DNA from: Isoetes taiwanensis
Taxonomy: Eukaryota; Streptophyta; Lycopodiopsida; Isoetales; Isoetaceae
DNA: 64,000 bases
Reading direction: 5' to 3'
Assembly (NCBI GenBank): GCA_021234155.1
Contig: JAJEKV010000025.1
Location: 15,716,036 to 15,780,035, forward strand
In this document: positions 1-64,000 of the stretch, piece after piece
How positions within the stretch are numbered: the stretch's first letter is position 1
Layout of the letters: the number at the start of each line of letters is the position of its first letter
Translations under genes and position numbers: made by a program
Notes under the pieces: generated by a model
The model's database searches: none
The model's input: the letters and a program-made list of their open reading frames with translations, nothing else
What the model was told of the DNA's origin: nothing

Positions 1-485
1 CTTCTCAAGGTTTGCCGCTTTGCAGCTCGTTTCATAAAGACAAGGACTTTTCTTCTTCCTCTTCTAGAGAGGAGAAACCCACCTAAAGGCCCATTCACCG
101 GGCTCAGAATCTGCTACGGGATTATCAAAAGGTTATTTTGATCAAAAGGTTTTTGTTCTTGCTTTAAAACGGTATGTTTGTTGTTTTTGTTCTTACTTTG
201 AAGCAGCCCCATGGCATTGCCGATAATGGCAAGGCCCCAAACCCCAAATGTTCTGGGCGAAGGCAAGGGGTTCAAATCCCCAACCAGAAATGTTCTCGGC
301 AAATCATAACAATGGACATGCACACCCAAATTTTGTTTTTCAACCATTGGTTTAGTATTAATTTTCTTCATGATCTTCAAGTAAGATAGGCTTTATGGAA
401 TGCATCCGGATCACTCAATATTGGGTCTTCCGGCTTCATGATCGGTCTTCCGCTTCATGATCTTCAAGTAACATAGGCTTTCGAG
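1..485. other. No gene recognised
   Basis: No coding or structural signal that I can support. A short segment near 265-285 resembles a tRNA T-arm but lacks the rest of a tRNA. Confidence 0.5.
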
Positions 486-1010
486 GAGTGATTCCATCCG
501 GGCGAATCACGGGCGAGTGATTCAATTCGGACTAATCACTAAACCGTGATTCCGTCCCCACCTTAATAGCGCAGCTTGTGATACCGTCGCGCGGAATGCA
601 TTCGTGGTGATTCCATCACGAAGAATCTTACATTTGTGATTCCACCGGGCAGAATCGCATGGTTGTGATTCCGCCGGGCGGCAAGGTTGTGATTCCGTCC
701 CGCTAATAACACGATTGTGATTCCGCCTCGCTGAATAAATAATACGGTTGTGATTCCGCCCCGCGAATAACACGATTGTGATTCCTTCGCGAATAAATAA
801 TACGGTTGTGATTCCGGGCCGGTGGAATACATGAGCGGTGATTCCATCTCAAGAATCGTAAATTGGTGATTCCATCCGCTAATAGCAAAGTTGTGATTCA
901 CGGAAGGTATAAATGACCTGGCGACCACCCCTCGCCGCACGGATAACGGGGCTCTGGTACGTATAACGGGGTCTCCGCCTGGTGATTCCGCGGGATGGAA
1001 TTTTTTGCGA
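486..1010. repeat. GTGATTCC minisatellite
   Basis: About fifteen copies of the octamer GTGATTCC (or a one-base variant) recur every 28-33 bp, for example near 488, 546, 607, 636, 664, 688, 716, 749, 777, 806, 837 and 867. The spacers are variable and contain AATAA, ACGA or CCGCC. Open reading frames across it, with repeated ITT or ESQ peptides on the minus strand, are products of the repetition and not genes. Confidence 0.85.
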
Positions 1011-1560
1011 TGGAATCACAATAACCGGGGTAAAAATATTTTGTTCTGTTTTTATTGCCATAAAAAATGGTTGGGCGGCTAAAATGTCATCGTCCTTGAC
1101 TTTTATGTAAAAAAAGGTCGGAGCTCGCTGCTTCGCGGTGAAACGGCTCGCCGCTTCGCGGCACAGCAAAACAGCTCGCTCTCTACCTTTTCTTATTACT
1201 AAAATTTCACTATGGTGAAGAATATGGGAAAGGCTAGGTAGGAAGAATGGATAATTCAGAATAAACTCTTCAGCATCCTCTCCAATAAGATAAAATATGC
1301 TTGCGGATCCTGAGAATTGTTTGGAGTCGCTGGATTGTATATATTTCTTGTAGAAAGGTCTTGTCTATCTTTGGCACCTTCCTAATGGTATTTGGATTTA
1401 TTACTCCTTACAAAACTTGGCTTGGTAATTAGTTTCCTTAACTTTCTGTAACGATTGATATTCTTATTTGAAGAATAACTGTCTAAGATTAAAGGAAAGA
1501 AATCTGGAGTCTCTTATATGCCTGAAAAGCAGGTGGTTGCTTGGAAAGTATCCACCAATC
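1011..1560. other. Spacer downstream of the CPR5-like gene
   Basis: No coding sequence recognised. This is the 3' flank of the minus-strand gene ending at 1561 and presumably contains its 3' UTR. I could not fix a polyadenylation site. Confidence 0.4.
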
Positions 1561-4500
1561 TCAGCAAGAAAAGTAATCCTTTGTATCATAGAAAAGCTTC
1601 GGAATTGCTCTGCTCAAAGGTTGAAATGGAAGGAGACCAGCCATTGCTGGAAGGAGAAGGTCCAAGAGGATCCAAAACACGGCATAGCGGACCCTTGGAG
1701 AAATCCAATAACTGCCAGATGCTCTACTGAAGGGATCATTAAGGATACGATAAACCGACGGTGTTATCCATGAGGCAAAAACATGTGCGAGACAGAAAAT
1801 CTCATACAAACACAACCAGCACATCCCATTGCCTCCCAAGCTTTCGATCGAAATATGTCCTAAAAATGCACACACAAATACCAGCACAAGAAACACTTTT
1901 GCTGCAGGCGCTTCCTGATTTGATTTACTATACCACGTAAGCAGCAAAGCCACAGGTGCCAGAAGAAGTAATCCAAATACCATCCGCCCTATGACAATTC
2001 CCTTGCATATCAGTGCAGTAAAGGGGACTTTAATTGATTCCAGTGAGTAGAGAAGAGAAGTGTCCTGCAAATACGCTTAAGTTAGACATCAAGAACGAGC
2101 GAACTTCCTATGAGAGAAAGAAAATGTGTGTTCTGAAAACAATAAAAACTGCAACATACCTTCCCTGCAGGTTGGCATACAGAAACATGCTCTAAGATTC
2201 TCTCTGCTGAATATGTCCATGAAGCATACATAAGCACCAAAATCATCACCAATATCCCTATTGTCAACCCCTCTGCAATGCTCTTTCTTAAGCCAGCATA
2301 AGCCTTCATAAGTTTAGAGTCCTCTGTCTCCTGCAATCTAAGAAGGTGCTTGGCTCTGCTTAAGATCATGTTCCTTTCCATCAGTGAATTGGACTCAGAT
2401 GTCAATCGTAGATGCTCTTCCTCTACACTTAAAAGTTTCTGTTTTTGATAAAGCCCAATGGATTTGATCTTGTTGAGACGTTCTTGTTCTTTTACAGATT
2501 TCTCCATAATTTTCAAGTACTGATCTTCAAAACTGACCAATGGGCTATCTGAAGAAAGGTTAGCCAGATGGCCTTCGCTCGATAAGCTTGATATTCCGTT
2601 TTTGTATTCCTCTGCTAAAACAAGCAGCCCAACTTGCTTTTGAAGCGCTAAAGGTTCTTGAAAATGAAGTCCAATTTCATCAGCTAGCTTATGATATTGT
2701 TGTTTCTCTGCAGACATGCCACAAGCATCACCCTCCTCAAAAAAGTAGTCTTCTTTAATATGCCCATTGTTATCTCCTTGATTATAATCATTCCCCTGTT
2801 CCTTCTCTTTCCGTGCATCTTGAAAGGACTTAGTGATAATCATTACGCTCCTAAAGGAACTTTTGAACTCTTCTATAAAGGAGTCGTCATGTTTGAGTAC
2901 CTTTGAAGAAGGTACCACCAGAAGTCAGTTCATACTTAGCAATAACAGAATTACTATGCATCTGATGGTGTTATGTTTCACACGTTAGTTTCAGGTGTTA
3001 GATGTTACTATTGACAATAAATGCATTGATGATACTGTGACACTGTCAAATAGGTTTGGAATTAACTTATTCCTTGCAGTTTCACTCATAACAAGCACCT
3101 ACTTTGAATCTTATTGGACATATTAACTATTAAGGTATCAGACTGCATGAGGTTAATCCAAGCATTGAAAAGAATTACATGAGGTTGACCCCAGCATCCA
3201 GGCCTCAGACTGCACGAGGTTAATCCCAGCGTTGAAGAGAAGAATGCATCTGAAAGGGATTTACCCGAACTCATTTCATAGTTGTGACAGCTCTGTCAAC
3301 TTGTTGGAGTTCATTTATTCCGTCCAGTTTGACTACATGACAATAAGTACCCTATCTTCAGAACATCAATTCAAGTCTTGAGATTAATCCAAGCGTCAGA
3401 CTGCATGGTTGTTAATTCAAGCATGAAATTGATAAAAAATGAAAATTTTCACAATCTGTTCAATCTCAAGACCAAATGGAGATGGTGCTTGATTGTAGCC
3501 TAAAGACTAAATGCTAGTAAGACATTTTATGTACTATAAGTACCAGTTAAGAAACGACCACACATGCTAGTGGCTGCAACATATCACAGGAAAAGATTCA
3601 CGAAAGAAAATCACGATCATTATTCTTTTTACAGATAATCATTCTTATTGCAGATAAACATCTTATGCGATCTGAGTATATGAAAATGTTTCTAAAAGGG
3701 CAAAACTATTTCTTACCGGGAATAGTAACTCCGGCAGCAATGTCCCCAGCAGCTGTAGAATGCATACGACCAGTTTAGCACAAATTTGTTAAAGATCCTA
3801 GCTAAGAAAATTGATCTAAAAGAAAGCTCAGGAAACCTCAGCAATTTCTTCTAAGGTGAATTTCGTGCCCGAGTTCTGCAAAATCAGATACATAGGTTAA
3901 AAACTTGAAACATTTGCATAAACGATATAGGTTAAAAACTTGAGTTGCAAGGCTATAATAAAACCTTACTAAGGAAGGATAAGGAAGGTTGAAACCTCGG
4001 TAAGAAGAATAGCGAAGAGCAATCCCAGCCTGGACCCTAGGAAACGGAGCTCCATCTGCCTGGCCATCATAGGTTCGTCATGCTTACGGATCAATTTCAT
4101 GGCAACCATGGCGCAGGCTATATAGCATACAAGAGATGATACATGAGATAATATTGAAACCATATAAGCATCCTTGGTTTTGTTCTCAGGACTCTGCCTT
4201 TTTTCTTTTGCCCTGCAAAAATTGTAAACGAATTCTTTCTAAGAATGTCACATTGATCTTACCCGATAACTAAGAGACTTACTCTTGCCGCTGCAACTCG
4301 GGCCCTGTAGAACCAATTAGGGAAAAGTGGAACGGTTTGAAGATTTTGGCATCGAATTTCTGATCGCAAAATGTAGCATCCACTCCGTGCATTTCTTGAC
4401 ACAAGGATCCAGAATCAGGTTCAAGATCGTCAACAATTCTTGCATATGGTTTAAGGAAATCAATCTCCGCGGAGTTTAGAAATCTGCGAGTCTTTTCGAA

Positions 4501-4845
4501 CACCATAGGCATGCCTACGCTTTGATTTTCCCAAATCTTTGGATTAAAATGCTGCTGATCAGATTCAAGATCTCTAATAATGCTTGCATATCGTTTAAAC
4601 AACCTATTCTCAGCCGATCTTAGAAATCTGCCAGTTCTTTCGAACAGCATAGGCATATCTAGGATTTGATTTTCCCCAATCTTCAATTTAAATTGCTGCT
4701 GAGCTACCGGACTCTGATAAGAATGGCATCCGACTGATCCATTGCACGATCTATTGTGGCATTTTATACTCAAAGATTCCACATCACAACGAACCTGTAT
4801 TAACAGAATCAAAACTAATACCACGGTCGCCATCGCCATCGCCAT
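1561..4845 (-). CDS. CPR5-like: CPR5-like polytopic membrane protein, six exons
   Basis: Proposed exons: 4845-4283, 4212-3996, 3875-3837, 3752-3717, 2900-2160, 2064-1561. All junctions are GT-AG and in phase, giving 699 residues. The C-terminal half resembles plant CPR5, a nuclear-envelope/nucleoporin-associated regulator of immunity and cell-cycle exit. It has a coiled-coil stretch, then about five membrane segments with SIESLGGNGMCWLCLYEIFC matching the CPR5 DTLGGDGK...WEVFC region, and a GLLPF end. The middle (LLTENSGTKFTLEEIAE) fits the CPR5 domain before the coiled coil. The N-terminus is unlike known CPR5: a signal-peptide-like start (MAMAMATVVLVLILLIQVRC), a Cys-rich patch, two ~47-residue internal repeats and an extra membrane segment. 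Arabidopsis CPR5 is about 564 residues. The C-terminal assignment is firm. The single-gene model joining exons 1-4 to 5-6 rests on splice phase and weaker similarity. Confidence 0.7.
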
Positions 4846-4924
4846 CTTCGACGTGAGAAACAGAGAAACAGACCAATTTTATTAAGGGTTTTGCTCGCTT
4901 TAGAAAATGTCGAAGAAAAATGTG

Positions 4925-4932
4925 ATTTATAA
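4925..4932 (-). promoter_or_regulatory. Possible TATA box of the CPR5-like gene
   Basis: The minus strand reads TTATAAAT about 80 bp upstream of the proposed ATG at 4845. Position and sequence suit a plant TATA box. No transcript evidence is available. Confidence 0.4.
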
Positions 4933-4959
4933 AAAAAAAAGGAGGTAGACTATGGTCAC

Positions 4960-5765
4960 ACTAAGATGTCAAAAGTAACTCTTTCAGTCAACATGAACGC
5001 ACCAGTAGAAACAGGGTCACATGAAAATCTAGAGGCAAGCCTTTGGTCTTGCCGTTTTTTTCCTGCCCACTAATTTCTAGATTGCTGCCAAGTACCCTGA
5101 GATCCACCACTTGTTGATATCCAAGAGATTCATGTTGACATGAATCCGTCTAATCGAGGCGGAGCCAGTGGGATGGATTGATGTCAACATGAAGGGATTC
5201 ATGTCAAAAAGCTCCATGTGACCCCTCCGTTTTGAGTTTTTGATGTCTAATAGAAGATGCCCTAACGTGTATGGTTTTGTATACGTAAATGTTGCCTGGA
5301 CCATTTTCTAACATTTGAGCCAATCACAAGTTGTCATGTGTCATGTATTCATGTTCCCCTCTCTACTCACATTCTTGTTTTAGGCAACATTCTACTCAAC
5401 ATTCTATTTTATTCAACATTCTGTCACTCACAATTTACTATTTACACTATTCACTATTCACTACTATTTCATTACTAACACTAAATTAACTCATTCACTT
5501 ACCTCAAGATCACACAATTTATTCAGATTACTCTTTAAATAGAATTGACAAGATCATAATTGCATTGATTTATATCAGAAAAGTTTACAAAAGCTTGAAG
5601 ATCTCAAAAATTTTACCAAAAGCAACAATTACATACAAATCTAGAAGTTCACAAAAGCCTGTACTTGTTCCATATCATTTCTTCATTATAGGCTTTATCA
5701 ACTCACTGAAATCATGTGCTGAAATGATTGGCATCATGATGTTACAGTTCTAGAAGCTGCCTCCT
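4960..5765. other. AT-rich spacer with a short palindrome
   Basis: No gene recognised. Positions 5127-5146 form a 20-bp palindrome with GATTCATG/CATGAATC arms. A related motif, GATTCATGTC, follows near 5200. It may be a decayed MITE, but terminal repeats were not convincing. Confidence 0.4.
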
Positions 5766-6079
5766 CTAATTCCAACCTGTAACTGCATGCCTAACGATCG
5801 AAAAAGTTTCTGCAAGCACGTCTAGATCGTGATTCAGTTGTGCTAAGTCCCTCTTCATCTCATCTGACTCATTTTCAGCTGCTACCAATACAGGAGAAAA
5901 CTCCACAACTGGACCAGGTTCGACAATAGCATATACTGAACTAACATTTTGCACAGACTGATCAACAAGACTGATTGCCTTACCACCAGAAACTTGACTT
6001 TCATGAATCTTCTTCAGCTCGTCCTGCAACACAGATTCATATGTCCTCCTAGTCTCATTCTCGTCAAATGGATTCTCAA
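5766..6079 (-). CDS. Unassigned exon, acidic coiled-coil-like protein
   Basis: Open for about 104 codons to a stop at 5766. It likely starts at a splice acceptor (TTTAG, about 6080) and not at the upstream ATG. The product is acidic, with helical stretches (YESVLQDELKKIHESQ, NHDLDVLAETFSI) and no domain I recognise. It lies downstream, on the same strand, of the fragment at 6191-6357, but the two do not join in phase with the splice sites I can see. It could be the 3' exon of a host gene or of a mobile element. Confidence 0.35.
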
Positions 6080-6190
6080 CTAAAGGCATTGCACATTTGG
6101 CTTAAAGAGTAACTATCTTATCATACACAGAACTTTACAAATTAAAAAAAAAAAAAAGAAACCGAGTAACAAATAATTACATAATCAAAT

Positions 6191-6357
6191 TATAGAATTA
6201 CCTATTGTATGCTTCATCTGTGCTCTGTTCGGTGACCTTCTTGCCTACATCTATTGGAACCCCTGCCCTAGACAAGCGAATAATCATGGTAGAATGGCCT
6301 GACTTACCAGAATATTTTTCTTCAATGCCAACAGTAGCTAGCATATACTTCACACAT
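6191..6357 (-). pseudogene. Possible tyrosine-recombinase fragment cut by a CACTA end
   Basis: The minus-strand reading (CVKYMLATVGIEEKY, then KSGHSTMIIRLSRAGVPID, then STDEAYNR) resembles the C-terminal part of tyrosine recombinases, where an R(H)xxxxxxLxxxGV block precedes a final Tyr. The expected Arg is Gly here. It ends at a donor-like GTAATT. The CACTA terminus begins immediately at 6359, so the 5' part is displaced or lost. Similarity is judged by eye and weak; it may be another protein. Confidence 0.3.
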
Positions 6358-7284
6358 TCACTACAAGAGAATAGGCGTTTATTGTCAGTTTTTTTGTCAC
6401 TTTGTAAACCATTGCATTTTTCAGAGAACTGACAAAAATGTGACCATAATGATGTCAAAAATTAGTGACGATAGATCGTCAGTTTTTTGTCACCCTTTTT
6501 GGCAAATGTTTGACACCCTATTTGTCATCTTCGTAGCATTTTTTTTTTGTCACTTTTTTGGGCAATTCTTTGACATCTATATTGTCATATCTTAGGCAAT
6601 TTTTTGATACCCTATTTGTCATCTTTATAGCATTTTTTTGTCACTTCTTTGGGCAATTCTTTGACATCTATATTGTCATATCTTAAGTTGTTTTTTGACG
6701 ATTTATTGTCATCTAGAGTGTCATATTTTATATCTATATTTGTCACTTTTTTGGCAATTCTTTGGCACCTACTGTGTCAATTTTAGATGATTTTTTGTGA
6801 TTTTTCTGGCAAGTCTTTGGCACTTATTTTATCACATTTTAAGTTGTTTTAGCACCTTTTTGACACCTACTTTAACATATTTTAGGTCATGTTTGTCTCT
6901 TTTTTGGCAATGTTTTGACACCTATTTGGTCATATTCTAAATTATTTTTGGCATATTTTTGTCATCTATAAACATATTTGGGTAATTTTTTGTCACTTTT
7001 TCTAGCAATTCTTAGTCACATTTTTGACATATTTTAAATCATCCTTTTGACACATTATTGTCGTTTGTTTAGCACATGTGTTGTTTTCTTTTTTGACATT
7101 TTTTTTTGCAATTTTAATTCATAATTAGTTCACAATGTCTGAGAAGAATACTGGACATAAAACTTTTACGAACCATAGAAGCAATTTTTATTCATCATGC
7201 TAAGTTCATAATGTCTGAAAAGAACAATACACATGAATTGTTTACGAAGAAGTTTATGACAAACGAAATAATAAAGATGTTTGA

Positions 7285-8092
7285 TTAAACACTATTAATT
7301 TCAACCTCCTCACTGTCAGTACTAGATGTAGTATCTTCACTTCCAGTGCCAGTGCTAGATCCATCGCTTGAACTTCCACTGCTTGATGATTCAGACATAT
7401 CCAACTACATAGGAAAAAAATAAGTTATATGGCTACAATATTAAAAGTTATACGCAAAGCTTTTCATATTGTCAGATCATGGGCATGATGGGTCATATGG
7501 AAAAGGCACAATTCTTTCACTCTAGGCAAAGAAGCATATACTACAGCCACACAAATACTGCACATGCTCATAGAGAAGCTTAGAAAGTTCAAGTGTGTGG
7601 TCGAAGATGATGTTTCCCTCGTTTGGGAGACCTTCATCAAACTACCACCTTAAGAAGAAGGCACCTACATGCATTCTAAAAGGGCTTTGTAGCTATCCCC
7701 TCTTCAAACTTGTTCAGGAGGGTGTCTATCTGCTATAAGGCTGTGTAATAGTTTACCTATAAATGGAAAATTCTTTATCCTTCAAAAAAAAAATATTAAA
7801 AGTTATAAACATGTACAACAACTTAGATAAAAATCTACATGCACATCGTCTTCATTCTCCTCACATGGTACTTGATCTGCAACCGTTTTTCCCTTGATAT
7901 CTACTGCTGGGACCATGCCCTTACCAACATAATCCTGTGCCATGTGCTACAAGATAATTAAATAGAGTTAATGCTAACTAATATTCATATATGTATATTT
8001 AAATTGTGATTCTTAAAATTGCAATTGTACCTTTGTTTCTGGAAATACACGTTGGTAACCATCAAGATGTTGAAGATTGTTGCTCAGAATAA
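7285..8092 (-). CDS. Last three exons of a CACTA-encoded protein
   Basis: Exons: about 8092-8031, 7946-7839 and 7404-7285, with in-phase GT-AG junctions. The first supplies NNLQHLDGYQRVFPETK, the second HMAQDYVGKGMVPAVDIKG and an acidic end, and the third a Ser/Thr/Asp/Glu-rich tail (MSESSSSGSSSDGSS...) ending at a stop at 7285. It reads towards the CACTA terminus at 6359, so it is probably the 3' part of that element's transposase-associated gene. I did not recognise a catalytic domain. The last intron carries a later retroposon insertion (7453-7791). Confidence 0.5.
7437..7807 (+). mobile_element. Short retroposon with 16-bp target duplication
   Basis: The 16-mer AATATTAAAAGTTATA occurs at 7437-7452 and again at 7792-7807. 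It flanks a 339-bp insert that ends in CTTCAAAAAAAAA, a short poly(A) tail on the plus strand. This is the signature of target-primed reverse transcription: a SINE or a 5'-truncated LINE tail. The perfect duplication means the insertion is younger than most elements here. The insert has no long ORF. Confidence 0.85.
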
Positions 8093-8210
8093 AAAAAAGA
8101 TGCAGTACCATCGTAGATTCAAACGCATTTGCAAAAGCTCTACTTTGTATTGAAAGACGGAACGAAACGGTAATGGAACCCTTGCAAGAAATTATGTGGA
8201 AAAAGTTCAA

Positions 8211-8755
8211 ATGAACAAAAAACTATGCTTCAAAAGAGAATATGAGATAAGACTTGCACCTGTTGCAAAGAAAGCCCGAAACATTCTCAAATCTGAGCAT
8301 TAGTTTATGAGAGAGGTTCTCTTGCAAAATGAACTTCACCTTCGCATGCAAGAAATACAGATAGCATTAAGTGCCTTTATAAATAATAATATGATTGCAA
8401 GCTAAAAAGCATTAGACACATCCTTTGATATATCATTTATACTTTTTTCCAATGCAAGCTGAGCTTGAAACATTTCCAGCAGCAACATTAAGCTAGAACG
8501 CAGGATAAAAACAATATTCTCATTGTGCCTCTGGCTACAAACACCTAGCTAGAACTTATAAGAATAGACAAACTTCAACCATGAAAATGAGGTTTTGCAA
8601 TATGTAGCATAATAACAGGGGGTTTTCTTTGTGTTTTTGTATGCTTTTCACTAAGGTTTTCCTATGATTTCGTGATGTATTCAAATGGATGTACTAATGC
8701 GTACATCTAGAGTGCACTATTTCTGAGCCATTGATTTTAGCCTTTTTTTTCCAAT
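8211..8755. other. Spacer, no gene recognised
   Basis: AT-rich sequence without a supported coding region. It may be the remainder of the CACTA element. Confidence 0.4.
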
Positions 8756-8929
8756 GGTCGACAACCAATGGCTCACAACAAAAGCCCTTTTTTTTGTGCG
8801 TGTGGTGCATAATGGTCAACAACTAATGGCTCACAACAAAAGCCATTTTTTTGTGCGTGTGGTGCATAATGGTCAACAACCAATGGCTCACAACAAAAGC
8901 CCTCTTTTTGTGTGTGTGGTGCATAATGA
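8756..8929. repeat. Three tandem copies of a 57-58-bp unit
   Basis: Units begin at 8756, 8814 and 8871. Each contains GGTC(A/G)ACAAC, AATGGCTCACAACAAAAGCC, a T-run and GTGTGGTGCATAATG. Copies are about 95% identical. ORFs through it are repeats of one peptide and are not considered genes. Confidence 0.9.
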
Positions 8930-10040
8930 ACACATGAAGGGCTTGAAGGGCGCATGCAGTGCAGTTTCTCCGAGATCTTTTTGATAGTGTATGATATGGA
9001 TAAGTTTGGTTAAGTTATCTATGCTAAAACAACAATTTTTCGGCTGGGTTTGGTAGGCTTTCACATCCTACCAGCTGATTAATACAGGATTGCGCTATTG
9101 GATATTGTTTTATGGCTCATTCCAAATGAAGCTTGCAAAAACTTACCATGCATTTTTAGATTTTGAGGCAGTTATTAAGCAAATTCCAAGGCTTTTAGGT
9201 CCTTGTGCTAAAAAGCAGAAAAGTTTCCCACTTTGGTTTCTCACCACAAGAATCCATGGAGGCCAAAGGCTGCTGTTAAATTCCAGTTGAAAAATGTTTG
9301 TGTATGGGTGTTGCAAACTTTATGACTTTCTAATAATGGGATCAATCAGCTCTATCTTTATGGTAACTTTTACTTATGTTCTATTTGTTTTATTGTGATG
9401 AAATTCAAAAGCTACAGTGATGAAAGCCTCAAATGAATTCTAGTTTTTTCCTCGGTTTGAATTCTGAAATTTTGTCACACCGGGGAGGGGTGATCGTCCC
9501 TAAGGCCCCGGCGGGCCAAATTTTTTTTTTTGCAACATAAACCATTAATATCCAACATATAAAAATTAAATCCCCCAACACATAACAACCAACACATAAC
9601 AACCAACAGAGAACAACCATTGACATTAACAACCAACACATAACTACCATTGACATTAATTAACACAACCATTGGGTCCAACACATTTAAATTAAAATCC
9701 CCCTTAAACCTCCTTTGGTTTGGGTGCATATTCACACGGGGGTCGACGTAGGGCCTGTGTCCATGTTCAACGGTCTAATGCGTTTCAAACCTCTAGGCTG
9801 TAAATATGTGTTGAGAATGATATGATATATATGTCAATCCATTGGCTCTTGTTGATTTAATTTGCACCATTGTGAGTGTCATTGGGGTAAGGATGAAAAA
9901 AAATCCCATGTCCTTGATCTAGCACAAGCGAGAGAATATTCTCCCCATCAATGGTCCGAAATAAAAGATGAATACATCCCATTTATTGAAAACATCCCAT
10001 ATACATAGAGTAATAAAGTAATGTGGGTTGAAAAAAAAGG
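8930..10040. other. Spacer with ACAACCAACACAT repeats
   Basis: No gene recognised. Positions about 9560-9665 consist of a degenerate tandem array of AACAACCAACACAT and ACCATTGACATTAA units. Confidence 0.5.
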
Positions 10041-12968
10041 GAAAAACTCCAGATTACCCTTATGTTTTGACATATTTTCCCATATACCCCTGACTTTTCA
10101 AATATTAATGGAATGCCCCTGGTCAATGTATTTGGCCTTGTAGTTTTTGGTTTATCACAAGATGCCCTCCAGTTTTTTCGTATTTCTTTAAATGCCCTTT
10201 TGGAAGCGGTTCGTTTCCGCTCCCGCCTTTTTCTAGAAAAAGCTTATGCTACAGCATGTTCGTGGGCTTTTTTTCGATTGCTACAAAGATTTTCGATTAC
10301 TACTGAGCAAGAAATTTGAGTTCATTTTAGGGTTCTATTGGAGCAGCAGCAAATCCAATCTCTTCAGCAGAAAGCAGCAACGATCCGTTTCTTTTGTCAC
10401 AGAAATCTGTTTCTTTTGTCACAGCAACGATCCGATTCTTTTGTCACAGAAATTGTATGCCACTCCAGCTCAGATTTTGCTCCAGCACGAAAGGACGGTT
10501 GTATTCCGATTCCTTCTATAAAGCCGCTCCGAAACAAGAAGCTTCGAATTTTGCCACATATTCTGATTTTCCCACAGATTTTACACAGCTAGAGTAAGCT
10601 CGAATTTTGCCACTGATTCTGATTTTCCCACAGATTTTACACAGCTAGAGGAGATACATAGAGGACATTCACTTGGAGAGATAGTGGAATAAGATCCGAT
10701 TCCTGCTCTAAAGCCACTCCAGCCACAGTAAGCTCAGACTTACTAGAGGATTTTTGCCACAGACTTTTGCCACAGACTTTTCTATGGAGCTGCAACAAGG
10801 CTCTACTTGGCCTTCATTGAAGGAATTGAAACTAGCCGTGAAAGAACATGCCATATCTAACCATATGGAACTGAAAGTGTTAAAGTCAGATAAGACAAGG
10901 TAATTTTGTCATTTCCCTTCTCAGATGCAATTGCTACAAGATTTATGAGCAGCAAATTTCATTTTCTTGTTTACGTGTTTTTCCATTGTAGATACACAGT
11001 GACTTGCAGTGCTGGGAATTGCAATTGGCGTCTTCATGCTTCTATCATAGAAAATGGTCCCCAGTGCGCAATCAAGAAGTTTCAAGTCATAACAACTTGT
11101 CTTTGGAGCGCCTTGGCAACAAAGAAGTTAGTACGGAGTGGCTCGCTAATCGCACTATTGAAAGATTCCGAGAACAGCCTAGTTTGCGGCCAAAAGATCT
11201 CATTGGTGATGTGAGAAGAGAAGAAGGTATAGCAATATCTTATGGTCTTGCATGGAAAGCAAAAGAAGCGGCAAACTCCCAAATCCATGGTGATCACGTA
11301 GAGGCCTATAAGAAATTGGAGGGATATTGTGAAGAAATATTGAAGATGAATCCAGGAAGCATAGCATTTGTTCAGAAGTCTCCTAAGGGTCGTTTCTTTC
11401 GACTTTTTATTGCTTATAATGCTAGTTTGAAGGGATTCTCTTCTTGCAGACTAGTGATAGGTTTAGATGGCACCCATTTAAAGGGACGATATCTTGGTAT
11501 ACTATTGCTCATTTCTGACAATAGATGGGAATGATGGATTGTTTCCAATTGCTTTTGCCGTAGTAAGTGCTGAAAATGATGATAATTGGGTATGGTTCCT
11601 TCAAAATTTGAACAATTGTATGCAGCATGCACAACAAGTCACTTTCATTTCAGATAGACAAAAAGGTTTGGTGGAAGGTGTTGAGATTATTTTTGGGGCA
11701 CAAGTACCTCATGCTTATTGCATGCGCCATTTAGCTGATAATTTTAGGAGGGTCTTCAAGAGTACAACCCTTGTGCATTTGTTATGGAATGCAGCACGTG
11801 CCAATACTGTAGAGAAATATGATGAAGTGATCTCTGAAATAATGCGTGTTGCTAATGCCCAAGCTACCATTTGGATACTTGCTGCAGCTGATCCTATACA
11901 TTGGGCGAACTCAAAATTCAAGGGACAGAGGTATGGTCATCTAACTTCTAATATTGCAGAATCTCTGAATTCTTGGTTGCGTGAACCTAGGGAGTTGCCT
12001 GTGTTAGCTATGTTGGAGTTAATTCGGCATAAGTTAATGACATGGTTCCATGAATGTCGACAACAAGAAGATTCCTACAGAACAGAGGCAGGCCAATATG
12101 CACAGTTGGCATTGACTCCACGTGCTGAGCAGGATGTGAAGAGAGCATGTGATCGTGGGCGCTCTTACCGGATTATTGCAGCATCAGAAGTTGAGTATGA
12201 GATTTTGTCTTCAAAATCTAGGATTGTGAATTTGGAAATGAGAACATGCTCTTGCAGCGAATGGCAGCAGGAGGGTATTCCTTGTGCACATGCAGCATGT
12301 GCAATACTATATAGAAATGCGCGTGTTCAGAGCTATGCTCATCAAGCATTTTTTCTCACTTCCTACTCTGAAACCTATAGGGATATCATGCACCCCGTTA
12401 TTGTTCCTAATGTTCTAGGTACAATGTTGCCTCCAGCAACAAGAAGACCTCCAGGGCGTCCACGAACAAAGAGGATTCGTAAGGGTGAAGAAGAAGTGAA
12501 GGAAGTTCATCATTGTAGTAGATGTAAGGGGACATGCAGGGCACCCATCTAGTTAGCAATGCGTCCATTGTGTTTATTGTGCTTCAAGACAATATTTATG
12601 AGATTTAAGTTAATCTTGGCCTACTTTGGCATTTGAAATTCTCTTGTTGAATTTTAATGATGTATGGAGCATTCAAAAACAAATGTTTGGGCTCAAGGGC
12701 ATTCCAAACATTTTTGCAAAACTTAAGGGTGTTTTGTGATTCTTGAAACTTTTGAAATTTGAAATAAAACGGTATCAAGGGTATATTGTGAATTTGAAGG
12801 AAACATAAGGGCATTTGAGGAATTATGTCAAAACGTAAGGGTATTTCAACAATTATCAAAACTACATTATACATTGTACATTGACCAGGGGCATTACATT
12901 AATATTTGAAAAGTTAGGGGTATGTGGGAAAATATATCAAAACATAAGGGTAATCTGGAGTAATTTTC
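10041..12968 (+). mobile_element. Mutator-like element (MULE) with long TIRs
   Basis: Left TIR 10041-10130 and right TIR 12877-12968 are inverted and about 90% identical; both contain CTCCAGATTACCCTTATG, then TTTTCAAATATTAATG and CCCCTGGTCAATGTA. The outside 9-mers (about GTTGAAAAA on the left, GTTCAATTA on the right) could be an eroded 9-bp target duplication. Inside the right end the motif AAGGGYAT recurs as a subterminal repeat. The element encodes a MuDR-type transposase on the plus strand. Its 2.9-kb length is usual for an autonomous single-gene MULE. Confidence 0.9.
10784..12552 (+). pseudogene. mudrA-like: MuDR-type transposase, two frameshifts
   Basis: Exon 1 is 10784-10899 (MELQQGSTWPSLKELKLAVK...), with an intron to 10991; exon 2 runs to the stop at 12552. 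Order of parts: an N-terminal MULE DNA-binding region with YTVTCSAGNCNWRLHAS, the MULE transposase domain with VIGLDGTHLKGRY and FISDRQKGL as acidic catalytic motifs, NIAESLNSWLRE, then a SWIM zinc finger (CSCSEWQQEGIPCAHA), a basic PPGRPRTKR AT-hook-like stretch and a Cys-rich tail (CSRCKGTC). Reading frame changes near 11100 and near 11510 break the protein. Otherwise the 352-residue C-terminal part is fully open. Such proteins cut and paste elements through their TIRs in the nucleus. Confidence 0.9.
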
Positions 12969-13899
12969 GTTCAATTATTAATCTTAATATTCTACAATAA
13001 GGTTGGGACGTTCAATAATACGCACTATATAAATTAATAACAATTACCTGAATGAAGCATCAATCTTTTTCAAAGTTGAGTATGTCCTATATTTAATAAA
13101 CCATTACCAATTGCATTGCTCAAAACACCATTGGTTTTCTTGTTTAAAAATAGGTTTAAGGTTCAAGCCTTTATTATCTTGATGACAAAACCACCAATAG
13201 TTAGTTGATATTTTGTAACAAGTAGACATTTTCTTGTATTGTTTATATATAAAGAGTAGACAACTTCATAAAGAAACCACTCTAATTTGCACAAACAAGT
13301 GAAAGCTCAAATTGTTAGTGGTTTATGGATCCACCTACTTAAATCATAGCAATAAACCAAATACACAAACTACCGTAAAGAACTACGATGGTCAACTATG
13401 ATAGTAAACTAGCAAAACAAAACATATACAAGAACTAGACTGTGTAGCTAGTAGTAGTTATTCAACATATTAACCCACTTAGTAATATTAGTTTATTATA
13501 GTAGTTTTATGTAAAAACTATTTCAGAAAACTGATAACAATTATTTTTTGGGGGCCTTGTGTTTGATGACCAAATTCCCATCTATCAACCTTTGATCCGT
13601 GATCACTTCCATTACCTTCATACCTATAACTTCTGATTTACTTTGCTTTTACCAGGTACAATTTTGGCACAAAGACTCAACTGGTTGGGGATTCAGGAAT
13701 TTTATTACACAAATCTCCTCGGATCCAAAGTTTTTGAACTATATTATTTTGCTCTACTTCTGCTATTTTAAGCTACTCTAGAATATTTTTAGCTTAAATC
13801 TAATGGTCTATCTCCATGGAGATGCCTATGACATTATGTAATTGTTTTCTATAATTAATGACTAAAAAGCTTCTTTCTCTAAAAAAAAAAAAAAAAAAA
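12969..13899 (+). other. AT-rich spacer ending in a poly(A) retroposon tail
   Basis: No gene recognised. The stretch ends in about 20 adenines at 13879-13899, joined directly to the LINE fragment that follows. This suggests a retroposon 3' end inserted there, perhaps beginning near 13550. No target duplication was identified. Confidence 0.45.
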
Positions 13900-14333
13900 A
13901 ATGACAACAAGGAGAGTAGGGTCTTGCTGTATCACAAGACCCTACCCTTTCTATGCTTTTTTACTCATTGCTCTTTCCCGTCAGCCAAGGCTTCCCTCAT
14001 TCACTTACCAGGGACAAGATGTAGAGGTGGCTCCGACCTACAAGCACTTGGGGATCGAAGTTCTCAACTACCACCATTGGGATCTTTGCCATCGTAGGGT
14101 TCTTGGGTCATGGCGGGTTGGAAAGCACTATATGCCATGCGAACAACAACCACAAGGCGAGTTGTATGCACGGGGCCACGATCACACTTGTTTCGGGCCT
14201 TAGTCGAAATTTGGTCCTTTTTGTATGGGGCGAAGTGTGGGGTCCCAAGTGATATCCCTCAACACACGGAATGACCTCGGCGGGTGCGTAGGCCCTTCTT
14301 GGCACGGGCCCTTGGGGTGAAGTCCACAATTCC
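13900..14333 (+). pseudogene. LINE ORF2 fragment, left half of a split LINE
   Basis: The plus strand encodes the segment after the reverse transcriptase of a LINE: YQGQDVEVAPTYKHLGIEV aligns with TTIEQVSDYKYLGIEV in the second LINE at 19060. A frameshifted stretch then ends in LGVKS, which corresponds to ELGVKSQTPYCIMLAEAG near 19670. The fragment stops exactly where the gypsy LTR begins (14334), and the homology resumes after the other LTR at 43735. Several frameshifts and stops are present, so it is not functional. Confidence 0.75.
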
Positions 14334-15818
14334 TATGACGCCCCTACTCATATACTGATTGCTCTCACCGTGATAAAAACAGAGTTCATCCCCATACCAG
14401 CTCCATCTTTACAAGGCCCTCCACGTATCACCGCAACCTTGACGAAGTTCCAAATGGGAAGAATGAAGGGGTCATTTTACTTTGTCCCTCGGAGGCCTAC
14501 CTAGTCAGCTGGCGTAACATACATGTAAGTATACATACATCAACATCATATAACCATCACGAAGGATGGCTCACCACATATCTGCGACAGAGATCAGTAC
14601 ATCACATATGGAGATCCTACAAGGCTCGGACTCAAGGGGGATGACTGACGGCTTGGGCCTCCAGAAGTCATTGCGAAAGTAATTCATGGCAATTGGATTT
14701 GGTCGGGCATAAGAACATGGCTTAGGGTAGTCCACTCCATCCGCCCCTCCCGCACACTTTGCAAAGTAGGTTGAAAAGTCTTGGGGACTCGATCAGCCGG
14801 GATGCATAGCCAAAGGGGATACTCTTGGGTTGCATCTCCCCAGTTCCGATGGGGCAGGTAGGGATTGCTCCCACCAGAGGCTGGCATGCTGACTCAAGGT
14901 GACTAGAGGGCCACTGCCCCTACTCGACTGAACTCCATGGAAGGTGTCCACCACCCCAAGAGTGTCGAACCCATGCAAAGCCCGCACGCAGTAGTCCCCG
15001 ATAGGCTTTACTACCAGAGGGACGTGATCATGAGCCAGGACATGAACCTCCTTGTAAGCCAGTCTGGCCCCTCCACCCACAACCAGGTGTGGCTCTTGTA
15101 CACAGGCCGAATTTAATAGTGCATTAAAGAGGACTAGCTAGGAGCATCAACTACTAGGCTTTTAGGGCCTCTACCCCCCTTCCCAATACATTGATCATCA
15201 TCACATATATATCATAGAAGAACTAAAGAACAAGATTTAATCTAAATCACAGAAGTTAGGTTCTTTAGTTATGGCTTGATATCTAGAGGTCTAGATGGCT
15301 GCTATGGGAAATTCAATAGGCTAAACCTACTTACTCTATGCCTGGGAGGCGGATTAGACTATTGAATTGGCAAAATACCTGATCCCTGGCTTGCTCCTCC
15401 TGCTCTGAACGCGTCCATGTTGCTGAACTGCTTGAAGATGAAGCCGGAAAGGGAAGCTGATGAGCTGGGCTGCTCAGATAGACTTCGGGAGTCGAGATTA
15501 GCTCTTGGAGCAAGCGAAACAGAGCTCTAGAAGGTTGTGGACGGAATTGGAAAGTTAGGGTTTGGATACCTTAAATAGGCTATCAGTTAGGGCTAGGGTT
15601 TCCAACGACCCTTGAGTTGCCCACTTATTATTTAAGTGGCCTAAAGTGCACACATGAATAAATGTGCACACACTTGCAAGTTGCCCCCTAGGGTGCTACT
15701 TGCTTAGCTACACGTCGGCGCATTAACGCCGATCGGGATGGCGCGGTACGCTGCGTGACGATGCAAGATGCAAAGATAATCCCCGGGACCGTGATAATCG
15801 TGGTGATGGAACGTCACA
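14334..15818 (-). repeat. 3' LTR of the gypsy element
   Basis: Over 85% identical by eye to 42200-43729. The plus-strand end reads GGAACGTCACA and the start TATGACGCCC (originally TGTGACG), so the termini are inverted TGTGACG/CGTCACA. Short indels separate the copies: for example, a segment present near 42870-42895 is missing here. ORFs in the LTR, such as those near 14700-15080, are shared by both LTRs but show no protein similarity. Confidence 0.85.
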
Positions 15819-15870
15819 TTCTCCCCACCTTGAAAATGATGCTGTCCGCAGCATCGTGGGTCTCCCCACC
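15819..15870 (-). promoter_or_regulatory. Duplicated polypurine tract
   Basis: Read on the minus strand, TTTTCAAGGTGGGGAGAA directly precedes the 3' LTR, as a plus-strand primer for reverse transcription should. The same AAGGTGGGGAGA motif occurs about 40 bp upstream, followed by CCCACGATGCTG. The upstream frame reads like the end of a gypsy polyprotein. Confidence 0.75.
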
Positions 15871-15957
15871 TTGGGATCTTCTTGTCCTGCAACCAACTTG
15901 ATGCATACAATTTATTATTCTAACCCGCTTGGGCTCCCGTCCTTGGGAGTGCCCGAG

Positions 15958-16269
15958 ATGGGCAAACGGAAGGGGGGATCTCCCAGCAAGGGAGATCCAG
16001 AGGAAGAATCTATCGCTGACCTCCTGCAGATGATAAAAGACCTTAGAGATGAAGTGAAAATGTCGAATCAAACTATCAAAAATTTGCAGGAAGAGAACAA
16101 GGATCTGAAAACATGCATGTTAGCTACCTTCGGTGACCTAAAAAGAACAGGTGATTTGATGTTGCAAGCCCATCAGGAGCTTAAGGAATCATGCCTCATG
16201 CAATTCCGTGAACTCAAGCAATTGATACTTGAGAACAAAGAAGGCCGAAAAACATCGAGACCCTATTGA
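15958..16269 (+). CDS. LINE ORF1, coiled-coil protein
   Basis: A 103-residue ORF beginning MGKRKGGSPSKGDPEEES. Residues 20-90 form a heptad-like helix (LLQMIKDLRDEVKMSNQTI and LQEENKDLKT), and the end is basic. LINE ORF1 proteins typically bind element RNA through coiled-coil trimers, and position ahead of the endonuclease fits that role. No RNA-recognition or zinc-knuckle motif is visible, so the role is inferred from position. Confidence 0.55.
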   Translation: MGKRKGGSPSKGDPEEESIADLLQMIKDLRDEVKMSNQTIKNLQEENKDLKTCMLATFGDLKRTGDLMLQAHQELKESCLMQFRELKQLILENKEGRKTSRPY

Positions 16270-16789
16270 GGAATTTCAAAGCAAATGATGAGGGCTATGA
16301 TCGACCCTCTTCTTTTCAACATGAACAAATTGCGAGACAAGATTACATACAAAATTGAACACCAAGTCTCATCGATGCTTGACCAAAGACATCTTGAACA
16401 AGAAGACAGAGCATCCGGGGCTATGAATATTATAATTTAATTTGAATGAGCAAGAAGTAGAGAACACACTAGACACGCTTAGTGACTTCTTTACCTCAAC
16501 TATGCATCCGGCTGATCCGAATATGAAGTCCCCGAGAAGACTTGGACGCAAGAGGAAGGGAAACACCGCCCAATTTTGGTCAGTTTACAAACATTGAGGC
16601 TCGAGAACGGTCATGCGAAGATAGGGCTCATCTCAAAGGACATAGGATATGGTTGAATGATGACCTCACCATCCAAAGCCCAGAACATGAAAGAAAGAAA
16701 CTCTTGGATGAAGTGAAGAAGTTACGATTAGAAGGGAAATTTGCATATGTTGCGTGGGCAACAAAGTGGTGGTAATGAAATATGAAATA

Positions 16790-19700
16790 GGGAGACCAGA
16801 CCCTCGAACCTTTCAAGCTTGGAACCTTCACGGCTTCAATGAGTCCAAGGTACTCAAGAACATTGACTTCTTTAAACAATTTGATGTGCTTACTTTCACG
16901 TAAACATGGGAACATGAAGCCAATCGCTTGATTGATATCCCAAACTTTATTTTGCTTGAATCACTGAACTTATTGAATGGTAGTCAACGAGGCTGGGGTG
17001 GCATAGCATGCTTTGTGAAAAAAGACATTTTGCATAATGTGGCAGTAGTAAAGAAATGCTCAGTAAACCAATATATTTGGATATGCTTACAGGGGAAAAT
17101 TTACATTGCCATTGCCTATTTTGCCCCGTTAGATCCCTACCCATCACGCATTTATAGTCATCCAGGAATGGATGCCAATGATACATTCTCAGCTCATGCC
17201 ACAGACCTTGCTGTTTTCAAAACAAAAGGGCCCGAGATTTGTGATTGGAGACCTCAATGGAAGATTGGGGAATAGACAGGGCATCTTTGTTGAGTGGCGA
17301 AGGAAATGACCTATGGCTGCTAGAACATTCAGATCCTGCATATGCTTGGCCTCGGCAAACCCTTGATCTAAGATCAAATTTGATGGGAAACCATGTGATC
17401 TCCTTGTGTGAATCGCTGGACCTGATTGTATACAATGGCATTCAAACTTTTCCAAAGTCTTGTGGATACACTTGCTTCCAGCCAAACGGTAGCAGCACAG
17501 TAGACCTCTTGCTTGGAAGCCCAGAACACTTGCATTATATCAAAGACTTTGAGGTTCAAGGGATGTGTTGTGACTCAGATCATTCTCCTCGCACACTCGG
17601 ATTGAATATGCACGTAAACTGCCTTCACAGAGACTGTAATTTCAAGCAAAAACTAAAGATAGATTATGCATTGGCAGAGACATATGAAATGGCAGTTGAA
17701 AAAACTATTGAAAATGCAAGTTGGCCAGTGGACCTGATGGATGGATATAAGAAACCTGAAAGAAGTCCTTCTACACAAGAAAGTCAAGTATTTGGACATA
17801 CCAAACCATTTAAAACCGTGGCTATATTAATAAAAAATGGTATGACAAGGAATGCACACAGGCTAAATCTGCTTTGAAAAATGCGCAAGACAAGGAAGGG
17901 GCAATGAAACACTATAAAAAGCTAGTCAAACGGAAGAAACGGGATTGGCTACGTGTACACCACCAAAAAACAGAGTCCGTGGATTGCGCGATCTATCCAA
18001 GGTTATTTTGGAAGCGTCTTTGCAAAGGTGGCGGAGGTAGGTCTAAAACATCACAAGAAAAGACTTATTGGGCTGGATTTCGAATTATATCATGTCCCGC
18101 ATTGCGCTAACATGACATTAGATCCCAAAAGCTCGCATCACTATTTTCTATATCCGATCTTAAGCAAGCATTACAGGACTCGGTAATGGCAAGGCTTTTG
18201 ATGTTACAGGTCTCTCATCGAGCTCATTAAATGGGGTGATGCAACACATGAAAGACTATTGGACCTATGCAATAATTCTCTAATAAATGGAGAATTTCCT
18301 GCATTTGGTACTTGAGCGAGTAATTCCAATCTTTAAAACCCGGCGACAAAAAGATGACATACGCAATTATAGAACTATCTTGATTAGTTCTATTTTTTCA
18401 AAATATTCGCAAAGAATGCTTGAAAAAAAAAGATTTCCGAGTGGGCTGATGTAAATGATGTGCGGGCTTATGGTCAAGCCGGGCTTGACGTGGACACTCA
18501 ACACTTGACCACACCTAGTGTCCCCCGTGTCATAGCCGAAGGTGCAAAGGGCTTTGGCAACCTGAGGTTCATGGCTTTTATTGATCTTGCTAAAGCATTT
18601 GACAGAGTAGACAGAGTACATTTAGAAGCCGACTCGAAATTATAGAAGTTCCTTAGAACTCGCACAAGCAAGAGCATGTCTATATAGGCAAGTCCCTCGA
18701 TAGAACTTTCCTTTCCCTTTGAGGGAGAAGAGAAGATCTTAAGCACAATTGGAGTGAAGCAGGGCTGTCCCTGCTCGCCAACATTATTTGGATTATACAT
18801 TGATGAGGTAGAGAACTGGCTTGCTAGATTGGGGGGAGTTGGCGCTCAGTTGGGATGCTACCTGATCCAAGTCCTCCTATTTGCAGATGATATAGTGCTG
18901 ATTTCTAAGACAAAAGGGACTCCAAAGACACCTAGATGTTTTACATGAGTTTTGTACTCATAAAAGAATGACCATCAACGCTTCAAAATCCAAAATAATG
19001 GTCTTGGGCACACGAGAAAAATTCAGCTTTTTGGTAGGAGGGACAACTATTGAACAAGTATCTGATTACAAATATCTAGGTATTGAGGTCTCAGACAATT
19101 ACAATTGGAAGAAGGCTGCCTCAAAGCGTGCTTCTGGGGGGCTTAGAGGGTAAAAGCATGTTAAGGTGTACCACTTTTGGAACCTGCAAAAGTACATACA
19201 CTAGGTACTTTAGAACTGGGTACTTTCTCATTTTTCTTTACATTAAAACTAGTACAAAAGTTCAAAATAAAAGTCAAGGACGTGTTAATATTCAAAGTTA
19301 GGATAAATATAATGCTATCGAAGACCAAAATATATATAAAAGTTTTAAAATGTACCTTTTATTGACATATTACACAGGTACCCAGTACCCAGTCCTGGGT
19401 ACCTTTTTAGGTATTTTTTTAGTCACTAAATAATACTTTTTAAGGGACACCCTAACATGCTTTCACCCTAGAGCATTATATAGCATGTTTTATTCATGTC
19501 GTACTAATAATTTGTGGCATTGGAAAACTAGGAGACTTCTTTTTATCTTTTGAATGGTGAAACCGTGAGTCTATCTGGGTGCCCAAATCAGGGGACACAA
19601 GCTATCCAAGCAAAGCTGGGCATCCATTGAAAAAGTGCAGAAGAGATATTTGATGGAAGAACTTGGAGTAAAGTCTCAAACGCCTTACTGTATTATGCTA

Positions 19701-20250
19701 GCAGAAGCGGGATTGCTTCCTTTAGAGATTGAAGCCCTTTGTTGTACAATCACATATATCAATCGATAGGTGAAAAGCTTCTCAAAAGACCCGACCTCCT
19801 CAGCAAGCTATCTTATGCTCGAGAGCAAAGGGTGGTACTACCAAGTATGCAAGTGGGCTGAAAGTTGGCATCTTAGCGGCCCGTCATGGCCTTCTTCAAG
19901 AAAAATTGAAAGAGGTAAGGAACAAGTCCACCGGGGGTGTATTGAACTTCTTTGTGGGCGGATACTAGTGTGAAACAACAATTTTATAGGGTTGAAATAT
20001 GTGACCGCTCTACTTATGTGGAACAGCCATATTTGACATCTAACATTAGTAGACGCAATGAAGTTATGATCTCTCATTCGCACTTCTTCTCATCATTTGC
20101 ATGTGGAAACGGGTCGTTGGTATGGCACACCACGACATCAAAGGTACTTGTCCCCGCTATTGCACGGATCCTAAGATAGAAACGAACCGCACACTTTCTT
20201 AGAATGCCCAAAGATATGAGAGCATTAGAACCAATTTTGATATAGACTTT
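16790..20250 (+). pseudogene. LINE ORF2: endonuclease, reverse transcriptase, Cys/His tail
   Basis: Endonuclease motifs: GWGGIACFVKK near 16990, VIGDLNGRLGN near 17240 and CDSDHSPRTLGL near 17575. Reverse transcriptase motifs: FMAFIDLAKAFDRV near 18570, GVKQGCPCSPTLFGLYID near 18750, the catalytic LLFADDIVLIS near 18880, and KYLGIEVSDNYNW near 19070. After the MITE the frame resumes with ALYSMFYSCR and, near 19640, KVQKRYLMEELGVK. A Cys/His-rich end typical of LINE ORF2 is recognisable around 20090-20210 after frame correction. The coding region is split by numerous stops and shifts. The enzyme nicks target DNA and copies element RNA into it. Confidence 0.85.
19144..19473. mobile_element. 320-bp MITE inside the LINE
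   Basis: The insert 19149-19468 has ~25-bp terminal inverted repeats of form GGTRAAAGCATGTTARGG and is flanked by TAGAG at 19144-19148 and 19469-19473. Removing insert and one TAGAG restores the LINE frame (GGCTTAGAG joined to CATTATATAG reads GLRALYS). An internal inverted repeat (GGTACTT, GGTACCCAGTACCCAG) lies within. The insert has no coding capacity. TIR and duplication length do not settle the superfamily. Confidence 0.85.
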
Positions 20251-20480
20251 GCACAAGCTTGAAAGATCTGAATATGTCCCATACAATAAACTCAAATCAT
20301 ACATCAAGATGGTGTGGAAGAAAGAGCAGAAATTATGGAATTATATGACAACATGAGCACCCTTGAGGCAAGTGGTGCCTTTGAATAGTTCATAAATAAA
20401 ACTCTCGATGTACTTTGTCGCCAGTTGGACCTGAGGGTCTTTAATGGCGTGATTAATATATTATTATTATTATTATTACG

Positions 20481-21149
20481 ATTACACAATTATTAGAATT
20501 ACTCTAAGGTAATATTTTTAGAACATTACTACGACATTACATTATCCCAATAACTTATCAATTTATAACTTCATTAAAGTAAGGTACTTACTAGCCTCAC
20601 TTAATACAAGATTTAAGTTTATCAAAATTTAGCAATTTCATATAAAAATTATCTTTCCAGGTACCCTTCATTCCTTGCAACACGTTTCAACAACTTGTGT
20701 TGCAAGTCTTCGTAGCTCGACCTCCTTGCCCTCCGGAGCGCTCTATTGGCCTGCAGGTTGGTTGATACTACGTTAGTACCATTTTAATTATTAATAATAT
20801 TATGGTTATAAAGGAACCACCCATCTAATTAACTAAATGAATGCACGAATAATCTCCGCCAGGGAAGAGGATGCTTCTTCCATCGTTGGCGTGAGACAAG
20901 CGCCTATAATGCCTATACCTGCATGTCCTTTCCCTCCGGACATAACACCTTCTGATGCAACATTGCTCATGTTCACCCGTTTTCCTAACTAATTCAAGCA
21001 CAACCACGGCATGTCATGTCTCACATTACACCACATCCTAGATCACCGTGGTGGTCCCATCATCGGTAATGATGCACGCATGCAACCCATACTTAGCATA
21101 GGCTGCATGCGTAGATTAATCTTAACTACACATGAAATTAATCTACACT
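20481..21149. other. Gypsy 3' region between integrase and LINE
   Basis: No clear coding similarity. It presumably represents the gypsy 3' untranslated part displaced from its polypurine tract by the LINE. The inverted motif GTAGATTAAT/ATTAATCTAC occurs near 21110-21150. Confidence 0.4.
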
Positions 21150-23747
21150 TCAATCGACATGCCCTGAGCCGATTACTTTGAGATGACCTTTGCCGGGCCC
21201 CATTGTTCCATGAATCAGCGGTATGCGCCTTATCAGGTCTTGCTTAAGTACCCACGTCAGCGTCTTCCACCTGAGGTGTTTTACTTGACCAAATATTGAG
21301 AAACTTGATCTCCTTGTCTTCTTGATCGCCTTTATCAAGGATCAAGTCCGGACTATCTCTAGCTGCTCTTCCGCTATTTCCAACAACGCTATGGTCCAAG
21401 ACTTCCTCCGGGTTTGGAGTATGCTTCTTCAAAGAACTCACGTGGAAGACTTTATGAATTTTCAGGTGTCTTTGGCAGCTCTAACTTGTAGGATTGGTTA
21501 CCCTCTTGGCTATTCCGAAGGGGCCAACCCACTTTGGAGCAAGCTTCTTTACAATTCCGGCGCGAGCTTTGCCCCCTTCACGTTGATCTTGAGCCAGACG
21601 TTGTCGCCAACCATCGGAACTCTCGACCGTCCGGGTGCTTGTCGGCGACGCTCTTTTGTCGACTCCTTGCTGATCCTCGGACCTCTTCTATCACCGCCGA
21701 TATCGCCAACATTTGCTTCGCGAAACCTCTACCTTTGACCGCGATTGTGCCAAGTGTCCGAGTCGACATTGGTAGCCGTAGTTGATCATGAGCGGCGATA
21801 TTTGGGATGATTCTGCTTGGTGCTATTATAAGCAAACTCAACCAAGTGAATGTAATCTTCCCACTTAGTCTCGCTTATTCCCGGACATAGTTCCTCGAGA
21901 TATCTTCCAAGATTACATTGGTCCGTTAAACTTTGCCCATCCGTCGAGGATGATAGGCCGATAACTCATGGACAGCGGCTTCATTGGGATCGTCGCAAAA
22001 GATCCCTAAAAAGGCACCGATGAACGTCGGGTCTCTGTCGGAGATGATTTCTCTCGGCATACCATGGAGCCTGAAGATTTCCTTTGTGAAGAAAGCCGTT
22101 GTATCCAAGGCTGTGTCGGTGGTCCTGCAAGGCACAAAAGTGTGCCATCTTCGGCCGGCTTATGGAAGCTACAACCATCGGGGCATCTTTTCCTCTTCGC
22201 CCTCGAGTCCTATTATGAAGTCCATCTTGATGACTTCCCACTTAGCGTTCGGCACGCTAATGGTTCCAATGCTCACGGAATTGACTGCTTTGCCTTCATC
22301 TGCTGACATAGCTGACACTCTTTGATGTAGCGAGCTATCTGCTTCTTTATCCCTGGCCAATAATAACTCTGCGCACTTTGAAATATGTCTTCATAAATCT
22401 GCGTGGCGGTTGTTGGATTTGTTGTGGGTGTCGTGAAAAATCAACTTCCTCAGCGGCGATTCGAGGGCACACACAACTTATTCTTATGGTACAAAAGGTT
22501 ACCTTCCTTCTTAAAATTCTTGAAGGTCTCCTCTCCTTATCCGTCTTGCCTCTTTGCATGCTCACCCACACTTCCTTGAAATCCATCACATTGGCAAGGT
22601 TTCTTCGATCTTCTTTCGGTCAGCCGGTGAGCGCCGAGATTGCGTTTGAAACTCTTATTGTCGGGAAGATGCCTTGAAAGCGATCCGCTACTACATTGAG
22701 TTTCCCACAGACCATAAACTATAACAAAATCGTATTCTTCGAGGAACTCCATCCACCTTCGCCGCCTCGAGTTGAGATGTGGTTGCACTAACACGTATTG
22801 AGGCTCGATGATCCGTGATCCGTACGGAACTTCCTTCCCAACGTGTGTGCCTCCAAATTCTTAATGCTCGACAACCGCAAGCAACTCTTGGTCATGAGCT
22901 CCGGTAGTCTTGGCGTTTGCCGCTTCATCTTCGAGAGTCATAAGCCACTACCCTCTTCTGCATCGATCTCCTCGCGGGCAATTTTACTTGCATCCGGCCG
23001 CCACAAGTTTATCCTTTCGGATCCGCGTATCGGGGCGCAGGGCGGTTGTCAAAGCTTCCTTCAACATCTCAAATCCTCGCTTGCTTTCTTACGCGCTGAA
23101 CTGCCTAATCCTTTACTTTTTTTCCTCGTCAAGTCCGTTGGCCCGGGCAGCTTATTTTGCAAAGTTCTTCACGAACTTCCTATAATACCCTGCTAGGCCG
23201 AGAAAACTTCTGACCTCGTGGATGTTCTTCGGTGCCGGCCAATGTATGACTGCCTCGATCTTGGCGGGATCCGTCGAAATCCCCTCCACGAGATCACGTG
23301 CCCCGGATACTCTACCCTTTCCGTTGTGAAGTGGCGCTTCGACAACTTGGCATACAACTGGAGCCTTCTTAGCTTCTCTAGCACTTTCCTGAGGTGTTGT
23401 ACGTGTTCCTCCAGGGATTTACTGTACACTAATATATCATCAAAGAATACTATGACAAAAGTATCCAAAAACTCCCCGAAGATGTCATTCATAAGCCTCA
23501 TGAACGATCTTTGGGGGTTTGACAAACCAAACAAGATACGGTGAACTTCGTAATGCCCATACACGGTCCCGAATCTTTGTTTTGTGGATGTCTTCCTCCT
23601 TAATCCTAATCGATGGTACCGCCCCGCCTCGTGTCTATCTTGGAAAACCTTCGCCTTGGAGCTGATCCATCGAGTCGTCCCGATCTCGGAGTGCATACTT
23701 ATTCTTGATGGTGTGCTTATTTAGCTGCCTGTAATTTATGCACATCC
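21150..23747 (-). pseudogene. pol: Gypsy pol, 3' part: RT end, RNase H, integrase, chromodomain-like end
   Basis: Read from 23747 downwards. [20 protein letters not shown] begins mid-RT, then LFGLSNPQRSFMRLMNDIF and the catalytic [15 protein letters not shown] near 23430. RNase H end near 22740 (RRWMEFLEEYDFVIVYG). Integrase: WEVIKMDFIIGL near 22230, FRLHGMPREIISDRDPTFI near 22040 and ELSAYHP near 21960, giving the D, D and E regions. Near 21430, HVSSLKKHTPNPEEVLDH is the domain after integrase, and the last part near 21200 (KDLTWVLKQDL-like) resembles a chromodomain-type tail. The frame changes many times, so it is inactive. The first RT codons lie 11.3 kb away at 35059-35542. Confidence 0.88.
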
Positions 23748-25357
23748 TCAAAAGCACTGTTTCATTATTTATGGACTTTCCCCCGAGTCCATACGTCTCC
23801 AAATTGAGTCAAATTTCTAAAATATGATGGTTTTTTAAATAGAATGACGGAATTTTTGGGAAACGTCTTGGTAGGTGATATGGCGAAGCTTTTTTCTATT
23901 AAGCCAAGGACAAGCCACCAACTCATGGTCAAGGAAAAGGCCCCTGTGGTGTGAGGTGTTGCTAGTGAGGCTTTGTTTTGCAAATGCGGCAAGATAGATT
24001 CATAACAACGGATGAGAATGGTTGAAACGAGTACGCCGGTATGGATTCACAATGACTGAAATGCAGTCCCATATCGCTGGAGCGTGATCTTAGCCCACGA
24101 ATCAATTGCGGGTGGAGGTGCGAGAATGAGATAAATCAGAATGGAAGAAACGAAATCAAGCTGGGCGTGTCATGAAGCTCCTCCTGGGGATGGGTTGTTA
24201 AAGGAAAACAATTATCAACTCACTAGGGTGGAGTTGGAAGCTTCCACGATATCATTGAAACGACTTGTCTCATTGGGGAGGCCACAAGAGGCTACTCAAA
24301 TTAGAGGATGTTTGGTTGCACAACTCATTCGGACCATTATTTAAGAAGCTTTATAAAAAGGAGAAAAGGCAACAGAAGATTTGTAACCAAGCTCATTGTC
24401 AACACTCCTCACTCGATCCTTGAATTGGATGAATGGTGGGCCCTCAGATAGCAGAAATTACATTGATGAGTTCGACCGGTGATCTTATTCAAGTAGAACT
24501 AGCCATTGATGAAACTTGGCACCACGAAAATTTTTTCTACTTTGTATTCGTTTTTGTCGAGGCATGTTGTTTTATTTGGTTTTATAATATGTGTATCAAA
24601 TCTATGTAATGCATTTCTTAATGAATGGAACCGTTCTATCTATTTTATGATGGAGCATAGGCCACAATCCGTAGACACCAATTTGTTTTGTGCAAATTGG
24701 GCATAATTTGCCTCGATAGTCGTCCCAACAAAGTTTAATAGAGGCATCCAAAGGAAATAGGGCGATTTAATTTCAGACTTGTGAGAAAATAGAAATACTG
24801 GTCGTCACAAATATAATTAATCGAATAATTAAAAGTACTTGAAAACTATGAGACCAAGTGTGGATGCTACCTAATACAAATCATATCGAGATATAAATTC
24901 TTATGAACTTATGAAATACATCTCATAGATTGTAATTATTGGTGATTTTGTCAATCTCATAAGCATCGCGCCAGAACCCAAACAATATGGATAGTAACAT
25001 GGTACTTTCGCCGGGAGTCTTTCGACGACCCAAGTAGCTATACCATGCAGCGGTATCAAGGGTGATCCCTTTGATAATGCATGCATGAAGGTCGTCGAAA
25101 GTCATGAGGCAAGTGAGGGTGTCCAAATGCTCTGGAGGTGGAGGCAATTGGGACCTCTGAAGAACTCTAGCAGGGCGGCGAGACATAGGAAAGGGCTGTG
25201 CTATGCACTCGAATGCGGCTATACTTATAGCCAAGTAATTATTGATGAAGCACTGTAGTAACATTATTGGGCGTACATACGACTGGTAAGTATATCCAAT
25301 AATTATTGTGTACAATACCAACAATAATTTTGGTTGGTATAAATATATATCAAACCA

Positions 25358-25675
25358 ATGTTGGCCAACAAATTTGGCCTTAGTCTAACCATGTGGTCTC
25401 CTGTTGGTCCTGAGCGTGATTCCATTACGTGCAAGATGAATCACGAAAACTTCAAGCAGTGCCGCGAGCGAGAAATAGCCATGGAAGATTGGATGACCAC
25501 TGTGAGTCTCAATCCTCGCCATTATCCTGATCCCTTCGATGTTATCATCCATCTGATATGGAATAGAGAGCATCAAATGTACATGATAGAAAAGATCTAC
25601 GGGTGGTCTTTGAAAATGACTCGAGAAGAGTCCCCTAGATCAGATTGTTGTAATGTGATAGTCATGTTGTTGTAA
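25358..25675 (+). CDS. Unassigned ORF within the DNA transposon
   Basis: A 105-codon open frame (starts MLANKFGLSLTMWSPVGPER, later RHYPDPFDVIIHLIWNREH). No family recognised, and no splice partners seen. It could be chance, although its length in this stop-rich region and its position between TIR and palindromes leave it possible. Confidence 0.2.
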   Translation: MLANKFGLSLTMWSPVGPERDSITCKMNHENFKQCREREIAMEDWMTTVSLNPRHYPDPFDVIIHLIWNREHQMYMIEKIYGWSLKMTREESPRSDCCNVIVMLL

Positions 25676-26989
25676 TCGGATTGTCGTAATACTCTTGCTT
25701 TTGTAATTTGTAAGGCAGTTCCACTTGACTTCATGTTCAACTGCTCGCACTGATAGCCTTAAGGTTCAAATTGGGCGCCCGCCCAATTTCTATGACGGAA
25801 CTCTTCTAGTGCAGGGAAATTGGGCGCCCGCCCAATTATGTCATACTTCTATTAGAATACAAGCAATTAGATCCAATAGAATGAACAACTTGACATGAAA
25901 ATTTTGTATTTCAAGATCTCAAAATGTTACAGATAAAAGATTTTATGCTTTACTTTAGATAGAAAAATACATGATATACCATAGATTCGACATATGTGAC
26001 TGTGAAATTGAGCGGGCGCCCAATTTCAGCAACTCTGTGAATCACTAAGGTTTTTCACGGATGATCGGGGTTCTCCTCCCGGTGTTGTCGGCGTCATGAA
26101 GTTGATCTTTGTTGTTGCATGGCGACTTCCTTTATAGCTTCCATCTTGTTTATGAACTCTTCATTGCTTTCGAGGAGCCACCTTCTTCATCTGCCCTCCC
26201 GCCCTATCTCTATGTCACCCATCTCTTCTCGATATCCATTATTCTCAACGCTGTGTACCTGATTTTCTTCCTCCATCATCTTGAGCTTTCTGTTCTTTTT
26301 CCGCCGACTTTGAGGTGTGTCCTTCACATGGATTCCCTCACGATCATTGTCCACTATATCATTGAATTTCGAATGGCGTCAATGACATCCCGAAAAGTTC
26401 ACCATTTGGGTTCCCCGCCAAAGATATTAATTCTATCTTTTTTATTCGGAAGATGGATAGATCCTTACTTCCTAATCCCCGCCTTCTTTATTTGATCTCG
26501 CAGGAATCCTTACTCGCGGTTAACGTGGACCTCTGATTCCCCCGAAGCAGGCGGGGAATGGATTTGGTAGCGGGGCAATCATTTGTATTTGTATGGAGGC
26601 TTGGAACCTGATTTCTTCTTCTTGCCCTCTCACAATCTTCCGCCTCCCGTGGCCAATGATTTATTTTTTCATTCCAACATTATTTCCAATTGATCAAGAT
26701 CTACACTAGCTTGAGTCAGGGTCCCCCGCATCTCGAATGAAGTTGCTTTGTATCCTTCACATAGTGCTGCACGTTGAATGAGCCTCCAAAAAAAAATCAA
26801 GGACACCGCAAACCCTCCATCATGAGTTTCCGCACCAAATATGTGCATGTCTTGGCCTCAGAGTTGATGAATGAGAGGTCCGTGACCCACCAAATGTAGC
26901 CTTATCACCCCACCTGACGATACAACCAATATGCTTTGAAAGAGGAAATATTTCAGCAAAAGCAACATAAATTGGGCGATCGCCATATT

Positions 26990-28320
26990 TCAAAGAATAT
27001 TACCGCCGGCACTCCTCGTGGGTAATTTCTTCGTGATGTCCTCTCCTCCTTAAGGTGCCGGAAATTTTGAATGTCAACCGATGGTCACTTTGTATAAAGC
27101 ATAGATTCAAGTCATCCAGTGCAGGAGATGCCGCTTGGTCTCGGGCCACGTACATGACCAACACAAGACTCTGAAGCTCACGAACTCTGGAGGTTGACCC
27201 TGACTTTGCTTTTGGATCCTGGTATGCTCCAATCCACACCCGACTACACCATCTATAGTTTTCATTGCATTGCCAAGCACTCGCTCAAATGCTCGGTTTA
27301 TAAATATGGTAATCCAATACAACTGCTGGTCCGTTAGGATACTAATCTGATCCATGAATTTCTGATACTCCTCCACGGACCATTTAATATGGTTCCTAAA
27401 GTCACATCCAATAAGACGTGCTGATGTGTTGACGACATTAACACAAATCCCTAGTGGACTGACAGTGAGGCATTTGAAAGCCTTTGAACCCTCTTCAACT
27501 GGTCCACTGAGGTATTCGTTCACTTTTGTAATAAGAGTCTCCTAGATTTTCCTTCTCAAACTTCTTTTTCCGACTCTCCGGCCCAATCAATCGACCTTCG
27601 TTTGCAAACATTAGCATGAGGTTCTCTGTGAATATGGGATGAAACTGTCTGACTTCATCCATATTTTCAACTTTCAACTTCTTCACCTCTCTTAGATATT
27701 TCAAATGCACGCAACAATGCCAATCTTCCTTAATTCTTGCGCTCTAGTCTTCATGACACGCCTTCCTTTATAAGCCTTCGTGGCCTTGATGAACGTGCTG
27801 CCTGCCATGATCTCCCTCATTAACCTCTGCAAATCCATGGGGTGCATAGACTTCATCGGCCGACAAGAATTGTTTGTGAACATCCGTAGACGATCCTTGA
27901 CTTCAATTCTTTCGCCATTCTCATCCTTCACCGCCCTCGTAAAATGCAGTTTGAGCGACTCGAGGTGCACATATTCCAAGTTTCTTCGTCAAGATAGACG
28001 AAATAATCATAGTCCCGCATGCTCTTATTCTTCAGGGTCTGCTTTGCTATAGCTAGCCATTCCTGCGAACAAAAGATAGTGTAAGACAACTTGAGACGAT
28101 CAGAATTAGACGAAACTACAATATGGACAAAAGCATGAAGGCTATGAAAATCAGTGAGCTCTATTTGGAGTGAAGTCGATTGAGGGTGCATACATTAGAA
28201 GAGATTAGAAGAGCAATTGGATGGTTGAAATTGGGCGGCTCGATTTGCTTTAATGGGGACATAACTTACAGAGTAAGCGCCTTCTGATTGACCACGCTTT
28301 CCTTTCTTGGCCGCCATAGA
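26990..28320 (-). pseudogene. Minus-strand gene of the DNA transposon, function unknown
   Basis: Several minus-strand frames follow one another with few gaps: a possible start MAAKKGKRGQSEGAYSV near 28316, then EWLAIAKQTLKNKSMRDYDY near 28050, MHPMDLQRLMREIMAGSTF near 27860, MDEVRQFHPIFTENLMLMF near 27650, HIKWSVEEYQKFMDQISIL near 27380, and YWITIFINRAFERVLGNAM near 27300. Together they suggest a helical protein of about 400 residues, interrupted by frameshifts or short introns. No domain recognised. Its place opposite the plus-strand transposase-like gene suggests an accessory element gene. Confidence 0.45.
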
Positions 28321-29208
28321 GTTCCCATTCGATTGGCGGTTGCGGACCTCCTCAAAGAAGACATCTATGGAATTGTCTTCACTATGATATCATTTGTTTC
28401 TGGCTGACCTTAACATATTCCGTTGGAGTTAGGTTTCCAAACACGATTTCTGACCACACTTTCTCGTGATAAAAAAAAATATCAAATCTTTTCAAATGGC
28501 TCCTTTCGTGAGGCCATTCCAATGCCCTGGTTCACAAGGATCTCGAAAGCAACTGTAGTGTGATTTCCATTAACGATCTAGAACTCGCATTATCCAAATC
28601 ACTTGCTCTTTCCATTTAAATAGCACGACCCCGGAAGGGGTCAAACGAACGACATCGCACAAGGAGGATGCATTTGCATAGTTATGAAAGATTCATAAAG
28701 GGTATCCACGTGTTCAGCACTGATGACCACCGTAAGTCATGTTTGCAGTGCTTGATGCATCTTGAATATGTGGAGCCTCAATTTCGAATCCTACACCAAG
28801 TGGGTAAATCCTCTCCCTTTGCTTGATGTTTTAACATCGGCCCGAGATAATTCACGCTTACTTTCCCCGTGTTAACTCCCCAATGGAGGTATCTTGTACA
28901 ATTGGCGGTGATCCCCTACGCACTATCGCTAGCCGTTTCATCGCCCCTCGCTTCGCGGATGGACTCGAGAAGAGTGGGACATCTTCGTGTCTTATGGGAG
29001 GTGCCCGCTTGATCCTGCCCTTTTTTTTTCTTCAACCAAGATCGTGAGAATGTTCATTAGATTCTCCCAAGTGTTGTCCGTTCCGGAGGGATCTTGGTCT
29101 TTTGCATACCTCAAGCATGACAAATGCATCTCAATGTTTGGGGTTTGTTGTCAAAGCGATCTCTTCTTCTTTGTAACAGCTATTGCCTTTGTCACCTACC
29201 TTAGACTT

Positions 29209-29640
29209 CTACTCAAGGCTCCCCCTTTTTGGTAACTCCGTCATCGAGACTTCAACCCGCCGCGTGTCATACACTTTGGTCAGCCTTCCCATGATATTCT
29301 GTATACAGGCCTTTCTGACCTTGGTCTGCTTGTGTTCAAGAATCCACTGCCTGACTGTAGAAACCACACAATCTCCACGCTTTAATTCCAGATTTTCCAA
29401 GCTCTCATATGAGTCCAAATACAACCCTTCATACAAGCCACGGTTTTGATTTTCTTGCTATGCTTGCCGACATTAGCTGAGGGTCATACGTGGCGGGGTA
29501 GCCCCTCAGCACGGAAGCACTTGTCCAATACGCCTTCCACAAAACTTCTATCTCCCCGGGTACTCTGCTTATCCCCATATCAATTGCTATCCCGATATTG
29601 CTTGTCTTTTTGTCCTGCCGCATCTGCAAAATATAAACAT
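29209..29640 (-). pseudogene. Second minus-strand coding relic of the DNA transposon
   Basis: Two overlapping frames appear to be one ORF split by a frameshift near 29435: the first ends in DPQLMSASIARKSKP, the second continues LYEGLYLDSYESLENLELK and KVRKACIQNIMGRLTKVYD. Length is about 140 residues. It is not assigned to a family. Same strand as the 26990-28320 relic and possibly its 5' part. Confidence 0.35.
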
Positions 29641-32098
29641 AAATCCTTCAGATGGTTTTAGCCGACTCGGATTTACGTTCGTTACCAATTTCAATGCACC
29701 ATGTGTACTTGCCGCCAAATGTATGATATCTTCTGAACTACTTCAATTCCTTCAAATGTCACATCCTCCTCTGTCTCTTTAGTTTAAAACGAAACTGCCA
29801 AGGGTAAGCCAACCCATAGTCAGCATGCTGGGCAAATGATTTTGTCCTTGCACATTACTCCCGCATTGCATCAAACTTGAAGTGAGTACAGCTTACGGAA
29901 AAGTAACGGGCATACATTTAAGCCAAATAGGGCGGCAGCCCAATTTAGTGACTTGAAAGTTAGTAGGAATGGTTCGCAAGTGGCGCTGGGGAGAGGCATG
30001 CCCATCTCGAAATTGGGCGTCCGCCCTTTACTAGGCCCCAAGACTAGGCACCGTGCCTGACAACCTTCACCGTGGAGGCCCAATTCTGTCCCTGCGGCTT
30101 GAAACCGGCCGAACTCAATGAAGGGGAAGTAGAGGTGCTTCAACTTCCATGCAAGTGATACCGCTTTCAGAAATAAATAGGGCGACGCCCGACGAGAGCG
30201 GGGAATGAAGGTGACATTGCGCCTTTCCAACACAGCCCCTACGAAAGAAGTTATTAGCAATGAAACAGGCGGCCGCCTCTGGGCTTATGAGAAGGGAATG
30301 CAGTGACCTACTTCAAGTTTCCAACACGCTTCAACAAAGGAGTCATCAAAAAAAAATTGACCGGGCCCAATGTCTTCAAGGAAACAAGGTTAGGTGGATC
30401 GATCTATCGACCTTTTTCATGCTGAAATCTGTCATTGTCGTCGAGAAATAGCTTGAGAAAAGAAGGTGAGGGAAGCAAGTCTAGGTGGCTCGAATATCCA
30501 AAGATACAAAGATAGTTGATTAGAAGGATAGAATAGAGAGGGATTAGAAGGAAAAAAGATCATTATTGCGGTAACTTCGTGTCGGACCTTGAATGAATAG
30601 GAGCAAGCTTCTTTTTCAAGCACCTAAGGGGAATGGATGGAAGACGTAATGGATGCCATGTCGCCTTGGGAAGCATTATTAAAAAATAAATAAACATTGA
30701 CATCAACCCGCCCGGTGATGCAAGCATTACCTTCGCTGGGCGACTTTCCATAACCAATAGGAGTCGTTTCCCTTGTCCTTAGTTGTCGCCCGATGATATC
30801 GGATAAGAGGCGCCGTTTTCGCAGCTAAATCAAGACCTGCTGAAAATGCTGCTATCCAGAAAGGAATATTTATAAGTGAGGCATGCACCACATTGCCCGC
30901 CATGACAAGTGTCCGATTAAGGTTATAATGGACCGCTCTTGTACCATAATTAATTTGCGTGCTCCGAAAATAATGAAGGGTGCCCCGGACGCCACCTCAA
31001 AATCCTCCTCCACTAATATAGGCGCCACATGGCATGCCGTGATGTGAAAGTATTAAAGGGTACACAATTCAAATATATGAAATTCAAAAAATATCAATGC
31101 ATACATTGCGTGAGCTACATTTAATGACACTGCGCGGTCCCCAATAACGTTAATAAAGTTTGCCCCCTAATAAATGCATACAAATGGGGGAGAATTTGAA
31201 TTCTGAATTTGAATTTGTTGAGTGATTCAAATACGCATCTTAATTCCCCCCCATTTATTTCCTAGTGCCCTCCCGTTTTTGGAAGCCTTCATTCTTGGTT
31301 ACTTTAATATACTTTGTCGAAGGTCTTACATGGCTTCACCGACTCCAAAGGTAATTTTCTTAACTAAGCTAGATTTGTGATCTTGGACCGTTTCTTGATT
31401 ATGAATCTTGTTTGCTCGACTAGTGCAACATTTTTTGCAAGATGTTTTTGAAGATGTCGACACACTGATTCAATTTCGTCCCCGGCTTTTTTAGCTGCAA
31501 AGGCATCCTTCCACTTTATTCAAATTCTACAAAGAAATCTACTTGTCGTTTTTTTTAGACTTCATGCCACATTGGCGTGCCAGTAGTACAGGAGTCTCAG
31601 CGGTATCGTTCTCTCTATGGCCCATCAAATGGATGCTTGTAAGATTGATTTTCATAAGTAAGTGCAAGTTCTGGAGTACATATGGATGTCCACCGGGGAG
31701 TTAAGTTCGGCCACTCTTCAAAAACCAGCCAATATTGTGTAGCCCTCCAAAACACTGATAAACGTGGGCTGGCCCCACTTTACTATGAACACCGCCACGT
31801 AAAGAGATCCATTTTGGCCTCGCCCGGTTTTGCTTTGCCATCGCCATGCATGTGGATCCATTTCGGCGGCCTAGTTTATTTTGGCCATTTCCACGTGCAT
31901 GTCATCCATGTCTTATGGCTAAACCATGATCAGAGGCGCCATGTCTTCCCACCCGGCAGATTATAGAAGAAATTGGGCGAAATGTTTACCTTGCTGTGTG
32001 CTTTGCCCACCTTTTGGCGGTGTGCTTTTGCCTATTTACATTTGGACCAAGTAAATTGGGCGGCACTAATTTAGTTTTCCCCAAGCCCTCATAAGCCG

Positions 32099-32425
32099 AT
32101 GTTTCAAAATCAATTTAGGGCCCCACCGATTTCAGCCTGTGACGATGCCCGCTGCAAAGATGTTCTGCTCTCAATAACCTCGCCCCATGTTCTTCCCATC
32201 TGCTTGGTAGAAGTGTACATCTTCAAGGATGGTCATCCTATTGCCAAAGGGTTCACTGGAGACTCTAACCAATGCCATTTGAGGAAGCATCCCCCATGGA
32301 GCATTAGTGTTGGTGTTGAAGAGGTTTTTAGGAGTGTCACGCCCTACCATGGCCCCAGATGCGATGCAGAAACTATAGGAGAAGCCAAAGGATCCTTCAT
32401 TCTTTGGAGAGGAAGACGTCCGTGA
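32099..32425 (+). pseudogene. Possible accessory domain of the transposon protein
   Basis: The frame reads CLVEVYIFKDGHPIAKGF, then GVEEVFRSVTPYHGP and ETIGEAKGSFILWRG. The spacing CL...hPIAxG...GEAxGSFIxW recalls a small domain found in plant transposon proteins next to transposase-like regions (DUF8039-type). That assignment is from memory and unsearched. It is on the same strand as, and 0.6 kb before, the 33-kb transposase-like region, so both may belong to one multi-exon gene. Confidence 0.4.
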
Positions 32426-32999
32426 ATCCAATGTAGAGGATGTCGGGTCCACCTCTAAAAAAACAGAGTGGAATCAACTATGGGACTTATCCCCAGACTA
32501 GATACACTTTTACCGAGAAGGACTGTGGAAATATGGCACTCTTGCATCTCCATTCCCTTTGGAAAGGGGTTCATATCCCTTTACAGGCCCGATGATGCAA
32601 AGATCACGATCGGTTCTTAGGGTTGAAATGCATTGGGTGACAATTGTTGAGGGTTACCCGACTCCTCCCAAGTGAATTTCCGGCCGGGGCTTGTTTACAG
32701 TACCCAAAAGCGGTATGCTTGTGAGGTGGAGTAACGAATATGTTACAATGGATGGTGTAAAGGTGTCTGAAAAATCTTGATTTAAAGCCAACTGAAAGCA
32801 ATCAAATATTCCCTCAAGTCATTGGGAGGCTAGTCCGTGAGAAGGCCCGCACCCCGGCCGGGAATCTCAAAGTCGTGGTATCCGGAAATGGAAAGCACAA
32901 TACATCGAGGGTGCGCGCAAAAAGCGGCAGCAGGAACCGTGGTACTTTCTGCCGCCGCGGCATCTACCTTTAAATCAGGGAGGCTGTTTTCTCAATGTT

Positions 33000-34600
33000 C
33001 GTGAAGGGAGAATTATTAATCATTGCCTCAACACCGAAGTCGGAGGAATGAAGAAGGCATCCTGAAAACATCGGAAGTTGCCCGCAATGTTTAAAAACAA
33101 GCATCCTAGAAGAGGTGAATGTAGAAGTCATGGCACCAGCAAAGCAAGAAAGTATCACCAAATTTCCATAGAACTTGGAAAAGGAGCTTCATGGATGTCG
33201 ATGATTGCAAAAAAAATTCGTTCTCCGATATGTGATACATGCGAGGTCATTCGTACAAAGTTGTTGAAGACAAAGGATGAGGCGTAAAGGCGAATATTGC
33301 ATGATCGTGAGAAGAGCACATAGATTGGAGCAAGCCTCCCCGCTGTACCCAATCTTGGTCGTGGAGATTGTTGTCCCATAGGCATCCCAAAGACTATGTT
33401 TGTATAATTCATGATAAGATGGACCAGCAAAGACAATGATTCCTAAATTGCAGCAATCGGTGAAGTCACTTTGGAGACCGGATAAACTTAAAACATCATT
33501 GACGGTGCTCTCCTCCATGGTCATGGGAGGGGAAGCTATGGAAACTTTGCTTTGGATCTATGGCCGATGACTCAACTTCCATGTCGGTTCTTTGAATAGT
33601 ATCTTGAGAAGACTTGAGATGGTTCATGAGTATCCCGGAGGCCATCTTTCAATCAGGCCGGAAACTTCAGCTCCAACTTGGGTGACTTCCTTTAGGCGTA
33701 ATAATCGCGGCACTCAAATCGAATTGGCACTCACTAATAGCAACATCCTTCGCAAGCTTGCACGCAGAAGGACCTTCTTTCAAGCCCCCCCCGAACATTG
33801 TTGCTGCGGATCGACAATGCTTGGGTCAAAACAAAAAAAATGTATGTTTTCTCATATCTTTCATACCTAGTATATCTTGGTGTGTTCGGGAGATAGAGTT
33901 GGGTTTCATGATGCCCGGACATACACATGAAGACATTGATGCTATGTTTGGCGACTTCTCCTCCACTCTAAAGAAGGCCGAGGTGCTGACCATGCCCCAT
34001 TGTTATATGAGTTCCACAAATGCAATTTAAATGGACACAGTACATTGTTGATAAAGTGCCGTATTGAAGGGGTTTTATAGAAGGTACATTGCCCGACGGC
34101 GATGATAGATTGATAGGCCACACCACCCCACGACATTCAAATTTGCAATGAATGGAGAGTGGCATCATATTACAAAACCCGTCCGTGCTTCTTGGATTGG
34201 GCGCCTCAAAGGCGGTAAAAAATGTGGAAGGAAGGGAGAGACGGGAAAAGCCCATGATGCTGTAGAGGGAACACCCAAGTTGCTTAAACCAAAACCAATG
34301 ATTAAGGACCTTGGCGATTCTGAAAACAAGATCCACAAGCACATCCTTCATTGGGTTGCAATATCCACAAGCAAAGGGCACCCGGAAGCTTGACCAACTA
34401 TTCAAGACAATTCACATTTCACCATCAGTATTGGATGGGTCTTTACTACGAGGAGCTAGGGAAGATTTGTTCCTAAGAGTTATGAGGACTTTTTGGCCAT
34501 GCACCCGGCAAGAAGGAGTTCACTTCAGTAATGGTTGCATTACCCGCGATAATTGCAAGCATCGGCTCCTCCATACGTGGGACCATTGAAGGATAAACCC
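33000..34600 (+). pseudogene. GHTHEDID-motif transposase-like protein (DUF7869-like)
   Basis: Frameshifted plus-strand coding sequence. In order: RSPICDTCEVIRTKLLK near 33220 (a CDxC motif), YVCIIHDKMDQ near 33395, FKPPPNIVAADRQCLGQNK near 33780, GFMMPGHTHEDIDAMFGDF near 33905, and MNGEWHHITKPVRASWIG near 34150. The combination of a CDxC pair, a D-M-DQ segment and a GHTHEDID box matches a family of large uncharacterised proteins in plants and invertebrates (DUF7869-type, from memory), often suspected of transposon origin. The acidic residues could be catalytic. At least four frame breaks make it inactive as read. Confidence 0.6.
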
Positions 34601-35058
34601 ATACGAATTCAATCCATTTCAAGGGCGTGAAGAAAGGTATGTTCATTATATGCGTCCATTATGACGTGTTGTGTCCCATGGGTAGGGTATGCCACGGAGG
34701 AGCCAAATGGATGATAAGAAGGAGAACTTTGAGACAAGATGCAGTCACTTGGTGGGAGCCTGTCCCGTAAAAGGAACCAAGTGTACCCGGCCAATTATAT
34801 AAACCGTTGGAAGAAAAGATGAGGCCAACCACTGCTAGTGATCGCATTGAGTTGGAGACAATCGACTTTGCTTGGTCTCCATCGAGCAGGAAGAAGCTCC
34901 CCAACACTATCAAGATTCCAAAGGTTCGCTCTTGAAGCATATTACGACCCTCGCCTGGTGATGCTTGTTAGTGTGGGAAAATTGTTATTGAAGCAGGTCT
35001 CCAAAAAATGGTCCATAAATTCAGGTTTTGTACAAAAATAATGAAATTGTGCTTTCAA

Positions 35059-35542
35059 GCTGCCATCCTTCTTCTTCACAAAAAGGATGGGTGCCCCAAA
35101 TGGTGAGACGCTAGGCCTAATGAACCCTAGGTCAAGCAACTCCTGCAATTGCTTCTTCAACTTCGGCTAGCTCTTGCGTTAAGTCATCCTATCACGGTGC
35201 TTTGCTCGTCGGTTTTTCAGACAGTTCGAGTGCTATCTCACACTCGACTCCCCTGTAAAGAGGAAGCTGCTTGATCTCATCTGGGAAGAGATCATGGAAC
35301 TCCTTTAGCAACTTAGCTACCTGCTTTGGTAATTTGCTGAGCACCTTATCTTTCTGGCTTTCTTCTGACTCGGGCTCTTCGATCTGAAGCTTGAAGATAA
35401 AGGCTATCTGCTCGCTCTTTATGCACTTGAGCAGCCGCTTACTAGACATACATTGTATGATAGGAACAACTTCCTTACCTGCAATTTCTATGATCTTGCC
35501 GGTCTTGCTCAGCTGTTCTTGGGCATCTAGCTGCATACACAA
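35059..35542 (-). pseudogene. pol: Gypsy pol, start of reverse transcriptase
   Basis: From 35542 down: a pre-RT linker (IIEIAGKEVVPIIQCMSSK), LLKEFHDLFPDEIKQLPLY, then [20 protein letters not shown] and FVKKKDGSL, the standard N-terminal Ty3/gypsy RT motifs. The frame is lost once, near 35165. Coding stops at the transposon boundary (35058) and the next codon, Arg of RMCINYR, is at 23747. No aspartic protease DTG/DSG motif was found upstream. Confidence 0.88.
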
Positions 35543-36480
35543 GTAGATCGTAGCCTTATGGTTAGCTTTGTTTGTTTTATTGCATTGTATGTGTTTGCTG
35601 ATATAGTTGTGGAAGCAAAATACATCAACAAAATATTTAGAATGCCAAACAAAATGTATTTATATATAGGAGTGGTTTAGGGTTGATGCGGCGTGTTTCA
35701 TAGGAGCCACGTTGATCTGTAAGAACCCTAAAATGCATTTTCCCTTTGCCTATAGAATTAGGTATACGGAAATATAAATTACAATGTTGACCCTTCATCA
35801 TTAAAATTCTATCATTTAAGTGCCACACGTATTATACCTTTCCTCACATGGAGAAAGGCAGAGCTGGATTACCTTTTCCCGCTGCACAAATGTGTCAGAT
35901 GCATTATCTCAAAGCGGTATCAAATCAATAAGGTATATGCTAGATAAAGCATTAACATAAAGGCTAGATTGCTATTTAGATAACCCTTTATCTTGTAAAT
36001 TACCAAATTCCATGGTTACGTACCCATAACCCTTATAGTTAATAAGCTTTTGTAACCTTAAGTGGTTATCTTTAACATTAAAAAACTTTGACCATCATGA
36101 CTTTTAATATATTCAGTTAGAATATAGTAGTCCTTGGGCCCTCAACAAGTGGTGCTAAATACTGAAGGATGAGTCACCTGCCTAGATATGCATCCATATG
36201 GCAATATTAACTTATGCTAAAGGATCTGAAAATATTTTGTTACTCTCATTTATCAGGATATAACCATGGAGTCCTAGTAATTGCCACGTTAACATATATG
36301 TTACCATATAGATGGTCCCCTAAGGTGTTATCCATAGTATTTTAGGGGATTCCTTTCACTCTTATGCTATTAACTGTAAGATATTCCCTTACTGCTAAGT
36401 CAACAGATATTCAACAATTAAAGCCTACCCAACCTCTTGGATATATGTATATGTATATATAGATATATATAGAAAACTTA
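35543..36480. other. AT-rich segment without genes
   Basis: No coding similarity. A TATATG-rich tract lies at 36440-36472. The abrupt composition change from the flanking GC-richer sequence suggests a separate insertion within the gypsy element. Termini were not identified. Confidence 0.4.
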
Positions 36481-37760
36481 GTTACAATGCTTCCGAAATC
36501 AAGCATCTAACTATTCTTGGAATCGCCGGCGGGATGGGTTATCCTCAAGGAACTTCTTAACCTGGGTCGTTCCTACCGAGCGTCCCAAGTTCCTGAGGAT
36601 GTTCGTTGGTGTTCCGCCCTGCCAGGCTGTCACCAAGTCTTCCACTCTGCCGGTCGGATCACGTAGGCCGTCGTCCTTTGCCCCATTAACTCGTCTTCCG
36701 GTAGGGTACCGCTTTACAAGATATCGGTGGCCACCATTCTCTTGACTAGGATGACATGGTCAACTGTTGGAATGTCGAGCATGCCTACAAAAGCCCGAGG
36801 TGCGATGAGCATGAATACTCCTTCTTCGCCCTTGGGCTGAATTTGGGTGGATGACCGCTATTCCCCGGCCCTCCAATCAAGGAAGGTAATACCTTAGGGA
36901 CTTGTCCCTGCCCGTTCTTGTTGATTCTTCGGCCGGGTCGGGGCACTAGCTCTATGCCTTCCCGCGATATTCATCCCGTGCACCTCCGTCGGTCTCGTAC
37001 TTCCTTATTGTTGATCTTGAGCACTGCCGGGTTGATCTACGCCTCTTCTCACGGACACCCATGGAAGCTGGTGTGCGAAGAACTTCGACATCATCTTGCT
37101 ATATGCTGAATATCCGGGTCGACTCCGGTGTAGGTGTCGGCTTCTTACGTTGATTGGGGAAGTGGGAAGCTTCCGATCGATAAACTCATCCGGTCGGTTG
37201 TTGCCGCGAGGTGCGGCAACTCATCGCCTTTATACTCCCCGGCTGCGCATTGGGGAGGTTGGATGTCACTTTCGAGGGCAAATACTCGGCCGTTGATGAT
37301 GATGGGGGCTAGGCTTGTGATACGGCGGCGGGGAACAATCCACAGGGTATCGAGGTCTGGTCAAAAGGATTTGGATCTCACCCTTCCTTTTGCCGCTCCT
37401 AGTCCGGGTTGAACTTCGGCGTAGTCTTCATCGTCCCGTGATCGAGCTCTTCATCTTCGGCTCTTCCTTCTTGCTCCGCTTTGATATTGCAAGAGGAGCT
37501 GACCTTCTTTGAAGAGGCTAAGGGTCTACATCCATGGCCGGATGGATGGTTCCCGATTGGGTTCTCAAGGGTGAGAGAAAAGATGGCTATGGCAAATGTA
37601 TAGGAGAAATATTTCGCCCTATTAACCATCATGACCATGTAATCGCAACCTAGCAGCTTTGTTGTTCGTGTACTTGGCAATGTTAGGGACATAAGCCCAA
37701 GGTTGCTTGGAGGATTGCTTAGGAACAAAATATCTTGTACAAGGGGAAGGCTATTAAGGA
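36481..37760 (-). other. Degenerate coding-like region, possibly gag/protease
   Basis: The minus strand contains short open stretches such as VFMLIAPRAFVGMLDIPTVD near 36800 and ILRNLGRSVGTTQVKKFLED near 36570. GC content is higher than in the neighbours. Its position between the histone-like ORF and the RT would suit gag or protease, but no zinc knuckle or protease motif is visible. I do not assign it. Confidence 0.3.
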
Positions 37761-37844
37761 TGGTCCTACCTAGCTTGGAACTTCGATCATGACTTCCATA
37801 TAGGATGGGGTTGCCGCAAGGTGGCTTGGATGCGGGGGAATAAA

Positions 37845-38362
37845 TTACTAATCGCGATCGATCCGCGACAGATCTAAGATTCTAGAATAGAGGCGAGCAT
37901 GCATGTCTTGCATGCATGCATCGCGGCGCATGCCCTTTACGGCTAGGGTTTCGCTATTTTAGGGGCGTGGTTCTGCATCTTCGCCTCATCGGTGGCTTCC
38001 TCTTCTCTCGCCATTACCTTATTCTCTTTTGATTTGTTTCCGGGCGGGGAGGGCTTCTTCCTCGCCTTGGTTTGGCCTAAGTTGGCGTTTCTTTCTTGTC
38101 CCTTTTCTTTGGCCTTTGTCCCCGGACCTTTCGCCCTCGATCCTAGTTTGGAAGGAAGTTCTGCGGTATTGGTGGTTTGTTGGTTCATGCGAGCCCTATT
38201 CTAGAATCGCATCGATCCGCGACGGAATCGGCATTCTAGAATAGGGCGTAGCATGTTCTTGCATGCATGTTGCCCTTTACGCTAGGGTTTCGCTATTTTT
38301 TAGCGTGGTTATCTTCGCCTCATCGGCGCTTCCTCTTCTCTCAGTGCATCCTTATTCTCTTT
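37845..38362. repeat. Two direct copies of a ~160-bp unit
   Basis: Units at about 37845-38030 and 38205-38362 share GATCCGCGAC, ATTCTAGAATAG, GCTAGGGTTTCGCTATTTT and CTTCGCCTCATCGG. The sequence between contains a Lys/Glu/Pro-rich minus-strand ORF (38188-37943) of low complexity. Confidence 0.75.
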
Positions 38363-38858
38363 GAACCCACCCTCCCCCCCCTTCTTTGTTTATTGTATTG
38401 TGCATAAATTTTTTGTTTATCATGTTCTTCTTCCACCGTGATGCTATCCTCTGGTATGTTTGTGTTGTCTCGTTTGTTGTGTTGGTGATGTGCAGGTTCA
38501 GGTTGGCGAGTGGCATCTGTTTCGACTTCTCCATGCGGGGGTTTTTGGGAGCGATTTTTATGCCTTCCGTTTGTCTAAGCCCTTTGCGTCGGCTTATCAC
38601 TAGGGTTTTTTCTCGAAAACCGAAAGGGTGGGTTTTTTAATCCCTGATAAGCTTTCGTGGTACATCACCCACTCATCTATTAGCATTGTATTTTTTGGGG
38701 TCCAAATGATATAATTGGATTTCCCCTTTATTTTTTGTGGATAGTTCGCATGTGTGCGGCTATCCACTGTCCACCATTGTAGAAAATCTGCTGAGATGAA
38801 TGAGAAGCCTATCTATAGGCGGTTTGTTGGTTCATGCGAGCCCTATTCTAGAATCGCA
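38174..38858. repeat. Perfect 38-bp direct repeat pair
   Basis: The 38-mer beginning GGTTTGTTGGTTCATGCGAG is identical at 38174-38211 and 38821-38858. The 609 bp between could be an insertion or a duplicated segment. It carries no recognised gene. Confidence 0.8.
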
Positions 38859-38867
38859 TATTTCTTA

Positions 38868-39415
38868 TTAGCCAGAATGACTTTAGCTAAACTTGCTCGA
38901 TATTAATCCCAAAACTTTCTGTGGTTTAGCTAAACTCTACACATTTTTCCTCTTATACTTTCTAGCATTTAGCTAAACTAACCCAAACATGGTGTGGCCA
39001 ACAAAAAATATTAAGCCAAATTACTATACCTTTTCCAATATATTCCATTTATTTTGGTCATTTTCTTTGTGAAAACATTCTAAAATAATGCTAACTAACA
39101 AAGTCTAGGACTCAAATTAATTCATACTGCTAGAAACTAAACTATTGATCATATATTTCATGTAAACTAGAATGATATTAGCTAAACTAGCCCGAAATTC
39201 ATTCTAAAAGTTTCTATGGTTTAGTTAAACAATACAAAATTTCATTCTCCTACTTTCTAGCATTTGGCTAAAGAGCTCCAAGATTGGTGCAGTCCCGAAA
39301 AAAGTTAAGCTAAAATTATTATTTTTTTTCCAATTTTTTCCATTTACTTTAGCCAAATTTGTTTGAAAATGTGCTAAAAAATCGCCAAATAGCTAAGTTT
39401 AGCCCTTAAATTATT
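38868..39415. repeat. Two diverged tandem copies, period about 295 bp
   Basis: Copies start near 38872 (CCAGAATGACTTTAGCTAA) and 39167 (CTAGAATGATATTAGCTAA). Both contain TTTCTRTGGTTTAG and ACTTTCTAGCATTTRGCTAA. Identity is about 75%. Tandem repeats in non-coding parts are common in large gypsy elements. Confidence 0.7.
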
Positions 39416-39526
39416 CCATGCTTGGATGTCTATCTCCTTCTGGAAAACTTGAAAAATGGCATTGATATCAGCCTCAGCCACATAAGCACTGGCGCTGTAC
39501 CAGCGCCTGAAATCTATAGTTGCCAT
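39374..39526 (-). CDS. Small ORF behind the second TATA/palindrome cassette
   Basis: A 50-codon ORF (begins MATIDFRRWYSASAYVAEAD). No similarity recognised. It is listed because its ATG lies about 110 bp from the TATA box at 39638-39649 and ~320 bp from the palindrome pair, the same arrangement as at the histone-like ORF. It may be the remnant of a second internal gene, or chance. Confidence 0.3.
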   Translation of the reverse strand: MATIDFRRWYSASAYVAEADINAIFQVFQKEIDIQAWNNLRAKLSYLAIF

Positions 39527-39637
39527 TGGTCTCGACTGATTGAGACTAGCAAACAGCTCTTGAAGCCCCTAAGGGGTTTGGAAAATTGCCTAAAAGCTGG
39601 GAGCAAAACTGTAAGATGCTAACTGAGATATGGGGGG

Positions 39638-39649
39638 CCTATTTATAGG
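39638..39649 (-). promoter_or_regulatory. TATA box, cassette A
   Basis: The sequence is CCTATAAATAGG on the minus strand (palindromic). It lies downstream, in minus orientation, of palindromes 39842-39908 and 40045-40111, and about 110 bp before the ATG at 39526. Confidence 0.5.
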
Positions 39650-39841
39650 AAAAAGGGAAAAACCCTAATTTTTGGAAAACTTGAAAAATTTTTGGGTTTG
39701 GCAAATCTCACCTATTTTGAGGTCAAAATGAGGATTTGAAGGCTAATTTGAGGGTCTGAGCATGAATAAGATTACCTAATGAACCTACTGCAACAAATTT
39801 GAGGTCAATTGGAGGTAGCATGAAAGAGATAATGCTGAAAA

Positions 39842-39908
39842 TACTCACGGTGTGCGCTAGGAGGCTGACCTAAAATTTAGCTCGAGGTCCTGGCGCATAC
39901 CGTGAGTA
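39842..39908. repeat. 67-nt palindrome, copy 1
   Basis: Arms TACTCACGGTGTGCGC and GCGCATACCGTGAGTA with an inner CTGACCTAAAATTTAG centre. The whole unit is a near-perfect inverted repeat able to form a long hairpin. Confidence 0.92.
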
Positions 39909-40044
39909 AGTTGGCCCTATTTGGTCAAAACTTATCTAAACAGGATGAACTAAGGGTCAAAACATGATGCTCTCACCGAGATATGCAGGATTGAACCCTT
40001 ACTTGGCCAGTTTGGAGATGGTTAGGACCCTTTTTGATGCAAAA

Positions 40045-40111
40045 TACTCACGGTGTGCGCCTGGGGCCTAACCTAAATTTTAGGTCGATGCTCTGGCGCA
40101 TACCGTGAGTA
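40045..40111. repeat. 67-nt palindrome, copy 2
   Basis: Same length and arms as copy 1 (TACTCACGGTGTGCGC/GCGCATACCGTGAGTA), 203 bp further along, with centre ACCTAAATTTTAGGT. Confidence 0.92.
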
Positions 40112-40261
40112 ACTTCTCACTCTGTGACTATATGATGTCCCTTTTAACTAAAACAAAAAGCAAATACTGCTAATTTAACCTGATTAACAACATTTATGCA
40201 CTTGGAATTTACTCTACAAAAAAATTTATTTCCAAAATTTATTATTTACAAAATTTAGCGT

Positions 40262-41503
40262 TCTCCTTTAATAGAACTTGCCAAGTGTATGTCCTTGGTC
40301 ATCAATGTTACTCTCTTGGCGTGCAAAGTGCGCCCTCCAAGTCTTCAAAATGTCGCACCGGTTATTTTCTGGCTGCTTCTTGTAAAAGCTAGCGACATTT
40401 ACTTTTTTGGACTCTCATGCTCATGTCGAACTCTTGTACGACCTCCTTGACGAGTCCGGCGAATGGTGCTTGGGGGATGAGAAGGTCGTAACTTCTCTGA
40501 AAATGCCGGATCTCTCGGACTGCTTGCGACAGTCTTGATCCGGACTTCCTTGCTACTGGTTTCTTTGGCGGAATGGGTTTCTCTGGAGGTGGCTTGAGGG
40601 TCTTCTTCTTTGATGGCCGTCCTCCTTCGACATAAGTTACCTTATTGGCCTGGTAGTAGGAGTTGTAGACCTCCCACTTCTTCATATATTCCTTGTAGGC
40701 CTTCAATTTCTTCTGGTAGACCCTGCGATGATCTACCACCACGTCTGACTCCGGGGCAGGGTCGAGATTGGCTTCTTTGGATCTTTGTCCTTCTCCCGTT
40801 AGGTGGGGTGGGAGTACGTACCTGACCATCCTCCTCGGTCGCCGGGTTTTGAGGAGCTCCCTACTTCTTGGTCTCCTGCAGGGAAGGCGGGTAATCTTCG
40901 TCATCGAGTCGTCGGGAGGATGGGGGCTGAATGCAGTTCTTGTTCCTTGATGGCGATCTTGGTCATTGGGGTCTTCTTAAGTTTCCTCTTGGGCTCCTCC
41001 TTGCCCTTCCCCTTGAGTTTCTTCTTCTCCTCCGCCTCCTGTTCTTCTCGTTTTCTTTTCTTCTCACGGCCTTTCTCCTCTTCTTGCGTTGTGACTTAAC
41101 CTCACATTTGGATCCGAGGCTTGAGTTCTTCTTCGAGAATTAGGCTTGGGAGTTGACTCCTTACGCTCCTCCTGCTCCTTGGCGGCCCGCTCCCCTCACG
41201 CCCTCTCTTGTTCTTGTATTTCCTGTTCAATTTGCTGCGTTATACTCTCGGGTTTCTTAGTCCTATTGAACCCTCGGTCAATGTATGCTTCTTAGGTCTA
41301 AGTGCTTGGTTGATGATGTCGACCAGCTTCGTCTGTGATCACTTGCCTCGACCCTCTTCCCGTGACTCGACGGAAGTACTTTCCTGGCTGGTGGAAGGGT
41401 CTCCTCTATGGAAAGCTCGGGTATCTGCTGAATCCTCCTCTATCTTGGGCTCTGGGCTGTTCGCTGAGTCGATATTTATGCATCTGTTTTGGTGCGGCGC
41501 CAT
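40262..41503 (-). pseudogene. CENH3-like histone H3 fold with long charged N-terminal tail
   Basis: From 40517 downwards the frame reads REIRHFQRSYDLLIPQAPF, then GLVKEVVQEFDMSMRVQ: the alphaN-alpha1 part of histone H3, with LLIP as in plant CENH3 where canonical H3 has LLIR. Past two in-frame stops the same frame gives LLQEAARK and HFEDLEG (H3 LQEAAEAYLVxLFEDxN). One frameshift later, at 40323-40262, LHAKRVTLMTKDIHLASSIK matches IHAKRVTIMPKDIQLARRI. All H3 helices are thus in order. Upstream is a basic segment (PPKKPVARKSGSRLSQAV), then a long Lys/Glu/Pro-rich tail in several frames back to a possible ATG at 41503 (MAPHQNRCINIDSANSPEPK). That gives about 400 codons against ~150-180 for CENH3. 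It occupies the gag position of the gypsy element. Stops make it inactive as read, unless sequence errors are present. Confidence 0.85.
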
Positions 41504-41610
41504 GTTTTGCTTCAAGTCGATCGAGCTCTGAAAGCCTAAAAATGCATACCTCAAAGTCACGGGGAGCTAACTTCTAAGCGAGAAAGTCTACAAATGAGAA
41601 GGGTTTGGGT

Positions 41611-41620
41611 CTATTTATAG
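41611..41620 (-). promoter_or_regulatory. TATA box, cassette B
   Basis: CTATAAATAG on the minus strand, about 110 bp before the ATG at 41503 and about 100 bp after palindrome copy 3. It suggests the histone-like ORF had its own promoter in addition to the LTR. Confidence 0.55.
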
Positions 41621-41722
41621 CTTGGGCAAATTTTAGGTCAAATTCTAAGTTGCTCATTTTCATGAGTCAAGACACATATTAACTTAAAATATGTACTTAC
41701 TTTAGAGTTTTCTAAGTAAAAT

Positions 41723-41789
41723 TACTCATGGTGTGCGCTAGAGGGCTGATCTAAATTTTAGATCGAGGCGCTGGCGCATACCATGAGCA
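41723..41789. repeat. 67-nt palindrome, copy 3
   Basis: TACTCATGGTGTGCGC and GCGCATACCATGAGCA arms with a TGATCTAAATTTTAGATC centre. Paired substitutions (CATGG with CCATG) keep the arms complementary. Confidence 0.92.
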
Positions 41790-41931
41790 TTTTTGCATTT
41801 TTGACTAAAAATATATAACGTCTAGACATATTCCTAGGGGTGTGATATACAATTCTAGCTAAACCTTACCTTAAAATTCGATTTAGCATCTGATCTTGTT
41901 CAAATTCATCAAGTGGCAAGTTACTCATGAT

Positions 41932-41998
41932 GTGCGCCTGGGGCATGACCTAAAATTTAGGTCGATGCTCTGGCGCATACCGTGAGTAATTTCCACAC
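41932..41998. repeat. 67-nt palindrome, copy 4
   Basis: TACTCATGATGTGCGCC and GGCGCATACCGTGAGTA arms with centre GACCTAAAATTTAGGTC. 209 bp from copy 3. Confidence 0.92.
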
Positions 41999-42182
41999 TT
42001 TGATCAAGATTTAGTTCAACTTTGTAGTTTTCCTTGTTTTTCAATTGTTCTAACTGTTACTAGCTTAGCATCTGCTACAAAAAATGAGAAAAAAAAATTT
42101 CCCACTTTTTCGAGGTTTGAGAATCCCACTAAGTTAGTACTACTGGGAGTATGGCCAGTGCTTTGCTCTTGGTCTCCAAGAA

Positions 42183-42199
42183 CATTGCTATGATACCAC
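42183..42199 (-). promoter_or_regulatory. Primer binding site (tRNA-iMet type)
   Basis: Immediately inside the 5' LTR the minus strand reads TGGTATCATAGCAATG. This is close to TGGTATCAGAGC, the complement of the 3' end of initiator methionine tRNA used by most plant gypsy elements. It fixes the element's orientation as minus. Confidence 0.85.
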
Positions 42200-43729
42200 T
42201 GTGACGTCCCCTACTCATATACGGTGCACTCACCGTATACAAACAGGAGTTCATCCCCCATACCAGCTCCATGCTGATACAAGGCCCTCCACGTATCACT
42301 GCAACCTTGACGAGTTCCAGTGGGAAGAATGAAGGGGTCATTTTACCCTGTCTCCCTCAGGGCCTACCTAGCTGTGGAAGCATAACATACATGTAAGTAT
42401 ACATACATCAACATCATATGACCATCACGAAGGATGGCTCACCACATATCTGCATAGACAGAGATCAGTACATCACATATGGAGATCCTACCCAAGGCTT
42501 AGACTCAAGGGGGATGACTGACGACTTGGGCCTCCAGAAGTCATTGCAGACAGAATTCATGGCAATTGGATTTGGCTGGCATAAGAACATGGCTTAGGGA
42601 AGTCCACTCCATCCGCCCCTCCTGTGCACACTTTGTAGAGTAGGTTGAAAAGTCTTGGGACCTAACTGTAGCCCGCCGGATGCATAGCCAAAGGGGCTAC
42701 TCATGGGTTGCATCTCCCCAGTTCCGATGGGGCAGGTAGGGATTGCTCCCACTAGAGGCTGGCATGCTGATTCAAGGTGACTAGAGGGCCACTGCCTGTA
42801 CTCGACTGAACTCCATGGATGGTGTCCACCACCCCAAGAGTGTCGAACCCATGCAAAGCCCGCACGCTAAAGGGCGTAGCATTAGGTCTAGTGCAATCAG
42901 TAGTCCCCCGATAGGCTTTACTACCGAGGGGCGTGATCATGAGCCGGACATGAACCTCCTTGTAAGCCGGTCGGCCCCTCCACCCACAACCCGTGTGTGG
43001 CTCTTGTATACTGAGCCTAATTTAATAGTGCATTAAAGAGGACTAGCTAGGAGCATCAATTACTAGGCTTTTAGGGCCTCTACCCCCTTCCCAATACAAT
43101 GAGTCCACGAGATCATCATCACATATATATCATAGAAGAACTAAAGAACAAGATTTAATCTAAATCACAGAAGTTAGGTTCTTTAGTTATGGCTTGATAT
43201 CTAGAGGTCTAGATGGCTGCTATGGGCAATTCAATAGGCTAAACCTACTTACTCTATGTCCGGGAGGCAGATTAGCCTATTGAATTGGCAAAATACCCAT
43301 CCCCCTCGCTTGCTCCTCCCGCCTCAACGTCCATGTTGTTGAACCGCTTGAAGATGAAGCCGAAAGGGGAAGCTGATGAGCTGGGCTACTCGATAGACTC
43401 TTAAGTCGAGATTGGCTCTTGGAGCAAGCGAAACGGAGCTCTAGAAGGTTGTGGACGGAATTGGAAAGTTAGGGTTTGGATACCTTAAATAGGCTATCGG
43501 GCTAGGGGCTAGGGTTTCCAATGACCTTTGAGATGCCCACTTATTATTTAAGTGGCCTAAAGTGCACATGAATAAATGTGCACACACTTGCAAAGTTGCC
43601 CCCCTAGGGGCGCTACTTGCTTAGCTACACACGCCGGCGCATTAACGCCGACGGGATGGCGGTAATGCGATGACGATGCAAGATGATATCGCCCCGGGAC
43701 CGTGATAATCGCGGCTTTGGAATGTTACA
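42200..43729 (-). repeat. 5' LTR of the gypsy element
   Basis: Begins on the plus strand TGTGACGTCCCCTACTCAT and ends GGAATGTTACA. Near its edge is a small palindrome, ATACGGTGCACTCACCGTAT, that shares ACTCACCG with the 67-nt palindromes. About 1530 bp, aligned end to end with the copy at 14334-15818. Confidence 0.85.
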
Positions 43730-43734
43730 GCTCC

Positions 43735-43900
43735 ATACCGCATCCCACTCCAGAGACAAAAGCTACCCCTTCAATGGGCGCATTGGAACGCCATATCATT
43801 TACTCATTAGAGGAAAAAATGTCACTTTTAAACCGGCCCAATAAGAGAAGAGCTCCAGTATATCTCATTCCAAGATATGTGGCGTACCAGAATTAATGCA
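43735..43900 (+). pseudogene. LINE fragment, right half of the split LINE
   Basis: Directly after the LTR the plus strand reads TPYRIPLQRQKLPLQWAHWN, which follows on from the LGVKS end at 14330 and matches TPYCIMLAEAGLLPLEIEAL in the second LINE (near 19680). Similarity fades beyond about 43900. Confidence 0.6.
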
Positions 43901-44359
43901 AATGCAACTAACTTCAGTATCATCATTTTTTCATTATAACTTTTGATCCGTAACTCCGATTCAAAAACTTTTTATAGCAATGGGTTCGCTCTTCACAAGA
44001 TCTATCTAGTGATAACCCATTCATACTTCTTTTATATAAATATATAAGAAAGAAGCAAAAATCATATTTTTAAGGTTAACGATGTAACCATATTGAAATA
44101 CATCATAACCATATATCATTGGAAAGATCTTTTCATTCCGCATCTAATGCAACAAACACCGCAACATTTTGACAAGTGGATCAAAAGTTATGGGGGAAAA
44201 ACAACAGCAATGAAGTTGTTGGTGCTGCATTAATTGCAGTTAATAGTGGGTAGCCATTCCATTGGAGGATTCTTATGGGAATGAAATGAGATCTCAAATT
44301 TCCTCTAATGTCCAGAAGGTGGTCGCTATGGATGATACACGTTTGCCCAACCTTGCTTT

Positions 44360-44880
44360 GGCCATGGTGATGGGTCCCTAACGCCTGAAATCTTGCTGGA
44401 AGGACAAGCAAGCTCAGTGGTTCTCATGCTGGGCTGTACAGGCAAAAAAGTGCGTACATGTAAGGACAAAGAAAGATCACAAGGCACTTAAGTTGTACCT
44501 AGATGCTACTTTCCTTTGCAACCTCTGGGATGCAGATGCTCTGACGCATGTTAAGCTAGCACACTATCGGCGAAGAAGTCAATCCTAGGCTCACGAGGGC
44601 CCACACCAAGATTTCAGCACCCAAATGCCCATGAAGAAGCCGCTAGACTTATAGCTTCCATTCGCACGGGTGCACATCGCCTCCTTAGAGTTGGTGATAA
44701 TTTTGCTGTCGTTGCTCTGAAAGGGAATGATGAGGGTTCTGAATTTTGGATTCTGATGTGCACAAAACCAAAATGGATAGTGGAGAAAGACTTCCAACTC
44801 AATGGAACATAGAACCTCGCCGGTGATAGTGTCATAGAAGGTATATATTACAAGAAGGGCGCAAGATCAACCGCCGTCTG
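44360..44880 (+). pseudogene. Coding relic, possibly BAH-like
   Basis: Two long plus-strand open stretches: AQWFSCWAVQAKKCVHVRTK to LDATFLCNLWDADALTHVKL (44415-44585), and AARLIASIRTGAHRLLRVGD to EGSEFWILMCTKPKWIVEKD (44630-44800), followed by GDSVIEGIYYKKG (44820-44860). The second recalls proteins in plant repeats with a FAVxAxxxNxxGxxFWIxxCTKP pattern resembling a BAH fold. The family name is uncertain. It could be the 3' part of the interrupted LINE or a neighbouring transposon. Confidence 0.4.
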
Positions 44881-46329
44881 GCTATGATCTTTGCAAAGAA
44901 AGACGCTCTTAGGCATAGTATTCACAACACGTGATCTCTGCAATCAGACTTCACATGCCACCAACTAAATGTCAAAACAGGACTGTATATAGGCTATCCT
45001 TTAGATGAGAGAAAATTTTACAGAATTTACCTGAAGTTCTTTCTGATGATGATGAAATGTAAAACCATTTTGTAGTTTTCAGAACTCATCTGAAGTTTTG
45101 TGCTTCAGCTGTGAAAATGAGTTTGTCTTGATTTCTTTTGAAGATTTGAATTCTTCTGAACACTTGATTCCTTTGTTTGTGAGATGAATTGAATATGAAT
45201 TTTCATTCAAATGAATCGAGGTTACAATAACAATTATGTATATAAGAAAGATATACAGTGATTTAAAGTACGAGGTGACTCATGCACCTACATACTTCCC
45301 AATACATATGTTCCTCTCGCCCAAAGCTTTTGTTGCTTATAATCTTAAAATTTCAAGCATGAACACTCTAACATCAACTAGATCCTGGTCTGAAATGTCC
45401 ACAACCCGCAGCTTAACCACACTTTGTCAATAACGAGTTTGGTTTGTCTCCGTACATTTGAGTTGACTTACTAGATCGCAACAATATATTCACTCCTTTC
45501 AAGTACCCCTCACAAATTTGTGCATAAACGAACATAGGGCAGGGCCACATGAATGACCATCAGTTTGAAGAGGTGTTCTGGAAATTTTCACAACATCTGA
45601 GGTTGTAAAGCTGAAATTATTGTGTCCAAGCAATTCCAAGAACCTGCATTCAAAGTTTGTTGTCATTGTGCCACAACATCAAAATGCAATGAGCAAGCAC
45701 TAACCTTCAATATGTTCCGCCATGCAAGCCCGAGCTATCAAAAGTGATATATATCCCCGGGTTTATATCTCTATGCGAGACACGCATGGCTTACAATCGG
45801 TAACAGTCCAAAGGATGTCCATCACAAGCGTGCAAAAACATGTATTGGCACTTATCCGCATTCACATGTTTCCTTTATTGTTTTGTAACTATTTGTGTCC
45901 TTGGACAATGTCGAAAGTGAAAAAGAGGGTCAAAGAAATGAAAGGAATGGCTCATTCCTTGGAGCATCAAGTAGTATTCCATGTATCCGCAAACATATGC
46001 ATATGATGGCACAATCCCCGATGATCACAAATCAGATGAAAGTATCACCTTGAGAAGAGGAGGATCAATTGATCATTGAACCACCAAGATCGTTTTCAAA
46101 ATTTTGATGTCTGGTGGAGCTAATCACGCGACGGCCAGCCCACTCAAAGACCACTTCCAAATGTGTATGTGGCTTTAGATCGACATTGACCCGCTCTATC
46201 ATCTCTAGTTCTAAACACACACAGAACATTTGCTCACAATCCATTCAAATATTTAAAATTGAAAAGTACAACACATATCATAGAAATTTTTTTACTTATA
46301 TTGACTTTCAAAGAGTTTTACAAGATTCA
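44881..46329. other. Spacer, no gene recognised
   Basis: Several medium ORFs but no recognisable protein. Many T-rich runs. Confidence 0.4.
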
Positions 46330-46930
46330 TTTATGAAAATACTTGTCGAAAGCATTTTCATGCGCTTGCATCTACTCTTCGTAATCCCACATGTTCCACA
46401 TTTGATATTCCTTCACATAAGTCGGCACACTTTTCTCGCAGCCTTTAAGTCCTTCCAAATGGCATGGTTTGAGTTGCTCCAAAAGGAAATTGGAATCCAA
46501 CCCTGCCTGAGCAAAACTATTTGGACATATCATTGTGTTCTATTAGTTGGCGTAACCCTTATATCCGCCGTCATCTATCAACAATGTTTTTTCACTTGGT
46601 ATTTCCAATATTTCTGGTACACTTTTGGGTATCCTTAAGGAAAATTGGCTTATTAACCACTTTTAATTTTTGTATTGGTGCCATCCCGATTCCAAATCGC
46701 CTTATATTCCTCAAGCAAACTTTCTCATCAACAAGTCAACATTACTCTTGGCCATGCTTGACCACAATGCAATCTCAAATTTTGATGTACACCATTCTAA
46801 GAACTCCGTGAATCCAAAATTGAAACCGGCCGCCTTTGAAGGTTCACTTTCGACGGTCACTGCTCTCGGTTTCGATGTGGATCCTCTCTTTCAAGTCATA
46901 AAACTTGCCTAAAACCCCAAAAAAATCCAA
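46330..46930 (-). pseudogene. HAD/FCP1-like phosphatase domain relic
   Basis: Read from 46930 downwards in shifting frames: FGFTEFLEWCTSKFEIALWS then SMAKSNVDLLM (46810-46740), PIFLKDTQK near 46640, KTLLIDDGGYKGYAN near 46570, and CPNSFAQAG near 46530. This order (FLxxCFxxFxVxxWSS, KPLxLKDLxK, TLLIDDSPYK, AIFPxSF) is that of plant NLI-interacting-factor/FCP1-type HAD phosphatases, which dephosphorylate protein serines. The catalytic DLDGTL motif was not found. Stops and shifts make it a pseudogene. An acidic/Ser-rich minus frame at 48300-48150 (VAGDDEDDREKTKSGSSRP) could be part of the same former gene. Confidence 0.65.
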
Positions 46931-47515
46931 AACAAGGAGAATTTCAGCTTAACCTCTTGGTTTTTCTTGGTTGAGGTTGTATTGACTTCGTTGAGCGGGG
47001 CCTCAGATCTTGTCCAGATCCGGGTTTCTTTGTCAACTTCATTACCCGCATCCTGCATTTGGCTCATGTTCAAGACCAAAACTTTTTCTCGTGAAGGATC
47101 CCGCGTACGAATCTCAAGGGAATTAATTTTCCCCCTAAAACAGATGCACTAGAATCTCTTCGTGATGGCTTCCATCTTTGTAACATAATTGAAATGAGGA
47201 AGACCACGAAAAATACAAAAAATAAATCATGTATGTGGCATCTCAGACTTACTTGATAATGCGATCAAGATTCGGGCCACTATCCAAATTTCTGCTTTTG
47301 AGTCTCCACGTCGCAAGAAATGGATTGACTTAGAAGTATCAAATGGGGTGAATTCTAGGTACACCCGGAGGTATCTTGCGCCTCATAACGATCGAGGCAT
47401 GGATAACTGTTGGATATCCTTGGTCTCAAAATTTCTGCACTCGCAAACACTAAGTCGGGTGAGACCTGGGACAACATCGCGAAACATTAGTTTAGGCACT
47501 TACTTGTGTCTATTG

Positions 47516-47870
47516 GTGGTGGGGTACCACCAACACCCTGGTGGGTGGTGGTGGGTGGTGGTGGTGTGGTGGTGGTGGGGTGTGGTGGTGGGGTTTGGTG
47601 GTAGTGGTGGTGTGGAGTGGGACATGGTGGAGTGTGGTGGTCTAGTGGGTGGTGGTGGTGGTGGAGTGTGGTGGAGGGGTGGTGTGTGGGACATGGTGGA
47701 GTCTGCGGTGGAGTGTGGTGGTGGTGGAGTGCAGTGGTGGTGGTGGAGTGGTGGTGGTGGTGGAGTGTGGTGGAGGGGTGTGGTGGGGACATGGTGGAGT
47801 GTGGTGGTGGGAGATGGTAGGAAACCCTAGTGGTGGGAGATGGTGGGGGTGTGGTGTGGGACATGGTGGA
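47516..47870. repeat. G/T-rich (GGTGGTGG, GTGGAGTGTGGTGG) low-complexity tract
   Basis: About 350 bp nearly free of C on the plus strand. It is built of GGTGGTGG runs and a higher-order GTGGAGTGTGGTGG unit with GGGACATGG interruptions. Long Gly/Val/Trp or His/Pro/Thr frames are artefacts of composition. G-quadruplex formation is plausible. Confidence 0.9.
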
Positions 47871-50204
47871 TGCCAACAACTCACCACTCACCGCACCACA
47901 CACATACCTCATCATCTATCATTCCTTGCATCCATTGCACCTAAATGCCCCATAGATGGCATCATAGAGACACAACATGACAATCAAACCAACATGATGC
48001 AAAATGGTAGTAGACATACCCGATTCTTTGAAGTGGATTTGAGGTTACCTTTTCTCGTGTTGATAGAAACAATCTAGGTCAAGCTTTGAGATTTTTTTCT
48101 CGTTGTAACACAACTAATAATTGAACATACCCGCAATGGCATGTTTTGGTCTCGCATTGCTCCGCTTTTCTTTTGATTGTGAGTTCGATTGAATGTGTGG
48201 TCTAGAGGAACCTGATTTGGTTTTTTCCCTATCATCTTCATCATCCCCCGCCACTTTTACTATTTTCTTCCCCTGGTCGTCGCTGGATTTGCCTATGCTT
48301 TCTTGGTCTAGAAGAACTGGCCTCTCGCTTTCTCATCTGAGTTTTATAATAATTCGAGAAGCTCTTCCACTAATACCCCCCTTTATATATGCAAATAATA
48401 AGCCACGCCTGTGTTCCGGGAGCCATTCCACCCCATGTATGTGGCTTCCCGTAATTTTTTGTAAATTTGCATGAACTCTTTGTATTGTTCATTGCTCGAT
48501 TCTTCAACCGCATAAGCAAACATATGCCTTAATTTTTTCAGTTTGAACAAACATTTGGGGAAAAAAAATTCGTAGCCGATTTATTTGAACTCGTCACCCC
48601 AAAGCTTCTTTTTAGATCTTCATGGGGCACAATCTCTTGTTTGAGGAAAGATTTCATCGTAACCAAGCATGCTTCAATTTCTACTCCATTAGGGTTCAAT
48701 CGGCAAAAGCGCAAAAACGTAAGAAGAGGTGATTATTCCTTAATTCAAAATGAGGGACAATGACGGGCATAAAAATTCAAAATAACCGACGCCATTAATT
48801 CGCACTCCCGCAATCTCCGCTTTAGTATGCACCACCCGATTCTACCACAAAGAAGGTGCCAAAATGTGGCCAAAATGCGCTGCTTTTGATACACCACAAC
48901 AGTGTTTTACCCTAAGGAGAACAACTAGACTTACATTTTCTATTCAAAGTCCCATAATATTGCCCCAAATAAAACCGCATTTATAGTTGTAGAACTTGCA
49001 TATTACATAGTAATATGGGTGACATCAATATGAGCAGTAGTGCTTCTAAAGGCAGACTTTGCATTGCACCAATTTCGAAATCTATAAACTGGAAAGGTAT
49101 TGCATGGCCTTATCCACTATGTAGGGCCATCAACTAGAGCACTTAGGGGATTGTCATGCAATGCAGTTAGTGAAACCATTTCAAAGCCATACGGTAAAAG
49201 GTGGTTTTAGAGTCAATCGCACATGTCTTTTTCGACATCTTACCTCCATGAATAGACCATCAACAACCAATGAAGATACATGTTCCAAAGAAAGGGATTG
49301 GTTCCTGAGCTCTTCTACATGCCACTCCACCACCATCAATCTATTTACTGGATACAAATGCCGCGAAAAATGCATTAAGAAACAGATATGAAAAGAGATG
49401 TTGCATATCCCGGATAGTGTTGCATGGTATATTTGTTAAATCTTTCATTAGCAACAAGTTTACATTTACTCCTATTCAACCCCACCATAATTGACAAGAT
49501 TGTCCTCTGGGTATATTTGAGAAATATTGTTGCTTAAGAACTTGCTGAAGACGCCAATATTATGTTGACGCTCACCATTTTGCATGAAGGGACTTCGTGT
49601 TTCCAATAAGATTTTCTCGATGTCTCACGCCAAGTCCGGCACGCTATGGGTTCAAGACATATTTGTTCAAAATCGAATATGTGGCTCTTCTAGCATTTCT
49701 AATTTGAGCACAGAGATTTGATGGTGGACTATGCTATTCCAGATAAACTATCTTGCTGCCCAATTTTCTTACTATAATAAGTCACACTTAGCTTATATTG
49801 TTAGTTGCCTTCGCTAGCAATATAATATATAGTGTATGTACTTGTTTCAATTTTGTCACAACTTGATGAAGCTCAGACATCTGTATAGGACTGTTTTGGA
49901 TGTCATTTGTCATTTATGTTGCACCTATTTTAGCTTTATAGTATGTTGTGCTAACTTCTTCAACTGGTTCTATGCATTTTCTCTAGTTTGGTAATGATTC
50001 ATAATGACCTTGTGTATTCAATAAATAGATTGGATAGCCAAATTGGTATTTTCAAAGGTGAATGTCCTACTCTCACAACGAAAGATATTAATATAGCAGT
50101 TAGCCATTACCATGATCCACATACTTCACGTAATGCTATAATCTTGATGATCTCATAGGCAAGACAAACATGTATTTTGGCATCTGAGTAGAAATCCAAG
50201 CAAA
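47871..50204. other. Spacer, no gene recognised
   Basis: Apart from the acidic minus frame near 48150-48300 mentioned with the phosphatase relic, I see no supported feature. Confidence 0.4.
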
Positions 50205-50888
50205 AATATATTCTAGTTCAACACGTATTTCCTTGGAACTATCGTTCTTCTTCATCGTTCCTGAACTTTATAGCATCTAAACTATTTCTAGATTATTTAA
50301 ACTAGTCTATTAGTAGTGTTTATAATGGTAGAGGTTTTTGAACCCATACTCATAATATTAATGTCATGTAAGATCAGCGTTTTTAAATACAACTTTCTTC
50401 TAAGAAATGTATAAATAGTTCCTGGATTCTTGCACCAATTTGCAATAAATTATTGTTTCTTGGTACCCACTAGACAAACTAGTGTGTTGCAGATCTGAAT
50501 TGAAGGATGTACACCATCACAGTCTCTCAGGTTTTATCCATAGATTCGTCTATACCTATTGCCAAAAACACAAAGCTTCCTTTAACAAAGCCATTTGCCA
50601 TTCCAGTTATAGAATGTGATAAAAACAGGGTTTCTTTTAGTTGAGAAAATCACCTAGTTACTTACAGAATTCTCTTGACCATAATAGTATACAAGAGAAA
50701 TTGCAAAGCAAGCTTTGTGAGGCTTCTAACTGGCCTTGCCATTGAGTTTCTAGGAATTGATTTGAATCTTTGGTCATAGTTGGTGATTGATAGAACTTTT
50801 TAAACTAGTTTAAATTTTAATAAATCTGTGAGTTGGATGACATTCTAGTAAACAATTTTACTTGTTGCTATTGTTTTTGCTCCGCCAT
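50205..50888 (+). repeat. Dispersed repeat R, left copy
   Basis: About 680 bp, matching in inverted orientation the sequence at 56089-57840. Shared landmarks: TTTCCTTGGAACTAT, TTCTTGGTACCCACTA, TGCCAAAAACACAAAGCTTC and GCAAAGCAAGCTTTGTGAGG. Identity is about 85%. Non-coding, superfamily unknown. Confidence 0.8.
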
Positions 50889-52285
50889 CCCTTGTATTTA
50901 TGTCTAGCTTTTATAATGTGATGTGGTAAGTCGGCTCTAAGCTATTCAAACTTAGCTAGTTAATTACTTAATTTTCACATTTATAGATAGTCGTTTAAGT
51001 TTTATGCAGATCATTGTAAAAGATATAATCGTGATATCAATGAGTTAGTGTATGTTCCAAATCTAATGTTGAGGGAAGGCCTCATGTTGGAAGCATATAT
51101 CTTGATCAATTGTGCATCTACATTGCTTTTTAGCATTTAGTTGTAACGGCCATTTGTTGGATATACTTTTTTATATTGACATATTATATGATGCTGTGGC
51201 AATTGTTGGTTTGTGATGTGTCGTATCCCTCCTACATAGCCTTGGCCTTATTTTCATCAAAAATACCATCCAGCGATAAGTAGCATGTGAAACCATTCAC
51301 TTCTACAAATATCATTTGCACGAAGATATAAAATGGCAATGTACCCATATAGGTCCTCGACCAACAAGGATGCCAATCTACAAGAAATTATCGACAAATA
51401 TTGACATTCATTGTCGCAATGGGAAGTAAACATTCTGCAAATGTTCCATGATATCCTCTGGACTCCAACAAAGAAGTCACCTTGAAAGAGTGCTGACGAG
51501 AGCTAATTGGATATGGTAAGCCTTGCAAGACAACATACAAATTTGAGACACTGGTTCACTTGTATGATGAATGTAAGACGATTGCTATATGAATATTCTA
51601 AAACTTCTTAAGTTATTTCAAACTTTAAGCTAAATAAATAAAGGGTTGTTAAAAGATAATTTTAAACTTCAATTTATAATGAACGACCATATATGCCCAA
51701 CTAGGCATTCTAAACCATATTTGATTAACTGTTAAATTTAATCATTACAAAAAGCCCAACAAAAGTTGGGCACTTTTTCTAGTAAAAATGTAAAATTATT
51801 TAAGAATCCCCATGGTTAATAACAAAAATATAATAATGGGTCCGCATATTTACTTGCATGACACAATATAAAATTTAATGGGGGAATCATGGACTAACTA
51901 GAGTGAATATTTACCACATCATAGACCATTGGCTTTCATTATATTACTTGACCTACTTTTATCGTGCAATACTTTCCCATTCAAAATTTTCCCTAGAAAA
52001 ACGGTCATAACTTCATCTAGTATGTTGCATCTCTAGCAATTTCTTTATTTGAAGGGCTCCTAACTAACATAGGCCAATTGTCCAAAGGTTTAGTTGACAA
52101 CAATACATAATCAGTTTAGCACACAATTGCTGCAATTCATGAGTTTAATGTAGAAACATAGTTTTTATATTGTCGTGAGAGTGAAAGAGTTTTCGTTCAT
52201 GTACATAAAATTGATATATGAAACATAGTCCCAATTTTCAGAACATGACTGTCTTCCCTTTTCTGCCCAAAACCTGCATTTGTCT
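50889..52285. other. AT-rich spacer
   Basis: No gene recognised. A small perfect hairpin (GCCCAAC/GTTGGGC arms) lies at 51754-51771, with another TGCCCAACTAGGCA nearby at about 51693. Confidence 0.4.
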
Positions 52286-53852
52286 TCATCCATTCAGTGG
52301 TATGAGATGAAGCTTGAATGTTCTGTGATCTAAGACCTCTAGAACTAATTGATCTCCTACTTTAAGATGGTGGCCTCTTTTAAGATCATTCCATCCAGTG
52401 GTGAAGCCGGAGGTCACGGTCCAGCGCAACTCATGGCTGCAGGAATCAGAGCATATGAAGGTGACATAGCTGCCCTCTTTCAAACCTGGCATGTGCTTCT
52501 TCAGAAATGGTTTGCCTACATGCTGTTACAAATGTTACAGATGCCAAAATGTTCAGCATATGCCATATGAGATGGTGTTTTATGGCTTAAAAGAAGAAAC
52601 TGTTGAAGTGAAGATACTTACAAATGTTTTCTGAAGGCTGTATTTTGTCACTTCCACAGATATGCATGGGTTGTTGAGCTCTTTACAGTACTGCTCCACT
52701 TTCTGCTTCAATGCATTTTGAAAATCTGCAGTGCTTTTGTTTGTCTTGGATTGAAGGTGTGGATTGTTTTGGAGTGTTGTAGTTGATGAAAAACTGTCAC
52801 TAAAATCATCTGCTGTTTTTCAAAAGCTGCTTCAGAAGGGTAGCAGAAGAAGGATTGTGGCAGTAAGTTTTTCCACTATCACTAAACTCCCTTTACAGTT
52901 TTCTTACAAAAACTGCTTTGGCAGAAGCTGGGGTGATATGAAAATAATATTATTCTGGCCTGTTAGTTCCAGTACTGCCCGATCCCCTTTTTTATTTTAT
53001 GTAGCCTGCTGAAATCACGCCATCCTTTACCAAGACCTCTGAATCTTTTCTTGAATATCCACTCTACCTCTTCGCTCTTTGGAACCGGGAACTGCAACAT
53101 TCACTATGCCTCCATCTTTTGCCGAAACATTGGCTGCAAAACCCCATGGAAGTTCCTGCATCAAACATCAATTTGATTAGAAAAAAATCGAACTGTTTAT
53201 TCAAATGAACTAGAAGAAAAACCTACACATCTATTCCACTTCACTTTCGATGCTGTGAACTCCATGATATGGTTTTCATTGTTGCGATTTTTGCTTGCAG
53301 CTTGTAAAGATTGCTTGAGGGTTGTTTCATCAGCGCCAGTTTCAGATCTTCCCCCTTTTCCTGGCCATGCTACTGTCTTCCTCAGCCATTCTCTTCTTCC
53401 AGATTCATAGCCCTCTTTTTCCTGTTCTCCTTATCTTTTTTGAGAATTGGCATCGGCCTTTTTGCCACAACAGTTATTGTGCATTCGTTTGTTGTCTATT
53501 ATTTGAATCCATAGCCCTAAGGATTCAAAAAGCTTGCAGTACAGAATATCTCCTCTTTCCATGCCCTGCTCCTCTTCAAACCTCCTCCACCCATCTGCAA
53601 GATATATCTTGTGATGTCGTTTAACAACTTCGACATTGTGATCTGCACCGTTTGGTCCTCCGATTAACAGAGGACCACTGCACAAATGCTCCCTGAGGAT
53701 CGAAGAAGGAAGTTCCTGCATAAGTCGAATATTACAGAGATTATATAAGCAGCAGATCTACAAGCAACCATTTAAGATTAAGAATACGACATTACCAGAT
53801 AAGGCCTGGCTCTAACGGTTGCTGTAAAATGCGCAAGCATTTTTCCCGCCAT
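52286..53852 (-). pseudogene. B3/REM-type DNA-binding gene, three B3 segments
   Basis: Exon 1, 53852-53796 (MAGKMLAHFTATVRARPYL), ends at a GT donor. Exon 2 from 53715 encodes B3 domain 1: ELPSSILREH, HKIYLADGWRRFEEEQGMER, GDILYCKLFE. B3 domain 2 lies at 53155-52960 (ELPWGFAANVSAKDGG, GKGWRDFSRLHKIKKGD) but needs one frameshift near 53090. B3 domain 3 comes from an exon ending at 52622 (CISVEVTKYSLQKTF) joined to 52522-52286 (HVGKPFLKKHMPGLKEGS, TTGWNDLKRGHHLKVGDQL, stop). Plant REM proteins with several B3 domains bind DNA in the nucleus, often in reproductive tissue. The frameshift and a stop after domain 1 suggest decay, unless splicing avoids them. The partner paralogue is at 58268. Confidence 0.7.
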
Positions 53853-55009
53853 CCGTTCTCCAGTCTCCCTCATTTATCAGCCCAGCTTAAGGCTTATCAG
53901 GGTAGGGTCATATCATCCCATCCAGCCACCATTATTTATCATGAATATTGCAATAATGTTTACTACAGTACCATCTGTAACCGCCCATCTAAATCTTTTC
54001 CTTATTTTATATTCAAGCATATTCAATAATTTCCACAATACTTAAAGATTTGGGTCGATTTTTTACGAGAAGAAGGAAAATGTCAAATCCTAATTGTTGG
54101 ACAATTGAACCCTGATGTGTATTGTTGTGTTAGTGGACTGCTTTTGTAAGGGTTTCACTATTGCATGGAAGGGTTTTTTTTCCCCCTTTGGCCCTTGTAG
54201 TTTAAAGCCTATGGCCTGTGAAGTAGATTATTGTTAACAACTGCTAGAGTAAGAATCCAGACAAAATTATGATGACTTTATCGATAGAGCAAAATGCCCT
54301 ATTTTAGCATGCCAAATCTAGGGAGATTGAGGAGACAAATTAATGCATGTCTAGCATCTTGCCAACAATGCATGGGGAACTAGGGTTTTAAAGCCCTTTG
54401 TTGTCTCACTAGAAGGATTGTGCTCCAAAGCCACTTAGGCTGAGGGTGCATCCCCATTATACAAAAACGGTTTGCCATGTCATCGAATTGTTCCTACAAT
54501 CTATCTGGGTGCATACCATTCCTATTACCTCGGTGAACTGGTTTCTTACAGCTACACAACAAACCTGGAATCGACCTATTAGACGAATATAGCTCTAGAG
54601 GACAAATTTAGCTTGTTAAAAGATAAACCCAAGGCCTATCTTGGGCAATTCTAAGTCCTTGAGGACTCCTAAAGAAAAGGAAGGTGCCCCCGAACTCGCC
54701 ATCCAGAACTCCTGCCTTGAAGGTAATGGGAATGATTTTTTCCCGGCCGGATTTGCCATTTGGCAAAGTCAAACCTAGATAATGGCCTAATGGGGATGCG
54801 TCCCCGAATCCCATTAACCCACACTAGGGCTTGCCTCAAAGCTTGACACAAAACTCATTGTTCCTATTAGTTGATCGTGAGTTTTGCATATGGCACAAAC
54901 ATCGTTAACGCGGATGCTTTAAGAGACCATTTGAAAACTCAAGTTCATCCGCTTTGTCTTTTAGTCTATGTTGTTTTGTCTTCTTTTATAATCTCTTTTA
55001 GGGCCGCCT
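53853..55009. other. Spacer between the B3 genes
   Basis: No supported gene. A minus-strand open frame at 54814-54608 (FGDASPLGHYLGLTLPNGKS) is intact for 69 codons but not recognised. Confidence 0.35.
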
Positions 55010-55560
55010 TACATCGCCGCTAAAGTGCCGTAGGTTAAAAAATTAACTTAACCAGGTTCACATTGGCTTCCTTAAAAAATTTCGCTAAAATTATGGGGTT
55101 AAAAATAATCTTACAATTAAGGTAACCGCGGCAAGATAACCGAGGTTCACATCAGATTCGCTAGGTTAAATTTTAATGGAGGACTTAACCACCATAATTT
55201 TTCCCTTCAAATTTAAGGGTAGGGGACCCCATCCCTTAAGCTCCATTTGCAATTCAATTTTTAATTTAACTCCGCGATAGTCGCAGGAAGCAATATTTAA
55301 TCAAGCTCCGCTATGTTAACTCTAACATAACGGCCGGACAATCGCTGTGAAGTAATATTTAACGGTTTTTATGTTAATTTTAACCTAATCCACTGACCAT
55401 CAAGGTGAAACAAGATTAAACGGTTTTGTTAGGTTAAATTTTAATCTAACGGCGAATGTGAAGTGAAATCTTTATGTTATGTTACCCTAACATAAAGGGG
55501 CATTCTGCTATGTTAGCAATTTAGCCTAACATAATCTGCCAAGGTGTAATGGCCCTTATC
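55010..55560. repeat. Cluster of TTAGGTTAAA/TAACCTAAC palindromes
   Basis: Inverted units at short spacing: TATGTTAACTCTAACATA near 55313, ATGTTAATTTTAACCTAA near 55372, GTTAGGTTAAA with TTTAATCTAAC at 55428-55450, TATGTTACCCTAACATA near 55476 and a longer one near 55510-55535. Less regular copies go back to about 55030. Non-coding. Confidence 0.75.
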
Positions 55561-56088
55561 CTTCTAGTAATCGGTCCTTGGAGGGTTTTAGAGGATTGAG
55601 GTAATGGGAATGAGTGCAGAATAGATATCGGGCTTAGATGACAAGGCAAAGAAAATAAGTTGGTGACAAAATTGTAATGGGATGTGCCCTAGAACACCAA
55701 ATGATGTCTCCAGCTTTGGAGTGAAATTTTTAAGGTTAGCGATGTGATTTATGTTGTATATAGATGTCATATCACATGGCACCATCCCATGGGGATATGT
55801 TGTATGTAAGGCAAGGTAGTATAGATTTTTGTTTCGGCATTGCAAGCTTTGAATTGCAATGGTTTCAAACTTTGGGGATCTACCTTCTTCATAAGGGATA
55901 TGCCACCCACGTGTATATATGGTGATAGAAAAATCCCTATGTACACCATAATTCAATGTAAAACCCCTAGTATATAATATTTGAATATTGCTTCAAACAT
56001 AACCCCTCCCGATTCTATTCTTCCTTTCCTCCTCCTATATGATCTCATGAAAACATGTTTTTGCATACTACCCCAAGTGTTTACGTTA
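55561..56088. other. Spacer, no gene recognised
   Basis: A 122-codon minus-strand frame (55956-55588) has no recognisable similarity and a composition typical of chance ORFs. Confidence 0.35.
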
Positions 56089-57840
56089 GAAAACAATTGC
56101 AACAAGTAAAATTGTTTACTAGAATGTCATCCAACTCGCAGATTTATTAAAATTTAAACTAGTTTGAAAAGTTCTATCCATCATCAACTATGACCAAAGA
56201 TTCAAATCAATTCCTAGAAACTCAATGGCAAGGCCAGTTAGAAGCCTCACAAAGCTTGCTTTGCAATTTCTCCTATATACTATTACGGCCAAGAGAATTT
56301 TTTAAGTAACTAAAAGAGAACGGTTTTATGACATTTTATAACCGGAGTGGCAAATGGCTTTGTAAAAGGAAGCTTTGTGTTTTTGGCAATTAAGTTCCCA
56401 AAATGTTGTTTGGGTGTGGTATTACATATGATTGTGCATGGTTTAAGGGTGTATTCGTATGCCAAAATAGTATTATGCTGATGTCAGTAAATGGGGTGTG
56501 GGTTTTATAAGGTGTGGCATTTTTTTCCCTTTCTGTATTAGGAAAGTAGGATTCGTGTCGAATTTGGGCGTTAGGGCAGGGCATGGCGGAGTTCTTCCGT
56601 GGGCGGCTGCTGGCCATGGCGGAGTTATTGTGGCAGGGTCCAGAGGCAACCGGCGTCTTCAAATCGATTCTGGCAGCAGTAAATATGGAGTTAATCTGGG
56701 AGGGTTTAGAGCAGAGAGGGCACAGATGCAGAATCCGACATCCTTCCTTCTGCCATAGACAAAAGCATGTTCGATTTCTTTGAAAACCTTTCGAGGCGGG
56801 TTTTTAATCCTAGTAGTAATGATTGTACTAGCCCATTGTATGGGTCCCATGACCTATTGGTCTTCGTCGACGTTAAAAAAACTATTCTATTCTATTCTAT
56901 TCTTCTGCCATAGCCAAAAGCAAGAAATATGATTTCGTTTTGTCTTGTAAGCCCTCTTTCTTCTTGTGCTTGTGTTTCGCTTCAACAGGTGTTGTCTGGT
57001 TTGGCAGTGGTGGTGTTTGATTTTGAGGTTTTCCGGAACTGCCTTTTGGGCAGGGGGTTCAAATCCCCATGCTTTCTCCTATGCTGCAGCAGCGCATGCT
57101 AAATTTCAACTCCCCGTGCTTCATTATGTTGTTTGTTTGTTTCTTCTTGTTGGCAGAATGGCAGTGGATGCATAGGAGCTCATTCTTCAAGAAAGAATGG
57201 AGGTCCTCAGAACATGTGCGCAGTTGGTCTGCAGTTCGTGAAGAGAATGAGGTTCGGCCATGCATTTAGACTTGCTTCATAGCGGATATGGTCGTTTAAC
57301 TGTATGGTTGCAAAACAGCTTGAGTTGTTTGTTACTTGTGAGTATGTACGCACTTGACTTCAATCGAATACATCCTCATCCACCTTAGGGTGACGTGGAA
57401 TGGGGTTTTGACCCCATCTTGACTTTAGATTGAGGGCTCGTTTAGGACAGTATATCATTGGGAATATGCCCTTTTTCGATGGTCGATTAGCGATTATAGA
57501 GGATTAGCGATTATAGATAAAACTTGAGAGATTGTGATGGTGCATATCCTTCAATTCGGATCCGCAACACATTAGTTTGTATAGTGGGTACCAAGAAACA
57601 ATAATTTATTGCAAACCGGTGCAAGAATCCGAACTGCTCATACATTTCTCATAAAAGTTGTATTAAAAAAAAGCTCATCTTACATGACATTAATATTTTG
57701 AGTATGGGTTCAAAAACCTCTACCATTGTAAACACCACTAATAGACTAGTTTAAATAATCCAGAAAATGGTTTAGACGCTATAAAGTCCAAGAGAACGAT
57801 ATTCCATAGTTCCAAGGAAATAGGTGTTGCAATTTTATTA
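56089..57840 (-). repeat. Dispersed repeat R, right copy, split by an insertion
   Basis: Segments 56089-56390 and 57534-57840 are the inverted counterparts of 50558-50888 and 50205-50520. In the left copy only 38 bp separate the two parts; here 1143 bp do. The extra ~1.1 kb is therefore an insertion. Confidence 0.8.
56391..57533 (+). mobile_element. ~1.1-kb insertion with a LINE-like 3' end
   Basis: Defined by comparison with the uninterrupted left copy of repeat R. It includes TTGTACTAGCCCATTGTATGG and a (TTCTA)n run at 56882-56901, resembling the 3' end of a plant LINE, followed by unrelated sequence. No ORF with similarity. Exact termini and duplication not found. Confidence 0.5.
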
Positions 57841-58267
57841 TGTGTCCATGAGCTAGAACTTGTTGAAACCTAGACCATCCTAAATTAAAACCTGAAACAA
57901 TAACAAGCCAAATTATAAAGCCTTCATCCATCCTTGCCATCCCCCATGCCCGAGCTTTTATTTGGGCTCCAAGTTTTGGGTAATCTATAAACAGACCATT
58001 GGGGTACTGGATTTTACTATCAATTTCAAGTTTTTTAAATAATTGACTGACTTGATTAGGACCATTTTTGATGTTGATTTGGAATTAATGCTGTGGTCTA
58101 AAATGAGAATTAACTACATACTGCTGTGCATATCTTTATCATAGATTTACGAGAAGCCCCATTTAAAGTAGATGTCACAAATCTAATGGTAATGATGCTG
58201 ATATATAATGTTAAGCATGTTGCATTTTAAAGAAGGAGAAAAGGAACGGGAAGCGGAGGAAGAAAGG

Positions 58268-59270
58268 ATGGCAGAAAAAATGGTAGCACATTTTACAGCC
58301 AGCGTTAGATCCAGGCCTTGCTTGGTAAGAACAAAAATGTTCAAGTTTTAGGTCTGGTGCTTAGATTCATTAACTTATATAACACTTATGCAGAAACTCT
58401 TCGAAATCGTGAAAAAGATTTGCACGGTGGCCCCTGTTAATCCAAGGGCCAAACGGAGCAGATCATTATGTTGAAGTTGTTAAAGTGGATAACAAGATAT
58501 ATCTTGAGATGGCTGGAGAAAGTTTGAGCAGGAGCATGGCATAGAAAGAGGAGACATTCTTTATGCTTGCTTTATAAATGTTCAGTGCTGTGGATTGAAG
58601 TAATCGAGAAAATGGTATGCAGTATATGGGATCTGCCCCAAATCTCAATCCCAATTTTCAGAAGAAGACGAACAAGAGGAAACCGATGGAATACCCAGAT
58701 ACAGAGATTCTTCTGGCAAAATGGCTGCGAATTTGAAACAAGAGAAGATATTTGAGGAAGCTGAAAAGGTAGAAGAAGCTGAAAAAGCCAACATCTGATC
58801 CTGAAAGTAGCATTCATAAGAAACTCAAGGAAAATAATAAAAGCTGCAAGGAAAAGGCTTAATGATCGATATCATATTCTGGAATTCACATCGTCAAAGC
58901 TTGAGGCCGGAAAATGTGTAGGTTTTTGTTCTAATCTATCTTTCTATATAAATTCATGCCGATTTTTAAGTATTAACTAATATTGCTGATTTGCTGCAGA
59001 CGCTTTCTCGGCGCTTTGCAGCCAATATTTCAGTAGAAAAAGGGGGCATTGAACCTTATGGTCCTCCCTGGTTCTGAGAAGAAACAGATCAGATGGTATT
59101 CTTATCCTAGATTTAAAAGTTTTGGTCGAGGATGGAGCGAGTTCTGCCTGTCCCATAAAATAGAAGAAGGCGATTTGGCATTATTGAAGTGGCAAACCAG
59201 AATACAATATACATTCGTATCTACCACTGTAACAATCGTTATTCATTAGCTGATTTCTGTAAACAGCTTG
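58268..59270 (+). pseudogene. Second B3/REM paralogue, decayed
   Basis: Exon 1, 58268-58324 (MAEKMVAHFTASVRSRPCL), has the same 57-nt length and donor position as the gene at 53852. B3 domain 1 is broken by shifts; its end reads WRKFEQEHGIERGDILYACF near 58515-58575. An exon ending near 58918 (SSKLEAGKC, then GTAGGT) joins at 59001 to B3 domain 2 (RRFAANISVEKGG, FKSFGRGWSEFCLSHKIEEG, DLALLKW). One frameshift lies near 59060. Orientation is opposite to the first copy, with 5' ends facing each other 4.4 kb apart. Nuclear DNA-binding function is presumed for the ancestor. Confidence 0.7.
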
Positions 59271-59355
59271 AAAGTGCTATAGTGGCATTCTCAAAACTCC
59301 TCATGAAAGTTTTGACATAGGGCAGAAAGAAGAAAACAAGGATCCATTTGCAACA

Positions 59356-59533
59356 GATGACGAACTCAGAGCTTTTAAACAATGTTGTCGACCTTAGCAC
59401 CATTACCTTCTTGGATATTCTGAAGCAGCTTCGAGAAATGTTTAAGATTGATCTGACAGAGCTGAATATGAAGCGTCATGTGAAGAAATTAATACGAGAA
59501 GAAGTTCGCAAGCTTTTAGAAGAAAGGGGATGA
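59356..59533 (+). CDS. Small helical ORF, DEK C-terminal-like
   Basis: Frame MTNSELLNNVVDLSTITFLD then ILKQLREMFKIDLTELNMKR and HVKKLIREEVRKLLEERG, stop at 59533. The three-helix pattern with T-F-x-x-I-x-x-x-L...F-x-x-D-L recalls the DEK C-terminal domain, a small DNA-binding fold in chromatin proteins. It directly follows the second B3 paralogue and is probably its last exon. No matching segment was found after the first copy. Confidence 0.45.
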
Positions 59534-60319
59534 AGAAGATAAAAAATCAGATGACTAAAAGTACCTAATTTTGAATGTTTGATCTTGCTTTAGGAGTTCC
59601 CTTCCAATATCTGCTTGTTTTTGCTTGAAATTTCTTTCGAAGGAGCCAACATCAAGCTCCAGCGCTTACTGCATATAAGGAAAAAAAATTCTATAAATCA
59701 TTTGTCTTGGTAGATTTTGTTGCAGCCAAACTAGCGGTAATCAACTTGGTCATTCGACTGTCTTGAATGGGAGTTGCATGTCAATAATATTTGTTTTACA
59801 GCAAATATTATTGACTTGGCAATGATGTGGAGCTGTATATAATAACAGCTGAACATATTCAAAGACTATTGAATGCTTAGGGGATGCAATTAAGCCTCCC
59901 AGTAGAAATGCTATTTCTAGAAATCTAAAGTTAACGAACCATGCAACACATTTAAACTAGAGGTGCCCCATTATAAGGGCATGGCAAGGTAAGACATTAT
60001 TTTATCCCATCATTTTACCATAACCAATTATGGTATTTGGGTCACGATTTTTTGCTGTGGGTTAATTTCCTGCTGCCATGTGGCAGAGGATTCTATTGCA
60101 GAATGGTAGTTGAGTCTACCATTCCGCATCTCCGGTTTCTAGCCGGTAGACAACTTCGTTTCTGCTCTGTTACCAAACCCCTGTTCCTTGCCGTAGCGTT
60201 CCGTGCCAGGCAGATCCTCCTGCGGTCATATCCTCTTTGTGCCCTCAATAGTTTGCATGGCTGTCGGAGAAGAGAAAGTAAAGAGAAGGCTTGTATGGTT
60301 TGCAACACGGAACACTGCA
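59534..60319. other. Spacer, no gene recognised
   Basis: A plus-strand frame at 60037-60333 and a minus frame opposite are open but unrecognised. Confidence 0.4.
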
Positions 60320-60640
60320 GGCATAAGCTTTAGAAAACAGAGCAAGCTTTACGGGAGCTTCTAAACCGGAGCTTTACTTGAGCTTTAAACCGGAGCTTCT
60401 AAACCCGAGCTTTAGAAAACAGAGCAAGCTTTACGGGGAGTTCTAAACCGAGGTTTACCTGAGCTTCTAAAAACCTGAGCTTCTGTAAACCTGAGCTTCA
60501 GACGCCATAGCTTCTAGATTCGAGCTTTTAAACCGAGCTTCAGACGCCATAGCTTCTAGACATGAGCTTTACCAAAGCCACAGGCGGCCATAGCTGGTAG
60601 ATCGAGCTTACCAAAGCTTCAAACGGCCACAGCTTCAGTG
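60320..60640. repeat. GAGCTTYTAAACC minisatellite
   Basis: About fifteen degenerate copies of GAGCTTCTAAACC or GAGCTTTACC at 12-20-bp spacing, with a higher-order CAGACGCCATAGCTTCTAGA unit repeated near 60500 and 60540. Confidence 0.85.
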
Positions 60641-60791
60641 GCGACATCCTGCTTAGTGCCATCGCTGCTGACCTCAAAAATCTAGTTGCTGCATGATCTT
60701 GTTTTGACGCCATCGCTGCCGGAGCTTGAAATAGACTGGTTGCCAAAGAGGGAGAGAAAATCGCCCCCAAATATATATTCATGGCCCAGTT

Positions 60792-60858
60792 ATTCTGGCA
60801 TGTACGAGACCGCTCCGGCTAACGCCGGTCGCGGGACCCCACCGGTACATGCCAGAAT
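60792..60858. repeat. 67-bp hairpin with perfect 14-bp arms
   Basis: ATTCTGGCATGTAC (60792-60805) is exactly inverted at 60845-60858. The GC-rich 39-nt loop contains a second stem, CCGGCTAACGCCGG. Possibly a MITE remnant. It is unrelated in sequence to the 67-nt palindromes at 39.8-42 kb. Confidence 0.8.
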
Positions 60859-62609
60859 GGCATCCCAAATACCGTGAACCCATACATTATAGCACACCCT
60901 TTTAAAATAATGCCATTGTCAGCCAGCTAGATGTCATCTCACCACAAATCGCCTGAACATATGATGCCAATCTAAAATCCGTCCAAAACAAGCAACTTCT
61001 GATCTTCAAGCACTGCAAATCCTTCAAATCCGACCCCAATTTCAAATTTTCTTCAAAGGATACTTAGCAGGATTTCGGCTATTTTTGTTCTCTAGATTTG
61101 TCGACTCCAATCAAAAATTAGATTCAGAGCTACATAAGGATCCAAAGCAGAATGATGTCTCTTCATTCCTTGAATTTAAAGACCTAAACCAAATTAGAAA
61201 GACCCATGCATTAAAATTTTGCAGAATGCCTCGCTATTCCGAATCTACACAAAATACCCATTAAAAGCTCCCCTTTCTTGTCCAACCACTGCTCAAATCA
61301 TAGTAATCGATCAATTTGGGGACATTATCCCGACGTTTTGCCTTGATATGCTTTGACTTTATAATTCCAAAATTACAACCATTTAATTAATCGTAATCAC
61401 CACTTGCCGATTATCAGATTTTTCAGATTCATTTTAAGGTGGAATTTCACCTCCACCAAGATCCGGCCACGACATTATTTTTCACGATTTTCAACTCTAA
61501 TTTTCAACCCAGATTTTTACGATTTTCAACGTATTTTTACGTGATATTCAACTCCATTTTCACATACAATTCAACCTCGTATCACAAATTACATGAAAAC
61601 TTCTAGAATTCCCATAATTCCGTATCAAAAAGATCAATTCCAAAGTTCCAAAGTTTATAAAGTTTAAACACTGCAATTTTTAGATTCAGAGTTCGAATTT
61701 CCAAATGACCTTTCAATGTTTTTTTTCATAAATCGCAGATTACATTGAACAACTGATTTCAGACGATGCCAAAATTAAAAGTGCACCCCCGTAAAATTCC
61801 CCAATTATTCATAATCATGCGATGATATTTTCCTAGAGCTCGCACTATCAGACAAGCAATACCTACCTTTTATAAACTCATCATCGCGATTCCATCATTT
61901 TCAAACTGATCACAAGAACCTACTAGCAGAGTTGCATGTTAAAGCGTAATCCGGAAAGAATTGTAATTCGACCCTTCCATCAAGCAGCGTCTAACAACCC
62001 ATCAAGCATTGTGAACTCCGACTTAACCCGGACTAATCATCACCAATCCGACCAAAGAACCTCGACCACCAACTCACTGAAGAACCCGACAACAATTGGA
62101 CAAGAACTCCGCTCCTCGCAGATAACTTCCCGAATTATTCGAATATTTTCTTTACGCCACGGTAAATCTCGCATCGCCAGAATAACCCGAAGTTGATTCT
62201 TTTCGTGTGAATGTTATTGGACAAAAACAAGTGGAGCCCTCAAGCATTGGTAAGGTGTTTTGCAAATTTTATCCGGAAATTATAAAGCATAATATATTAG
62301 GAAACGGTAATATACAAAAAAAATACGTAAATATGAAGTGAGAGAAAAATACTGTAAAGAACATTTGCAAACAAACGTGCCATCTTGATTAATTGATTCA
62401 AACCAAATCCATGCATGCATCAATTCAAATCAAGTAATGATCGTGATTCACCAAAAACTCAAAGAATCGATATGTTAAATAAATAAAAACTATAATTAAA
62501 CATATTAAAACACTTTTCTATATGATTCGATTTTTGTGCTCCGAATACCAACTTCCGGGTAATTTGCAAAACAAAGATTTAGACACTAACGACATACGTG
62601 ACCGCTTTA
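60859..62609. other. Spacer, no gene recognised
   Basis: AT-rich; an 86-codon plus-strand frame at 61936-62196 has a biased Ser/Thr/Asn/Arg content and no similarity. The minus strand could contain upstream sequence of an unseen gene. Confidence 0.35.
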
Positions 62610-62965
62610 TTACAAATTTGGCGCCTTCAGCCCAATGATGCCGCCTTCATAACTTTCGTACCACTTGAGAGATTGTTCACGCCAACCGGGCGAATAAAGA
62701 TACCAAACCTCGTAAACAATTAACAAAATATTAGGGAAAAAAATCAAAACATAAGTTCTAAGTTAACACTTACATTTTCTAGGTTTCATAATCGGTTACT
62801 TGGAAGAAAAACAAATACCTTTGGCTTAATCCTCGCCTCCTTTGTAAATGACGACGATCGCTTGTAGGCTGTCACAATAAAATCGTCTATGTGTCCAAAT
62901 TGGCTTCCCGAAATGTTCTCATCAAATTTTGTGATATTTATCGGTGGTTTTACCGATTCTCCCAT
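62610..62965 (-). CDS. Two-exon small protein, unknown
   Basis: Exon 1, 62965-62819 (MGESVKPPINITKFDENISG, then HIDDFIVTAYKRSSSFTKEA), with donor GTATTT; exon 2, 62708-62610 (VWYLYSPGWREQSLKWYESY, then EGGIIGLKAPNL, stop). The junction is GT-AG and in phase, giving 81 residues. The aromatic-rich second exon looks like real coding sequence. No family recognised. Upstream exons on the minus strand are possible, for instance a 70-nt stretch near 63575-63645 reading IWPEWRKAFNFDVGVRLKNF between plausible splice sites. Confidence 0.5.
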
Positions 62966-64000
62966 ATTTTATTATCTCGCCACCATTATCAAAACCTAAT
63001 GTGATATCAAACATCTAACACAAAATTTTAACTTTTGCACCCCGACACCAAACTCTTGTCAAGATGTAATACGCCAACCGCTTATACAACCAATCAATGA
63101 GTGATTTGATGGTCAAGACCGCGAAAATATCTCGCTCGTAAAAGGTTATGGCAGAGCTTTATTCCTTGGTCGATTGCACCCTTCTTGGTTTTGTTTTTCT
63201 TTATAGCATGATGAAAGCCCCACGGCTCGGCTAAAGATAGGATCCCTCTTATATCAAATGGATACCAATGCATCCCTCGCTTCCGCTCTCAACTCTCTCC
63301 CCTCTCCCTCTCGACTATCCTACCTATACCTCAAACAAGCAACTTAACCTAACAAAATATAGAACATTAAAATATGCTACGCGTAAAATGAAAATTAAAA
63401 AAAGTGAGACACTTACGATGCAGGTGGATATAATTTCCCATTCTTCTTTTTCTTACCTACAAAAAACAATATTATGTTAGAATCTAAATTTAAAAGAATT
63501 TAGGAAATCACAATGTAATAATAAGGCATGTAAAATTACTCAAGCATAAACGTGTGTTAAAAGCTCGCTCACCTCTCATAAGGAAGTTTTTCAACCGCAC
63601 ACCAACATCAAAATTAAACGCTTTTCTCCACTCTGGCCAAATCTACCTCTTGCCCACTTGTTAGCACTTTGAAAGCGCCTCGACCACCGCCAAAGCATCT
63701 CGCAAGGAGATCTTCATCCGTAGGGAATCCAATCATCCTTTGAGCTTCTCATCTTCGCATCCATCACCAAGTTCATCCGTAATTTCGACGTTTGAATATC
63801 CATGGATCATGAAACTTATACTGTAACTCATTGCCCCTAAGCTCTACCACACAAATTAAAAGACTGCTTTGCTAAGCACGAGTAGTAGAAAAACAAGAAT
63901 CAAATTCTAAAATTCCAAACCATATTCAATATCTTTAGAGTGTCGCTACACTGCATGCGTGATCTTCAAAGTAATACGTAACTGAACGAAGTACTGAAAA
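62966..64000. other. Window end, possible upstream exons
   Basis: Apart from the candidate minus-strand exon near 63575-63645, nothing is supported. A minus frame near 63740-63620 (GFPTDEDLLARCFGGGRGAF) is open but unassigned. Confidence 0.3.

Follow-up and report, generated by a model that had tools for sequence, protein, structure and literature searches.

A lineage of chromodomain-bearing Ty3/gypsy retrotransposons in Isoetes taiwanensis carries a histone H3 gene as its first open reading frame

Histones are regarded as host property. A preliminary description of the window, by which we mean the whole 64,000-nucleotide stretch of Isoetes taiwanensis DNA analysed here, proposed that a CENH3-like histone H3 is encoded inside a Ty3/gypsy retrotransposon. 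We asked whether this histone is real, whether it belongs to the element or merely landed in it, and what a retrotransposon might do with a histone of its own.

A decayed H3 gene in an old chromovirus copy

The H3 fold in the window is real, collinear and decayed, and lies far beyond chance. Pfam Histone (PF00125) matched a 109-residue piece of the ORF at 40389-40976 on the minus strand (E=5.9e-8; 33.4 bits against a cut-off of 26.4), and the same piece matched histone H3 among PDB chains (E=8.5e-8), bearing out the proposed H3-type protein on this strand. Using host and element H3 as queries, tblastn placed the fold at 40523-40258; its last 23 residues are 69.6% identical to host H3. The fold had been called complete and collinear; collinear it is, but stops and frameshifts split it across three minus frames into REIRHFQ...FDMSMR, then LLQEAA and HFED, then LHAKRVTLMTKD. 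The start of the gene (ORF A) is decayed as well: at 41503 the window reads ATGGCGCCGCACCAAAACAG, a frameshifted form of the start that the related locus L034 has as ATGGCGCGCACCAAACAG (MARTKQ). Over its full length, the ORF A stretch is 87.6% identical in DNA to a second related locus, L032.

The surrounding element, at 14333-43729 on the minus strand, is an old, broken Ty3/gypsy chromovirus copy (Table 1). Its two LTRs are 87.9% identical over 1560 columns, with 86 mismatches among 1457 paired bases in the self-comparison, and its primer binding site is presumably of the tRNA-Met type. Comparison with the better-preserved loci L034 and L042 gave the gene order ORF A (H3), ORF B, gag, RT, integrase and chromodomain. 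ORF B is in pieces (39992-39438, 37830-37097 and 37093-36455) with an interruption of ~1.6 kb, and the remaining pol is 84.2% identical in DNA to L042 3610-6360 and matches RVT_1 (E=8.2e-16). This map agrees with the earlier placement of the histone in sense orientation between primer site and pol. The further claim that H3 sits where gag should be did not hold: H3 occupies an additional ORF ahead of ORF B and gag, and in L016, L017 and L042, the three loci that we checked with Pfam, the element has its own gag downstream. The window copy has lost its gag core, which explains why H3 had seemed to stand in gag's place.

Three further observations concern inserted or repeated DNA. Within the ~11.3 kb insert in the RT gene, a frame at 33686-34030 encodes a DUF7869 domain (PF25273, E=1.3e-13). 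In L042, two frames after the chromodomain (6559-7942) resemble, as read from the letters, a non-LTR-type reverse transcriptase of a second inserted element. A low-complexity stretch rich in GGTGG/CCACC is common to window 47405-48200 and L023 1-724.

Table 1. Features of the window element, in element order, and positions of ORF B and ORF C in related loci
Feature	Position	Strand	Remark
5' LTR, ends TGTAACATTCC...GGGGACGTCACA	42200..43729	-	LTR pair from self-comparison
Primer binding site TGGTATCATAGC	42187..42198	-	adjoins LTR directly; relatives have TGGTATCAGAGC
67-nt hairpin, upstream copy 1	41922..41988	-	
67-nt hairpin, upstream copy 2	41723..41789	-	
ORF A remnant, H3-type protein, frameshifted	40262..41503	-	start 41503, charged middle, fold 40523-40258
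67-nt hairpin, downstream copy 1	40045..40111	-	
67-nt hairpin, downstream copy 2	39842..39908	-	
ORF B region	36455..39992	-	blastn to L042 10-2063, 82-90% identity
Junction lacking gag core, then protease/RT start	35055..35668	-	L042 2218-3170 absent
~11.3 kb insert in RT gene	23752..35054	.	RT split between 35055 and 23751
Remaining pol: RT, RNase H, integrase, as far as chromodomain region	21023..23751	-	
Purine tract AGGTGGGGAGAA	15830-15819	-	just before 3' LTR
3' LTR	14333..15818	-	LTR pair from self-comparison
ORF B in related loci	L011:3206-4615, L015:3179-4684, L042:535-2004		
ORF C in a related locus	L013:7154-7627		

The 67-nt hairpin that brackets ORF A, with two copies per side, also occurs in L032-L038, L040 and L042. 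It lies downstream of ORF A in 8 of the 10 loci read of the window's subfamily (g3, defined below), 146-149 bp past the end in six of them. Across 14 copies, standard pairs filled 94.4% of pair cells, compared with 87.1% in shuffles and at most 42.5% in slid structures, and changes on both sides were seen in 24 cells, where shuffles had 9.9 (none of 500 reached that number). Two other counts were not above shuffles, namely pairs with both-side change (6 versus 4.9; 116 of 500 shuffles reached it) and further pair types (15 versus 13.6; 123 of 500). By three of five measures, then, pairing was kept through changes on both sides; DNA-level palindrome effects could be an alternative cause of this pattern.

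A family of H3-bearing elements and its exchanged cassettes

We searched the genome (1,658,258,908 bases in 1110 contigs) for relatives. A histone-family search gave 8704 first-look candidates, the best 150 of which were scored. The top 15 reached 164-165 bits, and the eight read among them (L001-L008) are ordinary H3 genes; the remaining 135 scored 144.5-154.7 bits. Frames of at least 440 amino acids hold at least 28 of these 150 matches. With the window H3 piece as query there were 7161 candidates; all of the best 150 scored E<=3.1e-39, with 62-94% identity apart from the window itself, and 17 of them lie in stop-free frames of at least 387 amino acids. Since only the best candidates were scored, these genome counts are minimum values and should not be read as copy numbers.

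At least four H3-bearing subfamilies emerged: g1 (12 loci read), g2 (8), g3, which is the window type (10), and g4 (7). We drew the loci from 20 regions that surround long frames, from 10 of the 150 window-type matches and from 7 of the 150 matches to rice CENH3, mostly from the top. As the preliminary description had it, a long charged N-terminal part precedes the fold. Relatives of the window copy carry H3 intact.

Three copies could be followed to both ends, two of g1 (L017/L029 and L013/L031) and one of g2 (L010/L030). Their LTRs end in TGTGACG...CGTCACA, with one 3' LTR reading CGCCACA, and all three have the primer site GTGGTATCAGAGC and a purine tract. Each is flanked by 5-bp repeats, CAATC/CAATC in L017/L029, AAAGT/AAAGT in L010/L030 and, with a one-base difference, ACTGC/ACCGC in L013/L031. 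LTR pairs differ at 48 of 1655 (L017/L029), 79 of 1596 (L013/L031) and 52 of 1588 (L010/L030) paired bases, a low divergence that points to activity long after H3 capture.

Pfam identified a Ty3 capsid and aspartic protease in L016 and L017, RT, RNase H and integrase in L017, and gag in L042 (g3). The chromodomain (PF00385) was found in L029, the continuation of L017 (E=6e-9), and in L042 (E=8.3e-10). LTRs, primer site and the gag-PR-RT-RH-IN order, by which chromoviruses are told, are thus present in g1, g2 and g3; for g4, ORF A was read, and a g4-type fold stands at the expected place beside ORF C of L069. The lineage's gene order is ORF A (H3), ORF B, ORF C where present, gag, pol and chromodomain. 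ORF B occurs in g1, g2 and g3, the g3 form being ~21% identical to that of g1, and ORF C in g1 and g2; it was not found in L042 of g3. Neither ORF matched a Pfam family or a credible PDB relative (best E 0.4). These results show that a lineage of chromodomain-bearing Ty3/gypsy elements acquired an H3 gene, which stands first among its ORFs, ahead of one or two orphan ORFs and a normal gag-pol, and kept it through repeated transposition; the window copy itself is dead.

How often is H3 present when elements are not selected for it? A search with ORF C gave 2834 candidates, of which the best 150 were scored. We spread 20 loci by hand over these 150, passing over three ranks with an H3 match already known nearby, and inspected a 0.9-kb box at the site where H3 would be expected. 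The fold was present in 15 of the 20 (9 g1-like, 5 g2-like and 1 g4-like), with at least one stop in the matched part of 8; five boxes held no H3, through loss or shifted spacing.

The H3 gene has also moved within the lineage. Between L010 (g2) and L013 (g1), LTRs are 88% and ORF C-gag-pol 82% identical in DNA, but no DNA match longer than 300 bases was seen across ORF A and ORF B. Trees of gag-RT and of LTRs, each holding 15 of 19 loci by length, mix g1 and g2, and holding g2 together was rejected in both (p 6e-71 for gag-RT and 7e-6 for LTRs). This mixing indicates that the block of H3 and ORF B moved between backbones. At the protein level, g1 (L017) and g3 (L042) are 77-81% identical in RNase H and integrase and 68% in PR-RT.

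A constrained fold behind a replaced or displaced tail

The element proteins have the H3 histone fold, with alpha-N and alpha-1 to alpha-3, and match Pfam Histone (E=2.6e-38 in L009, 3.2e-42 in L011, 1.3e-24 in L034 and 5.8e-41 in L043). By ungapped identity counts, which are not meaningful for CENH3 rows, the fold equals host H3 at 80 of 94 residues in L013 (g1) and 83 of 94 in both L010 (g2) and L045 (g4). The g3 fold is divergent, with 48 of 94 residues as in host H3 (L034), and agrees with the g1 folds of L013 or L017 at no more than 43 of 94 positions. The majority changes that g1, g2 and g4 all have are at H3 positions 86, 87, 89, 102, 105, 107 and 124; they fall partly, at 86, 87 and 89, within positions 86-90, a stretch that we take to tell H3 chaperones apart.

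The N-terminal parts are of two kinds. In g1, g2 and g4 the canonical H3 tail is absent, and the fold begins ~350 residues into ORF A after a new N-terminal part; some 230 residues of this region are alignable among the three, with g2 and g4 31-35% identical to g1. In g3, ~325 residues, charged in the middle, separate the tail from the fold. Among the nine of ten g3 loci whose tails were read, ARTKQTAR is exact in five, four of these with a start methionine, and the other four each deviate at one or two of these eight residues. At the counterpart of K9, four of the nine have K and five have V, I or L, and in a comparison with ARTKQTARKS, S10 appears in none. Codons of the g3 tail vary (CGC/AGA, GCG/GCC, CAG/CAA, ACT/ACC) with the same residues, so the DNA has changed and the peptide has been kept.

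The N-terminal part of ORF A matched no Pfam family and no credible PDB relative (best E 0.4). A protein search with the window ORF gave no relative among 44 candidates. The intact g3 ORF gave 1527 matches among 7956 scored candidates and the intact g1 ORF 4456 among 7938; the best 120 listed for each query all have a histone domain and cover at most 36% (g3) or 49% (g1) of the query, so that no relative sharing most of the N-terminal part is among the matches listed. Many of the listed proteins, ~240-550 amino acids long, bear the name 'histone H3-like centromeric protein CSE4/CENH3/CNA1' although the H3 fold that they match is of canonical type, and several of these entries may be misnamed gene models.

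We measured constraint by pairwise Nei-Gojobori dN/dS in loci chosen for intact H3, a choice by H3 score that lowers the values. For the fold, dN/dS was 0.042 in g1 (65 of 66 pairs, median dS 0.66; one pair was dropped by filters for dS not above 0.02 or too few sites), 0.014 in g2 (28 pairs, median dS 0.62) and 0.071 in g3 (14 pairs, with 7 more saturated; 7 of 10 loci, L037 and L041 falling out by the search word REIR and L036 by its broken end). The one host pair, L001-L004, gave 0.011. Variable sites at codon positions 1/2/3 numbered 21/6/68 in g1 and 10/1/54 in g2. Between element and host H3, synonymous sites were saturated in 40 of 40 pairs and pN was ~0.1. The fold in intact copies therefore changes about as slowly as host H3 in g2 and a few times faster in g1 and g3.

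Other parts of the elements give a scale for these rates. The N-terminal part of ORF A had dN/dS of 0.146 in g1 and 0.145 in g2. With values partly raised by frame breaks, gag gave 0.041 (g1) and 0.367 (g2), PR-RT 0.194 and 0.328, and ORF B 0.219 and 0.332. In g1, gag is thus as constrained as H3, and H3 is not singled out there. In the set chosen by ORF C, which includes dead copies and frameshift read-through, the fold gave 0.31 (g1-like) and 0.28 (g2-like).

Is the element histone a CENH3, as first proposed? We built a fold tree of 39 rows, with 7 of 10 g3 and 3 of 7 g4 loci and with reference sequences, CENH3 included, entered by hand. Support was firm for g1 (100/98), g3 (100/99) and g4 (95/84) and fair for g2 (87/89). 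The three subfamilies with close-to-canonical folds, g1, g2 and g4, grouped together (91/77) and joined canonical H3 (88/72), so plain CENH3 is rejected as a reading of all copies and the proposal fails for these three. For g3 it stands in part: g3 groups with three plant CENH3 sequences at 98/91, on long branches and with hand-entered references, human CENP-A falling elsewhere, and shares with plant CENH3 LLIPxAPF, RVT..MLLALQEAAE and LMxKD. However, loop 1 of g3 has the canonical length, where plant CENH3 rows are one or two residues longer in the alignment, and g3 further differs from plant CENH3 in its ARTKQTAR start, the ~325 residues from tail to fold and its encoding in a retrotransposon. 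Neither a single clade of all element folds (9.5 log units worse, p 0.076) nor one of the four CENH3 rows (p 0.084) was rejected. The lineage may have captured H3 twice, or once with fast change in g3 afterwards. A search for the host CENH3 gene with rice CENH3 returned element copies and canonical H3 among the 150 matches scored.

Possible roles of the element histone and known systems

We think it probable, judging from the sequences, that the element H3 enters nucleosomes formed on new or integrated element DNA or at target sites, where it would hinder silencing or mark the landing. The simplest explanation for a fold that changes so slowly in intact copies is that it makes nucleosome contacts with H4, other histones and DNA, and we infer that the ORF A protein would assemble with host H4, H2A and H2B. 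With the modifiable H3 tail replaced in g1, g2 and g4 or held ~325 residues from the fold in g3, such nucleosomes would bear an element-specific N-terminal part. Most likely they would form on element DNA, whether freshly synthesised or already integrated, or else at target sites. Silencing that acts via the H3 tail would there be hindered, its marks blocked or moved; alternatively, the nucleosomes would serve as a landing mark for the element's own integrase complex, with the integrase chromodomain as a reader beside the element's histone. As five of nine g3 loci lack a K matching K9, a single K9-based mechanism need not fit all subfamilies.

Among the competing readings, the one that fares best is structural, yet we consider it unlikely: the histone would bind cDNA as a dimer or tetramer in the particle or pre-integration complex, outside host nucleosomes. 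Its place upstream of gag among other element-specific ORFs fits such packaging, as do the basic, lysine-rich stretches of g3 ORF A. Mere DNA binding, however, would hardly demand a fold that in g2 changes as slowly as host H3, nor does packaging sit well with the 80-83 of 94 fold residues equal to host H3 in g1, g2 and g4 or with the ARTKQTAR kept in g3.

Somewhat less likely still is a decoy that would soak up H3 chaperones, readers or modifying enzymes and so weaken silencing, building no nucleosomes. The exact H3 start in five of nine g3 loci, with its synonymous codon variation, and the shared changes at positions 86, 87 and 89 speak for mimicry of this kind, but a tail decoy cannot be the common function when g1, g2 and g4 have no tail, and K9 is gone from five of nine g3 loci.

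That H3 is cargo without function, a captured host gene merely amplified like the H3 copies of fungal hAT elements, appears very improbable. Such cases are published (PMC6710886, PMC3538342), many Isoetes copies are broken, and dN/dS in the set chosen by ORF C is ~0.3. Against hitchhiking stand the few amino-acid changes accumulated while synonymous sites became saturated relative to host H3, the four diverged subfamilies that keep the fold, the long frames (at least 440 amino acids) among the scored matches and the exchange of H3-ORF B cassettes between backbones. A lone processed CENH3 pseudogene that landed in the window element, an alternative already raised by the preliminary description and plausible only for the window copy viewed in isolation, is excluded by the 150 strong matches out of 150 scored, by three whole H3 elements and by the ORF B and flanking hairpins that surround H3 in other copies too.

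Returning to a nucleosomal H3, we tentatively entertain a broader picture, which we would hold with distinctly less confidence than nucleosome entry itself. The lineage might write its own chromatin: a nucleosome-forming, tail-replaced H3 would act with an integrase chromodomain of the H3-reading type, in a cassette swapped between backbones, and integration targeting or escape from silencing would rest on self-specified nucleosomes. Hosts would then meet changing nucleosome types as the H3 cassette is swapped. More generally, the near-constant H3 protein of intact copies suggests that H3-carrying mobile elements may make part of their own chromatin.

A constrained H3 in a multicopy lineage, together with cassette exchange, would open the conflict between transposons and silencing to direct tests at the nucleosome itself. 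Element H3s would also offer a natural set of tail-swapped and CENH3-like H3 proteins, and would bear on how centromeric-type histones arise. Annotators would be warned that genes called as H3 or CENH3 in such genomes may belong to transposons.

We found no retrotransposon-encoded histone in the literature searched, a full-text search with subscription papers and most preprints outside its coverage. The word histone is absent from the main text of a 2026 review of plant transposon gene capture (PMC13317346) and from the main texts of two Isoetes genome papers, and in the main text of PMC6317226 it occurs once, for H3K9. LTR retrotransposons with a captured host gene are known; it is histone H3 with such upkeep that is unseen before in the literature searched.

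Several known systems come close. Plant chromoviruses (Tcn1, Galadriel, Tekay, Reina and CRM; PMC6317226, PMC3350952) share with the Isoetes elements the Ty3 capsid, the PR-RT-RH-IN order, the integrase chromodomain and a primer site of the tRNA-Met type; the Isoetes elements differ in having two or three extra ORFs before gag, the first of them a histone H3. Ogre, Retand and Athila likewise have additional ORFs beyond gag-pol, and some of these ORFs encode domains, for example the plant mobile domain in Ogre (PMC6317226), but these elements are non-chromoviruses with no chromodomain, and the main text of that paper names no histone for them. A close parallel is the histone H3 carried by hAT DNA transposons of Dothideomycete fungi (PMC3538342, PMC6710886). 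There, according to PMC6710886, a transposable element likewise carries an H3 gene and multiplies it, next to a functionally uncharacterised ORF; the carrier is a DNA transposon present in tens to hundreds of copies that are either recent or have been destroyed by RIP. Unlike these, the Isoetes elements are plant LTR retrotransposons of several old subfamilies, with a long new N-terminus and a fold that is under purifying selection in intact copies.
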